From NCBI GenBank assembly GCA_017515475.1, contig JAFWFS010000027.1, forward strand, positions 126,829-190,828: DNA of 64,000 nucleotides, written 5' to 3'. Of the stretch, positions 1 to 64,000 are shown piece after piece. The position numbers and the translations under genes were made by a program. Position 1 is the stretch's first letter, and every line of letters begins with the position of its first letter. Below the pieces are notes generated by a model. That model made no database searches and was not told where the DNA came from. It saw only the letters and a list, made by a program, of their open reading frames with translations. This DNA comes from Erysipelotrichaceae bacterium. GTDB taxonomy: Bacteria > Bacillota_I > Bacilli_A > Erysipelotrichales > Erysipelotrichaceae.

Positions 1-1
1 T

Positions 2-1273
2 ATGAAGCCTTCCGACATCCGTTCGATGTGCTGCAGACTGCGTCTTGACCTGAGAGAGCTGAGAAAGAAATCCGGCGGCTTCTTTGGATCCGGCGAATCT
101 ACAGGTTCTGTCGGTGTCGTAACGCTGAACCTGCCGAGACTGGCATATCTGGCCAAGGACAGGGAAGACTTCTACAAGCGTCTGGATAATCTGATGGACA
201 TTGCCGCCAGATCCCTGCACGTCAAGAGAGAAGTCATTACCAAGCTTCTGGACAACGGTCTGTACCCTTATACCAAGAGATATCTGGGCACTTTCAACAA
301 CCACTTCTCGACCATCGGTCTGGTAGGCATGAACGAGGCCTGTCTGAATGCCAACTGGATCAGAAAAGATCTGACCCACAAGGTATCCCAGGAATTCGCG
401 GTAGAAGTACTCAACTACATGCGCAAGAGACTGGTCATTTATCAGGAACAGTATCATGACCTCTACAACCTTGAAGCTACTCCGGCCGAGTCGACGGCTT
501 ACCGTCTGGCGAAACACGACAAGGAGAAGTATCCTGACATCATTACCGCAGGCAAGGAAGGGGAAACGCCTTACTACACCAACTCCTCGCATCTGCCGGT
601 AGGATACACGGAAGATATCTTCACGGCTCTGGATGTTCAGGATGAACTGCAGACGCTGTACACTTCAGGAACGGTATTCCACTGCTTCCTGGGTGAGAAG
701 CTTCCTGACTGGAAGGCGGCAGCCAATCTGGTAAAGAAGATCTCCGACAACTACAGGCTTCCTTACTATACGATGTCTCCGACTTACTCCATCTGTCCGG
801 AACACGGCTATATCACCGGCGAGGCCTATACCTGCCCGAAGTGCGGAAAGAAGACGGAAGTCTGGTCAAGAATCACCGGCTATTACCGTCCGATTCAGAA
901 CTGGAACGACGGCAAGGTTCAGGAGTTCAAGCATCGTAAGGAATACAATATCGAATCATCCGTCATGAAGGCCAGAGACATCATGTCCGACGTCCTGGAA
1001 GCAAAGCAGGAAGAACTTGCGGAAAACAGAGTGACCGGGTTCGACATTCCGACCATCTATGTTCAGGATCACTGTCCGAAATGCAAGGGTGCGGAACAGA
1101 GACTGCAGATCAGCGGCATCGAACACAGGACCGTCAACTGCAGCGAAGACATGGAAGAAGCCAGAAGACTGAACCTGACGGAGACTCCGACGATTATCGA
1201 CCCGGATGGAACGATGTTTGTGGGAGCCAACGCGGCAGCCGACTGGATGAAATATCACAACACGAAACAGTAA
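2..1273 (+). CDS. nrdD: Anaerobic ribonucleoside-triphosphate reductase (class III), C-terminal part, fused to a glutaredoxin-like domain
   Basis: This is the 3' part of a class III ribonucleotide reductase large subunit, which makes deoxynucleotides without oxygen using a glycyl radical. The reading frame is open to the window edge, so the true start lies upstream; the family is about 700 residues and 423 are seen. The zinc site (CPEH then CPKC, residues about 267-283 of the visible part) and the glycyl radical loop RITGYYRPIQNW are clear; the radical glycine is residue 293. After the normal end of NrdD come about 80 extra residues with a CPKC redox pair at 358 and 361 and a TPTI cis-proline motif, the hallmarks of a glutaredoxin/NrdH fold. 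The extension probably re-reduces the active-site cysteines (inference). The next gene is a thioredoxin reductase-like flavoprotein. No nrdG activase gene is visible in the window. Confidence 0.95.
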   Translation: MKPSDIRSMCCRLRLDLRELRKKSGGFFGSGESTGSVGVVTLNLPRLAYLAKDREDFYKRLDNLMDIAARSLHVKREVITKLLDNGLYPYTKRYLGTFNNHFSTIGLVGMNEACLNANWIRKDLTHKVSQEFAVEVLNYMRKRLVIYQEQYHDLYNLEATPAESTAYRLAKHDKEKYPDIITAGKEGETPYYTNSSHLPVGYTEDIFTALDVQDELQTLYTSGTVFHCFLGEKLPDWKAAANLVKKISDNYRLPYYTMSPTYSICPEHGYITGEAYTCPKCGKKTEVWSRITGYYRPIQNWNDGKVQEFKHRKEYNIESSVMKARDIMSDVLEAKQEELAENRVTGFDIPTIYVQDHCPKCKGAEQRLQISGIEHRTVNCSEDMEEARRLNLTETPTIIDPDGTMFVGANAAADWMKYHNTKQ

Positions 1274-1278
1274 TCAGT

Positions 1279-1300
1279 AAAGCCCGCAGCTGCGGGCTTT
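1279..1300 (+). terminator. Perfect palindromic hairpin between nrdD and the reductase gene
   Basis: A 22-base perfect inverted repeat (arms AAAGCCCGCAG / CTGCGGGCTTT) begins just after the nrdD stop. It has only three T residues after the stem, so it may be a weak terminator or attenuator that lets some transcription reach the next gene, whose start is only 18 bases further on. Confidence 0.6.
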
Positions 1301-1317
1301 AGATTCAAGAGGTATTT

Positions 1318-2241
1318 ATGGGAAAGATATACGATACAGTGATCGTGGGCGGAGGTCCGGCAGGAATGACGGCAGCCGTCTATGCGTTAAGAAACGGAAA
1401 GAGCGTGATGGTGATCGAGAAGTCCGTCTTTGGCGGACAGATCGTCAATTCGCCGAAAGTGGAAAACATTCCGGGTTTTGAATCGATCTCCGGCGAAGAG
1501 TTCGGAGACATGATGCTGAACCAGGTCATGAAACAGGGCGGAGAAGTTCTGTTCGATGAGGTCAGGAAACTGGAAAAGACGGCGGAAGGCATCAGCGTGA
1601 TCTGCGATCTGTCTGAACCTGTTGAGGGAAAGACGATCATTCTGGCTACCGGAACGAAGCACCGTCATCTGGGGCTTGAGAAGGAAGAGGATCTCATCGG
1701 CAAGGGCATTCATTTCTGTGCCGTATGCGACGGGAATTTCTATCAGGGAAAGACGGTGATCATGGTCGGAGGAGGAAATTCCGCATTCGTGGAAGCCAAT
1801 CTTCTGGCGGACATCGTTGATAAGGTGATCATGCTGCAGGACATGCCGTTCTTTACGGCCGATCAGAAGCTGCAGGAACAGCTCTTCAAGAAAGGCAACG
1901 TCGAGAAACACGTGAATACGAAAGTAACGGAATATCTGACGGAAGACGGGAAGCTTTGCGGTGTTGCCTATCTGGAGAATGGCGAACCAAGGACCGTATC
2001 CTGCGACGGCGTCTTCCTGGCTGTCGGCATGGTTCCGGACAATCAGGCATTTGCCGATGTCGCCCGGATCGACGAAAGAGGATACTTCATTTCCGATGAA
2101 TACGGGCTGACTGAGACGGAGAATGTCTTCGTTGCGGGAGACTGCCGTACCAAAACGCTGCGGCAGGTGGCTACGGCCTGTTCCGACGGTGCCAACGCGG
2201 CGATCAAAGCCTGTGAATATCTAAACAAAAACGCTCTCTAG
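1318..2241 (+). CDS. trxB: Thioredoxin reductase-like FAD/NAD(P) flavoprotein
   Basis: A 307-residue flavoprotein of the thioredoxin reductase family, the usual length. The FAD-binding GGGPAG motif is at residues 11-16, the redox-active CAVC pair at Cys134 and Cys137, the NAD(P)-binding GGGNSA motif near residue 152, and the C-terminal FAD motif VAGDC with the ATACSDG segment near the end. The start ATG follows an AGAGG ribosome site. Members move electrons from NAD(P)H through FAD to a dithiol protein. No thioredoxin gene lies beside it; the adjacent gene is nrdD with a fused glutaredoxin-like domain, so that domain is a plausible direct substrate (inference). It could instead be the cell's general thioredoxin reductase. 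Confidence 0.9.
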   Translation: MGKIYDTVIVGGGPAGMTAAVYALRNGKSVMVIEKSVFGGQIVNSPKVENIPGFESISGEEFGDMMLNQVMKQGGEVLFDEVRKLEKTAEGISVICDLSEPVEGKTIILATGTKHRHLGLEKEEDLIGKGIHFCAVCDGNFYQGKTVIMVGGGNSAFVEANLLADIVDKVIMLQDMPFFTADQKLQEQLFKKGNVEKHVNTKVTEYLTEDGKLCGVAYLENGEPRTVSCDGVFLAVGMVPDNQAFADVARIDERGYFISDEYGLTETENVFVAGDCRTKTLRQVATACSDGANAAIKACEYLNKNAL

Positions 2242-2254
2242 AGAGCGTTTTTTC
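2229..2254 (+). terminator. Rho-independent terminator after the reductase gene
   Basis: The stem AACGCTCTC / GAGAGCGTT is followed by a run of T. The trxB stop codon TAG sits in the loop, so the gene ends inside its terminator. Confidence 0.85.
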
Positions 2255-2273
2255 ATTATGATCTGTAATTCTG

Positions 2274-3011
2274 TCAGAGTTCCTGCTCCAGCCTGTACAT
2301 GGCTTCCAGAGCGGTCAGGACCTCTCTTTTTTCGCCGATGGCAGTCGCATCTTCGCCGCCCTGGTAGGAGCCGATGGAATCCTCGGTACTCTCACCCCAA
2401 AGCACAACATTGTTCAGGATGGAGGCGGTATGAACGCCTCTTAATCTTCCTACGGTGTAAAGAGCCGCTGTTTCAAAGTCGGTAGCCAGGACGCCTTTTC
2501 TGGACCACTTTTCGCTGTCTTGCGCATCTTCGTCGTAATAGAAGGATTCGTGTGACAGAACGATGCCGGTATGGTGTCTGAAACCCAGGTCTTTCGCCGC
2601 TTCCACGCAATGGTTGATCAGTCTGTAGTCGGGGACGGCAGGGTAGATCGGATCGATGTAGCATCTCGAAGCGCCGTCGTCTCTTACCGCACCTTCACAG
2701 ATGACCAGATCGCCTAAGCCGATCCCTTCCTGCAGAGCTCCAGCAGAACCGATGCGCATCATCGTATGTACACCGATATTCTTCAGTTCTTCAACCGCAA
2801 TCGCTACGGAAGAACCTCCCATTCCGGTAGAAATGCCGATGACCCTCATGCCTTTGTATGTACCTGCGATAGAACGGTATTCTCTGTTGAAAGTCAGTTC
2901 CTCGACATTCTCCAGGCAGGAGGCGATCACGTCGACTCTCTTGGGATCTCCCGGCATCAGAGCGCATGGAGCGTTTACCGTCTCATCCAGCTGAATGTGC
3001 GCCTGTTTCAT
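2274..3011 (-). CDS. Nucleoside phosphorylase, uridine phosphorylase-like
   Basis: A 245-residue member of the nucleoside phosphorylase I family, which cleaves ribonucleosides with phosphate to give a free base and ribose 1-phosphate. The N-terminal phosphate-binding segment PGDPKRV (about residues 20-26), STGMGGSSVAIAVEEL and the RIGSAGAL segment resemble uridine phosphorylase more than DeoD, as does GAVRDDGAS. The segment TDFETAALY near the C-terminal third corresponds to the base/ribose-binding Glu region. Its start codon overlaps the stop of the adenosine deaminase gene by four bases, so the two are translationally coupled and both serve nucleoside breakdown. Substrate choice between uridine and purine nucleosides cannot be settled from sequence alone. 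Confidence 0.85.
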   Translation of the reverse strand: MKQAHIQLDETVNAPCALMPGDPKRVDVIASCLENVEELTFNREYRSIAGTYKGMRVIGISTGMGGSSVAIAVEELKNIGVHTMMRIGSAGALQEGIGLGDLVICEGAVRDDGASRCYIDPIYPAVPDYRLINHCVEAAKDLGFRHHTGIVLSHESFYYDEDAQDSEKWSRKGVLATDFETAALYTVGRLRGVHTASILNNVVLWGESTEDSIGSYQGGEDATAIGEKREVLTALEAMYRLEQEL

Positions 3012-4036
3012 TCGCTTACCTCATCCAGATACTTTTCCAGTCTGGCGATCAGTTTTCCTTTTTCTTCCTCTTTCATGAACGAATATTTCACGGAATTGAT
3101 ATTCATCAGGATCAGATCTTCGTATTCAAAACCCATTTCCTTCAGGCAGTGGTCATATTCATCGTCCAGCGTTACTTTAGACATCGTCATGTTGTCGGTA
3201 TTGATCGTGACCGGAATGCCCATGGAATAAAGATTCCATGCCGGATGCAGCGGATATGAATCTCTGGTATGGCAGTGGACGTTGGAAGTAGGACAGATCT
3301 CCAGAGCGATGTTGTGGTCTGCGGCATAGCGGCAGAGTTCCGGATTCTCGTAGATATGGTGACCGTGTCCGATCCTTGATGCTCCCATTTCGATCGCGTC
3401 TTTGACGGTCTGCCAGTCCTGAGAATCTCCCGCATGGCAGGTGATCGGGGTATTGTATTCTCTGGCAACCTTGAACAAAGGAGCGAAATTACTTAACGGA
3501 ACGATGCCTTCGGCTCCAGCCAGGTCGATCGCGACAACGCCTTTATCGAGATATTTATGGGTGATTTTCGCCGTTTCCATGTTGGCGTCCCAGTTGGCCG
3601 TCTCCGGACCGACGCACATCATGCAGCAGATGATGCCGATGCTGATTTCTGGATATGCCTCCATGCCCTGTCTTCTGCCTTCCAGAACAGCCTGTATCGC
3701 ATCATCCTGACTCAGGCCTTTCCTGGTATGCAACTGTGGAGCAAAGCGGATCTCCGCATAAGCCAGACCCAATTTTGCCAGATCTTCGATCAGTTCTCTG
3801 GTAATACGAATGATCGATTCCCTGTCCTGCATCACCAGCAGAACAGCATCGAAAGCCTTCAGGTATTCGTTGACGCTTCCGGAATGAACGCATCTGTCGA
3901 TGAATTCGCGGTAGCCTTCCGGAGTATCGGCAGGGGATTCGACACCCTGTTCCTGTACCAGCTGCCAGACGGTTTCCGGACGGAAAGAGCCGTCGAGATG
4001 CAGGTGCAGGTCGATTTTTGGAAATGGATATCTCAT
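3008..4036 (-). CDS. add: Adenosine deaminase
   Basis: A 342-residue metal-dependent deaminase converting adenosine to inosine. The metal ligands are visible in HLHLDG (near residue 11), in TCHAG (His201), GHGHH (near 222) and NTDN near residue 280. One feature is odd: the family's catalytic glutamate in the HAGE motif is aspartate here (Asp204, codon GAT). All other active-site segments look intact, so the enzyme may still work, with altered rate or substrate. It is the first gene of a two-gene operon with the nucleoside phosphorylase, transcribed away from the nucleoside hydrolase operon. The start is supported by a GAAGGAAGG ribosome site and a TATAAT -10 box on the minus strand. Confidence 0.9.
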   Translation of the reverse strand: MRYPFPKIDLHLHLDGSFRPETVWQLVQEQGVESPADTPEGYREFIDRCVHSGSVNEYLKAFDAVLLVMQDRESIIRITRELIEDLAKLGLAYAEIRFAPQLHTRKGLSQDDAIQAVLEGRRQGMEAYPEISIGIICCMMCVGPETANWDANMETAKITHKYLDKGVVAIDLAGAEGIVPLSNFAPLFKVAREYNTPITCHAGDSQDWQTVKDAIEMGASRIGHGHHIYENPELCRYAADHNIALEICPTSNVHCHTRDSYPLHPAWNLYSMGIPVTINTDNMTMSKVTLDDEYDHCLKEMGFEYEDLILMNINSVKYSFMKEEEKGKLIARLEKYLDEVSE

Positions 4037-4044
4037 TGTTTTAA

Positions 4045-4112
4045 CCTTCCTTCAACATCATTATAACGGAACTTCACTTATGTTAGAATAGAAAAGGAAG
4101 ACTAGAAAGGAT
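4045..4112. promoter_or_regulatory. Divergent promoters between add and the nucleoside hydrolase operon
   Basis: On the minus strand a TATAAT box lies at 4060-4065, placing the add start of transcription right before its GAAGGAAGG ribosome site. On the plus strand an extended -10 (TGTTAGAAT, hexamer 4084-4089) precedes an AAAGGA ribosome site at 4106-4111. The two promoters are about 20 bases apart, so one bound regulator could control both operons. Confidence 0.65.
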
Positions 4113-4117
4113 CTAAT

Positions 4118-5068
4118 ATGAGTGAAATGAAGAAAAGACCCGTTATCCTGGACGGCGACCCCGGACATGACGACGCGATCGGCTGGGTGCTGGCATCCAC
4201 GATCCCGGAATTCGACATCAGGGCGATCACGACCGTAGCGGGAAACCAGACGCTGGAAAAAGTGACGTACAACGCCAGAAGGATCGCGGCTCTGCTGCAC
4301 CTGGACATAGAAGTAGCCAAGGGCAGGAACAGACCGCTGTGTTCGGATCTGATCATCGCTCCGAACTTCCATGGCGAGACGGGACTGGATGGACCGGCTC
4401 TGCCGGAACCGCACCGTGAACTCTCGAAACTTTCCGCTCCGGAGATGATGACGAAGGTATTAAGAGAATCAGAGGAGAAGGTTACGATCATTACGACCGG
4501 AGCTCAGACCAATGTTGCGGCACTGCTGCTGTCTCATCCGGAACTGAAAGACAAGATCGAAATGATTTCTACGATGGGCGGGGGTCTGCGCAACGGAAAC
4601 TGGACATCCGGTGCGGAGTTCAATATTTTGGTGGACCCGGAAGCTGCCTACACCGTTTATCACAGCGGGCTTCCTTTACAGATGTGCGGTCTGGATGTTA
4701 CCGAAAGAGCTCTGGTTTATCCGGAAGACTGGGAAAGGATCAGAGCCTTGCACAATCCGGTTGCCGAAGTGGTTGCCGGCTGGTTCGATTTCTTCTTCAT
4801 TCATGTGAAATCCCTGGGCTGGGCAGGCGCGACGACCCACGATCCATGTGCGGTCATGTCTCTGGTGCATCCGGAAATCTTCGATATCAGGGACTATTAT
4901 GTCGACATTGAACTGCAGGGCAAATACTGCCGCGGGGCTACGATCGCCGATTACAATGGGCGCACCGGAAACAAGCCGAACTGCCGCTGCGTGGTTGATC
5001 TGGACAGAGAGAAGTTCGTGGACTATCTGGTTGAAGCCTGCAGCAAGTTCGAAGGATGGGAGGTATAG
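4118..5068 (+). CDS. Ribonucleoside hydrolase (inosine/uridine-preferring family)
   Basis: A 316-residue nucleoside hydrolase, which splits nucleosides into base and ribose. The calcium-binding aspartate cluster DGDPGHDDA is near residue 13 and the second metal/ribose site segment GAEFNILVDPEAA near residue 165, with a late His in THDPCAV. The DPGH form of the first motif resembles pyrimidine-specific RihA/RihB enzymes more than IunH. It is the first gene of a four-gene run with a second hydrolase of the same family, an aminopeptidase and a phosphodiesterase-like gene. A clear AAAGGA ribosome site precedes the ATG. Confidence 0.9.
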   Translation: MSEMKKRPVILDGDPGHDDAIGWVLASTIPEFDIRAITTVAGNQTLEKVTYNARRIAALLHLDIEVAKGRNRPLCSDLIIAPNFHGETGLDGPALPEPHRELSKLSAPEMMTKVLRESEEKVTIITTGAQTNVAALLLSHPELKDKIEMISTMGGGLRNGNWTSGAEFNILVDPEAAYTVYHSGLPLQMCGLDVTERALVYPEDWERIRALHNPVAEVVAGWFDFFFIHVKSLGWAGATTHDPCAVMSLVHPEIFDIRDYYVDIELQGKYCRGATIADYNGRTGNKPNCRCVVDLDREKFVDYLVEACSKFEGWEV

Positions 5069-5069
5069 G

Positions 5070-6002
5070 ATGAAAAAGATACCGATCTGGATCGATACCG
5101 ATACCGGTGTCGATGATTCGCTGGCTCTGCTGTGTGCCTGCGGAATCGAAGAATTCGATCTAGCGGGCGTATCGGCCGTTGCCGGAAATACGACCATAGA
5201 CAACGCCTTCAGAAACGCCAGAGATGTTCTGTCTCTTGCGGGAAGGGAAGACGTGAAAGTCTTTAAGGGCGCCGACAGACCGCTGGTAAAACCGTTGCGT
5301 ACTGCACCGCATGTGCATGGCGAAAACGGACTAGGCGGAGCCGAGATCCCAAGATCCAAGGCACCTGTCGAGACGATGAACGCCTACGATGCATTGTACG
5401 AGAAAGCCAGGGAACTCAATGGCGAACTGACGGTCTGTGCCGTCGGCCCGCTGACCAATATCGCAATAACGATCGCCAAGCATCCCGATATCGTCGACTA
5501 TATCAAGATCCTCAATATCATGGGCGGAGCGGCGATCGGAGGCAACGTCACGCCGTGTGCGGAATTCAACATCTTTGTCGATCCGCACGGTGCAGAAAAC
5601 GTGTTCAAATCCGGCATTCCGGTAAACATGTTCGGTCTGGATGTGACGCTGAAGGCATTCCTGAATGATGATGACATCAAGGAGATCATCTCCTACAGCA
5701 ATCCGGCATCAAGACTCTTTGAGGATTCCAATCATCTCATGTACAAGGCGCAGGAAAACAAGAAGTTCGCCGGTTTGTGCGAACACGATGCCTGTCCGGT
5801 GATCTACACGGCACATCCGGAATGGTTCACGGGACAGAAATGCGGCATCTATGTCGAAACGCAGGGCATGATCAGCCAGGGCAAGACGGTTACGGATCTC
5901 TGGACCGACTACAAGTACGAAGACCGTCACTGTCAGGCTTTCCTGGATGTAGATAGAGAGAAGTTCGTTTCACTGATCAAGAAGATCTATAGGTCATATT
6001 AG
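5070..6002 (+). CDS. Second ribonucleoside hydrolase
   Basis: A 310-residue paralogue of the preceding gene. The metal-binding motif is DTDTGVDD near residue 9, and CAEFNIFVDPHGA near residue 165 matches the second conserved segment; EHDACPV holds the late His. The frame is open much further upstream, but ATG 5070 is chosen because GGGAGGT lies just before it, it begins with the conserved domain, and it follows the previous stop by one base. The two hydrolases differ in the first motif (GH versus GV after the DP/DT), which suggests split substrate ranges (inference). Confidence 0.9.
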   Translation: MKKIPIWIDTDTGVDDSLALLCACGIEEFDLAGVSAVAGNTTIDNAFRNARDVLSLAGREDVKVFKGADRPLVKPLRTAPHVHGENGLGGAEIPRSKAPVETMNAYDALYEKARELNGELTVCAVGPLTNIAITIAKHPDIVDYIKILNIMGGAAIGGNVTPCAEFNIFVDPHGAENVFKSGIPVNMFGLDVTLKAFLNDDDIKEIISYSNPASRLFEDSNHLMYKAQENKKFAGLCEHDACPVIYTAHPEWFTGQKCGIYVETQGMISQGKTVTDLWTDYKYEDRHCQAFLDVDREKFVSLIKKIYRSY

Positions 6003-6017
6003 AAAGAAGGATAGAAA

Positions 6018-7385
6018 ATGAAAACAGTTTGGGAAAAATACAAAGGCAAGGAACTGAAGAAAGTAATGGCTTTTGCGGAAGGCTACAAGGGATTCCTGAG
6101 CGGTGTCAAGACCGAACGGGAAGCCGTGAAAGAAGCCATCGCACTGGCGGAAAAAGAGGGATTCAAGCCGTTCAAGAACGTCAAGAAACTGAACCCCGGG
6201 GACAGGTTCTATTTCAACAACCGGGACAAGTCACTGGCCTTATTCGTCATCGGCAAGAAGAAGATTGAAGACGGCATGAACATTCTCGGCGCGCATATCG
6301 ACTCGCCGAGAATCGACCTGAAACAGAATCCGCTTTACGAAGACAACGGACTGGCTTTCTTCGATACGCACTATTACGGCGGCATCAAGCACTACCAGTG
6401 GGTCGCAAGACCTCTCTCGCTGCACGGCGTCGTCTGCAAGAAAGACGGCACAAATGTCGATATCTGTATCGGTGAGAAGGAAGGGGATCCTGTTCTGGAG
6501 ATCTCCGATCTGCTTCCGCATCTTGCCAGAGACCAGATGGCCAAGACCGGAAACAAGATCGTTGAAGGCGAAGATCTCAATGCCTTGATCGGTTCCATCC
6601 CGGCTGAAGGGGAAGAAGAGAAAGATCCAATCAAGAAGAACATTCTGGATCTGTTAAAGAAAGAATACAGCATCGAGGAAGACGATTTCCTTTCTGCCGA
6701 ACTTGAACTGGTTCCTGCCGGAAAAGCAAGAGACCTCGGTCTGGACAAGAGCATGATCATGGGCTACGGCCACGACGACAGGATCTGTGCCTATACTTCC
6801 CTGATCGCCCTGCTGGAATCCAAGGATCCCGACAGGACATCCGTATGCATCCTTACCGATAAGGAAGAGATCGGTTCGATCGGTTCGACCGGAGCGTCTT
6901 CATCGTTCTTCGAGAATGCCGTAGCGGAACTGATCTCGCTGCAGGACAAATACAACGAGCTGAGACTGAGACACGCCCTGGAGAATTCGAAGATGCTTTC
7001 AAGCGATGTATCGATCGCTTTCGATCCGAACTATCCATCCGTTACGGAATCCAAGAATACGGCTTTCTTCGGAAGAGGCATTTCCTTCAACAAGTTTACC
7101 GGTTCCGGAGGGAAGTTCAATTCTTCGGAAGCCTCTGCCGAATTCGTAGCCAAAGTCAGGAAAGTCATGGATGACAACAAAGTCATGTTCCAGTTCTCCG
7201 AGCTGGGCAAGGTCGACCAGGGCGGAGGCGGTACGATCGCCTATATCCTGGCCAACAAGAACATGGATGTTATCGATGCCGGAATTCCGGTACAGAACAT
7301 GCATGCTCCGTTTGAAACAGCATCCAAGGGCGACCTTTATGAGGCGTACCGCGCCTATAAGGCCTTCCTGAAGGACATGAAATAA
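6018..7385 (+). CDS. M18 family aminopeptidase
   Basis: A 455-residue zinc aminopeptidase of the aspartyl aminopeptidase family. Metal and catalytic segments are visible: AHIDSPR near residue 92, GHDDRICAY near 250, DKEEIGSIGSTGA near 280, and the C-terminal MHAPFETASKGD with a metal-binding His. Length agrees with the family. Such enzymes are cytosolic dodecamers that release N-terminal residues, often acidic, from peptides. It is preceded by an AGAAGGA ribosome site and its stop codon overlaps the next start by one base (TAATG), so it is part of the same operon as the hydrolases, although its role in nucleoside use is not obvious. Confidence 0.9.
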   Translation: MKTVWEKYKGKELKKVMAFAEGYKGFLSGVKTEREAVKEAIALAEKEGFKPFKNVKKLNPGDRFYFNNRDKSLALFVIGKKKIEDGMNILGAHIDSPRIDLKQNPLYEDNGLAFFDTHYYGGIKHYQWVARPLSLHGVVCKKDGTNVDICIGEKEGDPVLEISDLLPHLARDQMAKTGNKIVEGEDLNALIGSIPAEGEEEKDPIKKNILDLLKKEYSIEEDDFLSAELELVPAGKARDLGLDKSMIMGYGHDDRICAYTSLIALLESKDPDRTSVCILTDKEEIGSIGSTGASSSFFENAVAELISLQDKYNELRLRHALENSKMLSSDVSIAFDPNYPSVTESKNTAFFGRGISFNKFTGSGGKFNSSEASAEFVAKVRKVMDDNKVMFQFSELGKVDQGGGGTIAYILANKNMDVIDAGIPVQNMHAPFETASKGDLYEAYRAYKAFLKDMK

Positions 7386-8491
7386 TGATTGTCTACTATG
7401 ACGAGTCGATCCTGACTTACGTCGCTTCGATCAGAAACTATTTCGGTCTGACTTCGAGCTATCCGGCAAACGAGGCTCTTTCCGCTCTTCTGAACGAGAA
7501 AAGACCTGAAAAGATCTTTCTGATGCTGATAGACGCAATGGGATCCAATCTGATCGAGAGAAAGCTCCCGGAAGACAGTTTTCTAAGGAAACACATGACT
7601 TATGTCACCACCACGGTCTTTCCCTCTACCACGACTGCCGCGACCACGGCTATCCGCAACGGCAGAGCTCCCAATGAAAACTCTTGGCTGGGCTGGTGTC
7701 AGTATCTTAAGGAAGCCGACGACATCATCGTTCCTTTGCGTTCCTGCAGCTTCTACGAAGACAGGATCTATCCGGGCGATATCATGAATCAGTATGTTCC
7801 GGTCAGTTCAACGGAAGATGAACTCAACCGGATCGGCGTTAAGGCAAGAAACCTTTATCCGTCTTTCCGGGAGGATGGATGCGAAGACTTCGACGAGATG
7901 TGCAGCCGTCTGATCCGTTTCTCCAACGATGAAGATTTCAGATACATCTATGCCTATTGGGACAAGTACGATTCCTACATGCACAAGCACGGACCGTCCT
8001 CGAAGATCTGCGATGCCTACCTGAATTTCCTTGACAGGGAGATCGAAAATCTGGCGGAGAATCTTGCGGAAGACACGATGCTGATCGTAACGGCCGACCA
8101 CGGGCAGGTAGATACGAAGCGGGTCTATAATCTTTACGGTTCGCCATTCGATGCCTATTTCTCCATGAGACCTTCCATCGAACCGAGAGCCATGACCTTC
8201 TTCATCAAGGAAGGCATGCAGGAAGAATTCGCCGAAAAGTTCAAGGAAGCTTTTGAGAATGACTATGTTCTGCTGACGCACAGGCAGGTCCTGGAGACCC
8301 ATCTGTTCGGCGATCATGAGAATCATCCGCGTTTCGAGGAATTTGTCGGCGATTTCCTGGCCATCGCCAAAAGCGATCTGGTCCTGGACTACAGCGACAG
8401 ACCGAAGAACTCCAAAGGGAAATTCGGCGGCATGCACGCCGGGATGTGCGAGGATGAACTGATGATCCCGGTGATCACCTACATGAAATAA
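7385..8491 (+). CDS. Alkaline phosphatase superfamily protein, nucleotide pyrophosphatase/phosphodiesterase type
   Basis: A 368-residue protein of the type I phosphodiesterase/nucleotide pyrophosphatase group. The metal site IDAMGSN is near residue 42 and the catalytic threonine is in the STTTAATTA segment near residue 80; TADHGQ (near 240) and GGMHAGM near the end supply the other metal-binding Asp and His residues. No signal peptide or membrane segment is seen, so it should act in the cytosol. It closes the nucleoside hydrolase operon and is coupled to the aminopeptidase by a one-base overlap. A role in breaking nucleotides or sugar phosphodiesters is likely; the exact substrate is unknown. 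Confidence 0.8.
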   Translation: MIVYYDESILTYVASIRNYFGLTSSYPANEALSALLNEKRPEKIFLMLIDAMGSNLIERKLPEDSFLRKHMTYVTTTVFPSTTTAATTAIRNGRAPNENSWLGWCQYLKEADDIIVPLRSCSFYEDRIYPGDIMNQYVPVSSTEDELNRIGVKARNLYPSFREDGCEDFDEMCSRLIRFSNDEDFRYIYAYWDKYDSYMHKHGPSSKICDAYLNFLDREIENLAENLAEDTMLIVTADHGQVDTKRVYNLYGSPFDAYFSMRPSIEPRAMTFFIKEGMQEEFAEKFKEAFENDYVLLTHRQVLETHLFGDHENHPRFEEFVGDFLAIAKSDLVLDYSDRPKNSKGKFGGMHAGMCEDELMIPVITYMK

Positions 8492-8498
8492 CTGGACC

Positions 8499-8529
8499 AA
8501 AGCGGATCGGATGATCCGCTTTTATTTTC
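8499..8529 (+). terminator. Rho-independent terminator of the nucleoside operon
   Basis: Stem AGCGGATC / GATCCGCT with a GGAT loop at 8501-8520 is followed by TTTATTTT. Confidence 0.85.
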
Positions 8530-8574
8530 ATGGAGATTATCGGATAATGTTGTTAAGCAATGGAGGTACATACC

Positions 8575-9630
8575 ATGAAGAAATTCGCTAGAATACTGGT
8601 CTTGATGATAAGCCTTGTGCTGCTCTTGGGCGGCTGTACGAAGAAAGCCGAAGAGTCTGCGGCCAAATACGATCTATCAGGAAAGACCTACTATAGTCAT
8701 AACGATAAATACGATTCCGTTAACCCGTCTTCCGTCTGGTTTGGCAAGGACGGAAGTTTCGTCATGAGAGACAACTATTTCGACGGCTGGTACGAGATCA
8801 ACGGCACCTGGTCGCTCAGTGAAAACGTGGTCACTCTGGACGTTTCCGATACGGGTGTCGGGAACTACGACAAGATCCGTTTTGAAATCATGGACGAAAG
8901 CGAACTGACATTAAAGACAAGTCTTGCCGGATCGAAATCGGATGACGTTTTCAAGGACATAAAACCGGAAGCGAACGACACAAAGGAACTGATCTACACG
9001 TTCTACTACAATGTCGATCAGGACAGTACGAATCTGTCCAACATCGAACTCCGGTCCGACGGAACCTTTACGTTGAAGGATATGAACGACTTCAGTATCT
9101 TCGAGTACAGCGGTACCTATGTCCTGATCGGAAACAATCTGATCCTGAATCTTTATCACGAAACCGACGGTATGAGTCAGCTGTACATGGACTGGAAGGA
9201 CGAGAATACGTTTGTTCTTCTGACCGATCTGGGCGTATCGCGGTCCGGAGACCGCTTCTGCATGCCGGGAACCGATCCGGGAATCCCGGGTCCGGAAGGA
9301 GCCCCTTCTCTGGAAAACAGTGAATGGAGACATGAAAAGATCACGGATCTGAACGACGACTATCTGCCTACCGTAAAATTCGACTCTGCCGGAATGTTCG
9401 ACTTCACAGAAAACCTGTATTCCGGTTTCGGTCATTTCATCGGCTGGTATGAAAAGACGGACAGTTCCTATCTTTGCCACGTGGATGACGCTTCGACGGT
9501 ACAGGGGTTTGCCGGAGCGGATACCAAGCTGATCGAATTTGAGATAAAGGACGCCAATACGCTGATCCTGAAGACGGATCTGTGCATGTCCATGGCAGGA
9601 GAGAAATTCGAGAAGATCTTATCTCACTAG
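8575..9630 (+). CDS. Lipoprotein with three internal repeats, function unknown
   Basis: A 351-residue predicted lipoprotein. The signal peptide ends in LGGC with the lipid-anchored Cys at residue 21. The mature part shows three repeats of about 100 residues (roughly 35-130, 140-235, 250-350). Each carries an F-x-x-DG-x-F turn, a GWYE- or GTY-like strand, an intervening N-x-L strand, and ends in a T-L-x-LKTDL-like strand followed by G-D-x-F. This pattern suggests small beta-barrel, lipocalin-like modules on the outer face of the membrane (inference). ATG 8575 is chosen because TGGAGG precedes it by eight bases and the signal peptide starts there; the frame also opens at 8560. It has its own terminator and appears monocistronic. 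No family is recognised. Confidence 0.75.
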   Translation: MKKFARILVLMISLVLLLGGCTKKAEESAAKYDLSGKTYYSHNDKYDSVNPSSVWFGKDGSFVMRDNYFDGWYEINGTWSLSENVVTLDVSDTGVGNYDKIRFEIMDESELTLKTSLAGSKSDDVFKDIKPEANDTKELIYTFYYNVDQDSTNLSNIELRSDGTFTLKDMNDFSIFEYSGTYVLIGNNLILNLYHETDGMSQLYMDWKDENTFVLLTDLGVSRSGDRFCMPGTDPGIPGPEGAPSLENSEWRHEKITDLNDDYLPTVKFDSAGMFDFTENLYSGFGHFIGWYEKTDSSYLCHVDDASTVQGFAGADTKLIEFEIKDANTLILKTDLCMSMAGEKFEKILSH

Positions 9631-9639
9631 AATGAAATG

Positions 9640-9667
9640 AAGGATCATCAGACGATGATCCTTTTTC
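9640..9667 (+). terminator. Rho-independent terminator after the repeat lipoprotein
   Basis: Stem AGGATCATC / GATGATCCT with an AGAC loop is followed by a run of T. Confidence 0.85.
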
Positions 9668-9714
9668 TTGGTTCATTACAAAAGCAAAACCGCATATTTG
9701 CATAAACGAGTTTG

Positions 9715-9723
9715 TGTTATGAT
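9715..9723 (+). promoter_or_regulatory. Extended -10 promoter with start of transcription at the start codon
   Basis: TGTTATGAT (hexamer 9718-9723) is an extended -10 element. Transcription would begin near base 9730, which is at the ATG pair of the next gene, so the message would have little or no leader. Confidence 0.5.
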
Positions 9724-9727
9724 AAAA

Positions 9728-10453
9728 ATGATGATTTGTAAGAATTGCGGGGGAGAATTCCCCGACACACTGGCAAAGTGCCCGTACTGCGGCACCATGA
9801 ACAAGAAGGGCGCCTACCGGGATTTCAGAAGAAAAGTATCGGCTGTCATTGACAGACTTTTGAACCTGAAGGAAGAATCCTACAATTCCGTATCCAGGAT
9901 GATCTTCCTGTCGATCCTGAGATCCCTGATCCTGATCGCGGTATGCATCCTGCTGGCCTTCGTCGCATCCCGTTTCTACAATGTCAACTACTACAACGAC
10001 GCCCGTTACGACAGGGAACGTCTGGAAGACATCGAATGGGAGAATGAAAACATCCAGAAACTGAACGAGGCCTACGAGAAACACGATTATGAAACGATCC
10101 GCAAGCTTTACTATGAAAACAGCTCCATTGTTTCACATTGGGAACACTACGCTTCCTTCAGTCTGCTGGAAGAATACGATAAACTCATCAGTAAGGACAG
10201 TTTCAGCAAATACGACATGGCCAATGTCATGTATTTTCTCTACTATCCAGGTTATTACGGCCGTACGGAGGCGCTTTCGGAAGACGAACTGGAAGAATAC
10301 ATGGAAAACAGGAATAAGCTGATTGAGAAATTGGAGAAGGAAGGCTATCCGGAAGAAAAGCTGCATGAGATCTACGAGAAATATGCGGATTCCTACGGAT
10401 ATGTTTCTCTTTCGGACATCGAAGATGCTCTGCAGGAGGTGAAGAATGGTTAA
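9728..10453 (+). CDS. Zinc-ribbon membrane protein, function unknown
   Basis: A protein of about 241 residues starting with a zinc ribbon made of CKNC and CPYC pairs within the first 25 residues, then a membrane segment (about residues 55-75), then an acidic, helix-rich domain with many Tyr and Glu residues. Three in-frame ATG codons (9719, 9728, 9731) precede the ribbon with no ribosome site; 9728 or 9731 fits the promoter, which places transcription start there. It overlaps the next gene, a second zinc-ribbon membrane protein, by eight bases. The ribbon should face the cytosol and the helical domain the outside (inference). Function is unknown. Confidence 0.7.
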   Translation: MMICKNCGGEFPDTLAKCPYCGTMNKKGAYRDFRRKVSAVIDRLLNLKEESYNSVSRMIFLSILRSLILIAVCILLAFVASRFYNVNYYNDARYDRERLEDIEWENENIQKLNEAYEKHDYETIRKLYYENSSIVSHWEHYASFSLLEEYDKLISKDSFSKYDMANVMYFLYYPGYYGRTEALSEDELEEYMENRNKLIEKLEKEGYPEEKLHEIYEKYADSYGYVSLSDIEDALQEVKNG

Positions 10454-11165
10454 CTGTAAGAACTGCGGTGCACCTCTGAGCCTGGAAGATGCCGTATGTC
10501 CGCATTGCGGAACGCCGAATCCGGAAGCTCAGGAACATCTCCGCAAGCTGGCGCAGCTGGATAAGGAATTCAACAAGACCAGAAAAGAAGTCGTGCAGGA
10601 AGTCAGCAAGACCAGAAAGGGCTACAACCTGCTGATTATCCTTGTCATGCTTCTTTTGGCCAATCTGGCGCTGTTTATCATGAATACGGCTTCCTATGAA
10701 ATTGCCGAGAGCATCACCGCCAAGTCCGTCGATATCGACGAAATCAAGGCGAACATGAACGAGTATCTAGAAAACAGGGAATATACGAAGTTCGTGATGT
10801 ACTACGACCGTTTTGAAATACGCTACAGGGATTTCGAAGAGTATTATCCGGTCTACTATGCCGCCTACAACTATGAAAGCGTCATGAAGAGCCTAAGCAA
10901 TTATCTTTACGAGAAAGACAGTTATACCGACCAGCTGGTCAAAACCTGTCAGTATATCGTCGACTACGAAGACGACTATACCCGTCAGCTGAAGAGAGAC
11001 ATATCCGATTTCACCAGAAAGCACCTTACGGCGATCAATGACGAGTTTGAACTTTATATCAAGACTCATCTTAAGCTTACCGATGAGGATATCGCCACGA
11101 TCAAGGACCTGAGCAGCTCCCAGCTGCTGATCCTGGTCAGCGGGAGGATGAACAATGAAGAGTAG
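10446..11165 (+). CDS. Second zinc-ribbon membrane protein, function unknown
   Basis: A 239-residue relative in architecture of the previous product: CKNC and CPHC zinc ribbon in the first 25 residues, a charged linker, one membrane segment at about residues 58-80, and an acidic, Tyr-rich helical outer domain. It overlaps the previous and the next reading frames, so the three genes are translated together. The two proteins are similar in plan but not close in sequence, which suggests old duplication followed by divergence (inference). Confidence 0.75.
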   Translation: MVNCKNCGAPLSLEDAVCPHCGTPNPEAQEHLRKLAQLDKEFNKTRKEVVQEVSKTRKGYNLLIILVMLLLANLALFIMNTASYEIAESITAKSVDIDEIKANMNEYLENREYTKFVMYYDRFEIRYRDFEEYYPVYYAAYNYESVMKSLSNYLYEKDSYTDQLVKTCQYIVDYEDDYTRQLKRDISDFTRKHLTAINDEFELYIKTHLKLTDEDIATIKDLSSSQLLILVSGRMNNEE

Positions 11166-11547
11166 ATGGACAAGAATTGCTAGAGTTCTGATCATCTTCT
11201 TCCTGATGATCCTTTTCATGAACGCCATGGCTCTTTTCGTCAACATCAAAAGAGACGTCAACTACGTCAACAGGGCATATGGGCTTTCTACACTGGACGA
11301 CTGTTTCAACGAAGGACAGTACCAGCAGCTTTACGAATACACCGTTAAGAACGAGTTTTCCAACGAACCGATTGAGGTAGATATTTCGCAATATGAGGCC
11401 TTCGGACGCTACTGGCACGCCTACAGCATGGCCAGGATCTATCCGGACAACGGAGAATACCTCAGACAGATGGAAATCGAGAAGGCTTCCATCACCTGGA
11501 ACAAGATCCTGAACGTCATCGATACCCTGGAACAGGAAATGAAATAA
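11155..11547 (+). CDS. Small single-span membrane protein, function unknown
   Basis: A 130-residue protein with a membrane segment at about residues 8-30 and an outer domain rich in Tyr, Glu and aromatic residues. It resembles the membrane and outer part of the two genes before it but lacks the zinc ribbon. It overlaps the previous gene by 11 bases and ends the operon at a terminator. The likeliest reading is that the three proteins form one complex (inference). Confidence 0.65.
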   Translation: MKSRWTRIARVLIIFFLMILFMNAMALFVNIKRDVNYVNRAYGLSTLDDCFNEGQYQQLYEYTVKNEFSNEPIEVDISQYEAFGRYWHAYSMARIYPDNGEYLRQMEIEKASITWNKILNVIDTLEQEMK

Positions 11548-11570
11548 GAGAAGAAAAACTTCTCTTTTCT
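11547..11570 (+). terminator. Rho-independent terminator of the zinc-ribbon operon
   Basis: Stem AGAGAAG / CTTCTCT with an AAAAA loop starts on the last base of the stop codon and is followed by TTTCTT. Confidence 0.8.
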
Positions 11571-11828
11571 TATGCATTTTTAAATATTTATAGAAGAATT
11601 CTTATAGATAATCTATAAAAATTAATAAAAAACCTAAAATAATTTGAAATTAGACTGATTCTTATAATAAAAATGATTTAAGATTCATGCGAAGGAATAG
11701 GAGGAAGAAAACAGGAATATCAACTATTTAAAAATAAATGATAAATTATTGATAAGTTTACAATTTTGTTAGATAATTATTAATGGATGATTATGTCCTC
11801 TTTTTGACGAGTTATTATTATCAGTAGT
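11571..11828 (+). other. AT-rich upstream region of the surface-structure locus
   Basis: About 260 bases of very AT-rich DNA without a credible gene. It contains a near-palindrome TTATAGATAATCTATAA at 11602-11618, an isolated strong ribosome site (AGGAGG near 11699) with no usable start codon behind it, and two similar AT segments (11739-11752 and 11771-11783). A TTGTTA -35-like hexamer at 11766 and several TATTAT-like -10 hexamers up to 11821 are candidate promoter parts. It marks the boundary to the AT-richer surface locus and probably holds its promoter and regulator sites. Confidence 0.5.
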
Positions 11829-12233
11829 ATGGATGAGAAAGATATAAAAAGACTGAAGCGAATCGAACTCCTGGAAATGCTCTATGAACAGCAGAAACAG
11901 CTGGAGCAGTTGCAGAAAGAAAATCTGATGCTGAAGAAAGCCTATCATCAAAAACAGATCGTAATGCAGCAGGTGGGATCGATCGCCAATGCTTCTTTAG
12001 CTCTGACCGATATCTTTGAAGAAGCGCAGAAGGCTGCCGATATTTATCTGGAAAGCATCAAGTCGATTTATGAAAAGGCAACGGAAGGAAAAGGGATTCC
12101 GGATCTAAGTATCCCGGATAAACTCATCACTACGCAGAAAGGCAGACATTCAAGCAAAGCAAATGAGCAGATTACCCTCAAGCGAAGAACTAGGCAGAGC
12201 GTTAGCGAACGAAAGATACAGAATCAACTTTAA
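11829..12233 (+). CDS. Coiled-coil protein of surface-protein loci
   Basis: A 134-residue protein without signal peptide. Residues 5-45 are a clear coiled coil rich in Leu, Glu, Gln and Lys, followed by a helical stretch (VGSIANASLALTDIF) and a basic, poorly ordered tail. Proteins of this plan are often found directly upstream of a Lep-type signal peptidase and sortase substrates in Firmicutes and Actinobacteria, sometimes labelled as DNA-repair proteins without basis; their role is unknown. Its last 71 bases overlap the signal peptidase gene in another frame. No ribosome site precedes ATG 11829; a TATTAT hexamer ends seven bases before it, so the message may be leaderless. Confidence 0.65.
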   Translation: MDEKDIKRLKRIELLEMLYEQQKQLEQLQKENLMLKKAYHQKQIVMQQVGSIANASLALTDIFEEAQKAADIYLESIKSIYEKATEGKGIPDLSIPDKLITTQKGRHSSKANEQITLKRRTRQSVSERKIQNQL

Positions 12234-12732
12234 TAAGGCATTGCGTTCTACTGTCTATGCTTTGATTACGGTTTCTGCGGTAGCTGTACTGGTTGCCGTA
12301 CTGCTGCTGCCGGTGTTAAGGATCTATGGAACATCCATGACCCCGACACTGGATGAAGGAAACTATGTCGTAGCCGTGAAAGGTTCCGATTTCCAGACCG
12401 GCGACATCATAGCTTTCTACTACAACAACAAGATTCTGGTCAAGCGCGTCATTGCGAAAAGCGGCGACTGGGTGGACATCGATACCAATGGAAACGTCTA
12501 TGTCAACAACGTGCTCCTGAATGAACCTTACGTTACGGAAAAGGCCTTCGGCGACTGCAATATCGCCCTGCCTTATCAGGTTCCCGAAAGCAGGGTATTC
12601 GTGATGGGAGATCACAGAAGCGTATCCGTAGATTCCAGAAATACAGCCATAGGCTGTGTAGCCGATGAACAGGTCGTCGGTAAGATTATATTCAGAGTCT
12701 GGCCTTTGACCGGATTTGGATCAGTTAGATAG
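12163..12732 (+). CDS. Signal peptidase I, Lep type, of the pilus locus
   Basis: A 189-residue membrane protease that removes signal peptides from exported proteins. One membrane segment lies at about residues 30-52. The catalytic serine is Ser58 in YGTSMTP and the general-base lysine is Lys94 in LVKRV; the GDHR-x-S-x-DSR box near residue 150 completes the family signature. The Ser/Lys pair marks it as a bacterial Lep enzyme, unlike the SipW-type enzyme at the other end of the locus. The N-terminus LPSSEEL followed by a basic helix is typical of pilus-associated signal peptidases, which supports this start even though it overlaps the previous gene by 71 bases. It likely processes the neighbouring pilin and adhesin. 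Confidence 0.88.
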   Translation: MSRLPSSEELGRALANERYRINFNKALRSTVYALITVSAVAVLVAVLLLPVLRIYGTSMTPTLDEGNYVVAVKGSDFQTGDIIAFYYNNKILVKRVIAKSGDWVDIDTNGNVYVNNVLLNEPYVTEKAFGDCNIALPYQVPESRVFVMGDHRSVSVDSRNTAIGCVADEQVVGKIIFRVWPLTGFGSVR

Positions 12733-12749
12733 AAAAGGGAGAAAAAACT

Positions 12750-15700
12750 ATGAAAAAGGAAAGGATCTTGAATAGTTCAGGAAAAAAGGAATTATTCATT
12801 ATTGCAGCTGCATTGGTTGCATTCTTTACGATTTATTCGTTAGTATTACCGGCAATTACGCTGGATAACGATACGGCTGGTGATGAGCCGGGTCTTTCAA
12901 GTGATACTCTCTCCCAGGAAGAAGTAAACGAATTAGAAACTGTCTATGATCCTTTTAGTATTGAAGAAGAAAGAGAAAACGCCAAGAACGGGAACGATAA
13001 GGAAGATGAAATCCTTTCCGGATCTGAAGTAAGAGAAGACGTACTGTACTTCTTCGACAAGACGACGGATGTCTTTGTCAGTGTGGAAGCGCCGCTGGAT
13101 GCTTTCCCGGAAGGAACCGTCATGGTGGTAACACCGATCGATGAAGAAGAAGTTCTGGATGCCGTAAGCAATACAGTTGAAAAAGTTAAAAGAGTACAGG
13201 CTGTAGATATTACATTCTACTTTAACGGTGAAGAGATCGAACCGTTGAAGCCGATCAAGGTTTCGCTGGTATCCGATGTCATCAAGGAGGCAAAAGATCC
13301 GCAGATCGTTCATATTGATGACGAGGGTGCCGGTTCTTTGGTTGAACAGGCCGATGTGGAAACAAAAGAAGATGAAGTCGTATTCGAATCAAAGGACTTC
13401 TCTACCTATGTCGTTGTTGAAACCGAGATTGAAACCACAGTCATTACCGCTGACGGTGAAAGATACAATATCACCGTTTCTTACGATGAAAACGCGATGA
13501 TTCCTGAAGGAGCGCATCTGGAAGCGGAAGAGATTCTTCCGGAAGATGAAAGATATCAGGAATACTATGATACATTAACGAATGAACTGAAATCTGAACC
13601 GTACTATGTCAGATTCTTTGATATTTCCATCATGGATGGAGAAGAAAAGGTGCAGCCGGAATCCAAGGTCAATGTAAAGATCGAATTGAATGACCTGACA
13701 GATGAAGAAAACCTGAAGGCAGTGCATATCCCTGATGAGGGAAAACCGGAAGTACTGGATGTACAGGTTAATGAAGAAACAAAAAAAGATACAGATGAAA
13801 CCACAAAGTCTGTAGAATTCGATGCAGAGGGATTCTCTGTATATGCCGTAGTTGGAGAGGGAAGCACGGAAGACGAAGCGCGTGCAGCCGTTAATTTCTA
13901 CGGTAAAGACACTACTACCCCGCTTGCAACCGTTTATGTAAAGAACAGCGATACTGCTGATGAACTGGAAGAAATTGTTTATGATCCAGGCTGTGGACAA
14001 CTCGATGCCAGCAAGAAAGAACTGTTTGATGGTTGGGTCATCAGCACAAAGAACACAACCGATGGCACAGAATATGATATAGATACAGAAGGAAAAACAA
14101 TCGAAGAAGTCAGAACATATCTGGCTGATTTAGAGATCGCTGAAGGCGATGTCGTAAATATTTATGCGAAGATCGTAAGGACGATCACCATATCTTACCA
14201 AGGTGAAGTTCAGAATATTCTATTGGGTACGGTGAATCTTAAAGTCATAGGTTCTGACAATCCTGATGATCCTGCCAATATTGCAACTTATACAATCAAT
14301 ATGAACTATACGCCTCAGACTTCTACGCAGGCATTCGTGGGATGGCTGGTTGCCAGTGGTGGTTCAAACATTCTTTCGGCCACTTTTGAAGGGGAGGATG
14401 CTGAACTTCCATACCCAAATGGAACCGTAATCACGGTTAAAGGAGACGTGACATTGTCTGTAGATGCCCCTACCGGTCACTGGTTGGTATACGATGAAAA
14501 CGGTAAGGGAGCCACTTACAATGCACCACGCTTTATTAGAGATGGTGAAGTAACCGAAGCTCCTTCACTTGAAATGGTACGTCTCGGTTATACATTTGAA
14601 AACTGGTATAGACTGAAAGAGAATGTAGATATTGCAAACGTTCCTAAGGATTCAACCGGCAGCTATATTATTACCGATGAGAATTTTGAACTCTTTGAAT
14701 TTAGACATGAATTAGATGATAATATAACGATTTATGCAAAATGGAATTCAACAGAAACCGCAAACTACACCGTTATCATCTGGAAAGAACGTATGTCCGA
14801 TACATACGCAGCCAACGGCGGTACAGGCGAAGGAAAGACAAAGAATTATGACTTTGCGGAATCATATACTTTTAGTGGACCTGTTGAACAGCCTGCAAAC
14901 GCTGTAAGCAACGGCTCTTCTTCCGTTGTCGACGGCGATGACGCCGGCACAAGGTATTATAATGTGAGAGTTCAGGGCACGGAAGTCAGCCAAGGAGCAA
15001 TTGACAAGACGATATCCTACACCGGATACCACTGTGCAGGCTACGATACCAATGTAATGGTAAAGGCAGAGGGTACGTCTGTCGTGAACGTTTACTATGA
15101 CCGTAACACAGTTACATATACATTCTATACATATGGAGAGTCTTCATCTGGAGGCACATGGTATCTATGCAAGGAAGATGGTTCACATATTGTGGCAAGC
15201 GGACAAAATGCACCAACTTCAGGCGATAATAGATTAGCAATACGAAATGGAAATGAATATGATCAATACACCGGACGTGTTACATATGATGACGGAAGAA
15301 CCTATTATTACTCAACAACTGGTGCATGCGGTGGAACAAATATGCGTGAAGCTCACTGGGAATATGTGAGTTCTTCCTCCGAATGGAATGTCTACCAGAA
15401 ATCCACAGGTCTCTATGGTGAATCATTAGATTGGCCAGAAGATACAAGCATCTGGTGGTATGAGAGTCACAATGCTACATCTGGCACTGGCACCAGAATG
15501 ACTTATAAGGACGCATTCCTTCCTCTAGACGATGATATGTCCGTCGAGTATTGGGGCAATCAGGCTTCCGCTTCAGGTTATATTCATTTCTGGACACAGG
15601 ATATAGACGGTACGAATTATACCGATCAAGTTCAGGTCAATACGGGAAATGCAAACTTTAATATCAATGACAAGTTTACCGGTTTCTATGCGTATCAGTA

Positions 15701-18005
15701 TCGAGTTGATAACGGCACTTGGCAGAATGTCGGAGCACTCAATCCGAGCACGGGTATTTATGGATCGCCTGTTTCATATCGTAACCGTCTTGATATCAGA
15801 TACAATCGAGCAAAAGCGACGATTACTTTCATGGACGGTGCATATTTTGACGGTAATGGCAATCCAATGGACGAAACACCGCAGGCTGAGGAATTCTATA
15901 CAACCAACGAATACTTCTTTGGCCAAGATGTCAGTTCTTATAACAAGAACGGAAGTACATACTATACGCCTCCTGCAGTAAATGAATATACTTTCGCCGG
16001 ATGGTATGCAGATGATGCTTGCACGATTCCGTATGTATTCGGAGATATGCCATTGAGTGGTATAACGGTTTATGCGAAGTGGATCAAGAACCAGTATCGT
16101 ATATTCCTACATCCTAGTGTTCCAGAAACAGATACAACATTGAATTGGGGTTCTGAAGATCAGGATATGAACTTCAGGGTTTCTTCCGGAAGTAAAGTCA
16201 GTGCTCCTACTGGAACTAGAAGCGAATACAAGTTTATTGGCTGGTATCTTGATGAAGCATGTACAGAAGTATTTGATGCGGATAGATTTGTCTTGCACGA
16301 TACAACTGTAACTACTCCATATGACAAGACTGTTGATATGACCGATCCGATGAACAAGTATGGGAATATAGAAGGTACGGGTTATAACTCAGATTTAACC
16401 GGATATGATGGAGGAGACCGTTTCTGGATCACCAGAAAGCTCGATTTGTATGCCAAGTGGCGTGCGGAATTGATTGGTGCACAGGGCATTGGTGTTAAAT
16501 ATGATCCAAACGGTGGCTCCGGAGCACCTAGTGATACTACTCTGTATATGGATAATACCGATACAGTAGCACAAGGAGCTTCCACTCCTTCTGATGATAC
16601 TCAACAATTCTTATATTGGGTATTACAGAAATGGGATAGTTCTGCAAATAAATATGTAGACATTACTGACAGTGATGGTCATCTATTACATGTATATCCA
16701 GGCGACACTTTTACAGTATTGAAAGCAAATGCGCTTATTGAAGAACTGGAAGGTAGTACAGAACAGGATCCGAAATACAGATATACAGTTCAATTACGTG
16801 CTGAATATGGTCCGAAAGATGAACCGACTCCTACGCACCTGATTTGGTATGGTAACGGTGGTGTATTAGCAACAGATAATTCAAAAGACCGGATAGAAGA
16901 CCCTGCTCTTCAGATAAACCAGGCAGAAGATATTAGACCTGCAGGTACTTTCGTGCGAAATGGTTATGAATTCCTTGGCTGGGCTAGAGTTGATTCTACA
17001 ACCGAAGGCTATGTAATCGAAGAAAAGGATCTTACAAGGGATGATTTGTTCCTGAAATACGAAGAAGGTAAGTTCTATGCGCAGGTAACAGACGGCTCGG
17101 ATGAATGGACTGAAGTAACACAGATTGCAGCTGATGAAAAGGATCCGTATCATGACTTATATGCTGTATGGGATGTTAAGAAATATACGGTTACCGTTGT
17201 TAAGTCTGTGAACGGCATAGAAAGTGACAATGAGATTCCGTTCTCATTTACCCCGGAATTTGCTGGATTGTCTGGAGAGACATATACTTTACCGTTCCAG
17301 CTTGTTGGCAAAGAGGGCGGTGTGGATATTGAAACGGTTCATTATGATCACACAAAGGAATTTGTTCAGGTTCCTTATGATACCGAGTTCTCAATTACCG
17401 AAGCAGAAAATACTGGGTTTGATGTAATCTGCAAGTATTCAGTGACAGATGCAGACGATGAAAGCGAGAATAAAACTGTATTGAATGTTGCTAATGGCAC
17501 AACCATTACAGTGAAAGGCAATGTTGAATTGACGGTCATCAATACCAGAAAGACGCAGCAGCTTAAGGTTTTAAAGACCAAGACGGACGGCTCGACTCCA
17601 TTAGGCGGTGCAATATTTACTGTAAATGTTGGAGGAGTAGATTACACATTAACTTCTGATTCAACAGATGGTTATCTGAAGAACGAAATCTTCTCTGATG
17701 GTTTGCTGATGGTCCCTTATGGAACATATGAGCTGACTGAAATAGCAGCTCCGGATGGATATATTCCTCTATCGTCCCCTGTTTCTATTACTGTGGATAC
17801 GAGTGGAATTCATGCATCGCCATACGATGTAACTGAGCCTACTGCTGAGAACAACTATTTCGTAATAACGATTCCGAATAATCCAGGTGTTGTACTTCCA
17901 AATACCGGAGGTTCGGGTGTTACTTCTATGTATATTATTGGTATTGCTCTTATGAGCATTGGAATTGCATCGTTTATAAGGAGGAAATCAATTCAAAGCA
18001 GATAG
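12750..18005 (+). CDS. Giant LPXTG-anchored surface adhesin with InlB-type repeats and a Cna-B-like domain
   Basis: A 1751-residue cell-wall protein. A signal-like hydrophobic segment ending in LVLPAITLDN occupies residues 15-40. Residues about 90-235 and 236-375 are two copies of a beta-rich domain, each with a PEGT/PEGA strand, a P-x-KV strand and a final F-S-x-YVV or YAVV strand. From about residue 600 to 1470 several InlB/Listeria-Bacteroides-type repeats occur, marked by GYTF-x-x-W, FAGWY, FIGWYLD, FLGWA and YAKW motifs. Residues about 1600-1700 form a Cna-B/SpaA-like domain with a TEIAAPDGY E-box. LPNTG at 1716-1720 is followed by a membrane helix and basic tail, the sortase signal. An AAAGGGAG site precedes the ATG. 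It is probably a pilus tip adhesin or separate wall adhesin; ligand unknown. The second half is AT-rich compared with flanking housekeeping genes. Confidence 0.88.
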   Translation: MKKERILNSSGKKELFIIAAALVAFFTIYSLVLPAITLDNDTAGDEPGLSSDTLSQEEVNELETVYDPFSIEEERENAKNGNDKEDEILSGSEVREDVLYFFDKTTDVFVSVEAPLDAFPEGTVMVVTPIDEEEVLDAVSNTVEKVKRVQAVDITFYFNGEEIEPLKPIKVSLVSDVIKEAKDPQIVHIDDEGAGSLVEQADVETKEDEVVFESKDFSTYVVVETEIETTVITADGERYNITVSYDENAMIPEGAHLEAEEILPEDERYQEYYDTLTNELKSEPYYVRFFDISIMDGEEKVQPESKVNVKIELNDLTDEENLKAVHIPDEGKPEVLDVQVNEETKKDTDETTKSVEFDAEGFSVYAVVGEGSTEDEARAAVNFYGKDTTTPLATVYVKNSDTADELEEIVYDPGCGQLDASKKELFDGWVISTKNTTDGTEYDIDTEGKTIEEVRTYLADLEIAEGDVVNIYAKIVRTITISYQGEVQNILLGTVNLKVIGSDNPDDPANIATYTINMNYTPQTSTQAFVGWLVASGGSNILSATFEGEDAELPYPNGTVITVKGDVTLSVDAPTGHWLVYDENGKGATYNAPRFIRDGEVTEAPSLEMVRLGYTFENWYRLKENVDIANVPKDSTGSYIITDENFELFEFRHELDDNITIYAKWNSTETANYTVIIWKERMSDTYAANGGTGEGKTKNYDFAESYTFSGPVEQPANAVSNGSSSVVDGDDAGTRYYNVRVQGTEVSQGAIDKTISYTGYHCAGYDTNVMVKAEGTSVVNVYYDRNTVTYTFYTYGESSSGGTWYLCKEDGSHIVASGQNAPTSGDNRLAIRNGNEYDQYTGRVTYDDGRTYYYSTTGACGGTNMREAHWEYVSSSSEWNVYQKSTGLYGESLDWPEDTSIWWYESHNATSGTGTRMTYKDAFLPLDDDMSVEYWGNQASASGYIHFWTQDIDGTNYTDQVQVNTGNANFNINDKFTGFYAYQYRVDNGTWQNVGALNPSTGIYGSPVSYRNRLDIRYNRAKATITFMDGAYFDGNGNPMDETPQAEEFYTTNEYFFGQDVSSYNKNGSTYYTPPAVNEYTFAGWYADDACTIPYVFGDMPLSGITVYAKWIKNQYRIFLHPSVPETDTTLNWGSEDQDMNFRVSSGSKVSAPTGTRSEYKFIGWYLDEACTEVFDADRFVLHDTTVTTPYDKTVDMTDPMNKYGNIEGTGYNSDLTGYDGGDRFWITRKLDLYAKWRAELIGAQGIGVKYDPNGGSGAPSDTTLYMDNTDTVAQGASTPSDDTQQFLYWVLQKWDSSANKYVDITDSDGHLLHVYPGDTFTVLKANALIEELEGSTEQDPKYRYTVQLRAEYGPKDEPTPTHLIWYGNGGVLATDNSKDRIEDPALQINQAEDIRPAGTFVRNGYEFLGWARVDSTTEGYVIEEKDLTRDDLFLKYEEGKFYAQVTDGSDEWTEVTQIAADEKDPYHDLYAVWDVKKYTVTVVKSVNGIESDNEIPFSFTPEFAGLSGETYTLPFQLVGKEGGVDIETVHYDHTKEFVQVPYDTEFSITEAENTGFDVICKYSVTDADDESENKTVLNVANGTTITVKGNVELTVINTRKTQQLKVLKTKTDGSTPLGGAIFTVNVGGVDYTLTSDSTDGYLKNEIFSDGLLMVPYGTYELTEIAAPDGYIPLSSPVSITVDTSGIHASPYDVTEPTAENNYFVITIPNNPGVVLPNTGGSGVTSMYIIGIALMSIGIASFIRRKSIQSR

Positions 18006-18040
18006 TATGAGTTTAATGTACGAAGAATGAGGTGAAACTA

Positions 18041-18697
18041 GTGTATCAATATTTCTTTTTAACAGGGGATATTCTACTGGTGTTGATGATGACGTTCATC
18101 AATAACAAGTACTACAAATTACCAAAATGGAAGATTGTTTCTTTCTCTCTTGGTATCGTACCAATTGGATATTTCTGTGGAAAACTGATGAGACTGGTTG
18201 AAGCCAATACCTGGTCTGGCGTATCTTTCTATGGGGCCGTTCTGTTTGCTCCAATACTAATGGTTCTATTTGGATTATTACTAAAGATTAAACCATTGGA
18301 TATGTTGGATATGTGTGCACCAGCTGGATGTATTGCCCTTGTTTTTATGAAAATTCAGTGCAAGATAACTGGTTGCTGCTACGGAAAGATACTCAGATAT
18401 GAACCTAATGGCAGACCAGTTCGATTCCCAAGCCAGATTGTAGAAATGATATTTGGAATTATCCTACTGATTATTATTATGATGATTATTCAATCTAAAA
18501 AAGAAAAAGGATATGTCTACGCATGGTTTCTACTTCTGTATGGTGCATCTCGCTTTGTATTAAATCTCTTTAGAGATACCGAGCCATTCGTTCTGAATCT
18601 ATCAGCCGGGTGTTTCTGGTCAATTATCTCGGTTATTATTGGAGGAACAGTTCTGTATTTGAAAAAAGTAAAGGAAAAAAGATATGTTAAGAAATGA
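18041..18697 (+). CDS. Lgt-like membrane protein of the pilus locus
   Basis: A roughly 218-residue protein with about seven membrane segments resembling the prolipoprotein diacylglyceryl transferase (Lgt) family. SGVSFYGAV resembles the family's GG-x-x-x-G segment, and ITGCCYGK followed by FPSQIVEM matches the divergent Lgt-like group that carries GCCYG and P-x-Q-x-x-E. The family arginine before this motif is replaced by lysine (FMKIQCKITGCC). The frame opens at GTG 18032, but GTG 18041 is preferred because a GAGGTGA ribosome site lies 6-7 bases before it. A separate, canonical Lgt is at 33351 in this window, so this copy is not the housekeeping enzyme. It may modify a partner in this locus; the protein encoded at 21326 has a possible lipobox. 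Function is not proven. Confidence 0.7.
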   Translation: MYQYFFLTGDILLVLMMTFINNKYYKLPKWKIVSFSLGIVPIGYFCGKLMRLVEANTWSGVSFYGAVLFAPILMVLFGLLLKIKPLDMLDMCAPAGCIALVFMKIQCKITGCCYGKILRYEPNGRPVRFPSQIVEMIFGIILLIIIMMIIQSKKEKGYVYAWFLLLYGASRFVLNLFRDTEPFVLNLSAGCFWSIISVIIGGTVLYLKKVKEKRYVKK

Positions 18698-18782
18698 ACA
18701 AATAAAAATACTTTGCACATGCGGAATTGTCGCAATGTATGAACATAGTTTGAGGCGTAAGAAAAGAAAGGAGGTCAAGTAA
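18684..18782 (+). CDS. Possible 32-residue peptide, or remnant of a sorting-signal tail
   Basis: An open frame overlaps the end of the Lgt-like gene and runs into the gap before the major pilin. An AAGGA site lies about eight bases before the ATG. The peptide has a short hydrophobic middle (ILCTCGIVAM) and ends in LRRKKRKEVK. That ending looks like the membrane-plus-basic-tail end of an LPXTG protein, so it could be the leftover of a lost pilin gene. The internal AAAGGAGG has no start codon after it. Support is weak. Confidence 0.25.
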   Translation: MLRNEQIKILCTCGIVAMYEHSLRRKKRKEVK

Positions 18783-18879
18783 CTAGATACTAGCCTCGAT
18801 TCGACGCTAAACGCCGAAAAACTATTTCAGAATAAATTGGATTATAGATTTATATTATTAGTTATTAAAGAAAGGATTT

Positions 18880-20244
18880 ATGAAAATGATGAAAAAATTA
18901 ATGACATTGTTAGTTGCTGTAATGATGGTATTCACAATGACTAACAGAGTACACGCTGAAACAGGAGACCCTGAAACAGCAACAGTTACTGTTGTTTTAC
19001 CGTCCGAAATGGATGGCGAAAACACAACAAATGAGACTTACACAGCATATTTGATTCTCAATGCAACTGAGACTGCAGAGTTGTATAATCAAAGCCCTAT
19101 TGCTGAAGGCGATGAAGGTATCACATATTATACAACCGCAGCAAAGGCAGCTGTATTAGGTACTTATTTCACGTTTGCTGACGGCAATGTCGGTGGATCG
19201 GCTGTAAAAGTACTTACTGCCCATTCTTTGACGTCAGGTGGAGATCAGGAACAGGCACAGGCTTTATTAGCGATTGCAAAAGCAAATAGTTTTACTTCGA
19301 CTTCTTTAACGGCTAACACAGCTGGAACTGAATTTTCTGCTACTCTTCCTCTTGGCTTCTATGTTATCGAATCTTCATTAGGTTCATACGTTGTTGCCTT
19401 AACTACAGATATGAAGGTTGCTCAGAAGAACGTATATCCTTCTTTCACCAAGGAATTCACTAATACTAATGACAAGTATGTTGCAATCGGTGATACTGTT
19501 GAATATACCATTAAAGTAACAGTACCTGAAACAGTTAATAAAGTTATCACAATCACGGACACTTTAGATGCCGGTTTAACTTACAACAACGATGCTTCAG
19601 GTGCTTCTGCAACAGTTAATGGGCAAGTTATCACTTTCACGATTCCGGCTTCTGCTGCCGGCTCTGATGTTACGATCACTTATTCTGCTCATGTAGAAGA
19701 AACGGTTACATATACTGGTGCATACAAGAACACTGCTCATTTGAAATATTCAAATTATCAGACTAAAGATGTAGAACTTACTTCAAAAACAAACAAAATT
19801 GAACTATTAAAGTATGATGGCGCTGATACAAATAAAAAACCGCTTCCTGGTGCCGTATTTGAACTGAGACTAAATGGAACAGCACTAACTTTAGTAGGCT
19901 CAGGCGCTTCTTATCGTTTAGCTGATGCAGAAGAAACAGGTGTAACTCAGTTTACAACTGTTGATTCAGGAAATATCGTTATCGATGGTCTTGATTCCGA
20001 TGTATCTTATCAGTTTGTAGAAATAAGCGCTCCGGAAGGCTATAATGCTTTGACTGCGGATGCTGTTCCTGCATCTGCTCCTGCAACAACAAATGATACT
20101 GTAGTTGAAGTAGCCAACAATACCGGAACGGTTCTTCCTTCAACCGGTGGTATCGGTACCACGATCTTCCATGTAGCTGGTGCTTTACTTGTACTGGGTG
20201 CTGGTATCGTATTAATCTCTAAAAAGAGAGCAAATAATAACTAA
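18880..20244 (+). CDS. Major pilin subunit with LPSTG sorting signal
   Basis: A 454-residue SpaA-type pilin. The signal peptide ends near residue 25 (RVHA-ET). A region around residue 185 (KNVYPSFTKEF) resembles the pilin motif that normally reads VYPK; the usual lysine is displaced, with Lys in FTKEF the likely cross-linking residue (inference). A middle domain (about 195-300) has an isopeptide-type fold pattern with ITDTLDAGLTY, and a Cna-B-like domain (about 305-420) carries the E-box FVEISAPEGY. LPSTG near residue 421, a membrane helix and KKRANNN tail complete the sortase signal. It is followed by a strong hairpin and a class C sortase gene, the classic pilin-polymerase pair. ATG 18886 is an alternative start with better ribosome-site spacing. 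Confidence 0.9.
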   Translation: MKMMKKLMTLLVAVMMVFTMTNRVHAETGDPETATVTVVLPSEMDGENTTNETYTAYLILNATETAELYNQSPIAEGDEGITYYTTAAKAAVLGTYFTFADGNVGGSAVKVLTAHSLTSGGDQEQAQALLAIAKANSFTSTSLTANTAGTEFSATLPLGFYVIESSLGSYVVALTTDMKVAQKNVYPSFTKEFTNTNDKYVAIGDTVEYTIKVTVPETVNKVITITDTLDAGLTYNNDASGASATVNGQVITFTIPASAAGSDVTITYSAHVEETVTYTGAYKNTAHLKYSNYQTKDVELTSKTNKIELLKYDGADTNKKPLPGAVFELRLNGTALTLVGSGASYRLADAEETGVTQFTTVDSGNIVIDGLDSDVSYQFVEISAPEGYNALTADAVPASAPATTNDTVVEVANNTGTVLPSTGGIGTTIFHVAGALLVLGAGIVLISKKRANNN

Positions 20245-20264
20245 TATATAAACTAAGTTTATTA

Positions 20265-20296
20265 TCAGGGAGCCCTGTTAATGCAGGGTTCCCTGA
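20265..20296 (+). terminator. Strong hairpin between major pilin and pilin sortase
   Basis: A 13-pair stem (TCAGGGAGCCCTG / CAGGGTTCCCTGA, one G-T pair) with a TTAATG loop lies 20 bases after the pilin stop. No T run follows, so it is more likely a partial terminator or an mRNA-stabilising 3' hairpin than a full stop. Either would give much more pilin than sortase. Confidence 0.65.
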
Positions 20297-20408
20297 GAAA
20301 GTTATTATCGATGATTATTCTGATGGTTATGCGTCAGGATCTGTGCATATATCTTGTTGATGTATGCAGATATCTTGCTGCGTGGCAGTAAGAGGGAGCG
20401 GTTTATAG

Positions 20409-21329
20409 ATGTTTAAAAGAGAGAAAAAGAAACAGGAAACTGCTCCAAAACAGAGCTGGATCAAGAAAAACTGGAGTACGGTTCTTGTTGTTTCAGTGTT
20501 TGTTGCAGGTTTGGGTCTGCTGATTTATCCGAGTTTCGCCGATTACTGGAACTCGTTCCATCAGACCAGGGCGATCATGACTTATTCCGAAGCCGTCTCT
20601 AACATGTCTAAAGAAGACTATGAAAAAGAGATCAACAGGGCAAAGGAATACAATCGCGATCTGGTTTTTGAAGGAATGAATTGGAACATGTCGGATTCGG
20701 ACAAGGAAAAGTATGAATCTACCTTGAACTTTACCGGGAACGGGATCATGGGCTATATCCAGATTGATAAGATCAAGGTAACTCTGCCGATCTATCACGG
20801 AACCAACGAAAGCGTGCTGCAGACCAGTATCGGTCATATCGAGAGTTCTTCTCTGCCGGTCGGAGCTTATTCCTACGATTATGATGAGGGTAGAGTAATG
20901 GATCCTCTGGATGGATCGCACTGTATTCTGACGGGCCATAGAGGTCTGCCTAGCGCGAAACTGTTTTCCAACCTGGACAGAATGGCGGAAGGAGATATCT
21001 TCTCTCTGAACATACTGGGCGAGACCTACACGTACCAGGTAGATCAGATCCGAGTTGTAGAGCCTTCCGATCTAAGTGATCTGGAAATCATTCCTGGGAT
21101 GGATTACTGTACGCTGGTTACTTGTACGCCTTACGGTATCAATACCCACAGGCTGCTAGTAAGAGGTCACAGAACGACGAATCCGCAAGGTGATCTGGCG
21201 ATCATTGCGGATGCGGTTCAGATCGACAGCGTTTATGTAGCACCGTTTATCGCTGCACCGATTATATTTGTATTAGTACTGATTGTGCTGTTTGGTAATA
21301 GGAAGCCAAAGAAGGGAGTAAGAAGATGA
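20409..21329 (+). CDS. Class C (pilin-polymerising) sortase
   Basis: A 306-residue transpeptidase with an N-terminal membrane segment (about 24-44) and a second one near the C-terminus (about 275-298), the arrangement of class C sortases. The catalytic His177 is in LTGHRGLPS, the catalytic Cys239 in TLVTCTPYG, and the Arg follows in HRLLVRGHR. These enzymes cleave LPXTG-like signals and join pilin subunits through lysine. An AGAGGGAG site precedes the start. It lies directly after the major pilin, its likely substrate, and overlaps the next gene by four bases. Confidence 0.92.
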   Translation: MFKREKKKQETAPKQSWIKKNWSTVLVVSVFVAGLGLLIYPSFADYWNSFHQTRAIMTYSEAVSNMSKEDYEKEINRAKEYNRDLVFEGMNWNMSDSDKEKYESTLNFTGNGIMGYIQIDKIKVTLPIYHGTNESVLQTSIGHIESSSLPVGAYSYDYDEGRVMDPLDGSHCILTGHRGLPSAKLFSNLDRMAEGDIFSLNILGETYTYQVDQIRVVEPSDLSDLEIIPGMDYCTLVTCTPYGINTHRLLVRGHRTTNPQGDLAIIADAVQIDSVYVAPFIAAPIIFVLVLIVLFGNRKPKKGVRR

Positions 21330-22627
21330 AAATGAAGAAATTCATCACAAGGGTAGTTCTGCTGCTGCTCATAATAACGGGATGTCTGACATTCAGAAGT
21401 ATACTGGCGGCAGGAAACAATTCCATAACGTTTACTTTTGAACTGCCAAAGCATGAAGGAGCCTATGATGAAGATGATCAACTGGAAGATGTTCTGGTAT
21501 ATGATCTGTATTATATCGCTCCGATCAAATGGGATGGCGCAGGTGATGGCACGAATCCTGAATCAACAAAGTACTATATTCCTTCCGGGGATATAGTTAC
21601 TTCTTATCAGAGTGCATTCCCTGCTTCTTTCAAAGACACGGATGGAAACATTAACGTCAGTGAAAGAGAAACACCTCCTGACTCTGGTGTCTATGAGCTT
21701 GTTAACACAGCACTAAAAGATTACACGCTTCCTGAACTGGCAAACGATCTGGCACGTATTGTTTACAACAATTCTATTACTCCTAATACTACAGATCCTG
21801 ATACAAACGATAGAGCTAATCTCCCATTTGTTGATAAAAACACAGGAATCGAGGACGGCCTCTATCTGGCACTTGTACATGTGGATGGTGACAGCAACTA
21901 TCTGAAAAAGAAAACTGTTAAGGTTCCTGTACCGGGTTCTGATACGTATACAGAAAAAGATGTATATTATACGGCTGCCAACTCCATTTATCATGAGTAC
22001 GATTTCAATCCGTTGCTTGTGTTCTTGAAGAGCACGGATGGAACAGCAGAACTTAAGGGAGCTCCAAAGTATGAAGAGAATCCTAGATATGATGATCTGC
22101 TGATCGTTAAGGAACTTACGAGTATCGGCGGCAAAGGAATAACGGAAGATACATTCTCTTTTGAACCTGTGACTTTTGTTTATGAAATAACGGCATATGA
22201 TCCGAAAGATGGTAAGACAGTAATCTATCAGGATGTTGCAGCTATCACTATCAGTTCCGATGAGCAGCTGATTGGACAGACAATAGTCGAAAGAATTCCG
22301 GTTGGTGCCAGGGTAGAAGTCAAAGAAATCTATGACCGTTCCTATAAATTGGATGGCACAAACAATCCTTTAGAAACGACGATTATCGTTTCCGCGAGAG
22401 ATGAGAAAGGAAATCATCTGAAGGATGATACAACAGATTTATATCTGTATCAGGATGATGAAGGAACGATTTTCGCTTATACATACTTTAAGAACAAATT
22501 CGATTTTGATCCTTTAGAGGGCTATGGTTTTGATAACGTGTTCCGTTATGGCTCGGAAGGCTGGAAATATGATGGAAACAAGATCTGTAACGTAGTTGAG
22601 CCAGGAGAAGGAGGAAATGAAAGATGA
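21326..22627 (+). CDS. Secreted surface protein, pilin-like, possible lipoprotein
   Basis: A 433-residue exported protein with no LPXTG and no C-terminal membrane helix. The N-terminal hydrophobic stretch is followed by ITGC, which fits a lipobox with Cys20; an alternative Sec cleavage after ILAA (about residue 29) is also possible. The mature part is acidic and beta-rich, with segments such as DGLYLALVHVD resembling the N-terminal domains of SpaA-type pilins, and a later domain (about 250-360) that looks like a Cna-B or DUF-type module (VKELTSIGGKGI, ITAYDPKDGKT). It overlaps the sortase gene before it and the SipW-type substrate after it. If it is a lipoprotein, the Lgt-like gene of this locus is a candidate modifier (inference). 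Confidence 0.65.
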   Translation: MKMKKFITRVVLLLLIITGCLTFRSILAAGNNSITFTFELPKHEGAYDEDDQLEDVLVYDLYYIAPIKWDGAGDGTNPESTKYYIPSGDIVTSYQSAFPASFKDTDGNINVSERETPPDSGVYELVNTALKDYTLPELANDLARIVYNNSITPNTTDPDTNDRANLPFVDKNTGIEDGLYLALVHVDGDSNYLKKKTVKVPVPGSDTYTEKDVYYTAANSIYHEYDFNPLLVFLKSTDGTAELKGAPKYEENPRYDDLLIVKELTSIGGKGITEDTFSFEPVTFVYEITAYDPKDGKTVIYQDVAAITISSDEQLIGQTIVERIPVGARVEVKEIYDRSYKLDGTNNPLETTIIVSARDEKGNHLKDDTTDLYLYQDDEGTIFAYTYFKNKFDFDPLEGYGFDNVFRYGSEGWKYDGNKICNVVEPGEGGNER

Positions 22628-23187
22628 AGAATAAACTGCTGATGCTGGTTTTGATCTTCCTGCTGCTGCTTGTCTCTGTGCCTTCAGCATGGAGCTACTT
22701 CTTTACTTATACCAAGGCAACAGGAACGATTACGATCAATCTGCTGGATGATAGCGATATTGACGAATGTGTGGTTGATAATGTAAAAGAAGTGACTGTT
22801 ACTGCGAAACCAAACAGTGATCCTGTCTTCATCAGGGTTAGAGTCTTTAAAGCGTCTGACGTAGCAGTATCTTATCAGGGTGATGGTTGGATACTTAATG
22901 GTGACTATTACTATTACAACATACCAATCGATGGAGTAGATGGTGATCCATTTGCTGATAATACAACAATCAATTTTACAGTAACGATGAGTTCTGAAGC
23001 GGAATACGCCGATGATGAAACAAGACATGTTGCTGTGGTTTATGAAGGAACGCCTGCTTTATTCACCACGGTTCAACCGACAAGTGGCACTTACTGGACG
23101 CAGAAAGATGGCGATACGGTTATCGGTTACTGGTATGCAAACTGGGAAAAGACCTTGACACAGCCGGCTGTTGGAGGAGAAAACTGA
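22624..23187 (+). CDS. TasA/camelysin-like secreted protein with SipW-type signal
   Basis: A 187-residue exported protein. Its signal peptide runs into SAWSYFFTYTKATGTITI, which matches the pattern of SipW-dependent signals (a Tyr/Trp-Phe pair, then a T-x-x-A-x-GT-x-T strand at the mature start), as in TasA, camelysin and related fibre proteins. The mature domain is a short beta sandwich (VTVTAKPNSDPVFIRVRVF; NFTVTMSSEAEYADD). No sorting signal is present. A SipW-type peptidase is encoded 2.6 kb downstream in the same gene run, the expected processing enzyme. A role as a matrix-fibre or minor pilus subunit is inferred. It overlaps the preceding gene by four bases. Confidence 0.7.
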   Translation: MKNKLLMLVLIFLLLLVSVPSAWSYFFTYTKATGTITINLLDDSDIDECVVDNVKEVTVTAKPNSDPVFIRVRVFKASDVAVSYQGDGWILNGDYYYYNIPIDGVDGDPFADNTTINFTVTMSSEAEYADDETRHVAVVYEGTPALFTTVQPTSGTYWTQKDGDTVIGYWYANWEKTLTQPAVGGEN

Positions 23188-23188
23188 T

Positions 23189-23995
23189 ATGAAAAAGAAG
23201 AATCTGTCATATGTTTATCTGCTGCTTCTGATTTTTGCTATCGGTATTCTGGGTTTTACAACAGTTTCCGGTGTAGCGGCCGCTGAACCTAACATTACAT
23301 CCGATGATCAGTCTTCTGTGATGAATATGAAGATCATGGGTGTTTCTGTACTGAAAAACGGAGATCCTGTTTCTACAATCGTTTACGATGGAGAAGGAGG
23401 CTGGGACAAGACAGAAACCACTACTCTCTTTGGTTCGGATGCTTCGTTGAAGGTTGGAGAAACCATCGATGCTTCCATAACGATCGCAAACGGTATTGAC
23501 AACGAGGATGAAAAGATCAATGTATATACCCGTGTCATCATCTACAAATACTGGATGGAAGATAATGAAAAGGATTTTTCTGCCGATCCGGCAAAGATTC
23601 ATGTTGCACTGAAGAACATTTCAGGTACTGTGAACAGTGATCTGGGTTGGAACATGGCAGGAAACGATGAAGATGCAGCTGGAACATGGCTGCTGGATTC
23701 CCAGACAAATGAAAAGATCATATTGTATTATGATTCTTTGCTGGAAGCTGGAGATGTCAGCGCTGAATTAATGAAAGGCCTTGAAATTGATGGAAGCATC
23801 AAAAACGACTATAAAACAGAGTATCTTGATGATGGCAAGACGATAATCGGGTACGACTATCTGTATAACGGCAAGTCGATTAAGATTGAAGTTGAATTGG
23901 ATGCTGTTCAGGACCACAGTGCTGAAAAGGCTATTAAGGCTGCCTGGGGCAGAAATGTCACCGTAAATGACGGCAAGCTCTCATTGAATGACTAA
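23189..23995 (+). CDS. Secreted protein of the SipW/sortase B cluster, function unknown
   Basis: A 268-residue exported protein with a signal peptide ending near SGVAAAEPN (about residue 33) and no sorting signal or C-terminal membrane helix. Its mature region (IDASITIANGIDNEDEKINVYTR) resembles the conserved strand pattern of TasA-like proteins, where a repeated N-x-x-x-x-x-x-VYVRV-like strand occurs. ATG 23189 is chosen since GGAGGAG precedes it by about ten bases and the signal peptide begins there; the frame opens earlier. It sits between the TasA-like gene and two membrane-anchored proteins, so it probably belongs to the same extracellular structure (inference). Confidence 0.65.
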   Translation: MKKKNLSYVYLLLLIFAIGILGFTTVSGVAAAEPNITSDDQSSVMNMKIMGVSVLKNGDPVSTIVYDGEGGWDKTETTTLFGSDASLKVGETIDASITIANGIDNEDEKINVYTRVIIYKYWMEDNEKDFSADPAKIHVALKNISGTVNSDLGWNMAGNDEDAAGTWLLDSQTNEKIILYYDSLLEAGDVSAELMKGLEIDGSIKNDYKTEYLDDGKTIIGYDYLYNGKSIKIEVELDAVQDHSAEKAIKAAWGRNVTVNDGKLSLND

Positions 23996-24010
23996 GGGGG
24001 ATTGATAAAG

Positions 24011-24823
24011 ATGAAAAAGATACTTGTTTGTTTATCTCTTATTCTGATTGCTTTGTCGGTTTTCCCGAATACTCTTTTGGCAGAAGAAGATGTGAAAGAG
24101 TATGATGTCGTCTTTGATGGCGAAAAGATCGTTTATTATCTTTATACACCTGAAGGAAAGGTTCTGATTGAGAATGAAGAAGACTTAATACTTGATCTAT
24201 CAGACTTTCAGCCGGATGACAGCATTAAACGTATTTACCATCTTGTAAATAATTCGAGCGATGCAATCGACTGGTATATGCACAATATTTCTGAAGATAT
24301 ATTTGAAGATTCTGATGATTCATCCGGAGGCTCAGATGATACCCCTAGAATTGCTCAGGATGCGACTTATACTTATAGTCTGACTTATTCAGCATATGTA
24401 CCTGCTCAGGACGGCAAGACGATTTATTCCAGCAATGTCGTTGGTGGCGAACTTGTCGGAGAAAGTGTTGACAACGTTCCGAAAGGAATTGAAGAAGCAA
24501 CCGAAGGACTGGAAGGATATTTCCTGCTTCATGAAGGATATGGAACCGGTGATGATGAGAAGGTGGAATTGTCATTACAGATCGACGGCGTTTCTTCCGC
24601 ATTTGTTTATCAGGGTACGGATGCGAATGTTGTGGTCGGTTTTGGCGTAGTTGTTCCGCCTTCACCAATCAATAAACATGAAGAGAAGATCGTCTATATC
24701 CCGTATACCGGTGATACGCTGAATCTCAATTTCTATATCATTGCCGAAGTACTGTCTCTAATACTGCTGGCAATCGTGCTTTATGCATATTACCGTTACC
24801 TGAAAAGGCAGAAGGAGGCCTAG
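24011..24823 (+). CDS. Surface protein with IPYTG sorting-like signal
   Basis: A 270-residue exported protein: signal peptide to about residue 25 (TLLAEE), a beta-rich outer domain, a C-terminal membrane helix and a basic tail (YRYLKRQKEA). Just before the helix is VYIPYTGDT, so IPYTG may serve as a non-standard LPXTG-like sortase signal. The order (signal, domain, P-x-TG, helix, basic tail) supports wall anchoring. ATG 24011 is chosen because a GGGGG ribosome site ends ten bases before it; a TTG further upstream is too close to that site. Both sortases in the locus could act on it; which one does is unknown. Confidence 0.7.
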   Translation: MKKILVCLSLILIALSVFPNTLLAEEDVKEYDVVFDGEKIVYYLYTPEGKVLIENEEDLILDLSDFQPDDSIKRIYHLVNNSSDAIDWYMHNISEDIFEDSDDSSGGSDDTPRIAQDATYTYSLTYSAYVPAQDGKTIYSSNVVGGELVGESVDNVPKGIEEATEGLEGYFLLHEGYGTGDDEKVELSLQIDGVSSAFVYQGTDANVVVGFGVVVPPSPINKHEEKIVYIPYTGDTLNLNFYIIAEVLSLILLAIVLYAYYRYLKRQKEA

Positions 24824-24825
24824 GA

Positions 24826-25779
24826 ATGAAAAGAAAAATCCTGTTTGTTTTCTTGATAGCTGCTCTGCTTTTAGGGGCAGGAACAAATAGAGCTCAGGCA
24901 GAAGGCAACAAAGAGTATAACGTATATGTTGATGGCGGCTCAAGCGCAGACGTTTCGGTAAGTTCTTTTTCTGTCGATTGCAATACGGTTTTGTCGATTG
25001 AACAGGTTGATGGAGCCTATCAGGTCAAAAACGGAAATAGTGTTTTATCTATCATAACCGTGAATGATAACAAGTATTACATCAAAGGTATCTGCATTTC
25101 CGGTCAATATCTGGACGTTAGCGACCTTTTATTGCAGGTAAACGTGGATCAGGACATTTATCTTGTTCCGGTTTTCGGTGTTATTGGAAACCGCTATTCT
25201 TATAAAGTCTACTACCACACCGAAGACGGTACGAACCTTTATGAAAAAGAGTACGACGAATTCTACTGCAATGTTAATGAACCTGTTGTCTGCGGTGCGA
25301 AGTATTTTGATATTGACGGTACTGTATACAAGTTGAAACAGGTGGAATGCTACGATGGTGAAACTACCACGGTTTATGACACTAGAGTAGGTTTCCGGAA
25401 GGAAATAGATAAGAACACGTACGAATTCACTTTTATCTATGAAGAAGTAAATCCGGAAGAAATCATTACTTATGATGAGACCTATGAATATGAACCAGGC
25501 CAGCCGACCGGCACGACACCGGGCGGAAACGAAGGAACTGAACCAGTAGTGCCAGATATCATCGACATCGATGATCCGGAACCTCCTACGACTGATCCGG
25601 ATCCTACTCCGGGACCTGAACCGACACCAGGTCCGGAACCTGAACCTGAAAAAAAGTCATTCTGGGAGATCCTGTTCTCTACACCATGGCTGATCGGAAG
25701 CGTAAGCGCTGCTCTGATCATGCTGCTGCTATTCCTGTTCTTCCTTTTCAGAAGAAGAAGGGAAAAGGATGAAAAGTAA
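24826..25779 (+). CDS. Membrane-anchored surface protein with proline-rich stalk
   Basis: A 317-residue type I membrane protein. Signal peptide to about residue 25 (RAQAEG), outer domain to about residue 220 with a segment (KVYYHTEDGTNLYEKEY) resembling MucBP-type domains, then a proline- and acid-rich stalk (repeats of DP, PTPGPEP, about 223-275), one membrane helix (about 285-308) and an RRRREKDEK tail. No P-x-TG motif precedes the helix, so it should stay in the membrane and may act as the base or anchor of the structure (inference). It follows the IPYTG protein by two bases and overlaps the SipW-type gene by 11 bases. Confidence 0.7.
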   Translation: MKRKILFVFLIAALLLGAGTNRAQAEGNKEYNVYVDGGSSADVSVSSFSVDCNTVLSIEQVDGAYQVKNGNSVLSIITVNDNKYYIKGICISGQYLDVSDLLLQVNVDQDIYLVPVFGVIGNRYSYKVYYHTEDGTNLYEKEYDEFYCNVNEPVVCGAKYFDIDGTVYKLKQVECYDGETTTVYDTRVGFRKEIDKNTYEFTFIYEEVNPEEIITYDETYEYEPGQPTGTTPGGNEGTEPVVPDIIDIDDPEPPTTDPDPTPGPEPTPGPEPEPEKKSFWEILFSTPWLIGSVSAALIMLLLFLFFLFRRRREKDEK

Positions 25780-26278
25780 GAAGCTGAATAAAAAGCTTCA
25801 GAAAACCCTGGTTCTGTTTTCCAGAATCCTGGGTATTATCGTTATTCTGTCAGTGGTATTATTATTAATACCACTTACTTTACCTAGGCTTATGGGCTAT
25901 GAGACCTATAACGTCGTTTCCGGAAGCATGGAACCTGAAATACCGGTGGGAAGTCTTTTGCTGGTGAAGAGCGTCGATCCTTATGAAATAGAAGAAGACG
26001 ACATCATAACGTTCTATTCCAACGGTACGGTCGTTTCCCACAGGGTCGTCAGAAACAATTCTTTCGAGAAGACGTTTACGACCAAAGGCGATGCCAACGA
26101 GGGCGTCGATCTTCATGATGCGGCTTATAATGAACTAATCGGCATTGTGAAACATCACATTCCATGGATGGGTGCTGTAGGTGCCTATGTTTCCACGGCA
26201 TCAGGAAAACTGCTGATCGGGGAACTGATTGTATGCGCAATATTGCTTTATGCGGTTTCTGCTAGAATAAAGATATGA
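25769..26278 (+). CDS. sipW: SipW-type signal peptidase I (S26B, Ser/His)
   Basis: A 169-residue signal peptidase with membrane segments near residues 15-38 and 145-165. The catalytic serine is Ser53 in VVSGSMEP and the base is His91 in VVSHRVV, in place of the lysine of Lep enzymes; TKGDANEG near residue 111 holds the conserved Asp. The Ser/His form, two membrane segments and short length are typical of SipW and archaeal/ER signal peptidases. In Bacillus, SipW processes TasA and TapA, fibre proteins of the biofilm matrix. Here it lies downstream of a protein with a SipW-type signal and next to a class B sortase gene, which it overlaps by four bases. Confidence 0.9.
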   Translation: MKSKKLNKKLQKTLVLFSRILGIIVILSVVLLLIPLTLPRLMGYETYNVVSGSMEPEIPVGSLLLVKSVDPYEIEEDDIITFYSNGTVVSHRVVRNNSFEKTFTTKGDANEGVDLHDAAYNELIGIVKHHIPWMGAVGAYVSTASGKLLIGELIVCAILLYAVSARIKI

Positions 26279-27027
26279 CAACAAAAAAGAAAAACAAAAG
26301 AATAGATAAGAAGTTCAAGATCGCTCTTTTGTTTTTTTTGATTATCGCAATTTGTATTTCCGGATTTAATGCCTACATGATCATCAAAGGTCTCAATGAA
26401 TACAACAAGGGAACCGATGCCTATGATGAAATCAAGGATATTGCGATAGATGAAAAGGAAACAACAGGATCAAGGATCGATTTTGCTTCACTGGAGCAGA
26501 TCAATCCGGATATTGTCGGCTGGCTGACGATGCCCGATACGGTAATAGACTATCCGGTCGTCAAGGGCGATGACAACGACTATTATCTGCATCATCTGTT
26601 TAACGGGGAATACAATTCCTTGGGAACACTGTTTGTAGACTTCCGTAACAAGGATCCTTTTGAGGACCAGATTACGGTGATTTATGGTCATTCCATGAAG
26701 AATGGATCGATGTTCTTCCTGCTGGAAAAGTATCGTGATCAGTCGTTCTACGAGGAACATAAGCAGCTTATTTATGAAACAAAAGACAAGACATACATCT
26801 TTGAACCGTTTGCCGGAGAGATCGTAGATGCGGAGATTCCGTTCCTGCAGTTCAATTTCTCATCGAAGAAGGAATATATGGCTTATCTGGATGATTTCAT
26901 CGCTAAATCGACGTTCAGAAGCGAAATCAGCCCTTCTGAAGAGGATAAGACGGTTATGATGATCAAGTGTTCGGCTGCCTATACATCGGCCAGATACGTG
27001 CTTCTATGCAGGGTAAGAGAAGCCTGA
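26275..27027 (+). CDS. Class B sortase
   Basis: A 250-residue sortase with a single N-terminal membrane segment (about 15-36). The catalytic His139 lies in IYGHSMKNGSMF, which is diagnostic for class B, Cys232 is in MMIKCSAAY, and the Arg follows in SARYVLL. The usual class B motif reads TC-S/T; here KCS is found, a small deviation. Class B sortases attach single proteins to peptidoglycan or to pili. It is the last gene of the locus and is followed by a terminator. Its natural substrate is unknown; the IPYTG protein and the SipW-processed proteins are the nearest candidates. Confidence 0.9.
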   Translation: MTTKKKNKRIDKKFKIALLFFLIIAICISGFNAYMIIKGLNEYNKGTDAYDEIKDIAIDEKETTGSRIDFASLEQINPDIVGWLTMPDTVIDYPVVKGDDNDYYLHHLFNGEYNSLGTLFVDFRNKDPFEDQITVIYGHSMKNGSMFFLLEKYRDQSFYEEHKQLIYETKDKTYIFEPFAGEIVDAEIPFLQFNFSSKKEYMAYLDDFIAKSTFRSEISPSEEDKTVMMIKCSAAYTSARYVLLCRVREA

Positions 27028-27060
27028 TGAAACCCGTATTTTAGAAAAGACAGGATGATG

Positions 27061-27086
27061 AAAAGAGAGGCGGTAACCTCTCTTTT
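27061..27086. terminator. Bidirectional terminator closing the surface-structure locus
   Basis: Stem AAAAGAGAGG / CCTCTCTTTT with a CGGTAA loop has T runs on both strands. It serves the sortase B operon and the convergent TraB-family gene. Confidence 0.85.
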
Positions 27087-27109
27087 CTGTTTATTATTGT
27101 TTACTGTTT

Positions 27110-28273
27110 CTATAAGCTTTCTATGAATCTTCTGACAACATCGATTCCGGATATGAATGTGCCGATCGATGAGAACAGGTTTGCGAATACGACGACCAGA
27201 AGCGTTCTGGTGACTCGGTTCTTCCAGAAGCCTTTCAGACTGGCAGTATCTTCTGCAATGTCTTCAAAGTCCTTTACTTTAGGTTTTCTAATACTTGCTT
27301 CAACGATTCCGGCGAACCACCCGGAAGCAAGCAGAGGATTTAATGAAGTCAACGGAGCCATGACAAAGGCTGTCAGAATCGATAATGGATGTCCCAGTGC
27401 GCAAAGCACACCCAAGGCGGACAGACCTCCGTTCCAAAGGATCCAGGATCTCAGCTGCTGAAGTCCGATGTCGCGGTTGGTTATGATGGTATAAAGAATG
27501 ATTCCGAGTATAATGGCAGGAATAGCGTATTTCAGGAAAGAACAAAATCCTTTTTTCTTTTCGACGATATCCAGCTGATTGGTGTCGATTTTATTGTTCA
27601 GGTTCCTTTCGATGCCTCCGGCATGGGCAGCGCCGATGATGGCCACCGTTTTCTTTCCCGGAGCGTTCCGTATCTTGTCACAGAGATACTGGTCTCTTTC
27701 ATCTACGAGAATTCTTTTAACCGTAGGAAACTCCTTGCCGATCTCCAGAAGCGCCGCTTCCAGAGCGTCCGCTTCTTTCAGCCTGGCGATGTCTTCTTCG
27801 GAGATATCCTCATCTTCAAAGATGGAACTGATGATTCCGGTAAGGACCTTGACTTTTTCCGATGCGGAGAGCTGATACCAGATCCTGGAGAATGTGGTCT
27901 TGATCGGCCGATCGGCCATGACCAGAGGAATGTTTCTTTCTTCAGCCTGTCTGATGCCTTCCATCATTTCGGCTCCGGAAGAAGAGTCCATGGACTTGGC
28001 TATCCTTTTCTGGAAAGAAGAAAGAATGACGTTCACCAGCAGGAAACCGACCTGTTTTTCTTTAATTATCTTTACGATGTCGCTGTTGCGCCAGTCGTCG
28101 GGGTGTTTCAGTTTTTCATAGCGCTGAGAGTCCAGTTCGATACAGATGGAATCCGGCTGTACCGTTTCGATGCATTCCTTTACATCCTCGACGGAATTCT
28201 TGGATACATGCGCCGTTTTGACCAGATAGATCTCTTTGTCTTTATAGTTCAGTTTTACGACATTTTCATACAT
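27110..28273 (-). CDS. TraB/PrgY family membrane protein
   Basis: A 387-residue protein of the TraB/PrgY (pheromone shutdown) family. The N-terminal half holds the conserved segments VKTAHVS near the start, CIELD, and GAAHAGGIERN near residue 215, related to metal-binding GX2H motifs of the EreA/ChaN-like fold. The C-terminal half has several membrane helices. In enterococci PrgY reduces export of a peptide pheromone; the general role elsewhere is unknown. The frame also opens at 28288, but that ATG lies inside the -10 box. ATG 28273 is exactly seven bases after the TATAAT, so the message appears leaderless. It is divergent from the HD-domain operon. Confidence 0.8.
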   Translation of the reverse strand: MYENVVKLNYKDKEIYLVKTAHVSKNSVEDVKECIETVQPDSICIELDSQRYEKLKHPDDWRNSDIVKIIKEKQVGFLLVNVILSSFQKRIAKSMDSSSGAEMMEGIRQAEERNIPLVMADRPIKTTFSRIWYQLSASEKVKVLTGIISSIFEDEDISEEDIARLKEADALEAALLEIGKEFPTVKRILVDERDQYLCDKIRNAPGKKTVAIIGAAHAGGIERNLNNKIDTNQLDIVEKKKGFCSFLKYAIPAIILGIILYTIITNRDIGLQQLRSWILWNGGLSALGVLCALGHPLSILTAFVMAPLTSLNPLLASGWFAGIVEASIRKPKVKDFEDIAEDTASLKGFWKNRVTRTLLVVVFANLFSSIGTFISGIDVVRRFIESL

Positions 28274-28279
28274 GACTCT

Positions 28280-28316
28280 ATTATACATCTAAGAATACGG
28301 ATATAATTGGTATAAT
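28280..28316. promoter_or_regulatory. Divergent leaderless promoters, TraB-family gene and HD operon
   Basis: A minus-strand TATAAT (28285-28280) ends seven bases from the A of ATG 28273, and a plus-strand TATAAT (28311-28316, with TGG before it) ends seven bases from ATG 28323. The whole gap is 49 bases and has no ribosome site on either strand. Confidence 0.75.
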
Positions 28317-28322
28317 GAAAAC

Positions 28323-28790
28323 ATGGGACTGAATCAGAAACAGCAGGAAGAATTCGACAGTATTCTTAAGGAATATCTGGAACATCCCGATGTTCAAAGG
28401 ATGAAGGATTACTGTGCACACGGAAAGATCAGCGTGCTTGAACACAGTCTGAATGTTGCCGCAACGGCCTACCTGCTGGATCAGCGTTTTCATGTCGGCA
28501 GCGACAGAAAAGATCTTCTTGTGGGAGCGCTTCTGCACGATTTCTATCTCTACGACTGGCACGATGCTAGGCTGAGCCTGAACATCTTCCAGATGCACGG
28601 CTATACCCATCCGGGTAGTGCCTGTGAAAACGCAAAGAGGATCTTCGGGATCAACGAGGTGCAGCAGGAAGTGATACGCTGTCATATGTGGCCATTAACC
28701 TTGAGAAGTGTGCCTAGGCACAGGGAAGCGGTCCTGGTATGTATTGCGGACAAGATCTGTGCCCTAAAGGAGACGGTATTTAGATGGTAG
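28323..28790 (+). CDS. HD-domain phosphohydrolase-like protein
   Basis: A 155-residue protein with the HD metal-site pattern: His in LEHSLNVA (about residue 40), the HD pair in ALLHDFYLYDW (about 77), further His residues near HPGSAC and IRCHMWP, and the closing Asp in CIADKICAL. HD proteins cleave phosphomonoesters or diesters, often of nucleotides; the substrate is unknown here. It opens a five-gene operon ending with the Lgt-HAD fusion. Its ATG lies seven bases after a TATAAT with no ribosome site. It overlaps the next gene by seven bases. Confidence 0.8.
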   Translation: MGLNQKQQEEFDSILKEYLEHPDVQRMKDYCAHGKISVLEHSLNVAATAYLLDQRFHVGSDRKDLLVGALLHDFYLYDWHDARLSLNIFQMHGYTHPGSACENAKRIFGINEVQQEVIRCHMWPLTLRSVPRHREAVLVCIADKICALKETVFRW

Positions 28791-29593
28791 ACAGATATGT
28801 GATCTATTTTTCCATACTGAGCGTCGTAGGCTATGTCTACGAGTGTTTTGCGATGACGATATGGGAAGGGAAATGGGACAACAGAGGTTTCCTGTTTGGT
28901 CCGGCCATTCCGATCTATGGAGCCGGTGCATTGATGGGAACCATCCTGTTTACCTATTTTATAAAGGACTACACGCCATTATCGGTATTTCTGATCGGCA
29001 TGGGAGCATCTGCCATCCTGGAGTATTCCGTTCATTACGTTCTGGAACAGATTTTCCATGCCTACTGGTGGGATTATTCCAAGGCTCCGCTGAATCTGAA
29101 CGGCAGGATCTGCCTGCCTGCTTCCATCGGTTTCGGACTTGCCGCTCTGATCATCATCTATGTGATCAATCCCGCCCTGCTTCCGATCCTGGAAGGAATG
29201 AACGAGAATCTCTGCCAGTTTCTGGCTATCCTGCTGACTTTCCTGTTTACCCTGGATTTTACCCTGACGGTAACGGTACTGTCGGGTTTTGAAGACAGAG
29301 TCGAAAGCATGGACAGTTTTATCAACGAGCACATGGACTCTTTCATTGGCAATATTCTGGATGAAGAAAAGGGTCTGGATAAGAAGTTCTACGGTGCGGT
29401 AGACAGGATCGAAGACATCAGAAAGAGACTGATTTCCTCGAGAATCGAGAAAGTCGTTACCTCGATGAGCCATCTCTATAAAAGAGCCGTATCAAGGATC
29501 AAGAAATTTACCGGCAGGAATTCCGGAAGGATGAACGACATGCTGGGAGCGATCAAGCGCCGCATAAAGAAGGAAGAAGAGAATGAACGATAA
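28784..29593 (+). CDS. Putative membrane protein of the ABC-transporter type IV (CmpB-like) family
   Basis: A 269-residue protein with five or six membrane helices in the first 170 residues, then a charged helical tail. NRGFLFGPAIPIYGAGA near residue 33 and WDYSKAPLNLNGRICLPAS near residue 95 are the recognisable family segments. Despite the family name, no transport function is established. It lies between the HD gene and uvrA with overlaps on both sides (7 and 11 bases). Confidence 0.75.
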   Translation: MVDRYVIYFSILSVVGYVYECFAMTIWEGKWDNRGFLFGPAIPIYGAGALMGTILFTYFIKDYTPLSVFLIGMGASAILEYSVHYVLEQIFHAYWWDYSKAPLNLNGRICLPASIGFGLAALIIIYVINPALLPILEGMNENLCQFLAILLTFLFTLDFTLTVTVLSGFEDRVESMDSFINEHMDSFIGNILDEEKGLDKKFYGAVDRIEDIRKRLISSRIEKVVTSMSHLYKRAVSRIKKFTGRNSGRMNDMLGAIKRRIKKEEENER

Positions 29594-32414
29594 GATCATC
29601 ATCAGGGGAGCCAGGGTCAATAATCTGAAGAACATCAATCTGGATCTGCCAAGAAACAAAATGATCGTCATGACTGGTCTTTCCGGTTCGGGAAAGACTT
29701 CTTTGGCGTTCGATACGATATATGCCGAAGGACAGAGAAGATACGTGGAATCCCTGTCTTCCTATGCCAGACAGTTTCTGGGCGGAGTAGACAAGCCGGA
29801 TGTCGATGTGATCGAAGGACTTTCTCCGGCCATTGCGATCGACCAGAAGACCACTTCGAACAATCCTAGATCAACGGTAGCGACGATTACGGAGATCTAC
29901 GATTATCTCAGACTTCTGTACGCCCGCTGCGGTATTGCCTACTGTCCTAATCACAATACGCCGATCGAAGCCATGACGGTCAGCGGCATGGTAAGAACGA
30001 TCATGGCTTATCCGGACAATGAAAGAATGGAGATCCTGGCGAACGTTACCGACAACAAGAAGGGTACGTTCAAGGATCTGTTCGAAAAACTGAAGAAGGA
30101 CGGCTATGTCCGTCTTTATGTGGATAACGAGTTGTACGATATCGATTCTGTTCCGGAACTTGACAAAAACAAGAGACACAGCATCGATGTGGTCATCGAC
30201 AGGATCGTGAAGAGGGAAGGCATCGAGACCAGACTGAACGATTCCCTGGAGACGGCCTTAAGACTGACGGATGGAACCTGCGTGGTTAAGCACGGAGACA
30301 GAAGAGATCTGTTCTCGGCTCATCAGGCATGTCCGATCTGCGGATTTACCGTACCGACACTGGAACCTAGACTGTTTTCCTTCAACAGCCCTCTGGGAGC
30401 CTGCGATGAATGCAAGGGTCTGGGAGTAACCATGTCCGTAGACCTGGATTATCTGATGCCGGACAGGAGCAAGTCGATTGCGGAAGGCGGAATCCGCTAC
30501 TATAAGAACATCTACGGTTCAAACAACCTGGAATGGCAGAACTTTGCGACGCTGCTGAAACACTACAACATATCAGAGACCAAACCGCTGAATCGGATGA
30601 CCAAGAAAGAGATGGATATCATCCTTTACGGGTCCGACGAAGAGATCCGTTATTCCGTAACCTCGACCGGAGGAACGACCTACAATAAAGTCGGCTATAT
30701 TGAAGGCGTAAAAACCCTGATTGAAAGAAGATTCGAAGAAACACAGTCCAAGTTCGGCAAGGAATACTACGGCTCTTTCATGACCGAATCCGAATGTCAG
30801 AAATGTCATGGAGCCAGACTCAACGAGAAAGTGCTGGCGGTGAAAGTCGGCGGATTGAACATCTACGAGATGACCTGCATGTCGATCACGAAGGCCTACG
30901 ATTTTCTTAAGGATCTGAAGCTGGATCCGATGCGTGCCGAGATCGCCAGAACGCTTTTGAATGAACTAAACGCCAGGCTGCGTTTTCTAAAGGACGTAGG
31001 TCTGGATTATCTGACTTTGAACAGAAATGCCGGAACGCTCTCGGGCGGCGAAGCGCAGCGTATCCGTCTGGCGACCCAGATCGGCTCGGCCCTGACGGGT
31101 GTACTGTACGTTCTGGATGAACCTTCCATCGGTCTGCATCAGAAGGACAACGCGAAACTGATCGATACCTTGAAGAAGATGCGCGATCTGGACAATACGG
31201 TCATCATCGTTGAACATGATGCGGAGACGATGCTGGCTTCCGACTATATCGTCGATATCGGTCCGGGTGCCGGGAAGGAAGGCGGAGAAGTTGTCTTCTG
31301 CGGTACGCCGGAAGAAATACTGTGGGATGAGAATTCCATTACTGGACAGTATCTGTCCTTCAGAAAGCAGATCCCGATTCCCGAGAAGAGAAGAAAAGGA
31401 AACGGCAAGAGCATTAAACTCATCGGTGCAAAAGAAAACAATCTGAAAAACATCGACGTGAGTTTCCCTTTGGGTAAATTCATCTGCGTTACCGGCGTTT
31501 CGGGTTCGGGCAAGTCTTCCCTGGTTATCGAAACGCTGACCAAGTCCATCATGAAGTCTTTGGACAGAGTACGTATCAGACCGGGTAAGGTAGACAAGGT
31601 GGAGGGTCTGAAGAACGTCGACAAGATCGTCTACATTACTCAGGATCCGATCGGCCGTACTCCTCGAAGCAATCCAGCGACCTATACAGGCGTTTTCGAC
31701 GATATCAGAGATCTGTATGCGATGACGCCCGATTCAATGGAAAGAGGCTACACGAAATCTCGTTATTCCTTTAATGTTCCGGGAGGCAGATGTGAAGCGT
31801 GTCAGGGTGATGGCGTCAAGAGAATTTCGATGCTGTTCATACCGGATGTCTATGTGGAATGCGAGGAATGTCACGGAAAGCGTTACAACGCCGAAACGCT
31901 GGAAGTTCACTACAGAGGCAAGAACATCTACGACGTTCTTAAAATGTCGGTCAAGGAAGCCCTGGAATTCTTCAAGAATCACAAGAAGATAAAGGATAAG
32001 CTGCAGGTGCTGTATGATGTCGGACTGGGCTATATCGAACTGGGACAGTCGGCAACGACTCTTTCCGGAGGAGAAGCCCAGAGAGTCAAGCTGGCATCGG
32101 AACTGCAGAAGAAACCGACCGGTAAGACGGTGCTTGTCTTGGATGAACCGACGACCGGTCTGCACATGGATGACGTGCTGAAGCTGATACGGATCATCGA
32201 TCGGATCGTAGATAACGGCGATACGGTGATCGTCATTGAGCATAATCTGGATGTGATCAAGTGTGCAGACTATATTATCGATCTGGGACCGGACGGCGGA
32301 GACCGGGGCGGCGAGGTGATCGCTGCCGGTACACCGGAAGAAGTGGCGAAGAACGAAAGATCCTATACAGGCGAATATCTAAGGAAAGTGTTAGGTGATA
32401 AACATGGCGAATGA
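29583..32414 (+). CDS. uvrA: Excinuclease ABC subunit A
   Basis: A 943-residue ATPase that recognises DNA damage with UvrB in nucleotide excision repair. Two ABC modules are complete: Walker A GLSGSGKT near residue 33 and GVSGSGKS near residue 641, with signature segments TLSGGEAQR near 484 and again near 825. The zinc fingers CPIC/CDEC (about 250-280) and CEAC/CEEC (about 735-765) are intact. Length is standard. uvrB is not next to it in this window. It overlaps the genes on both sides and shares transcription with hprK. Confidence 0.96.
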   Translation: MNDKIIIRGARVNNLKNINLDLPRNKMIVMTGLSGSGKTSLAFDTIYAEGQRRYVESLSSYARQFLGGVDKPDVDVIEGLSPAIAIDQKTTSNNPRSTVATITEIYDYLRLLYARCGIAYCPNHNTPIEAMTVSGMVRTIMAYPDNERMEILANVTDNKKGTFKDLFEKLKKDGYVRLYVDNELYDIDSVPELDKNKRHSIDVVIDRIVKREGIETRLNDSLETALRLTDGTCVVKHGDRRDLFSAHQACPICGFTVPTLEPRLFSFNSPLGACDECKGLGVTMSVDLDYLMPDRSKSIAEGGIRYYKNIYGSNNLEWQNFATLLKHYNISETKPLNRMTKKEMDIILYGSDEEIRYSVTSTGGTTYNKVGYIEGVKTLIERRFEETQSKFGKEYYGSFMTESECQKCHGARLNEKVLAVKVGGLNIYEMTCMSITKAYDFLKDLKLDPMRAEIARTLLNELNARLRFLKDVGLDYLTLNRNAGTLSGGEAQRIRLATQIGSALTGVLYVLDEPSIGLHQKDNAKLIDTLKKMRDLDNTVIIVEHDAETMLASDYIVDIGPGAGKEGGEVVFCGTPEEILWDENSITGQYLSFRKQIPIPEKRRKGNGKSIKLIGAKENNLKNIDVSFPLGKFICVTGVSGSGKSSLVIETLTKSIMKSLDRVRIRPGKVDKVEGLKNVDKIVYITQDPIGRTPRSNPATYTGVFDDIRDLYAMTPDSMERGYTKSRYSFNVPGGRCEACQGDGVKRISMLFIPDVYVECEECHGKRYNAETLEVHYRGKNIYDVLKMSVKEALEFFKNHKKIKDKLQVLYDVGLGYIELGQSATTLSGGEAQRVKLASELQKKPTGKTVLVLDEPTTGLHMDDVLKLIRIIDRIVDNGDTVIVIEHNLDVIKCADYIIDLGPDGGDRGGEVIAAGTPEEVAKNERSYTGEYLRKVLGDKHGE

Positions 32415-33354
32415 GGAACTGAACAAGAAAGTATATGTGAGAGAGATCAAGGAAGAGTTCGAACTGACACAGCTGAGCGGCAGCGATGAATCGCTGAACC
32501 GCTGGGCGATCGCTCCGGATATCAACAGACCGGGTCTGGAACTTTCCGGTTATCTGGAGTCCAACGATCTGAAACGGGTCGTTATTCTGGGCACCAAGGA
32601 ATATGAATACATGAGCAAGCTGGACTACGATACGCAAAGACAGCGTTTTGAGATCATTACCGACTCGTTTACGCCTTGCATCATTCTGTCGGAAGGTTTC
32701 CGTCCGATGGACTCTTTGATCAATCTGGCTTACGAGAAGGATTTTCCGGTATTGCATTATGACGGAAAGACATATCAGCTGATCGTCGATCTGGTAACCT
32801 TCCTTTCCGAAAAACTGGCTCCAACCGACAACATGTACGGCGTCATGATGAATATTTACGGGAAGGGAATCATGATTACCGGCAAATCCGGAATAGGTAA
32901 ATCCGAACTTGCGCTGGACTTGATCAACAGAGGACACATGCTGGTGGCGGACGATCGGATCGATGTTACCAGGATCCACACCAGGATACTCTGTCAGGCT
33001 CCGAAGCTTTTAAAGAGAATGCTGGAGATCAGAGGTATCGGAATCGTGGATGTGACAAGGATGTTCGGGGCAAACGCCTTTCTTAACAGATGCAATCTGG
33101 ACTTTGTGATCCGTCTGGAAAAATACGACGAATTCGTCGATATCGACAGACTGAATCCGATGACCAGGACGATTGATGTTCTGGGTCTGGAACTGCCGAT
33201 GCTGGTCATACCTATTACCGAAGGCAAGTCGATGTCCGTCATCATCGAAGCCGCGGTATCCAACTATCTGCTGCAGAAAATGGGTTATGATTCCAATGAA
33301 TCCTTTAAGCAGCTCTACCGCGAAGAGATTGAAAGGAACGGTGAAGCGCGATGA
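32404..33354 (+). CDS. hprK: HPr kinase/phosphorylase
   Basis: A 316-residue regulator that phosphorylates HPr on serine and removes that phosphate with inorganic phosphate, releasing pyrophosphate; it sets carbon catabolite control in Firmicutes. The P-loop GKSGIGKSELAL is near residue 155, followed by the conserved HMLVADD segment, and the signature LEIRGIGIVDV is near residue 200. ATG 32404 is chosen over an in-frame GTG nine bases earlier because it leaves room for the AGGTGA ribosome site. It overlaps uvrA by 11 bases and the Lgt-HAD gene by four. Confidence 0.95.
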   Translation: MANEELNKKVYVREIKEEFELTQLSGSDESLNRWAIAPDINRPGLELSGYLESNDLKRVVILGTKEYEYMSKLDYDTQRQRFEIITDSFTPCIILSEGFRPMDSLINLAYEKDFPVLHYDGKTYQLIVDLVTFLSEKLAPTDNMYGVMMNIYGKGIMITGKSGIGKSELALDLINRGHMLVADDRIDVTRIHTRILCQAPKLLKRMLEIRGIGIVDVTRMFGANAFLNRCNLDFVIRLEKYDEFVDIDRLNPMTRTIDVLGLELPMLVIPITEGKSMSVIIEAAVSNYLLQKMGYDSNESFKQLYREEIERNGEAR

Positions 33355-34814
33355 TACAGTTTTTTCCAAACGGACAGACCTTCGTACTGTTCAAGATCGG
33401 TTCTTTGACCTTCGATATCCGCTGGTATGCCGTACTGATCATGATCGGTGCGCTGCTGGCCTACAGCATATCCAAGAAAGAGCTGAAAGAATGCCATTAC
33501 GTTTCCATGGATTTCTTTGATTCCCTGTTCATCTACACCTTGTGGGTAGGTGTACTTGGAGCGAGACTCTGGTACTGTATTTTCCATAACTTTTCCTACT
33601 ATTTCTCCAATCCGGTAGAGATCATCCGGATCTGGGACGGAGGACTGGCAATACAGGGCGGTGTTGTTGCGGGCATTCTGTTCGCCTACTGGTACATTAA
33701 ACGGAACCATTACCCGTTTGGAAGACTGGTGGACATGCTGCTGCCTAACGTGATGCTGGCGCAGGCGATCGGACGCTGGGGTAATTTCGTAAACAAGGAA
33801 TGTCACGGCGGCGAAGTGGCGGAATCCTACTTCGACGGTATCCTTTCTTTTCTGAAAGAAGGAATGCTGATTAACGGACACTACTATGAACCGCTGTTCT
33901 TCTATGAATCCGTGCTGTGTCTGCTGGGCTGGATCCTGATCCGTTACGTTCTTAAGAAGCATCAGAACAAGAGAGGCGATCTGGCCTATGCCTATCTGAT
34001 GTGGTACGGTCTGATCCGTTTCTTCATCGAGGGAAGAAGAACGGATTCCCTGTATCTGGGAAATCTGAAGATGGCGCAGGTTACTTCCGTCGTCTTCCTG
34101 GGAATCGGTCTGCTGGGATATCTGGGTTTCTTTAATCGCTATCTGAAGAAAGAGAAGCCGACGCTGATGTTCGATTTCGACGGCACGCTGGTAGACACAT
34201 CCCTGGCGATCCAGGAAGGCTACAAGGCCCTGTTCGAGAAGTATTCGGATGTTTCCCTGTTTACCGACGAAGTGAAGCAGCAGGTCCTTGGACCGGCATT
34301 GAAGGATATTTTCCCAATCTATTTCCCTGGTCTAGACTACGATATGCTGTATGAGGAATATCACAAGAGACAGTTTGAGGTGGCACCGGTTGCGAACCGT
34401 CTGATCGGGAACAGTCTGGAGGTTTTGAAACAGCTCCATGATGAGGGTTATCATATCGGTGTGATTTCGACCAGAACAAGCGACGGGATCACGGATGTGT
34501 CTAAGCCGTTCGGCCTTGATACGTATTTCGATGACATCTGCGGGCTGAATGACGTGAAGAATGTGAAACCGGATCCGGAAGGCATCATCAATATGATCGA
34601 GAAGAACGGCTGGAACAGGGAATGCGTCATGATCGGAGACTCGATGATGGATATCGAATGCGGCAAGAATTACGGAGCTTATACGGTTGCCTATCTGGGT
34701 AATCCAAAAAGGGAAGCAGAATTAAGAGCTGCAGCCAACCGTTCAGTCAAGGATCTGAAAGACCTGCTTCCGATACTGGAAGAAGATATCAACTTCACCT
34801 GGAATGAGAAATAA
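33351..34814 (+). CDS. lgt: Lgt (prolipoprotein diacylglyceryl transferase) fused to a HAD phosphatase of PpaX type
   Basis: A 487-residue fusion. Residues 1-262 are a multi-span Lgt, which moves diacylglycerol to the lipobox Cys; the GGLAIQGGV segment and the GRWGNFVNKECHG segment with the essential Arg142, Asn and Glu are intact. Residues about 270-487 are a HAD hydrolase with FDFDGTLVDTS (Asp275, Asp277), the STRTSDG motif II, the KPDP lysine segment and GDSMMDIECG. In Bacillus the order is hprK-lgt-(yvoD)-ppaX, with PpaX removing the pyrophosphate made by HPrK. Here lgt and the ppaX-like part are one reading frame with no stop or start signal between. The HAD part should sit in the cytosol at the membrane (inference); its substrate could instead be phosphoglycolate. 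Confidence 0.92.
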   Translation: MIQFFPNGQTFVLFKIGSLTFDIRWYAVLIMIGALLAYSISKKELKECHYVSMDFFDSLFIYTLWVGVLGARLWYCIFHNFSYYFSNPVEIIRIWDGGLAIQGGVVAGILFAYWYIKRNHYPFGRLVDMLLPNVMLAQAIGRWGNFVNKECHGGEVAESYFDGILSFLKEGMLINGHYYEPLFFYESVLCLLGWILIRYVLKKHQNKRGDLAYAYLMWYGLIRFFIEGRRTDSLYLGNLKMAQVTSVVFLGIGLLGYLGFFNRYLKKEKPTLMFDFDGTLVDTSLAIQEGYKALFEKYSDVSLFTDEVKQQVLGPALKDIFPIYFPGLDYDMLYEEYHKRQFEVAPVANRLIGNSLEVLKQLHDEGYHIGVISTRTSDGITDVSKPFGLDTYFDDICGLNDVKNVKPDPEGIINMIEKNGWNRECVMIGDSMMDIECGKNYGAYTVAYLGNPKREAELRAAANRSVKDLKDLLPILEEDINFTWNEK

Positions 34815-34838
34815 AAAAAGCGGAATGATCCGCTTTTT
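34813..34838 (+). terminator. Terminator of the uvrA-hprK-lgt operon
   Basis: Stem AAAAGCGGA / TCCGCTTTT with ATGA loop and a T run. It lies in the gap to the convergent kbl gene and has A-rich and T-rich flanks on both sides, so it may work both ways. Confidence 0.85.
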
Positions 34839-34859
34839 TGTATCCAGTAACAGGGGAGA

Positions 34860-36053
34860 TTACCGGTTGATTTCGTTGCGTACTTCCTTGAAGCATCTGA
34901 CGATGAAGTCGATGTCTTCTTTTTTATGCGCGGCAGACAGCTGGGTCCTGATCCTGGCTTTTCCTTTCGGTACGACCGGATAGGAGAAAGCTACGACATA
35001 GACGCCTTTTTCCATCATCCTGCGGGCGTATTCCGCCGCCAGGGTTTCTTCGTACAGCATTACCGGTACGATAGGGTGGGTGCTTTCGATGATGTCGAAG
35101 CCATTTTCCTTCAGCTGACTGCGGTAGTAGGCTGTCAGTTCTTCCAGGTGTTTCTTCTGCTCGCTGCTGTTTTCCAGCAGATCAAAGAGCCTGATGCTGG
35201 CACCGACGATGGCCGGAGCGAGAGTATTGGAGAAAAGATAAGGCCTGCTTCTCTGCCTTAACAGATCGACGATTTCCTTCCTTCCTGATGTATACCCGCC
35301 GCTGGCTCCGCCAAGGGCCTTGCCAAGCGTTCCGGTAATCACATCGACTCTGCCTTCAACGCCGTTGTATTCAACACTTCCTCTGCCGTGTTCACCGATG
35401 AATCCAACCGCATGGGAATCATCAACCATCACCAGAGCTTCATACTTGTCCGCCAGATCGCAGATCCCTTTCAGATTGGCGATAATGCCGTCCATGGAGA
35501 ATACGCCGTCCGTGGCGATCATCTTGATTCCGGCACCGTCCTGATCCGCCTGTTTCAGCTGTTTCTCCAGGTCGGTCATGTCGTTGTTTCTGTAGCGGTA
35601 TCTCTTGGCCTTGCACAGTCTCACTCCGTCGATGATGGAAGCGTGGTTGAGCTCATCGGAAATGATCGCATCCTCAGGCCCCAGCAGAGCTTCAAAAAGT
35701 CCTCCGTTGGCGTCAAAACAGGATGAATAGAGGATCGTATCATCGGTTTTCAAGAAAGCTGAGATCTTCTTTTCCAGCTGTTTATGGATATCCTGGGTAC
35801 CGCAGATGAAACGCACGGAAGCGAGTCCGTAACCTTTTTCGTCATAGGTCTTCTTGGCTGCTTCGATCAGTTCCGGAGAATCGGCCAGACCAAGGTAGTT
35901 GTTTGCACACATGTTCAAGAGTTTCCTGCCATCTTCCATGACGACGTAGGCTCCCTGCGCCGAAACGAATGGGGCTTCACCCTTGAACAGGCCGGCGCTT
36001 TTTATTTCTTCAACGGTATCGCGATACTGTTTTAACGCTTCTGTTTTTTTCAT
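34860..36053 (-). CDS. kbl: Glycine C-acetyltransferase (2-amino-3-ketobutyrate CoA ligase)
   Basis: A 397-residue PLP enzyme that cleaves 2-amino-3-ketobutyrate with CoA to glycine and acetyl-CoA. Family segments are clear: [13 protein letters not shown] near residue 48, the [16 protein letters not shown] segment with the cofactor Asp/His near 210, and the PLP lysine in [15 protein letters not shown] near residue 244. It follows tdh by three bases and a GGAG within the end of tdh serves as its ribosome site, so the two steps of threonine breakdown are made together. Confidence 0.93.
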
Positions 36054-36056
36054 GAT

Positions 36057-37115
36057 CTACTCCATTTCATTGATATGGCTCCAGTCGAGAATGACCTTGC
36101 CTGACTTGCCCGAAAGCATGGCATCAAAACCTTTCTGGAAATCTATGATGTCGTAACGATGGGTGATGATAGCGGAAATGTCCAGTCCCGCCTGCAGCAT
36201 TACCGACATCTTGTACCAGGTGTCCCAGACCTTGCGTCCGTAGATGCCTTTCAGATTCAGACCCTTGAAGATGACGCTTTCAAGATCCGCCTCGGTATTG
36301 TCCGGCAAAAGACCCAGCAGGGCGATGTTGCCGCCGTTTTTCATGCTGTGGATCATCTGATTCAGAGCTTTCGGCGATCCGGACATTTCCAGACCGACAT
36401 CGAAGCCTTCGCTCATGCCCAGTTCATGGATCACGTCTTCCAGTTTCTCTTCGCTCAGGTTGACGGTTCTGGTAGCGCCGAGCTTTCTTGCCAGATCAAG
36501 CCGGTACTGATTGAAGTCGGTCACTACCACGTGTCTTGCGCCTCTGAATCTGACGATGGCAGCGGCCATGCATCCGATCGGACCGGCTCCCGCGATCAGG
36601 ACATCCTCGCCCAGCACATCGTAGGTAAGGGCGGTATGGGTCGCATTGCCGAACGGATCAAAGATCGCATACATTTCTTCCGGAATACGCGGATCGGTCG
36701 GCCAGACATTGGAAGCGGGAATGACCAGATATTCCGCAAAGGCACCGTTCCGGTTGACGCCGACACCCTTGGCATCCTTGCAGTTCTCCTTGTGACCTTC
36801 CAGGCAGTTCCTGCACTTGCCGCAGGTGATATGTCCCTCGCCGGAAACGATATCTCCGGGCTTGAATCCTTCCACGCCCTTGCCGACCTCGACGATCTCG
36901 CCGACATATTCATGTCCGATCGTCAGTCCGATAGGAATGGTTTTCTGTGCCCAGCGGTTCCAGCTGTAGATGTGTACATCCGTACCGCAGATGGCGGTTT
37001 TCCTTATCCTGATCTTGACATCGTTGTAGCCGACTTCCGGAACCTGGACTCTTTTCATCCAGATGCCTTCTTCGGCCTTCTCTTTCACCAAAGCCCACAT
37101 TGTATTATCATTCAT
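36057..37115 (-). CDS. tdh: L-threonine 3-dehydrogenase
   Basis: A 352-residue zinc alcohol dehydrogenase family enzyme oxidising threonine to 2-amino-3-ketobutyrate with NAD. The sequence follows the E. coli Tdh plan closely: catalytic zinc Cys in [22 protein letters not shown], the structural zinc cysteines [15 protein letters not shown], the NAD site GAGPIGCMA and the [12 protein letters not shown] segment. ATG 37115 is chosen as the nearest start before the conserved N-terminus ([13 protein letters not shown]); no good ribosome site precedes it. A minus-strand TATAAT at 37164-37159 gives a leader of about 37 bases. The frame is open to an ATG inside that -10 box, which is unlikely to be used. 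Confidence 0.92.
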
Positions 37116-37258
37116 GATTTGATTGCGCTTTCTGTTTCGAAAGCATTCTCCTGTATTCATTATAATATGAAACCGTGTGATACATCTTATCAGAAAGAGA
37201 TATCCGGAACATTTTTAAGGAATCTTCAGATAAGACTTTCATTATTCTGATATTCAGT

Positions 37259-37264
37259 TATAAT
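37259..37264 (+). promoter_or_regulatory. -10 box of upp
   Basis: TATAAT lies 26 bases before the upp start; an AGGAGGA ribosome site follows. The -35 region is weak. The 174-base gap to tdh also holds distant CTTATC/GATAAG arms (37188 and 37228 area) of unknown meaning. Confidence 0.6.
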
Positions 37265-37289
37265 AAAAAAGAAAAAACAGGAGGATATT

Positions 37290-37910
37290 ATGGTTACGAT
37301 ATTTGATCATCCGCTCATCACTCATAAACTGACATTAATGCGCATGGAAGAAACGGGTCACAAGGATTTCCGCGAGAATCTCGACGAAATCGCTTCCCTG
37401 ATGGCTTATGAAGTCCTCAGAGACCTGCCGATGAAGGATATCCATATTACCACACCGATGGGTCCTTGCGACACAAAGGAACTGGATACGGAAATCATCC
37501 TGGTTCCGATCCTGCGTGCCGGCATGGGTCTGGTCAACGGCATCATGGATTTGATCCCTACCGCCAAGGTCGGGTTCATCGGTCTGTACAGAAACGAAAC
37601 GACGCTGGAACCGGTAGAATACTTCGCCAAGTTCCCGAAGGAACTTACAGAGGGCGTCGTACTGGTTCTTGATCCGATGCTGGCAACGGGTGGCAGTGCC
37701 ATCGCCGCGGTTGACAAGGTCAAGGAAAGAGGAGCCAAGAACATCCGTATGGTATGCCTGGTCGGCGCTCCGGAAGGCGTCAAGGCTTTCACCGAGAAAC
37801 ACCCGGATGTCGATCTGTATCTGGCTGCCCTGGATGATCACCTCAACGAGATCGGCTATATCGTTCCTGGCCTGGGCGATGCCGGAGACAGGATCTACGG
37901 TACGAAATAA
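37290..37910 (+). CDS. upp: Uracil phosphoribosyltransferase
   Basis: A 206-residue enzyme making UMP from uracil and PRPP. The PRPP-binding segment [10 protein letters not shown] is near residue 128, PILRAGMG near 72, and the C-terminal [15 protein letters not shown] segment is typical of bacterial Upp. It is preceded by AGGAGGA and has its own promoter and terminator. Together with the uridine-phosphorylase-like gene and nucleoside hydrolases near the start of the window it would complete pyrimidine base salvage. Confidence 0.95.
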
Positions 37911-37914
37911 AAGA

Positions 37915-37940
37915 AAAGGAGATCTGAAGATCTCCTTTTA
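37915..37940. terminator. Bidirectional terminator between upp and the convergent small membrane protein gene
   Basis: Stem AAAAGGAGATC / GATCTCCTTTT with a TGAA loop; the minus-strand gene's stop codon lies in its right arm. Confidence 0.85.
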
Positions 37941-38282
37941 AATACGGATTTTACTGATCTGTCTGGAATGCCTTAGATAGGCGCTGGTAAAGGAACCGGG
38001 GAGAGACATGTCGTTTTTCCAGCTCTTCAGCGTTTCTTTTATTACGACCAGAATGATGTATAGAGAAGCGAAGAACTTGTAGGACGGGGCCGATGCCTTG
38101 ATCCTGCCGGCTTTTGCTTTTACCGCATTGAGCTCACCGTTCATTGTATTCAGGCTTCCGGTCAGAGGTTCTGCCGCTTTTGCGGTCTTTCTAAGACGCA
38201 ACAGAAAAGCGATCAGCACGATCAGTGCACCTGCACCAAGCAGGATATCGAGAATACCGATAATATGGTTGACTGTCTTCAT
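37938..38282 (-). CDS. Small membrane protein, function unknown
   Basis: A 114-residue protein with a membrane helix at about residues 8-28, a helical linker (KTAKAAEPLTGSLNTMNGELN), and a second hydrophobic helix (about 70-85), ending in a basic tail. No family is recognised. A minus-strand TAGAAT (38294-38289) ends seven bases before the ATG, so it appears to have its own leaderless promoter overlapping the stop codon of the YigZ-family gene upstream. Confidence 0.6.
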   Translation of the reverse strand: MKTVNHIIGILDILLGAGALIVLIAFLLRLRKTAKAAEPLTGSLNTMNGELNAVKAKAGRIKASAPSYKFFASLYIILVVIKETLKSWKNDMSLPGSFTSAYLRHSRQISKIRI

Positions 38283-38286
38283 ACTT

Positions 38287-38883
38287 CTATTCTACTACTT
38301 TCTGTATGCATTCTTCACCAATCTTTTCCGGAGCGATCCCTCGGGTGAACTCTTTGATTTTCTCCAGACGGTTTTCATCTTCCAAAGCAAAGACATAGGT
38401 GATGTTTGTATCGTAAATAGTATCCAGAAGGATCGTACTGTTCTTCAGGTAATGATCGATCCTGTTGGCGGTCTCGTAATTCAGCGTCAGCGAATACTTC
38501 GGATAGACATGATCTTCCACAAGGACCGCCTGTTTCAGACATTCGCTTACCGCATTGCCGTACGCCCTGATCAGGCCTCCGGCTCCCAGCTTTATCCCGC
38601 CGAAATATCTGACGACCAGGGCGCAGGTCTCATCCAGATCGTTCTTATCCAACACATTCAGGATCGGCGCTCCTGCCGTTCCGGAAGGTTCCCCGTCATC
38701 GCTGGAACGGCGGATATTGCCGCAGATAAAAGCCGAACACACATGGGTCGCATCATGATGCTTCTTTCTGATGAACGTCAGATACGTCTTGTATTCTTCT
38801 TCGCTTTCCGCATGTTTCAGATAGCAGATGAAACGCGATTTTTCGACGATCGTCGTATTGCTGGTTTCTTCTTTCAAATACAT
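38287..38883 (-). CDS. YigZ/IMPACT family protein
   Basis: A 198-residue member of the YigZ/IMPACT (UPF0029) family. The conserved segments SSDDGEPSGTAGAP (about residues 60-73) and VVRYFGGIKLGAGGL (about 90-104) are intact, followed by the small C-terminal ferredoxin-like domain. Eukaryotic IMPACT binds the translation regulator GCN1; the bacterial role is not settled. A minus-strand TAAAAT (38895-38890) ends seven bases before the ATG, so transcription should start at the start codon. Confidence 0.88.
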   Translation of the reverse strand: MYLKEETSNTTIVEKSRFICYLKHAESEEEYKTYLTFIRKKHHDATHVCSAFICGNIRRSSDDGEPSGTAGAPILNVLDKNDLDETCALVVRYFGGIKLGAGGLIRAYGNAVSECLKQAVLVEDHVYPKYSLTLNYETANRIDHYLKNSTILLDTIYDTNITYVFALEDENRLEKIKEFTRGIAPEKIGEECIQKVVE

Positions 38884-38904
38884 ATCTCTATTTTAATGAA
38901 AATG

Positions 38905-38913
38905 TGCTAGAAT
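38905..38913 (+). promoter_or_regulatory. Extended -10 promoter of the 44-residue gene
   Basis: TGCTAGAAT (hexamer 38908-38913) lies 22 bases before the start; a GAGGT ribosome site at 38926-38930 follows. Confidence 0.65.
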
Positions 38914-38935
38914 TGGAAATGTTGTGAGGTAGAAT

Positions 38936-39070
38936 ATGAGAAGTTTAGAAGAAATCCTGGCTGAACTGGACGCCGCGGAGAAAGAGTATTCCAGGAAGTG
39001 CGAAGAATACGGTATCGAGGAAAAAGGCCGGAAGAAAAAGGATGAAAACGTTAAAGGGAAGGTAAATTGA
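38936..39070 (+). CDS. 44-residue charged protein, function unknown
   Basis: A small gene encoding a helical, highly charged peptide that begins MRSLEEILAELDAAEKEY and ends in a lysine-rich tail (KGRKKKDENVKGKVN). It has a complete expression unit: an extended -10 box, a GAGGT ribosome site five bases before the ATG, and a terminator hairpin that contains its stop codon. It is divergent from the YigZ gene and just upstream of pgk. No family is recognised. Binding to an acidic or nucleic-acid partner would suit its charge but is a guess. Confidence 0.6.
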   Translation: MRSLEEILAELDAAEKEYSRKCEEYGIEEKGRKKKDENVKGKVN

Positions 39071-39080
39071 CCTTCTTTTT
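39058..39080 (+). terminator. Terminator of the 44-residue gene
   Basis: Stem GAAGGT / ACCTTC with AAATTG loop is followed by five T. The stop codon TGA bridges the loop and right arm. Confidence 0.7.
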
Positions 39081-39091
39081 AAATACAGTAA

Positions 39092-39100
39092 TGTTATAAT
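39092..39100 (+). promoter_or_regulatory. Extended -10 promoter of the glycolytic operon
   Basis: TGTTATAAT (hexamer 39095-39100) precedes the TAGGAGGA ribosome site of pgk. A TTGACC hexamer at 39067 is 22 bases away, longer than the usual 17, so the extended -10 is probably decisive. Confidence 0.65.
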
Positions 39101-39127
39101 GAAATTGAATTTAGGAGGATTTTTGTT

Positions 39128-40348
39128 ATGGCTAAAAGGCTGGTTACAGATTTAGATGTTGCGGGCAAAAAAGTCATCGTCAGAGTAGACTTTAACGTGC
39201 CTCACAAAGGTGATGTGATCACTGATGACAACAGAGTGGTCGCTGCACTTCCGACGATCAAGTATTTACTGGAAAATAACGCCAAGGTCATTCTGCTTTC
39301 CCACCTCGGAAAGGTTGACTATAAGAAGACTGAAGAAGAGATCGAAGCGGCAAAGAAAAAGAACGACATGGCTATCGTTGCCAAGAAACTGCAGGAGCAT
39401 CTTCCTGACAGAAAAGTCATCTTCGTCAATGCGACAAGAGGTTCTGAACTGGAAGAAGCGATTGCCGGCATGAAGGAAGGCGAAGTCGTACTGATGCAGA
39501 ATACCAGATACGAGAAAGGCGAATCCAAGAACGATGAAGAGCTTGGCAAGTATTGGGCTTCATTGGGCGATCTGTTTGTCGAGGATGCTTTCGGTTCTGT
39601 ACATAGAGCGCATGCTTCAACAGTCGGCATTCCTACGCATCTGCGCAGTGCTGTCGGTTTCCTGGTTGAAAAGGAACTGAAGTTCTTGGGCGATGCCGTC
39701 GAGAACCCTGTCAGACCGTTTGTCGGTATCCTGGGCGGCGCCAAGGTCGCTGATAAGCTGAAAGTCATCAACAATCTTTTGGAAAAATGCGATACGCTGA
39801 TCATCGGCGGAGGCATGGCTTATACATTCTTGAAGGCTCAGGGCAAAGAGATCGGTGAATCACTGGTCGATGATGAAAAACTTGACTACTGCAAGGAGAT
39901 GCTGGAAAAGGCTAAGGATCTGGGCAAGGAACTGCTGCTCCCTGTCGATACGGTAGTAGCTGACAGTTTCCCTGATCCGATCGATGCTCCGATCGAGACG
40001 GAAGTTGTCGATGTCGATGCGATCCCGGCTGACAGACAGGGTCTGGATATCGGTCCTAAGACGGCTGAACTGTTTGCGGAAAAGGTCAAGGCAGCCAAGA
40101 CGGTTGTCTGGAACGGTCCAATGGGCGTATTCGAGAATCCTGTTCTGGCCAAGGGTACCAATGCGGTTGCCAAGGCTCTTGCCGAAACAGACGGCACGAC
40201 TATCATCGGCGGCGGCGATTCTGCTGCTGCGATCAAACAGCTGGGTTATGCCGATAAGGTAAGCCACGTATCTACCGGCGGCGGCGCTTCTCTGGAGTTC
40301 CTGGAAGGAAACGGCCTGCCTGGTGTTGATATCATTGACGAGAAATAA
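39128..40348 (+). CDS. pgk: Phosphoglycerate kinase
   Basis: A 406-residue glycolytic kinase that makes ATP from 1,3-bisphosphoglycerate. RVDFNVP near residue 19, [11 protein letters not shown] near 200, the nucleotide-binding GGGMAYTF segment and the C-terminal GGGDSAAA and STGGGASLE segments are intact. After SHLGK there is a charged insertion (about residues 62-78, rich in Lys and Glu) where most bacteria have a short RPKG loop; Mollicutes Pgk proteins have a similar longer segment. It heads a tight pgk-tpiA-eno operon. Confidence 0.96.
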
Positions 40349-40357
40349 GGAGATACT

Positions 40358-42420
<2,063 letters not shown>

Positions 42421-42441
42421 TCGGGTTATAAAAGTAAATGA

Positions 42442-42467
42442 AAAGAGAGCTGCTTAGCTCTCTTTTT
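42442..42467. terminator. Bidirectional terminator between eno and the RNase J gene
   Basis: Stem AAAAGAGAGCT / AGCTCTCTTTT with GCTT loop and T run. The last codons of the minus-strand RNase J gene lie within it. Confidence 0.85.
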
Positions 42468-44205
42468 TCATGGCATTGACATGATTCAGTATGACGGGTA
42501 TGACGATCGGGTTACGGTTCGTCTTTTCGTACAGGAACGGTTCCAGCGTGTTCCGGATGCAGTTCTTCAGATCGCCGAAAGTCACTTTCTGTTTCATGGC
42601 GTTTCTTAATGCGTCATAGACCAGCGTCTCTGCTTCCTTGATCAGCGTCTGCGATTCTTTCAGATAGACGAAACCGCGTGAAACAATGCCCGGTCTGCAC
42701 AGGATCTTGTTGGATCTGGAGTCGATACACACTACTACCGCGACCATTCCGTTATCCGCAAGGATCTTACGGTCTTTCAGTACAGATGTAGAGAGACCCG
42801 AAATGTCGTTGCCGTCGACGTAGATGGCATCGGTCTGGATCCTGGTATTGGAACGGTAGACCTCGCCTTCGTGCAGAACCAGCGCGTCGCCGTTGGCGCA
42901 GATGAAACAGTTCTCTTTCGGAACGCCTGTCTCGATCGCCGAATCGGCGTGCAGTTTCAGCATCTTGTATTCACCATGCATCGGCATGAAATACTTCGGC
43001 TTGATCAGCTGCAGCATCAGTTTCTGCTCTTCCTTGGAAGCGTGTCCGGTTGTGTGTAAAGAGGAAAGGGCGGAGTTTTCCAGAACCCGGGCGCCGTTGC
43101 GCATCAGCTGGTTGACGATACCGCCGATGTTCAAGGCATTGCCCGGAATGGCACTGGATGAGAATACCACCGTATCGCCAGGGATGATTCTGACATATTT
43201 GTGGGAACCGTTGGCAATTCTGCTTAAAGCCGCCAGGGCTTCGCCCTGTGAACCTGTACAGACGATGCAGAGCTTTTCCGGTGCATACTGATTTACAAGC
43301 TCCGGTGAAAGGAAAGTATCTTCCGGAACATCGATGGTCTTCATCTGCATTCCTATTTCGACGACATTTTCCATGGAACGTCCGAATACGACGACTTTTC
43401 TTCCGCAGTTCTTTGCCGCCTTGATGATCTGAGCCAGACGGTTGACGTTGGAAGCGAATGTCGAGATCAGGATTCTTCCGGTCGTTTTCTTCATGATGTC
43501 GTTGATGGCGGAAGCGACTTGTTTCTCGGAAATGGAGAAACCTTCGACTTCTGCATTGGTTGAGTCAGACATCAGCAGAGTAACGCCGGCAGCGCCGATA
43601 TAGGCCATCTTCTGGTAATCGGAATTCTGTCCGACAGGAGTCAGGTCGAACTTGAAGTCTCCCGTTTCCACGACTCTTCCGTTCGGGGTATTGATCAGAA
43701 CGCCTAGAGAGTCAGGAATCGAGTGAACGGTATTAAAGAATCCGACACGGAAATGATCCGTCTGGATGGAAGAGTCTTCATTGATCTCAATGACTTCCGT
43801 TGAAGCCAGCCTTCTTCTTTCCTGCAGTTTCTTCTCTATCAAAGCTTTTGCGAATCTCGGTGCATAGATCTTCTTTACCGGGCAGGCAAGCAGAAAAAAC
43901 GGAATGCCGCCGATGTGGTCCTCATGACCGTGTGTAATGATCAGCGCCTTGACCTTGTCCTTGTTTTTGATCAAATGTGTATAGTCGGGAATCACATAGT
44001 CGACGCCTAGCAGTTCATCATCAGGAAACTTGACGCCTGCATCGATGACGATGATTTCGTCGTCATGTTCGAAGCAGTACATGTTTTTTCCGACTTCTCC
44101 CAGTCCTCCCAAGGCATAAACCAGTGTATCCTTTTGCGGATCATAGTTCCTGCCGCTGTATCCGAAAGAAGGACTGTTTTCTTTTGGGTTATTAATCTTC
44201 TTCAT
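42454..44205 (-). CDS. rnj: Ribonuclease J
   Basis: A 583-residue metallo-beta-lactamase-fold ribonuclease with endo- and 5' exonuclease activity, central to mRNA decay in Firmicutes. The metal site THGHEDHIGG is near residue 95, and ETGDFKFD, SDSTNAEVEGFS, the beta-CASP segments and PMHGEYKML near residue 390 are intact. The N-terminus is a poorly conserved extension of about 25 residues before LVYALGGLGEVG. A TGGAGGA ribosome site supports the start. It lies downstream of def on the same strand with a 21-base gap. Confidence 0.94.
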   Translation of the reverse strand: MKKINNPKENSPSFGYSGRNYDPQKDTLVYALGGLGEVGKNMYCFEHDDEIIVIDAGVKFPDDELLGVDYVIPDYTHLIKNKDKVKALIITHGHEDHIGGIPFFLLACPVKKIYAPRFAKALIEKKLQERRRLASTEVIEINEDSSIQTDHFRVGFFNTVHSIPDSLGVLINTPNGRVVETGDFKFDLTPVGQNSDYQKMAYIGAAGVTLLMSDSTNAEVEGFSISEKQVASAINDIMKKTTGRILISTFASNVNRLAQIIKAAKNCGRKVVVFGRSMENVVEIGMQMKTIDVPEDTFLSPELVNQYAPEKLCIVCTGSQGEALAALSRIANGSHKYVRIIPGDTVVFSSSAIPGNALNIGGIVNQLMRNGARVLENSALSSLHTTGHASKEEQKLMLQLIKPKYFMPMHGEYKMLKLHADSAIETGVPKENCFICANGDALVLHEGEVYRSNTRIQTDAIYVDGNDISGLSTSVLKDRKILADNGMVAVVVCIDSRSNKILCRPGIVSRGFVYLKESQTLIKEAETLVYDALRNAMKQKVTFGDLKNCIRNTLEPFLYEKTNRNPIVIPVILNHVNAMKKES

Positions 44206-44226
44206 CTGTCCTCCATATAGTTGTGT

Positions 44227-44787
44227 TTATTCAATGACTAGTGCATTCGGGTCTTTGTAGAAAGGATTTGCCTTGTTGATGCGGTCATAGAAAAGGATTC
44301 CTTTAAAATGATCCAGTTCATGCTGAAGAACGACAGCCAGATAGCCCTGTGCCTTGATTTCAATCTGTTTATCCTGCAGGGCATCGTAGGCTCTGACTTT
44401 TACTCTGGCGGAGCGGTAGACGTATCCTTCGTGATTCTCTGCCACGGAAAGACATCCTTCTCCGGATTCCAGATAGGTTTTTTCAACGGAATTGGAAACG
44501 ATTTTCGGATTAACCAGAGCGTATTCATATACTTTGTTTCCTTTATCATCTTTCAGAATGATGGCCGTCATTTTCTTTGGAATGCCGATCTGTATCGCAC
44601 TGATTCCGACAGCCGGCCTGAGGTTTTCCTTCTCGGCGATCTCCTCGACTGTAGAGTCGTCCACGTATTTCAGCATCTGCAAAAGGGTCTCTTTGTCTTC
44701 TTGAGACAGCGGCAAAGAAACATCTGCAGATTTCTCTCGGATCAGAGAATTGTCATCCTTGATTATAGTATCGTTATTAATCAGCAT
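44227..44787 (-). CDS. def: Peptide deformylase
   Basis: A 186-residue metalloenzyme that removes the formyl group from new proteins. Motif II EGCLS (about residue 115) and motif III QHELDHFKG (about residue 155) supply the metal Cys and two His. Motif I reads AVGISAIQIG instead of the usual G-x-G-x-A-A-x-Q, a small deviation. The frame is open upstream, but ATG 44787 is chosen: a minus-strand TATAAT (44799-44794) ends seven bases before it, so the message should be leaderless. It is divergent from ftsW across only 39 bases. Confidence 0.92.
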   Translation of the reverse strand: MLINNDTIIKDDNSLIREKSADVSLPLSQEDKETLLQMLKYVDDSTVEEIAEKENLRPAVGISAIQIGIPKKMTAIILKDDKGNKVYEYALVNPKIVSNSVEKTYLESGEGCLSVAENHEGYVYRSARVKVRAYDALQDKQIEIKAQGYLAVVLQHELDHFKGILFYDRINKANPFYKDPNALVIE

Positions 44788-44826
44788 AACAATATTATAA
44801 TACCACAATTATGCTAAAATGGGTTT
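44788..44826. promoter_or_regulatory. Compact divergent leaderless promoters of def and ftsW
   Basis: Within 39 bases lie a minus-strand TATAAT (44799-44794) seven bases from the def ATG and a plus-strand extended -10 TGCTAAAAT (hexamer 44815-44820) seven bases from the GTG of ftsW. There is no space for a ribosome site in either direction. Confidence 0.75.
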
Positions 44827-46017
44827 GTGCAAAAGAAAATCAGATTTTTACTTGGCGATATCAGAATATCGATAGCGGTAGCGATCTTGACGGTTTTCGG
44901 TTTTCTGATGATCGCATCCGCCGAGATGGGCAATTCCGCCGGAGATACCACTTATCTGACTTCCATCATGATCAAACAGGCCGTATTTACAGCGGTCGGT
45001 CTGGCAGCCTATTTTATACTGATGCATTTCCCGTACAGACGTTTTTCCGTCTATGTATACTGGTTCGGATACGGAGTGATCCTGATTGCTTTACTGGCCT
45101 GCCGTCTGTTCGGCGGAAGGAACGGAGCCTACGGATGGATCGATATCACTCAGAGCATTACAATACAGCCTTCAGAATTTGCGAAGATCTTCATGATCGT
45201 TTTTGCTGCCAGGATCTTAAGCAAGAACCGTCAGGAAGAGAATCTTAACGAACTGAAAAGATACGGGATAGCGGCTGCTGTCTATTTTGTCGTTATTGCG
45301 TTTTATCAGCACGACTTCGGTTCTGCAGTCGTCCTGTTTGTGATCTGCTATTGCGTCACTCTGGTCCCGGGCTATAAGCAGCTGCATCTTTGTCAGCTCA
45401 TCATGACCGGACTGATTCTGGCGGCCGTGGCTGCGGCTTTGCTGGTGATGAGCGAGCCGGTAACGGAACTGCTGAAGAAACACGCCGGCAACTACATGAT
45501 CGGACGTTTTCTGGCTGCTGCCGATCCGTTTCTGTATCAGTACGACAACGGCTATCATCTGATCATGTCTCTGGTCAGTTTCGCCAACGGCGGCTGGTTC
45601 GGACTGGGGTACGGCAATTCCATCCACAAATACATGAATTTCCCGAACCCGTCCAACGACTTCATTCTTCCGGTCATCGTCGAGGAACTTGGAACGGCAG
45701 GTTTCATCGGTTTTATACTGGTATACGGGCTTCTGATGTATCCGATCATAGCGGGATCGCTCAGAAGCAGGGATACTTTCAGCAGAATCGTTCTGCTGGG
45801 CATCTCGGTGTATTTCATCATGCATTTTATACTGAACGTGGGAGGTGTCAGCGGACTGATTCCTTTGACCGGCGTTCCGATCCTTCTGATCAGTTCAGGC
45901 GGATCTTCGCTGGTGGCAGCCCTGGCTTCCTTAGGCATTGCCCAGAATGAACTGGAAAGATCGAAAGGTAATCAGGATGAGGATAATCGCAGGAAAGTAC
46001 AAACGGACGCCGCTTAA
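44827..46017 (+). CDS. FtsW/RodA/SpoVE (SEDS) family protein, most FtsW-like
   Basis: A 396-residue polytopic membrane protein of the SEDS family, peptidoglycan glycosyltransferases of division or elongation. About ten membrane helices are seen. WIDITQSITIQPSEFAKI near residue 105, HDFGSAVVLF near residue 165 with the key Asp, and the C-terminal GVSGLIPLTGVPILLISSGGSS are the conserved family segments. The start is GTG, seven bases after the -10 box, giving a leaderless message. It overlaps rsmD by 41 bases. FtsW is favoured over RodA from the final segment but not certain. Confidence 0.88.
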   Translation: MQKKIRFLLGDIRISIAVAILTVFGFLMIASAEMGNSAGDTTYLTSIMIKQAVFTAVGLAAYFILMHFPYRRFSVYVYWFGYGVILIALLACRLFGGRNGAYGWIDITQSITIQPSEFAKIFMIVFAARILSKNRQEENLNELKRYGIAAAVYFVVIAFYQHDFGSAVVLFVICYCVTLVPGYKQLHLCQLIMTGLILAAVAAALLVMSEPVTELLKKHAGNYMIGRFLAAADPFLYQYDNGYHLIMSLVSFANGGWFGLGYGNSIHKYMNFPNPSNDFILPVIVEELGTAGFIGFILVYGLLMYPIIAGSLRSRDTFSRIVLLGISVYFIMHFILNVGGVSGLIPLTGVPILLISSGGSSLVAALASLGIAQNELERSKGNQDEDNRRKVQTDAA

Positions 46018-46528
46018 CACCCTGGAAGGCGATGACATCACCAGACCTACCAAGGACATGGTAAGGGAAGCGCTGTTTTCCAGCATCATGATCTATTCGG
46101 ATACTTCTTTTCTGGATCTTTTTGCCGGCTCGGGAGCGATCGGTCTGGAAGCCTTGTCCAGAGGCGCTGAAGAAGTCGTATTCAACGACATCAACAGGGA
46201 AGCGGTAAAAGTCATCGGCAGCAATCTTGCAAAAGTGAGAGAAAACCGGCAGGTCATGAACCTGGACTACAAGGACTGCATCAGAAATCTGGAAGGGCGG
46301 ACTTTCGATTTCATCTATTGCGATCCTCCGTATGATTTTAAGGAATATGGAAATATCTTCACCTATGTTGAGCAGTATAGGCTCTTGAATGAAAAAGGTA
46401 TAATAATAGTGGAAGTCAGAAAGAACACGGATCTGGAAGAAACATATCCCGGTTTTGTGAAGTATAAAGAAAAAAGATACGGCATCAGCAAGCTGCTGTA
46501 CTATCGAAAGGAAAAGAACAATGATTAA
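45977..46528 (+). CDS. rsmD: 16S rRNA (guanine966-N2)-methyltransferase
   Basis: A 183-residue SAM-dependent methyltransferase acting on 16S rRNA. RIIAGKYKRTPL at the start, TRPTKDMVREALF, the SAM-binding DLFAGSGAIGLEALSRGA near residue 45 and the catalytic CDPPYDF near residue 115 are standard. The frame is open earlier, but ATG 45977 has an AAAGG site and starts at the family N-terminus. It overlaps ftsW before it and coaD after it (eight bases); rsmD-coaD is a common pair. Confidence 0.94.
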   Translation: MRIIAGKYKRTPLNTLEGDDITRPTKDMVREALFSSIMIYSDTSFLDLFAGSGAIGLEALSRGAEEVVFNDINREAVKVIGSNLAKVRENRQVMNLDYKDCIRNLEGRTFDFIYCDPPYDFKEYGNIFTYVEQYRLLNEKGIIIVEVRKNTDLEETYPGFVKYKEKRYGISKLLYYRKEKNND

Positions 46529-47000
46529 AGCGATCTATCCCGGAACATTCGACCCGATCACGGTCGGACATCTAGACGTTATCAAAAGAGCCGCGGGCAT
46601 TTATGACCATCTGGTCATCGCGGTCATGGAGAACCGGAACAAGAAGTGTACGTTCTCGAAGGAAGAAAGAAAGGAACTGATCGAGAAGTGCGTTGCCGAT
46701 CTGGATAATGTCACGGTCGTCATCGGCGAAGGTCTGACGGTAAACCTGGCCAGAGAACTGGACTGCAGAATCATCGTCCGAGGCATCAGAGCCGTATCGG
46801 ACTACGAGTCGGAACTCGCTCTGGCTACCGCCAACATGCAGCTGAACGGAAACATCGAAACAGTCTTCATGGTTGCCAAGCCGGAGCTTTCCTTCCTGTC
46901 ATCCTCGATCGCAAAGGAGATCGCCTCCTTCAAGGGGGATATTACTTCCTATATTCCCGAAGCCATCATCAAGGAAGTATCGGAAAAACTCTACCAATAG
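46521..47000 (+). CDS. coaD: Phosphopantetheine adenylyltransferase
   Basis: A 159-residue enzyme for the fourth step of coenzyme A synthesis, joining phosphopantetheine and ATP. The nucleotidyltransferase motif YPGTFDPITVGHLD at the start, RGIRAVSDYESE near residue 88 and the SFLSSSIAKE segment near residue 128 are intact. Length is standard. It ends a leaderless operon of ftsW-rsmD-coaD with its own terminator. Confidence 0.96.
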   Translation: MIKAIYPGTFDPITVGHLDVIKRAAGIYDHLVIAVMENRNKKCTFSKEERKELIEKCVADLDNVTVVIGEGLTVNLARELDCRIIVRGIRAVSDYESELALATANMQLNGNIETVFMVAKPELSFLSSSIAKEIASFKGDITSYIPEAIIKEVSEKLYQ

Positions 47001-47016
47001 CCTCAAAGGCTATTTT
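46996..47016 (+). terminator. Terminator after coaD
   Basis: Stem AATAGCCT / AGGCTATT with CAA loop and a T run; it includes the stop codon. Confidence 0.8.
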
Positions 47017-47079
47017 TAATTGGAAGTGTCAGAGATATCTATCCGGGCATATAAATAGATGTTTTTCTATTTCACAGGA

Positions 47080-47106
47080 TTAGCACTTTCCTGTTGACAG
47101 TGCTAG
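47080..47106 (+). promoter_or_regulatory. CIRCE element 1 before hrcA (HrcA operator)
   Basis: TTAGCACTT, nine bases, then CAGTGCTAG. This matches the CIRCE consensus (TTAGCACTC-N9-GAGTGCTAA) at 15 of 18 arm positions with exact spacing. It covers the -35 box of the hrcA promoter. Confidence 0.9.
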
Positions 47107-47122
47107 AGATAAGGTGTATATT
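47094..47122 (+). promoter_or_regulatory. Sigma-A promoter of the hrcA-dnaK operon
   Basis: TTGACA (47094-47099), a 17-base spacer and TATATT (47117-47122). Transcription should start near 47129, between the two CIRCE elements. Confidence 0.85.
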
Positions 47123-47147
47123 AGCAGTAGATAGTTTAGAGTGCTAA
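47121..47147 (+). promoter_or_regulatory. CIRCE element 2 before hrcA
   Basis: TTAGCAGTA, nine bases, then GAGTGCTAA. The right arm is a perfect CIRCE arm and the left arm matches 7 of 9. It overlaps the end of the -10 box and runs up to the AAAGGAGG ribosome site of hrcA, so a bound repressor would also block the start of transcription. Confidence 0.8.
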
Positions 47148-47160
47148 AGGAGGTGGTCGG

Positions 47161-48183
47161 ATGGCATTGACACAGAGAATGGTAGATATCTTAAGAGCTA
47201 TCGTCGATGAATTTGTATCAACGGCCGAACCTGTCGGTTCTAAGACACTGGTCGACAAGTATGATCTGCCTTATTCCAGTGCGACGATCCGTAACGACAT
47301 GGCCGCTCTGGAATCAATGGGTTATCTGGAAAAACCGCATACTTCCGCCGGCCGTATTCCTTCCAACAAGGGTTATCAGTATTACTGTGAACACCTGCTG
47401 AAAAAGGATATGGACGATGAAGTAAAATATGCGTTGTCGAGCATCTTTGACCGCCGTTCCGCCAATATCGAGGATGCGATCAAGGAATCCTGCAGAATCG
47501 TATCGGAAATGACAAAACTCGCTTCCGGAATGCTGGGACCTGATGCCAAGAATCAGACTCTGGAACATATCAAGGTCTTCCAGATCGATCCGAAAACGGC
47601 TGTCTGCGTCTTCATCAGCAATACCGGTCATACCGAAAACAAGACGTTCAACTTCCAGGATGAAGTCCCGATCGAAGACATTCAGACCTGTACCGATATC
47701 CTCAACGACAGATTGAAAGGAACGCCGATTCAGGATCTGCCGGAAAAACTGGAATCCCTGAAGCCGATCCTGACCAAGTCTGTGCAGCGCTTCGAGATGC
47801 TGTACAATGCCTTTGCGGGCGCTTTCGTCAAGTTCGCTTCCGAAACGCTGTATTTCGACGGCACGACCAACATGATGTATCAGCCGGAATATGCGGATGT
47901 CGAGAAACTGAAAGAGCTGACGAAGTTCTTCGACGATTCCAGACTCTTCAGAAGTCTGGTCGATAAGCAGACCGGAAAAAACGACGTGGTAGCGATTACC
48001 CCGAAAGGTACGGAACTGGTATGGAAAGACGACATTGCGATCGTCTCCAGCGAGATCCGTCTCTCCGACAATCCGGATGAAAATGCCAGACTGATGGTGG
48101 TGGGACCAAGAAGGATGGAGTACAGCAGGGTAGTGAATCTTCTGGATTTCATCTGTAAGGAAATCGAAGACATGTTCCACTAG
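47161..48183 (+). CDS. hrcA: Heat-inducible transcription repressor HrcA
   Basis: A 340-residue repressor that binds CIRCE and needs GroEL to fold. The winged-helix domain (residues 1-90) has SKTLVDKYDLPYSSATIRNDMAALE as recognition region and the HTSAGRIPSNKGYQYY segment typical of the family; the C-terminal GAF-like domain has LFDDSR-type segments and GTELVWKDDIAIVSS. It is the first gene of its own regulon and lies behind two CIRCE elements, giving autoregulation. Confidence 0.95.
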   Translation: MALTQRMVDILRAIVDEFVSTAEPVGSKTLVDKYDLPYSSATIRNDMAALESMGYLEKPHTSAGRIPSNKGYQYYCEHLLKKDMDDEVKYALSSIFDRRSANIEDAIKESCRIVSEMTKLASGMLGPDAKNQTLEHIKVFQIDPKTAVCVFISNTGHTENKTFNFQDEVPIEDIQTCTDILNDRLKGTPIQDLPEKLESLKPILTKSVQRFEMLYNAFAGAFVKFASETLYFDGTTNMMYQPEYADVEKLKELTKFFDDSRLFRSLVDKQTGKNDVVAITPKGTELVWKDDIAIVSSEIRLSDNPDENARLMVVGPRRMEYSRVVNLLDFICKEIEDMFH

Positions 48184-48194
48184 AAAGGAAGATC

Positions 48195-48752
48195 ATGGCA
48201 AAGAAAAATAAAGAAAAAGAAAAAGAGATAAAGCAGGAGATCCCGGAAACGGAAGAAACCGTTGAAGAGGAAGAGATCGAAGAAACCGTGGAAGATCTCA
48301 ACGCAGAATCGGAAACGGAACTGCTGAAGAAAGAAATAGACAGGCTGAAGAACGACTACGCCAGAGCCTATGCCGATACGGAGAATCTAAAGAAAAGGCT
48401 GATGGCAGAAGCGGAACAGACCAGAAAATACAGGATACAGAGTTTTGCGAAGGAGATCCTCCCGGTTATCGACAATCTGGAAAGAGCCCTGAAAACGGAA
48501 GTAGCCGAAAGCGACGAAGGCTTCAAGAAAGGTATCGAGATGACCTATCATCAGCTGATTGCCGCTTTAAAGAATGAAGGTGTAGAAGAGATCGACTGTC
48601 TGAACAAACCGTTTGATGCGAATCTCGCACAGGCCATCATGCAGGAAAAGAAAGAAGATACGGAAGCAGGCACTGTGATTGAGATCCTTCAGAAGGGATA
48701 TAAATTGAAAGATCGTATATTAAGACCGGCAATGGTCAAGGTAAGTGAATAA
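48195..48752 (+). CDS. grpE: GrpE nucleotide exchange factor
   Basis: A 185-residue co-chaperone that releases ADP from DnaK. An acidic, low-complexity N-terminus (residues 5-50, mainly Glu and Lys) leads into a long coiled coil (LLKKEIDRLKNDYARAYADTENLKKR region) and the C-terminal beta domain (VIEILQKGYKLKDRILRPAMVKVS). It sits between hrcA and dnaK with small gaps and AGGAAG/AGGAGG sites. Confidence 0.94.
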   Translation: MAKKNKEKEKEIKQEIPETEETVEEEEIEETVEDLNAESETELLKKEIDRLKNDYARAYADTENLKKRLMAEAEQTRKYRIQSFAKEILPVIDNLERALKTEVAESDEGFKKGIEMTYHQLIAALKNEGVEEIDCLNKPFDANLAQAIMQEKKEDTEAGTVIEILQKGYKLKDRILRPAMVKVSE

Positions 48753-48762
48753 GGAGGATTGA

Positions 48763-50592
<1,830 letters not shown>

Positions 50593-50630
50593 TCAGCAAC
50601 AGAAAACATTTAACTTAGAAAGGGGGTATT

Positions 50631-51764
50631 ATGGCCGACAAACGCGATTATTATGAGGTTTTAGGCTTATCTAAGAACGCCAGTGCGGATGATATTAAAA
50701 AAGCCTACCGTAAGTTGGCAAAACAGTATCACCCTGATGTGAATAAATCACCGGATGCCGAAACGAAATTCAAGGAAATAAACGAAGCCTACGAAGTCCT
50801 GTCAGATCCGCAGAAGAAAGCTACCTATGACCAGTTCGGTCATGCCGGCATGGACGGATTCTCCCAGGGCTTCTCCGGAGGCTTTGGCGGCATGAACATG
50901 GATGATCTTGGCGACATCTTCTCAAGCTTCATGGGAGGCATGGGATCGGGATTCTCCGGATTCAACTTCGGCGGAAGCAGTTCCAGAAGAACAGGCCCGA
51001 TGAAGGGCGAGAACCGTTACATGTCCATGGACATCGATTTCCTGGATGCCGTACACGGTGTCGACAAGCTGGTCAATATTTCCGTTGATAAGAAGTGCGA
51101 ATATTGCGACGGAACCGGCGCTGCCAGCAGATCCGACATCGAGATCTGCCCGACCTGCAGAGGTTCAGGCAGAGTCATGAGACAGTCCAGAACTCCGTTC
51201 GGCGTCATACAGCAGCAGACTGTCTGTCCGGATTGCAAGGGCACAGGCAAGCATATCAAGAAGATCTGTCCGCATTGCGGAGGCAACGGCTACAATACCG
51301 TAAAGGACCAGGTTGAAGTAACGATCCCGGCAGGTATCAGTTCCGGTCAGCAGGTCAGACTTTCCGGCTATGGGGAAAGAGGAAGCAACGGCGGACCGAA
51401 CGGCGATCTCTACATCGAGATCCGCGTCAGACCGCACAAGTATTTCCGCAGGGAAGGAAACAACATCCACATTACTGTTCCGGTTTCAGCCGTCGATGCG
51501 ACCCTTGGAACGACGGTAGATGTTCCGACGGCACATGGCGATGTGGAACTGACCATACCGGCAGGAACCCAGCCTGGCCAGCAGCTTCGCCTTAGAGGAT
51601 ACGGAATCAAGGATCTCCGCAGCAATGCCATGGGGGATCAGATCGTCGAGATACAGGTAGAGATTCCGAAGAAACTCAGCAGAGAAGAAAGAGAACTCTA
51701 TGAAACGCTGGCGAAACGTAAGAAAGAGTCCGTATTCGAGAGATTTAAGAAAAACTTTAAGTAG
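50631..51764 (+). CDS. dnaJ: Chaperone protein DnaJ (type I Hsp40)
   Basis: A 377-residue co-chaperone. The J domain (residues 1-70) has the HPD motif in QYHPDVNK; a Gly/Phe-rich linker follows; the zinc region has all four C-x-x-C-x-G-x-G repeats ([32 protein letters not shown]). The C-terminal substrate domains are complete. An AAAGGGGG site precedes the start. Confidence 0.97.
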
Positions 51765-51780
51765 GATTCATTCCTACTTA
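51758..51780 (+). terminator. Hairpin at the end of dnaJ, possible weak terminator
   Basis: Stem TAAGTAGGA / TCCTACTTA with TTCAT loop contains the dnaJ stop. An A-rich, not T-rich, stretch follows, so read-through to clpB is possible. Confidence 0.5.
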
Positions 51781-51795
51781 AAATATGCAATTTCG

Positions 51796-51822
51796 TTAGC
51801 ACTCATAATCAAAAAGTGCTAA
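51796..51822 (+). promoter_or_regulatory. CIRCE element before clpB
   Basis: TTAGCACTC, nine bases, then AAGTGCTAA: 17 of 18 arm positions match the consensus. It lies just downstream of a likely -10 (TAAAAT at 51779-51784) and runs into the AAAGGAGG ribosome site. It puts clpB under HrcA; many Bacillales instead use CtsR for Clp genes. Confidence 0.92.
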
Positions 51823-51835
51823 AGGAGGTAAGAAG

Positions 51836-54388
51836 ATGAATCCTGAATTAATGACAGAAAAACTGCAGGATATTCTGATGAAGGCATTGAGCATCTGCAA
51901 GGAGAACGGCAATCCCGAACTGTGCAGCGAGCACCTTCTGGCAGCCTTTCTTCAGGAGAGGGATATTACAGATCTGCTGAACGGTTTCCATACCGATGTA
52001 AACCGTCTGATTGGCATCAACGACAGCTATCTGAAAAGACTTCCTTCATCAGATACAGTAGAAAATCCGATGGTAAACCGCTATGTAGCCAATTCCTACA
52101 ACGAGGCTCTGCAGAAATCGAAACAGAGAAAGGATAAATACATCTCCATGTTCGATCTGTTCATTGCCTTGCTTTACAACCAGTCCTCGGTCTGCGAGGA
52201 ACTGAGAAAGTACTGCGGCTTTACCAGAAACGACATAGAAGACAAATACAGCATGGAAAGGGGTGGTACGATGATCAACAATCAGGAAGATGAAAACAAT
52301 CTGAATCCGCTAAAGAAATACGGCAGAAACCTGGTGGATGACGTGAGAAACGGAAAGATCGATCCGGTCATCGGCAGGGACGAAGAGATCCGTAGAGTAA
52401 TAGAGATCCTTTCAAGAAAAACCAAGAACAATCCGGTTCTGATCGGTGAACCGGGCGTAGGCAAGACGGCGATCGTCGAAGGTCTGGCCTGGCGTATCTT
52501 TAATAACGATGTTCCGTTAGGACTGAAAGACAAAGATCTGATTGAACTGGACATGGGTTCGTTGATTGCGGGCGCAAAATACCGCGGAGAATTCGAGGAA
52601 CGTCTGAAGGCCGTACTGAAAGAAATACAGGATGCCGACGGCAAGATCATTCTTTTCATCGATGAGATCCACAACCTGGTCGGTGCGGGAAAGACGGAAG
52701 GTGCCATGGATGCGGCCAATCTCCTGAAGCCGATGCTGGCGAGAGGAGAACTGAGATGCATCGGTGCTACGACATTCGATGAATACCGCAAGTACATCGA
52801 AAAGGATTCCGCTCTGGAGAGAAGATTCCAGAAAGTCAGTATCGATGAACCGACCGTAGAAGATACGATCTCCATCCTGAGAGGTCTGAAGGACCGCTTT
52901 GAAGCCCACCACGGCGTCAAGATCAAAGATGATGCGATCATTGCTGCGGCAACACTGTCCAACCGCTACATTTCCGACCGTTTTCTTCCGGACAAGGCGA
53001 TCGACCTGATCGATGAAGCATGCGCTTCTACCAGGGTGGAGATGGATTCCAAACCGGCCGAACTGGATGAACTGAGCCGTAAGATCGATACTTTAGAGAT
53101 CGAAAAGATCTCTCTGAAGAAAGAAACCGACGAAAAGGCATCAAAACGTCTGGAAGAACTGGAAAAGGATCTGGAATCTCTGAAAGAAAAGAAAAATATT
53201 CTGGATGCTAGATGGCAGAAAGAAAAGGAAGATCTGCAGCAGGTGAAGCAGATCAAGGAAAAGCTGGAACGGGCCAAACTGGAAATGTCCGATGCCCAGA
53301 ACAGCGCCGACTATGAGAAGGCATCCAAGCTGCAGTATGAAACCATTCCGTCTTTGGAGAAACAGCTCAATGAAATCAACGAGAACGAGAAGGAAGGCAG
53401 AATGCTCTCGGAAGTCGTAGATGAACAGTCCATCGCCAAGGTAGTTGCAAAATGGACCCATATCGATGTATCGAAACTGATGTCTTCAGAAAGGGAGAAA
53501 CTGCTGAAACTGAAAGAGAAACTGTCTCTGCGTGTCGTTGGACAGGATCAGGCGCTGGAACTTGTTTCTGACGCGATTTTAAGGTCCAAGGCGCAGGTTT
53601 CCGATACGAATCGACCGATCGGTTCATTCCTCTTCCTGGGTCCTACAGGCGTCGGTAAAACCGAAGTGGCCAAGGCTCTGGCGGAGCAGCTGTTTGACGA
53701 TGAAACCAAGATCGTACGTATCGACATGTCCGAATACATGGAGAAGTTCTCAGTATCCAGACTGATCGGTGCTCCTCCGGGATATGTAGGCTACGAAGAA
53801 GGCGGCCAGCTGACTGAAGCCGTCAGAAGAAAACCTTATTCCATTGTCCTGCTGGACGAGATCGAAAAGGCCCATCCTGATGTCTTCAACATTCTTCTGC
53901 AGATCCTGGATGATGGAAGGATTACGGATTCCAAGGGCGTAACCGTAGACTTCAAGAATACCATTATCATCATGACATCCAACCTGGGAAGCGAGTACGC
54001 GTTTGAAAAGGATCAGGCAAAGAAGACAAAACAGTACGAAGAACTCGTCAAGATGACATTCAAGCCGGAGTTCATCAACCGTATCGACGAGATCATCATC
54101 TTTAATCCGTTGGATAAGGACATGATCGAAAAGGTTGCCGAAAAGTTCCTGAACATTCTCAAGAAGAGACTGGCTGAATCGGATGTCAGTCTATCAGTCA
54201 CGCAGAATGCCATGAACAAGATCGTAGAACTCGGATTCGATGAAACATACGGTGCAAGACCGATGAAACGTCACATCCAGAGAGCGATTGAATCCCTGGT
54301 AGCCAAGTATCTGCTGGAAAACTACGATGCGAAAGACATCGTCGTGGATCTGGATAAGAACGGCAATTATACGGTGAGCAGACAATAA
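51836..54388 (+). CDS. clpB: Chaperone ClpB (Hsp100 disaggregase)
   Basis: An 850-residue AAA+ disaggregase working with DnaK. Order: N domain (1-140), first AAA module with Walker A GEPGVGKT (about 206), middle coiled-coil domain (about 400-525) rich in Glu/Lys/Leu, second AAA module with GPTGVGKT (about 603) and the GAPPGYVGYEEGG segment. The coiled-coil middle domain marks ClpB rather than ClpC or ClpA. Inside the gene, at residue 146, an ATG (52271) is preceded by AAAGGGG (52257-52263), a strong internal ribosome site that would give a 705-residue form without the N domain. E. coli ClpB also makes a short form by internal start. Confidence 0.95.
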   Translation: MNPELMTEKLQDILMKALSICKENGNPELCSEHLLAAFLQERDITDLLNGFHTDVNRLIGINDSYLKRLPSSDTVENPMVNRYVANSYNEALQKSKQRKDKYISMFDLFIALLYNQSSVCEELRKYCGFTRNDIEDKYSMERGGTMINNQEDENNLNPLKKYGRNLVDDVRNGKIDPVIGRDEEIRRVIEILSRKTKNNPVLIGEPGVGKTAIVEGLAWRIFNNDVPLGLKDKDLIELDMGSLIAGAKYRGEFEERLKAVLKEIQDADGKIILFIDEIHNLVGAGKTEGAMDAANLLKPMLARGELRCIGATTFDEYRKYIEKDSALERRFQKVSIDEPTVEDTISILRGLKDRFEAHHGVKIKDDAIIAAATLSNRYISDRFLPDKAIDLIDEACASTRVEMDSKPAELDELSRKIDTLEIEKISLKKETDEKASKRLEELEKDLESLKEKKNILDARWQKEKEDLQQVKQIKEKLERAKLEMSDAQNSADYEKASKLQYETIPSLEKQLNEINENEKEGRMLSEVVDEQSIAKVVAKWTHIDVSKLMSSEREKLLKLKEKLSLRVVGQDQALELVSDAILRSKAQVSDTNRPIGSFLFLGPTGVGKTEVAKALAEQLFDDETKIVRIDMSEYMEKFSVSRLIGAPPGYVGYEEGGQLTEAVRRKPYSIVLLDEIEKAHPDVFNILLQILDDGRITDSKGVTVDFKNTIIIMTSNLGSEYAFEKDQAKKTKQYEELVKMTFKPEFINRIDEIIIFNPLDKDMIEKVAEKFLNILKKRLAESDVSLSVTQNAMNKIVELGFDETYGARPMKRHIQRAIESLVAKYLLENYDAKDIVVDLDKNGNYTVSRQ

Positions 54389-54402
54389 TAACGATTTACA
54401 GA

Positions 54403-54427
54403 AAAAGCGGCAGATAATGCCGCTTTT
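54403..54427 (+). terminator. Terminator of clpB
   Basis: Stem AAAAGCGGCA / TGCCGCTTTT with GATAA loop. Confidence 0.85.
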
Positions 54428-54435
54428 CTTATGAA

Positions 54436-54460
54436 CAAAAAAAGAACTCTTTTGAGTTCT
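54436..54460 (-). terminator. Terminator of the cold-shock gene (minus strand)
   Basis: On the minus strand AGAACTC / GAGTTCT with AAAA loop is followed by seven T. Confidence 0.8.
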
Positions 54461-54485
54461 ATTCCGGTCTAATTAAACGATTTAA

Positions 54486-54683
54486 TTAAATCTTCTTGAC
54501 ATCATATGCCTGAGGGCCTTTTTCACCGTCTTTTACTTCGTATTCGACAGCCTGACCTTCGTCTAATGATTTATAGCCATCAACAAGAATTGCTGAGAAA
54601 TGAACAAATACTTCAACTCCATCATCACCTGTGATAAAGCCATAACCTTTAGCGGCATTAAACCACTTAACTTTACCTGTCAT
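54486..54683 (-). CDS. Cold-shock protein (CspA family)
   Basis: A 65-residue single cold-shock domain that binds single-stranded RNA and [15 protein letters not shown] holds the RNP1 motif and VFVHFSAI the RNP2 motif. A strong AAAGGGGA ribosome site precedes the ATG, and it has its own terminator, so it is monocistronic. Which member of the family this is cannot be told from sequence. Confidence 0.96.
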
Positions 54684-54735
54684 AATTCCCCTTTACTAGC
54701 AAAAAACTATATGCAATTTCATTTTAGAACAAATC

Positions 54736-54784
54736 GGTACCACTTGCAAAGGTTTTTGACTTAATTGGTACCTTTTAGTATATT
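54736..54784 (+). promoter_or_regulatory. Leaderless promoter with tandem GGTACC sites before the S66 peptidase gene
   Basis: TTGACT (54756-54761), a 17-base spacer and TATATT (54779-54784) end seven bases before ATG 54791. Two direct copies of AAT(C/T)GGTACC lie at 54733-54741 and 54764-54772, centres 31 bases apart, one before the -35 and one in the spacer, a likely operator pair. Confidence 0.65.
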
Positions 54785-54790
54785 TTGAGT

Positions 54791-55768
54791 ATGATATATC
54801 CTGAATTCCTGAAAGAAAACGATCTGATCGGTATCTGCGCCCCAAGCAAAGGCGTCGGTCATAAGCTGGATGAACTGGAAGAATCCAATGAAGTGTTAAG
54901 GCAAAACGGATACCGGATCAAAGAAACGAAATCGGTTAGAAAAAACAACGACAGAAGCGCTTCTGCGAAGCAGAGAGCTAGGGAAATGGAGGAACTGATC
55001 TGCGATCCAGAAGTAAAGGCCGTCCTGTGCGCCGCCGGAGGCGACTACATGCTGGAGATGATGCCGTATGTGGATTTCGACAGAATCAGGGAAAACCCGA
55101 AGTGGATCATCGGCATGTCCGATCCGACCAATATCCTGTATACGGTAACGACAAAACTGGATATCGCAACGCTTTACGGATTCAACGGTGCCGGATTTGT
55201 ACTGAAGGCCGACCGCCAGCAGAACACATTCTTCAATTATCTGAAAGGGAAAACCGTCAAACAGAATTCCTATAAACGTTACATTACTTTCCTGAACGAA
55301 ATCAGTGAAATCAGGAGGTATGAACCGGTATGTTGGACGGCAAAGAACGACATGAAGATCGAGGGGAGACTGATCGGCGGATGCGTCGAGTGTATCGAGA
55401 AGCTGATCGGAACTTCTCTGGATGATACCAATGCCTTTCTGGAACGTCATAAGGATGATGGTATCGTCTGGTTCTTCGACGTTTTCTCCATGTCCGCCTA
55501 CGACTTCTATCTGACTCTGCTGCAGTACAGGAATGCCGGATGGTTCAGATACTGCAAAGGCGTGCTGATCGGCAGAGTTGCCTTCCCGCGCATCGATGAT
55601 CCGAAACTGGATTACATCAAAGCCGCAGACAAGGCTCTGGGAAGAATACCTCACATCTGTGAAATGGATATCGGACATACCAGCCCAAAAATGACCCTGA
55701 TCAACGGAGCATATTGCAAGGTTGAATATCGGGACGGAAAGGGCAGTATCTCATTCCAACTGAAATAA
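54791..55768 (+). CDS. S66 family peptidase (LD-carboxypeptidase/MccF-like)
   Basis: A 325-residue serine peptidase of the family that trims LD-peptide bonds in peptidoglycan or cleaves aminoacyl-nucleotide toxins. The N-terminal LIGICAPSKG, AAGGDYMLEM and the nucleophile GMSDPTNIL (Ser near 107) are clear, as is RLIGGCVEC and the late His in DIGHTSPK. The usual catalytic Glu position appears to be Asp (VWFFDVF near 230). ATG 54791 is chosen because the -10 box ends seven bases before it; a TTG six bases earlier is open but lies too close to the -10. No signal peptide is seen, so it should be cytosolic. Confidence 0.85.
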   Translation: MIYPEFLKENDLIGICAPSKGVGHKLDELEESNEVLRQNGYRIKETKSVRKNNDRSASAKQRAREMEELICDPEVKAVLCAAGGDYMLEMMPYVDFDRIRENPKWIIGMSDPTNILYTVTTKLDIATLYGFNGAGFVLKADRQQNTFFNYLKGKTVKQNSYKRYITFLNEISEIRRYEPVCWTAKNDMKIEGRLIGGCVECIEKLIGTSLDDTNAFLERHKDDGIVWFFDVFSMSAYDFYLTLLQYRNAGWFRYCKGVLIGRVAFPRIDDPKLDYIKAADKALGRIPHICEMDIGHTSPKMTLINGAYCKVEYRDGKGSISFQLK

Positions 55769-55791
55769 AAGCACTGTCATGCAGTGCTTTT
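55767..55791. terminator. Bidirectional terminator between the S66 peptidase and threonine aldolase genes
   Basis: Stem AAAAGCACTG / CAGTGCTTTT, loop TCATG. Confidence 0.85.
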
Positions 55792-55793
55792 GT

Positions 55794-56834
55794 TTATCTT
55801 CTTTTTGTTTCATTCAGGATCAGGACAAGGTCTTTGTAGAAATCCTTGACCCTGTCTTTCTTGGTTGCCCAGGAACATACGAATCTGACAACGGTATTGT
55901 TCTTGTCGTACTTACCCCATTCCGTGACCTTGTATTTTTCTTTTATCTTCTCCAGGACTCTGTTGTCCAGAACCGGGAAGATCTGATTGGTAGGGGAATC
56001 GATGTACATCCTGATGCCAAGCTGCTGGAAGGCGTATTTCAGTGCCTGAGCCATGACATTGGCGTTCTTGGCGTTTTTCAGGTAGGTATCATCCTCAAGC
56101 AGAGCCTGAAACTGTACGCCGATGATTTTTCCTTTCGCCAGCATTGCACAACGCTGCTTCAGCAGGTAACGGAATTCCGTCTTTAAGGCTGGATGGCGGA
56201 TGATCATCGCTTCACCTAAAAGGGCTCCGTTCTTCGTTCCGCCGATATAGAAGATATCGGTATTGTCGGCAATGTCCTTGAAAGTCAGATCATTATCGAC
56301 AGCCGTCAGTGCATTGCCCAGTCTGGCACCATCCAGATACAGATACAGGTTCAGTTCCTTGCATGTCTGATAAATGGCGATCAGTTCTTCCTTGGAATAG
56401 ATCGTTCCAAGTTCCGTCGCATTGGAAATGAAAACCATCTTCGGTTTTACCATATGCTCATCCAGATGAGTAAACACCGCTCTTCTGATCGCAGCAGGGG
56501 TAATTTTGCCATTGGAAGATTTCACCGGAATGATCTTATGACCGGTTGCCTCTACGGCTCCCGTTTCGTGTACGTTGATATGACCTGTTTCGGCACTGAT
56601 TACGGCCTCATAGGATTTCAGCAGACTGATGGCCAGAACGTTGCACGGCGTTCCGCCCGTAACAAAATGAACATCTACATCCTGATGATGCAGCTTGGCC
56701 TTGATCGTCTCTGCTGCCTTTCTGCAATAAACATCCAGACCGTAACCTTCGGATTGCGTATAGTTGGTCTTAACCAGAGCATCCAGAACCTTTGGACATG
56801 CTCCTTCGGAATAGTCATTTGCGAACGAATACAT
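55794..56834 (-). CDS. Threonine aldolase-like PLP enzyme
   Basis: A 346-residue enzyme of the low-specificity threonine aldolase/beta-eliminating lyase family, splitting threonine or allothreonine to glycine and acetaldehyde. FANDYSEG at the start, HFVTGGTPCN (about 57), ETGHINVHETGA (about 82), LYLDGARLGNAL (about 167) and the PLP lysine in YIGGTKNGALLGE (about 200) fit the family. An AGAGGTAG ribosome site precedes the start. It lies 26 bases downstream of the Crp-family regulator on the same strand, so the two may be co-transcribed; it also has its own TATAAT just upstream. Confidence 0.9.
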   Translation of the reverse strand: MYSFANDYSEGACPKVLDALVKTNYTQSEGYGLDVYCRKAAETIKAKLHHQDVDVHFVTGGTPCNVLAISLLKSYEAVISAETGHINVHETGAVEATGHKIIPVKSSNGKITPAAIRRAVFTHLDEHMVKPKMVFISNATELGTIYSKEELIAIYQTCKELNLYLYLDGARLGNALTAVDNDLTFKDIADNTDIFYIGGTKNGALLGEAMIIRHPALKTEFRYLLKQRCAMLAKGKIIGVQFQALLEDDTYLKNAKNANVMAQALKYAFQQLGIRMYIDSPTNQIFPVLDNRVLEKIKEKYKVTEWGKYDKNNTVVRFVCSWATKKDRVKDFYKDLVLILNETKRR

Positions 56835-56860
56835 CTTTGCTACCTCTTTGTATTTATATA

Positions 56861-57442
56861 TTATATCAGTATTATGGTCTTATCATCACGAATAATGCGT
56901 TTTTCTTTGGCGAATCTGCTGAGCAGTCTGGAAAGTGTTTCTCTTTCCAGATAGAGCTGTCCAGCCAGATCGGATACGGAACGATAGGCGATCCGGTTCT
57001 TGTGGGTATGCATGTAGTACAGGAAACGCTCCTCAGCACTTTCTAAAGAAAGCAGCCTGATCCTGCTGTTCAGTTCCTTGGAGAAGTTGGATTGTATTCT
57101 CAAGTATTCCACCAGAAAATCCTTGTTTCCTTCCAGGATCTTCAGCAAGTCGCCCCTTTCCAGTAATGCGACTGTCGCTTCTTCCATGGCGGTGATATTG
57201 CCCCTGTAGTAAGGTTCGGAAGAAAAAACGAGGTTGTTGCCGAAAATTTCTCCTTCCTTTAAGGAATTGTAGATGATCTGCTTGCCATCCGGGAGATAGG
57301 ACATGATCTGTACGCTTCCAAAGATGATGATTCCGATGCATTCGCAGCGCTCATTCTCATAGAACAAAGTCTCTCCTTTGGAGAGTTTTCTTTCTCTTAA
57401 CAGCTTTCTTTCGTCATGATTGAGTTTTTCGATAATATTCAT
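56861..57442 (-). CDS. Crp/Fnr family transcription regulator
   Basis: A 193-residue regulator: cyclic-nucleotide-binding-like beta roll (about 15-115, with GEIFGNN), a long dimer helix (about 115-140) and a C-terminal winged helix (SVSDLAGQLYLERETLSRLL). No FNR-type Cys cluster is present; the only clustered cysteines are in RCECIG near residue 33. A near-perfect Crp-type operator lies five bases before its start codon, and it is divergent from an ABC-transporter-like operon, which it probably activates. The effector is unknown. Confidence 0.88.
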   Translation of the reverse strand: MNIIEKLNHDERKLLRERKLSKGETLFYENERCECIGIIIFGSVQIMSYLPDGKQIIYNSLKEGEIFGNNLVFSSEPYYRGNITAMEEATVALLERGDLLKILEGNKDFLVEYLRIQSNFSKELNSRIRLLSLESAEERFLYYMHTHKNRIAYRSVSDLAGQLYLERETLSRLLSRFAKEKRIIRDDKTIILI

Positions 57443-57446
57443 GATC

Positions 57447-57462
57447 CGTGATTCAAATCACA
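57447..57462. promoter_or_regulatory. Crp/Fnr-type operator
   Basis: CGTGATTCAAATCACA matches the TGTGA-N6-TCACA pattern on the minus strand with one mismatch (TGTGA and TCACG). Its centre is 41.5 bases before the predicted start of transcription (57496) of the plus-strand gene, the position of class II activation. It also lies between the regulator's own promoter and start codon. Confidence 0.75.
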
Positions 57463-57477
57463 TTCTTTCTGTTCTTC

Positions 57478-57489
57478 ATTATATATAAT
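57478..57489. promoter_or_regulatory. Overlapping divergent -10 boxes
   Basis: Plus-strand TATAAT at 57484-57489 (no good -35, as expected for an activator-dependent promoter) and minus-strand TATAAT at 57483-57478 for the regulator gene. Confidence 0.6.
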
Positions 57490-57511
57490 TTATCTGCGAG
57501 GTTGAAAGAAA

Positions 57512-58474
57512 ATGAAGAAATTATTATCCGTTTTATCTGTATTGCTGCTGCTGTGTGGATGTGCAGGAGAAAAGAAAGAAGAAACGCAGGCTGCTGTCGA
57601 CCCTTCTTCTTTAACCGTTGTAACGCCAAAAGGTGCCCCGGTCCTGGCTTTCTATGACTGGATCGTCAGCGGGAACTATTCCAGGGTGGCTGCCGATGCG
57701 ATCGGCGCTTTATGGACGGGAGATGAATCTCCGGACGTGATTACCGTCGATATTACCAGCGGCGTGAAAGCCATTTCCAACGGTGCAGATTACAAGCTGG
57801 CTGCCGTTGTTACGTTTGGCAATCTTTATATCGGTGCTACCGGAAACGACGAGAACGATACGATGGACAGCGACGACAGAATCGTCCTGTTCGGCAATGA
57901 AAACATGCTTCCCGGCAAGGTCTTCCATTATCTTTATGGATCAGACTATGATGATGCGATTATCTATGTCGCCGATGCCCAGCAGGCTGCCGCCTGTCTG
58001 ATGAAAGGTGCCGATCTGGAAGGGAATCCGGTCGACTACGTGTTCCTGGCCCAGCCTGCCATGTTTGCGGCACTGAAACAGAATGAGAACGCCTCTGTAG
58101 CTGTCGACATTCAGGAAGCCTACCGCAGCAAGTCGGGCATGGATATCGTTCAGGCCGGCGTATTCATCAGGAATACCGTATCCGACGCTACTGTCGAAGC
58201 CTTCCTCAACGATCTGGAAATATCCATCAATACCGGTATCGAAGATCCGGAAAAGATGTTTGACGCCTTAAGCGTCTATGAAGGGGACGAATTTACGACC
58301 CAGTTCGGTCTGCCGAATCTCAATGTCGTAAAAGCCGTATTCGCTCAAAAGAACGCCTTAGGCATCAATGCCATGGGTCTGGGATTCAAGAGAGCCAAGG
58401 ACATTCGGAACGATATCGATGCTTTTCTAGAGGTAATGGGAATCGAAAAGACGAGTGAAGAAATCTACCGCTGA
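57512..58474 (+). CDS. Substrate-binding lipoprotein of an ABC transporter (NMT1/SsuA-like)
   Basis: A 320-residue lipoprotein. The signal peptide ends in LLCGC, with the lipid Cys at residue 17. The mature part begins SLTVVTPKGAPVLAF and has the two-lobed layout of periplasmic-binding-type proteins of the sulfonate/nitrate/thiamine-precursor group; DVITVDITSGVKAI and VFLAQPAMFAAL resemble substrate-site strands of that group. A GCGAGGT ribosome site precedes it. It is followed by an overlapping permease gene. Ligand unknown. Confidence 0.8.
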   Translation: MKKLLSVLSVLLLLCGCAGEKKEETQAAVDPSSLTVVTPKGAPVLAFYDWIVSGNYSRVAADAIGALWTGDESPDVITVDITSGVKAISNGADYKLAAVVTFGNLYIGATGNDENDTMDSDDRIVLFGNENMLPGKVFHYLYGSDYDDAIIYVADAQQAAACLMKGADLEGNPVDYVFLAQPAMFAALKQNENASVAVDIQEAYRSKSGMDIVQAGVFIRNTVSDATVEAFLNDLEISINTGIEDPEKMFDALSVYEGDEFTTQFGLPNLNVVKAVFAQKNALGINAMGLGFKRAKDIRNDIDAFLEVMGIEKTSEEIYR

Positions 58475-59216
58475 TCAGTATAAAACCTATCTTTACGGCA
58501 TTGTGCTGCTGCTTCTTGCGTGGCAGCTTTTTGCTGTGATGATCAACGAAGAAACCATGGTCTTTCCCGGACCTTTGCAGACTTTCAGATACGCCTTCGC
58601 GCTGCTTGGAAAAAGCTATACCTACAGATGCCTTGGCGCTACATTCTCGAAGATGCTGTGCGGCTATCTGATCTCTTTGGCTGCCGCATTGATTCTGGGA
58701 ACAGTATCCGGGAATTCCGTCTTCTTTGAACGGCTTTTCAGCCCGTTTATCACGACATTGCGGGCTGTTCCTACCGCTTCACTGATCTACTTCTTCATCG
58801 TTCTGACAGGCTTTAAAAAGGCTCCTATGATGATGGTCATCCTGATCTGTTTTCCGATCCTGTACGAAGGAATTGCCGGCGGTATCAGAAACGTCCCGTT
58901 AAGCATCCTGAATGCCTGCAGACTGGATGGAGCAGGCTTTATCAGAAGAAATCTGCGGATCAGACTCCCTCTGGCTCTTCCTTACATCGCTGTCGCCATG
59001 GCATCCAGTTTCTCCCTCTGTTTCAAGATCGAGATCATGGCCGAGGTCATTACCGGAAGTGCGAATGCCGGTCTGGGCAGCGTGATTGCCGCATCCAGAA
59101 GTGCCGATCCAACCAATATGATCCCGATTTTCGCGTATTCGCTGATCGCAGTCGCGATCATGCTGATGATCGACTTCATCGGCAGCACGATCCGGAGCAA
59201 AATAAACGTGAATTAG
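58455..59216 (+). CDS. ABC transporter permease (SsuC/TauC-like)
   Basis: A 253-residue permease with about six membrane helices, of the group that serves sulfonate, nitrate or thiamine-precursor transporters. The conserved cytoplasmic loop with ACRLDGAGFIRRNLRIRLPLALPYI (EAA-like) is near residue 155. It starts with GTG inside the end of the binding-protein gene (20-base overlap). No ATPase gene follows, so the ATPase must be encoded elsewhere or shared with another transporter. Confidence 0.85.
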   Translation: MKKSTADQYKTYLYGIVLLLLAWQLFAVMINEETMVFPGPLQTFRYAFALLGKSYTYRCLGATFSKMLCGYLISLAAALILGTVSGNSVFFERLFSPFITTLRAVPTASLIYFFIVLTGFKKAPMMMVILICFPILYEGIAGGIRNVPLSILNACRLDGAGFIRRNLRIRLPLALPYIAVAMASSFSLCFKIEIMAEVITGSANAGLGSVIAASRSADPTNMIPIFAYSLIAVAIMLMIDFIGSTIRSKINVN

Positions 59217-59218
59217 TT

Positions 59219-59224
59219 TATAAT
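59219..59224 (+). promoter_or_regulatory. -10 box of the polysaccharide deacetylase gene
   Basis: TATAAT ends eight bases before ATG 59232 and overlaps the permease stop codon region; no ribosome site is present, so the message looks leaderless. Confidence 0.6.
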
Positions 59225-59231
59225 GGAATAG

Positions 59232-60521
59232 ATGAAAAAAGTCCTGAAACAGTACCGTCAGATATTGAAATGCACGATTCTTTTTGCATTGCTGTGTGCG
59301 GTACTTTTTCTTTTGAATACCAATTTCAGTTTTCTCGGCAGGAAATCGATCCACGAAGACGCCAGGACATACAGGACACGCCACTGTCTGGTCTTCTATC
59401 CCGACTCCAAAACAGGCTTCAATGAAGCGAAAAACCTCTGCAAAGGCGTTAAGGACGACAGGATTTTCGACTATACGCTGATTCCTTTCGGCGACTACTA
59501 CATGGTCAGTTACGGCAGGGATCTGAAGTACTTTACCGATAAACAGTATCAGCTGCTTCAGATCGAAGATCTGTCCGACGAAGGAAAGAAAATCGCAGCC
59601 GATTATCTGCGTTACGAAATCAAGAAACAAAGACCGGAAGAGTACTACAATGCGGAATTTCTGAGTACGCTTACAGCCAATCAGCTGGATTTTACCGATG
59701 TTACGTACGAGATCTCTGAAGAGAATCTGATCTGCCGCTTTCCGGAATACGATCTGGATGTATCCGTTCCGTTAAGATATCTGCAGAAAGCTCTGAACAT
59801 GAATTTCGGATATCCGCAGGAACTGTACAGGAAACCGGTGTATCTTGATCCGGGCGAGGATCATCCGATCATCTGCCTGACATTCGACGACGGACCGTAT
59901 TTCTGGTCGGAAAAAAAGAGCACCTCAAGCGAAGCGATCGTCGATCTGCTCTATCAGTACGATGCTTCCGCCACCTTCTATGTCGTAGGATACAATCTGG
60001 AAAACCGTGACATCTGGGCCGATTATCAGGTCTACATGTTTTTGCGTAATTCCATCAATCAGGGCAACGAATACGGTTCCCATACTCAGAGTCATCCATC
60101 CAGCCTGAAAGATCTTTCCACCTATGACGAGATTTATGACGAGATCAACGGTCCGATCCGTTACATGGAAAAGTTCATGGACTATGAAATGAAGACCTAT
60201 CGTCCGGTAGGCGGAGAATTCGACGAGGATGTTTTATCGGTGCAGCCTTTGCCGGCCATCCTTTGGGACGTGGACTCCGAGGACTGGTATTCCAGAGACG
60301 TCCAGACCATCTGCGACAAGGTCCTGGGTTACGAATATGAATCCGGCGACATCATCCTGTTCCACGACATTTACTTCGAAACCGCAGAAGCGCTTGAAAA
60401 GATCGTTCCGGAACTGATCAACAGGGGCTGCCAGCTGGTAAGCGTATCCGACATGCTGACATATTACGGAATCGATCCGTCTTCCATCAGCTACTTCTTC
60501 TCTCCGGGCTATTACGAGTGA
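59232..60521 (+). CDS. Membrane-anchored polysaccharide deacetylase
   Basis: A 429-residue protein with one N-terminal membrane helix (about 12-33), an outer alpha/beta domain of about 170 residues, and a NodB deacetylase domain (about 210-420). The NodB motifs are complete: TFDDGP (motif 1, about 218), SHTQSHPSS (motif 2 with two metal His), YRPVGGEF (motif 3), WDVDSEDW (motif 4) and ILFHD (motif 5). It probably removes acetyl groups from peptidoglycan sugars at the outer face, a common route to lysozyme resistance (inference). Its last 35 bases overlap the convergent regulator gene. Confidence 0.88.
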   Translation: MKKVLKQYRQILKCTILFALLCAVLFLLNTNFSFLGRKSIHEDARTYRTRHCLVFYPDSKTGFNEAKNLCKGVKDDRIFDYTLIPFGDYYMVSYGRDLKYFTDKQYQLLQIEDLSDEGKKIAADYLRYEIKKQRPEEYYNAEFLSTLTANQLDFTDVTYEISEENLICRFPEYDLDVSVPLRYLQKALNMNFGYPQELYRKPVYLDPGEDHPIICLTFDDGPYFWSEKKSTSSEAIVDLLYQYDASATFYVVGYNLENRDIWADYQVYMFLRNSINQGNEYGSHTQSHPSSLKDLSTYDEIYDEINGPIRYMEKFMDYEMKTYRPVGGEFDEDVLSVQPLPAILWDVDSEDWYSRDVQTICDKVLGYEYESGDIILFHDIYFETAEALEKIVPELINRGCQLVSVSDMLTYYGIDPSSISYFFSPGYYE

Positions 60522-61407
60522 TGATTTGATTCAGAAAGGATATATACTGATCGGCGATTTCTCTATCGCCGATTTTTATCTGGTTGCCGTAGGATGTAAG
60601 TCTGGAGAAGAAGGCATCGTTGATGCTGGCTTTCAGGGAGAATCCGTTTCTGGTAAAGACGATATTCGGAAAATCATCCTGCAGTCTGTTTCTGATGGAT
60701 TCTGAATCTTCCATGATCTCTGCAACAACGGTCTTCGTCTTGCCGGAATAGAAGGCATTGCTGCTTTCTCTGATATGATCAATGATCCTGCTTTTCGGAA
60801 TGGACAAGCCGTCTTCACGATCACTTAAACGGGAAGAGACCATGTTGTCGAAGCGCGTGTGATAGATCTTGTCCTTTTCTGGATAGTGGTAGTAGAGGTA
60901 ATAATAGTCGTTCTGGCGGTAAAGAAAGATCGGAGCGATCTCTTCTTCGTTCTTGCCTTTTCTTCTGATAAACAGCATTCTACGGTTTCTGATGGCATAC
61001 AGAGAGTCTTCTAGACGGTTCAGGAACTTCTTGTCTGAATGCCTGTTCTGATATTCCAGCTCTTCCAGGAAGTCCGTATCATATTCCGAGATAAAGGAAT
61101 AAAGTTTCTCCTTCAAATCATCCAGAAATTTCTCGTCCAGGTTTTTCAGGGAATTCAGAGAATCGACGATGATCTTGATTTCGGAAAGAGAGAAGGGCGC
61201 TTCATCCAGATAATACCCGTTTTCGTATTCGATCTCGCCGACAGATTCGGATATCTCTCTGATATCGTCATAGAGGGTTTTGCGATTGGCTACCGCAATC
61301 CCTTCTTCTTCCAGTAAAGAAACGATCTCATTCAGGCCCAGCCTGTGATCCATGTCGGAGTTTCTTCTGAATATTTCAAGCAGTTTCAGCAGTCTTTTCT
61401 TATTCAT
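60487..61407 (-). CDS. WYL-domain transcription regulator
   Basis: A 306-residue regulator with an N-terminal helix-turn-helix of DeoR/HTH_11 type (KRLLKLLEIFRRNSD ... NRKTLYDDI) and a WYL-type ligand domain (about 140-215; IAPIFLYRQNDYYYLYYHY) plus a C-terminal extension. It is divergent from a small membrane protein gene. Its minus-strand promoter (TTGTCC, 17 bases, TACAAT) ends seven bases before the ATG, and an 18-base inverted repeat fills the spacer, which points to autoregulation. Its 3' end overlaps the deacetylase gene. Confidence 0.85.
   Translation of the reverse strand: MNKKRLLKLLEIFRRNSDMDHRLGLNEIVSLLEEEGIAVANRKTLYDDIREISESVGEIEYENGYYLDEAPFSLSEIKIIVDSLNSLKNLDEKFLDDLKEKLYSFISEYDTDFLEELEYQNRHSDKKFLNRLEDSLYAIRNRRMLFIRRKGKNEEEIAPIFLYRQNDYYYLYYHYPEKDKIYHTRFDNMVSSRLSDREDGLSIPKSRIIDHIRESSNAFYSGKTKTVVAEIMEDSESIRNRLQDDFPNIVFTRNGFSLKASINDAFFSRLTSYGNQIKIGDREIADQYISFLNQIITRNSPERRSS
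60550..60577 (+). terminator. Terminator of the deacetylase gene inside the convergent regulator gene
   Basis: Stem ATCGGCGAT / ATCGCCGAT with a six-base loop, then TTTT. It is read on the plus strand but lies in coding sequence of the minus-strand WYL gene. Confidence 0.7.
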
Positions 61408-61413
61408 GTCTTA

Positions 61414-61442
61414 ATTGTATATCTGTCCGAATATTTGGACAA
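61414..61442 (-). promoter_or_regulatory. Leaderless promoter of the WYL regulator gene
   Basis: On the minus strand TTGTCC (61442-61437), 17 bases, TACAAT (61419-61414), then six bases to the ATG at 61407. Confidence 0.7.
61424..61441. promoter_or_regulatory. Probable WYL-regulator operator
   Basis: TGTCCGAATATTTGGACA is an 18-base inverted repeat with one mismatched pair. It lies between -35 and -10 of the regulator gene and upstream of the -10 (TATGAT, 61462-61467) of the divergent membrane protein gene, so one bound protein could control both. Confidence 0.65.
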
Positions 61443-61486
61443 TACCGTATTTCATCTATCCTATGATGTAGTCAGGAGGCAGGAAG

Positions 61487-62017
61487 ATGAAAAGACTACT
61501 GATCTACAATTACTGGACGATGATATTTGCCTGGTGCATGTATCTGAACGGATGGAGTCTGTTTGGAACTGCGGCAGGTATTCTGGCGGGAGTTTTACTG
61601 CTGGCGGTGAAGAGTGAGGCTGATCCGTGGCGTATTGCTGTCGTCGGCGTGCTGATGTACTGTCCGATCCTGTTGGCATTGAGTTTTTCCAGGATCCCGT
61701 TCTTTTTTTCCGGATCATATTTCTTTCTCGCTGCGGTATGTCTGAATACGGCAGTCGTAAACGAGTATCTGTATCTCTTCAGGGTTAAAGCTATCATGCC
61801 GGTTCTGGTGATCATGCTGATCAGCATAGGCGTTCTGACGGTGCTGATAGGTCTACTTCCTTCGGGACTGTATGCGCTCTTTGGGAAGCCGAATCTCTAT
61901 CTGATGGATGCCTTCATTTTCCTGCCTTACCTGATTCCGGCCGCAGCCTGCGTTATTTATAAGACCTGTCTGCTTCATGCCAGTGAAGGCAGACAGAAAA
62001 AAAGCCTACTGCAGTAG
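61487..62017 (+). CDS. Polytopic membrane protein, function unknown
   Basis: A 176-residue protein with five to six membrane helices covering most of its length and no recognised motif. A CAGGAGGCAGGAAG ribosome site precedes it. It is divergent from the WYL regulator with a shared operator-like repeat and is probably its target (inference). Its stop codon lies inside the terminator. Confidence 0.7.
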   Translation: MKRLLIYNYWTMIFAWCMYLNGWSLFGTAAGILAGVLLLAVKSEADPWRIAVVGVLMYCPILLALSFSRIPFFFSGSYFFLAAVCLNTAVVNEYLYLFRVKAIMPVLVIMLISIGVLTVLIGLLPSGLYALFGKPNLYLMDAFIFLPYLIPAAACVIYKTCLLHASEGRQKKSLLQ

Positions 62018-62024
62018 GCTTTTT
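61997..62024. terminator. Bidirectional terminator, membrane protein gene and ispG
   Basis: Perfect palindromic stem AAAAAGCCTACTG / CAGTAGGCTTTTT. Confidence 0.85.
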
Positions 62025-62026
62025 GT

Positions 62027-63061
62027 TTAGAGCTTTTCGATTTCTTCTTTCAGGGTTTGAATGATCTGGTCCTGCGGTATGGTTCTAACGATCCGGCCTT
62101 TCTTGAACAGAATTGCGCTCTGCTTGCCTCCGGCAACGCCGATATCGGCCCGAGCCGCTTCCTGCGGTCCGTTGACCGGACATCCCATGATGGCGACGCT
62201 GATATCCTTGTCTACCGTTTCCAGATATGCTTCCATCTCTTTGACGATCGGCAGCATGTCGTACTGCAGCCTGCCGCAGGTAGGGCAGGAGATCAGGTTG
62301 GCTACGTCTTTCTTCAAGCCGCAGGCTCTTAAGAGTTTTCTGGCGACTCTGACTTCTTCGATTGGATCATCGGAGATGGAAATACGGATCGTATCCCCGA
62401 TTCCATCCAGCAATAGATTGCCTAGGGCCAGAGAGGATTTGATCGTACTGTTGAGCAGCCCGCCGGCCTCCGTAACGCCCAGGTGCAAAGGGTATGGAAA
62501 GGTTTCCGCAGCCAGATGGTAGGCCTTGATGCATTCCAGCGGGTCGGATGACTTGAATGACAGACAGATGTCATGAAAATCCAGAGCTTCCAGGATTCTC
62601 AGGTGGTCCTTTGCCGATTCGATCATCGCTTCTTCGGAATGCGTATATTTTCTGTTCAGACTTCCGGCGTTGATGCCGATACGGATCGGAATGCTTCTCT
62701 CTTTACACAGTTTTACGATTTCTCTGATCTTGTCTTCGTCTTCGATGTTTCCGGGATTCAGGCGGATCTTGTCCGTTCCAGAAAGTATAGCCTGAATGGC
62801 GAAATCCGGATTGAAATGAATATCGCTGACCAGAGGAATGTGGATCTGTTCCTTGATCCGTTTTACGGCCAGGGCATCTTCCTTGTCCAGAATGGCGACA
62901 CGGATGATCTCGCATCCCGCCTCTTCCAGTCTCAGGATCTGCTTTACTGTCGAATCGACATCCTTGGTTCTGGTATTGGTCATCGACTGAATGACGACTT
63001 TATTCTGTCCGCCGATCTGTTCGTTACCTACATGGATCGGCCTGGTTTGTGATCTGTTCAT
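62027..63061 (-). CDS. ispG: 4-hydroxy-3-methylbut-2-en-1-yl diphosphate synthase
   Basis: A 344-residue iron-sulfur enzyme of the MEP isoprenoid pathway. The N-terminal barrel starts IHVGNEQIGGQNKVVIQSMTN; the cluster ligands are in SCPTCGRL (about 262) and MGCPVNGPQEA (about 295). The usual GPGEA reads GPQEA here, with the ligand Glu kept. A minus-strand TATAAT (63073-63068) ends seven bases before the ATG and there is no ribosome site, so it should be leaderless although csoR lies just upstream on the same strand. Confidence 0.95.
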   Translation of the reverse strand: MNRSQTRPIHVGNEQIGGQNKVVIQSMTNTRTKDVDSTVKQILRLEEAGCEIIRVAILDKEDALAVKRIKEQIHIPLVSDIHFNPDFAIQAILSGTDKIRLNPGNIEDEDKIREIVKLCKERSIPIRIGINAGSLNRKYTHSEEAMIESAKDHLRILEALDFHDICLSFKSSDPLECIKAYHLAAETFPYPLHLGVTEAGGLLNSTIKSSLALGNLLLDGIGDTIRISISDDPIEEVRVARKLLRACGLKKDVANLISCPTCGRLQYDMLPIVKEMEAYLETVDKDISVAIMGCPVNGPQEAARADIGVAGGKQSAILFKKGRIVRTIPQDQIIQTLKEEIEKL

Positions 63062-63067
63062 ACGTCT

Positions 63068-63073
63068 ATTATA
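63068..63073 (-). promoter_or_regulatory. -10 box of ispG
   Basis: TATAAT on the minus strand with six bases (AGACGT) to the ispG ATG, in the 24-base gap after csoR. Confidence 0.65.
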
Positions 63074-63085
63074 GTATAAAAAGCC

Positions 63086-63343
63086 CTAGATTTGTTTCTC
63101 TAAGGCCTTAATGACTTCATCGATCTTCTGGTCGTCACCGTTTTTTATCGCCGTTCTGACGCAGCTGTCGATGTGGTTCTTCAGGATCAGATTGTTTGTC
63201 TTTTTTAATAGAGCTCTTGTTGCCATGAGCTGATCGGAAACATCCAGACAGTAGCGGTCTTCATCGATCATCTTGATGATGCCTTCCAGCTGTCCCTTGG
63301 CGATCGTCAGAAACTTCTTTACCTGTTCGTGATCCTTACTCAT
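63086..63343 (-). CDS. csoR: CsoR-family copper-sensing repressor
   Basis: An 85-residue all-helical repressor. The metal ligands Cys-His-Cys are visible as RYCLDVSDQ (about residue 32), then NHIDSC (His and Cys about 57 and 61). The family represses copper export genes until Cu(I) binds. It overlaps the end of the copper ATPase gene by eight bases and so lies downstream of its presumed target in the same operon. FrmR-type aldehyde sensors share the fold, but the neighbour supports copper. Confidence 0.88.
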   Translation of the reverse strand: MSKDHEQVKKFLTIAKGQLEGIIKMIDEDRYCLDVSDQLMATRALLKKTNNLILKNHIDSCVRTAIKNGDDQKIDEVIKALEKQI

Positions 63344-63998
63344 CTAGAATTCCGGTAACGGTATAGCCGGCATCGGTAACGGCTTCCCTGATCTGTTCAT
63401 TGTTGAGTGCGGTATCTGACAGATATGCTTTTCCTTCTTCCAGAGAAACCCTTACATCGGCTCCAAGATTCTTTAATGCCTCCTCTACGTGGGCGGCGCA
63501 GTGCATGCACATCATGCCATCGATCAGTACGGTTTTGTTCATCTTCTTGATTTCCTCCTTTTTTACTGAATTTATTCTTAGTGCGTTGCTTAGCACAAAT
63601 ATTGAACTGACTGACATCGTCAGCGCTCCGATCATCGGATTGAGAGACAGGCCCAGCGGCTTGTAGAAAGCGCCTGCCGCCAAAGGGATAAACAGAGCAT
63701 TATAGAACAGAGCCCAGAACAGATTCTGTCTGATCACCGACATCGTCTTACGGGCAAGATCGACCATGAACGATACATCAAGGATACTGTTGGTCATCAG
63801 TACGACATCGCTGGTCGCATAGGCAATATCTGTTCCGTTGGCTACGGAGAAGGATACATCGGCAGCCGAAAGGGCAATCGCATCGTTAACGCCGTCTCCG
63901 ACCATGGCCGTCTTTCCTGATTCTTTCTTTTCGTTTACGGTTTTGTGTTTATCCTGCGGTGTTACGGAAGACAGATACTCTGTGATGTTCAGTTTTCT
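63336..63998 (-). CDS. copA: Copper-translocating P-type ATPase, C-terminal part, with C-terminal HMA domain
   Basis: The 3' part of a P1B-type ATPase; the frame continues past the window edge. Visible are the P-domain hinge MVGDGVNDAIALSAADVSFSV, the last two membrane helices with NALFIPLAAGAFY and MSVSSIFVLSNALRI (the MSxSS copper motif of helix 8), and after a short linker a heavy-metal-associated domain with GMMCMHC. An HMA at the C-terminus rather than, or in addition to, the N-terminus is found in some Firmicutes. The N-terminal half, with the CPC motif, is outside the window. Confidence 0.9.
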   Translation of the reverse strand, partial: RKLNITEYLSSVTPQDKHKTVNEKKESGKTAMVGDGVNDAIALSAADVSFSVANGTDIAYATSDVVLMTNSILDVSFMVDLARKTMSVIRQNLFWALFYNALFIPLAAGAFYKPLGLSLNPMIGALTMSVSSIFVLSNALRINSVKKEEIKKMNKTVLIDGMMCMHCAAHVEEALKNLGADVRVSLEEGKAYLSDTALNNEQIREAVTDAGYTVTGILDE

Positions 63999-64000
63999 TG

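Follow-up and report, generated by a model that had tools for sequence, protein, structure and literature searches.

A locus combining sortase-pilus genes with a SipW/TasA-type gene set, and a candidate adapter between the two

Sortase-assembled pili and TasA-type matrix proteins have been treated as separate systems. In pili of the SpaA/EbpC type, a class C sortase acts with an LPXTG backbone pilin that carries conserved lysines and isopeptide domains, together with an LPXTG adhesin and a dedicated Lep-type signal peptidase; ordinary basal pilins use an LPXTG motif for wall anchoring. The tapA-sipW-tasA locus of Bacillus subtilis and the sipW-tasA-capP-calY locus of B. cereus combine a SipW-type signal peptidase with TasA-fold subunits, and with B. 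subtilis TapA there is a reported case of a protein other than TasA docking through a donated strand (PMC10151520). In the sipW-bsaABCRSD locus of Clostridium perfringens, SipW is encoded with BsaA-related proteins and srtB lies beside sipW; deletion of srtB is reported to have left BsaA unaffected (PMC7395162). Finally, the class B sortase of C. difficile is reported to cut (S/P)PXTG sites, including in an SPKTGD context, in substrates with a PxTG-D-type site, a membrane segment and a charged tail (PMC4155245).

The locus described here lies in a window of 64,000 nucleotides (the whole stretch of DNA that was analysed) from an Erysipelotrichaceae bacterium, and it shares features with each of these systems. 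It has all the components listed above for SpaA/EbpC-type pili, but its presumed basal pilin has no LPXTG motif and ends in a GxGxxN tail, and the same operon continues with a SipW/BsaA/TasA-type set. Some known pili (PI-2) are also reported to have no basal pilin (PMC7616799). Like C. perfringens, it encodes SipW, BsaA-related proteins and a class B sortase beside SipW; the C. perfringens report describes neither a pilus nor a counterpart of the adapter that we discuss below (PMC7395162), and the two-component genes found there were not seen at the window locus. The locus differs from those of B. subtilis and B. cereus in that we identified no homologue of TapA or CapP, in the sorting signal on its TasA-fold protein, and in the covalent-type pilus genes of the operon. 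The C. difficile enzyme is reported to anchor separate surface proteins rather than a TasA-fold base under a pilus (PMC4155245). We found no title or abstract describing a joined pilus-SipW locus; preprints and most subscription journals lay outside the scope of this search, and the novelty of the arrangement is provisional.

Gene content and layout of the locus

The locus fills a 15.5-kb block bordered by two terminator hairpins, the left at 11546..11566, called on both strands, and the right at 27060..27087 on the forward (+) strand, which was placed by a terminator scan and the empty-site comparison described below. All of its genes are on the + strand, and every open reading frame named in an earlier note on this DNA, made from the sequence, was recovered at its stated coordinates. 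The block begins with a gene for a small cytosolic coiled-coil-like protein (11829..12233), which has no family match and is paired with the gene for Lep, as it also is in eight other loci. Lep itself (12163..12732) is a type I signal peptidase (PF10502, 4.5e-32, 112 bits) with Ser58 present in its GTSM motif. The next gene encodes the LPNTG adhesin of 1,751 residues (12750..18005) that the earlier note had reported; it contains four PF09479 (Listeria-Bacteroides) repeats and a SpaA domain, and is probably a pilus tip protein or an ancillary pilin. The gene maps place LPXTG adhesins at the equivalent position in four other loci.

The backbone pilin, here called Pil (18880..20244), is SpaH/EbpB-like and has an RrgB_K2N isopeptide domain (TIGR04226, 1.1e-15, 58.6 bits against a cut-off of 30); its score to NF033902, 80.2, is slightly below the cut-off of 95. 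Lys183, Lys191 and the LP-T-GG positions are invariant in all 28 homologues, and the LPSTG motif, a candidate linking lysine (Lys183 or Lys191) and the isopeptide domain are together those of a SpaA-type backbone pilin. Pil is followed by SrtC (20409..21329), a class C, pilin-polymerising sortase with the active-site motif TLVTC, whose match to NF033745 (1.2e-77, 260.6 bits, cut-off 160) is that of the class C sortase of a SpaA-type pilus. An Lgt-like membrane protein (18032..18697; PF01790, 3.5e-23, 83 bits) is encoded between the adhesin and Pil. We rejected it as a component of the system, although the earlier note was right that it is present: among the joined loci described below only the window locus carries one, and a much stronger second Lgt is encoded in the same genome at about 33.4 kb of the window.

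The remaining genes are P433 (21326..22627), the proposed adapter; P187 (22624..23187) and P270 (23189..23995), a pair encoding secreted proteins, the first of which has the SipW-type signal SAWSYF; IPYTG (24011..24823), named for its sorting signal; PPstalk (24826..25779), for a membrane protein with a proline-rich stalk; SipW (25769..26278); and SrtB (26275..27027). SipW is of the SipW/archaeal type (TIGR02228, 86.4 bits, cut-off 51.85) and scores 78 to the equivalog model for the Bacillus enzyme, below the cut-off of 190; it is the only SipW-type peptidase over cut-off in the genome. SrtB is a class B sortase with the motif IKCS (TIGR03064, 8e-61, 205 against 153.75), and the genome holds two further, more distant SrtB-like genes. 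Family tests confirm the two peptidases, the two sortases, the LPSTG pilin and the LPNTG adhesin that had been recognised in the letters of the sequence.

The two halves of the locus meet at P433. An ATGA-type overlap of 4 bp joins SrtC to P433 and another joins P433 to P187, and the P433 coding region contains the ribosome-binding site of P187; thus, by layout, the pilus half and the SipW half read as one operon. From SrtC to SrtB, neighbouring genes overlap or almost abut. Other than the two hairpins at the block ends, the site scan lists no terminator-like site in a large intergenic gap, and promoter-like sites in the locus are at chance level. Both P433 and P187 have GG-rich ends; we rejected these as a protein motif, since they code for the ribosome-binding site of the next gene.

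Joined and giant cassettes, and a tail that they share

With IPYTG and a P270 profile as queries, the SipW half turned up in 15 of 101 genomes and in 43 of 316 genomes of the order. Further carriers came from a scan of named genomes: Lachnospiraceae (among them Acetatifactor muris DSM 23669, a named strain whose locus has the joined layout described below, and a [Clostridium] symbiosum MAG), Oscillospiraceae and other Clostridia. A larger sample of 392 genomes contributed few additional cases of P187. The earlier note stated that the two halves are simply neighbours if they are never conserved together and are transcribed separately. Instead, 33 of the 48 classifiable P270 cassettes include SrtC, and these are found in two families of this order, in Lachnospiraceae, in Oscillospiraceae and in other Clostridia. 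This joined layout keeps the same order (LPXTG adhesin, Pil, SrtC, P433, P187, P270, IPYTG, PPstalk), usually followed by SipW, which is adjacent in 28 of the 33 loci, and sometimes by SrtB. Thus, a single conserved operon with one candidate adapter occurs across several families of gut bacteria.

The pairing of the halves as a unit holds in those 33 loci and fails in the other 15, in which the SipW half stands behind one surface protein of roughly 1,100-3,900 amino acids that replaces the pilus genes and P433. Since the SipW half stands there without a pilus, it is an independent, general platform, and the pilus is one of its cargoes. On a P270 tree of 33 joined, 15 giant and 16 unclassifiable loci (cut contigs or distant forms), the joined or giant label changes about five times, compared to 13.1 times in shuffles, with two of the changes on well-supported branches. 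The genome of the window itself has a second cassette, of the giant type (L037, on contig 28), next to which we saw no SipW; because the window SipW is the sole one over cut-off in this genome, it may serve both cassettes.

The loci that lack a pilus, and the roughly five state changes by which the halves have separated or rejoined, would also be expected if the pilus and a separate SipW-dependent complex were co-inherited and co-regulated and never touched, with P433 a secreted accessory. The strict gene order and the translational overlap at the junction argue against such an arrangement, as do two features of P433 given below, and we regard it as improbable. Conservation of the halves together in 33 of 48 cassettes and the overlap in the window argue for one system, and the case for P433 as a link between its two parts is considered next.

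P433, the proposed basal pilin, is the sole additional pilin-like gene product of the locus, and in all 33 joined loci it has neither an LPXTG motif nor a C-terminal membrane segment; it is thus not a basal pilin with an LPXTG wall anchor. Its homologues match DUF5979, DUF7601 or Cna_B, and its first domain resembles the first domain of Pil in a profile comparison. The predicted model is poor (pLDDT 64), with weak matches to the sortase pilins PitB, CppA, Spy0128 and EbpB, and the profile gave one unexplained weak match among PDB sequences (9his, 5.5e-4). The residues Lys262, Glu334 and Asn390 form what we take to be the usual Cna_B isopeptide triad. Lys248 sits between the two domains, where pilins have the linking lysine (compare Lys183 of Pil); this equivalence is one of position rather than of scored alignment, and the profile comparison of Pil and P433 did not place Lys183 on Lys248. 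Finally, the protein ends in the tail GYGxxN-x-F, which includes Asn404.

All 33 joined loci share four of these residues without exception: Lys248, Lys262, Glu334 and Asn404. Alignment of P433 with the giant proteins shows that the triad and the C-terminal GxGxxN tail are common to both (Lys262 and Glu334 in 54/54, Asn390 in 52/54, Asn404 in 54/54 tails), and that Lys248 differs sharply, with 33/33 in the P433 proteins linked to SrtC and at best 1/21, a single doubtful alignment, in the giants. Two features thus weigh against neighbours that never touch: Lys248 is confined to P433 linked to SrtC, and the giants, which take the place of P433, end in the same type of tail. The loose motif GxGxxN-x-F is present in 48 of 58 open reading frames directly upstream of P187 versus 14 of 791 others, and a strict version in 39 of 58 versus 2 of 791. 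The motif was first spotted in genomes of the order, and N-x-F was later seen in all loci of the other families. The counts for Lys248 and the tail are not independent, as the loci are related by descent; a test of independent pairs yielded 2 supported pairs (5 on an unsupported tree), too few for significance, and in the supported pairs the residue either differs in the expected direction or shows no difference.

The "possible lipoprotein" that the earlier note listed in this locus can only be P433, and the family does not support that assignment: a lipobox-like ITGC match is found in just 5 of 33 homologues, and 2 of those 5 are too close to the N-terminus for a real lipobox. A TapA-like starter was also sought among the locus products, with no match in Pfam or NCBIfam; P433 could take such a role through a different fold.

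A candidate TasA-fold base and its assembly

P187 and P270 appear to be related to BsaA, a placement made through their homologues rather than through the window proteins, neither of which matches TIGR04090 on its own. Matches to this family were found for 13 of 30 homologues of P187 (best 3e-8) and 13 of 15 of P270 (best 7.6e-9), and the two profiles match each other with a probability of 96.9. The gene maps show such a BsaA-related pair in nearly all cassettes. In P187, Lys55, Glu48 and Glu141 are invariant among the 30 homologues.

The IPYTG protein had been noted for its sorting signal; its model indicates, as a correction to the earlier note, that it is itself TasA-like. In this model (pLDDT 77.8, built with 32 homologues), the TasA structures 5of2 and 5of1 rank first and second among 350,542 PDB chains, with Foldseek E values of 6.8e-3 and 8.5e-3 at probabilities of 1.00 and 0.99, and with Z scores, over 140-144 residues, of 8.5 and 8.1. 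The margin over unrelated folds, which start at Z 7.0, is modest, yet TasA is first by both methods, and the protein is thus predicted to have a TasA fold with a sortase-like C-terminus. Sequence searches of the PDB with P187, P270 and IPYTG profiles gave nothing useful.

The C-terminus of the IPYTG protein has a PxT[GS]-type site, a membrane segment and a charged tail, as is expected of a class B substrate, and cleavage there is a prediction. All 32 aligned homologues have Thr233, and the sites vary from IPYTGD and LPNTGD to, in most members, VKTGD, which is not a classical motif. In its general form, [PV]xT[GS]D, the site is similar to the (S/P)PXTG sites of C. difficile; NVQTG, which is related to VKTGD, is reported to be uncut by the C. 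difficile enzyme in vitro (PMC4155245). Three of the 32 members, the window protein not among them, match the TIGR03063 srtB_target family.

Gene fusions tie parts of this set together. The IPYTG homologue is fused to PPstalk, its presumed partner, in four loci including L037, and the sorting site is absent from the fused versions; SipW is fused to SrtB in two loci, which supports a link between the two enzymes. The anchoring by sortase B that the earlier note had proposed needs revision: SrtB is optional, adjoins the cassette in about a third of the joined loci, and is not the defining anchor. We also dropped the idea that an IPxTG signal occurs solely beside a local SrtB, since LPNTG and IPKTG versions exist without one and since sortases of the SrtB type are widespread, with 275 of the 316 genomes of the order having them.

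The gene content, the common operon layout and its conservation, the invariant residues with their distribution and the TasA-like model lead us to favour, with moderate confidence, a single appendage made of two joined machines, in which the pilus would be held through P433, by way of Lys248 and the docking tail, on a SipW-processed TasA-fold base. In the scheme that follows, we infer each contact and bond, the succession of assembly steps and the connection of Lys248 with SrtC. Lep would cleave the signal peptides from adhesin and pilin, SrtC would join the LPSTG threonine of one pilin to Lys183 of the next, and the LPNTG adhesin would be placed at or near the tip. SrtC would then hand the chain to Lys248 of the basal-pilin-like P433, and growth would stop. 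In place of an LPXTG anchor, the conserved tail GYGxxN-x-F of P433 would dock, probably by strand complementation, most likely on the adjacent P187/P270 pair of SipW-processed BsaA/TasA-type proteins. The IPYTG TasA-fold protein would tie this base to the wall through SrtB and PPstalk would keep it at the membrane, and in other loci the same base would hold a giant adhesin with the same tail. TasA protomers and TapA are reported to accept and donate a strand, and TasA-type folds to be suited to a donated strand (PMC10151520, PMC9674648).

The BsaA relatives bear on two other ways of reading the base. Both start from the report that BsaA polymerises in the absence of SrtB and that the polymers withstand SDS and formic acid (PMC7395162). 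In the first, P187 and P270 would build a separate BsaA/TasA-like fibre, which P433 and the pilus would decorate, a true hybrid fibre such as the earlier note had in mind. The ultra-stable filaments that BsaA relatives make without a sortase are in line with this, as are the heteropolymers of TasA and CalY reported in B. cereus (PMC13082335) and the two BsaA-related genes in nearly all cassettes. The cassette also encodes a membrane stalk and a TasA-fold protein that itself has a sorting signal, which together look more like a fixed base, and P433 has one conserved tail that is predicted to dock. Sequence alone does not distinguish a short base from a long fibre. We consider the mixed fibre rather unlikely: of the earlier proposal, the single system is supported, and the sequence pattern agrees better with a covalent pilus that P433 connects to a TasA-fold base than with a mixture of subunits.

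The second is a version of this preferred assembly, and takes from the resistance of the BsaA polymers that the docking could be covalent. In it, Asn404 of P433 or of the giant would form a spontaneous isopeptide bond with Lys55 of P187, in the manner of SpyTag and SpyCatcher. The invariance of Asn404 in all 54 tails and of Lys55, Glu48 and Glu141 in P187 would fit such a bond; these residues may instead be kept for reasons of fold, as equivalent lysines are common in SipW substrates. We judge a covalent tail improbable.

The joined locus suggests a role for the TasA-like proteins as a socket by which the pilus, or the giant adhesin of other loci, is held to the cell. Tentatively, this would extend to a general route of surface display in Gram-positive gut bacteria whose cargo has no LPXTG: a C-terminal GxGxxN-x-F tail on pilus bases and giant adhesins would dock into a socket of SipW-processed TasA-fold proteins, which sortase B-like and membrane anchors would in turn fix. 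Should the adapter act in this way, it would bring a new mode of pilus anchoring and a new kind of surface signal at the C-terminus; a location would follow for proteins as long as 3,900 residues that at present look unanchored, and TasA/BsaA-fold proteins would have a role beyond biofilm fibres. The proposal reduces to clear, testable elements, one lysine and one tail.

An empty site in the nearest lineages

The block differs from its surroundings in composition, with a GC content of 0.35-0.445 compared to about 0.46-0.53 in the flanks, in agreement with the earlier note, which had taken its AT-richness to suggest transfer. In G034 and G021, the nearest lineages after a near-identical genome (G022), the 15.5 kb are missing and the site is clean: the left-flank gene and the right-flank gene, of the TraB family, are about 430 bp apart with a single two-way terminator between them, whereas in the window 15.5 kb are flanked by two such hairpins. 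Thus, the block was recently gained or lost. Given the low GC content of the block, gain by transfer is the simpler and likelier reading; loss in G034 and G021 is the less likely alternative. A search of a plasmid collection with a P270 homologue found no relatives on plasmids. In three other genomes, the joined locus and these two flanking genes are on different contigs, and in G022 the right terminator is duplicated around a 243-bp insert.

Additional SipW-type cassettes

On contig 28 of the window's own genome (GCA_017515475.1) we observed a second SipW-type cassette (L037:459-15131), which encodes a giant protein of 3,901 aa, the BsaA-related proteins P187 and P270, and a protein in which IPYTG (TasA fold with a sorting signal) is fused to the proline-rich stalk protein PPstalk; no SipW gene was seen beside this cassette. 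The distant cassettes (L090-L097) are built round a P270-IPYTG-PPstalk core, which is surrounded by several BsaA/TasA-like genes and by one or two SipW genes.

Sortase B genes

SipW and the class B sortase SrtB are fused in a single 445-aa ORF at two loci (L109 and L111). The window's own genome holds two distant SrtB-like genes (L134:1453-2262 and L135:1435-2346), each of which lies near a gene that, judged by eye, resembles one for a D-Ala-D-Ala carboxypeptidase or dipeptidase.

The Lgt-family gene and the edges of the block

The Lgt-family gene of the block (18032-18697) shares only 27% identity with the stronger Lgt of its own genome, and such a gene is absent from all other loci that join sortase C pilus genes to the SipW half. 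Left of the block, three small membrane-protein genes stand in tandem (9668-11547), with zinc-ribbon-like starts in the first and second of the trio. At the right edge, genome G022 (97% identical to the window) carries a 243-bp insert (L138:1297-1600) that separates SrtB from the TraB-family gene; the right terminator occurs there a second time, bordering the insert.
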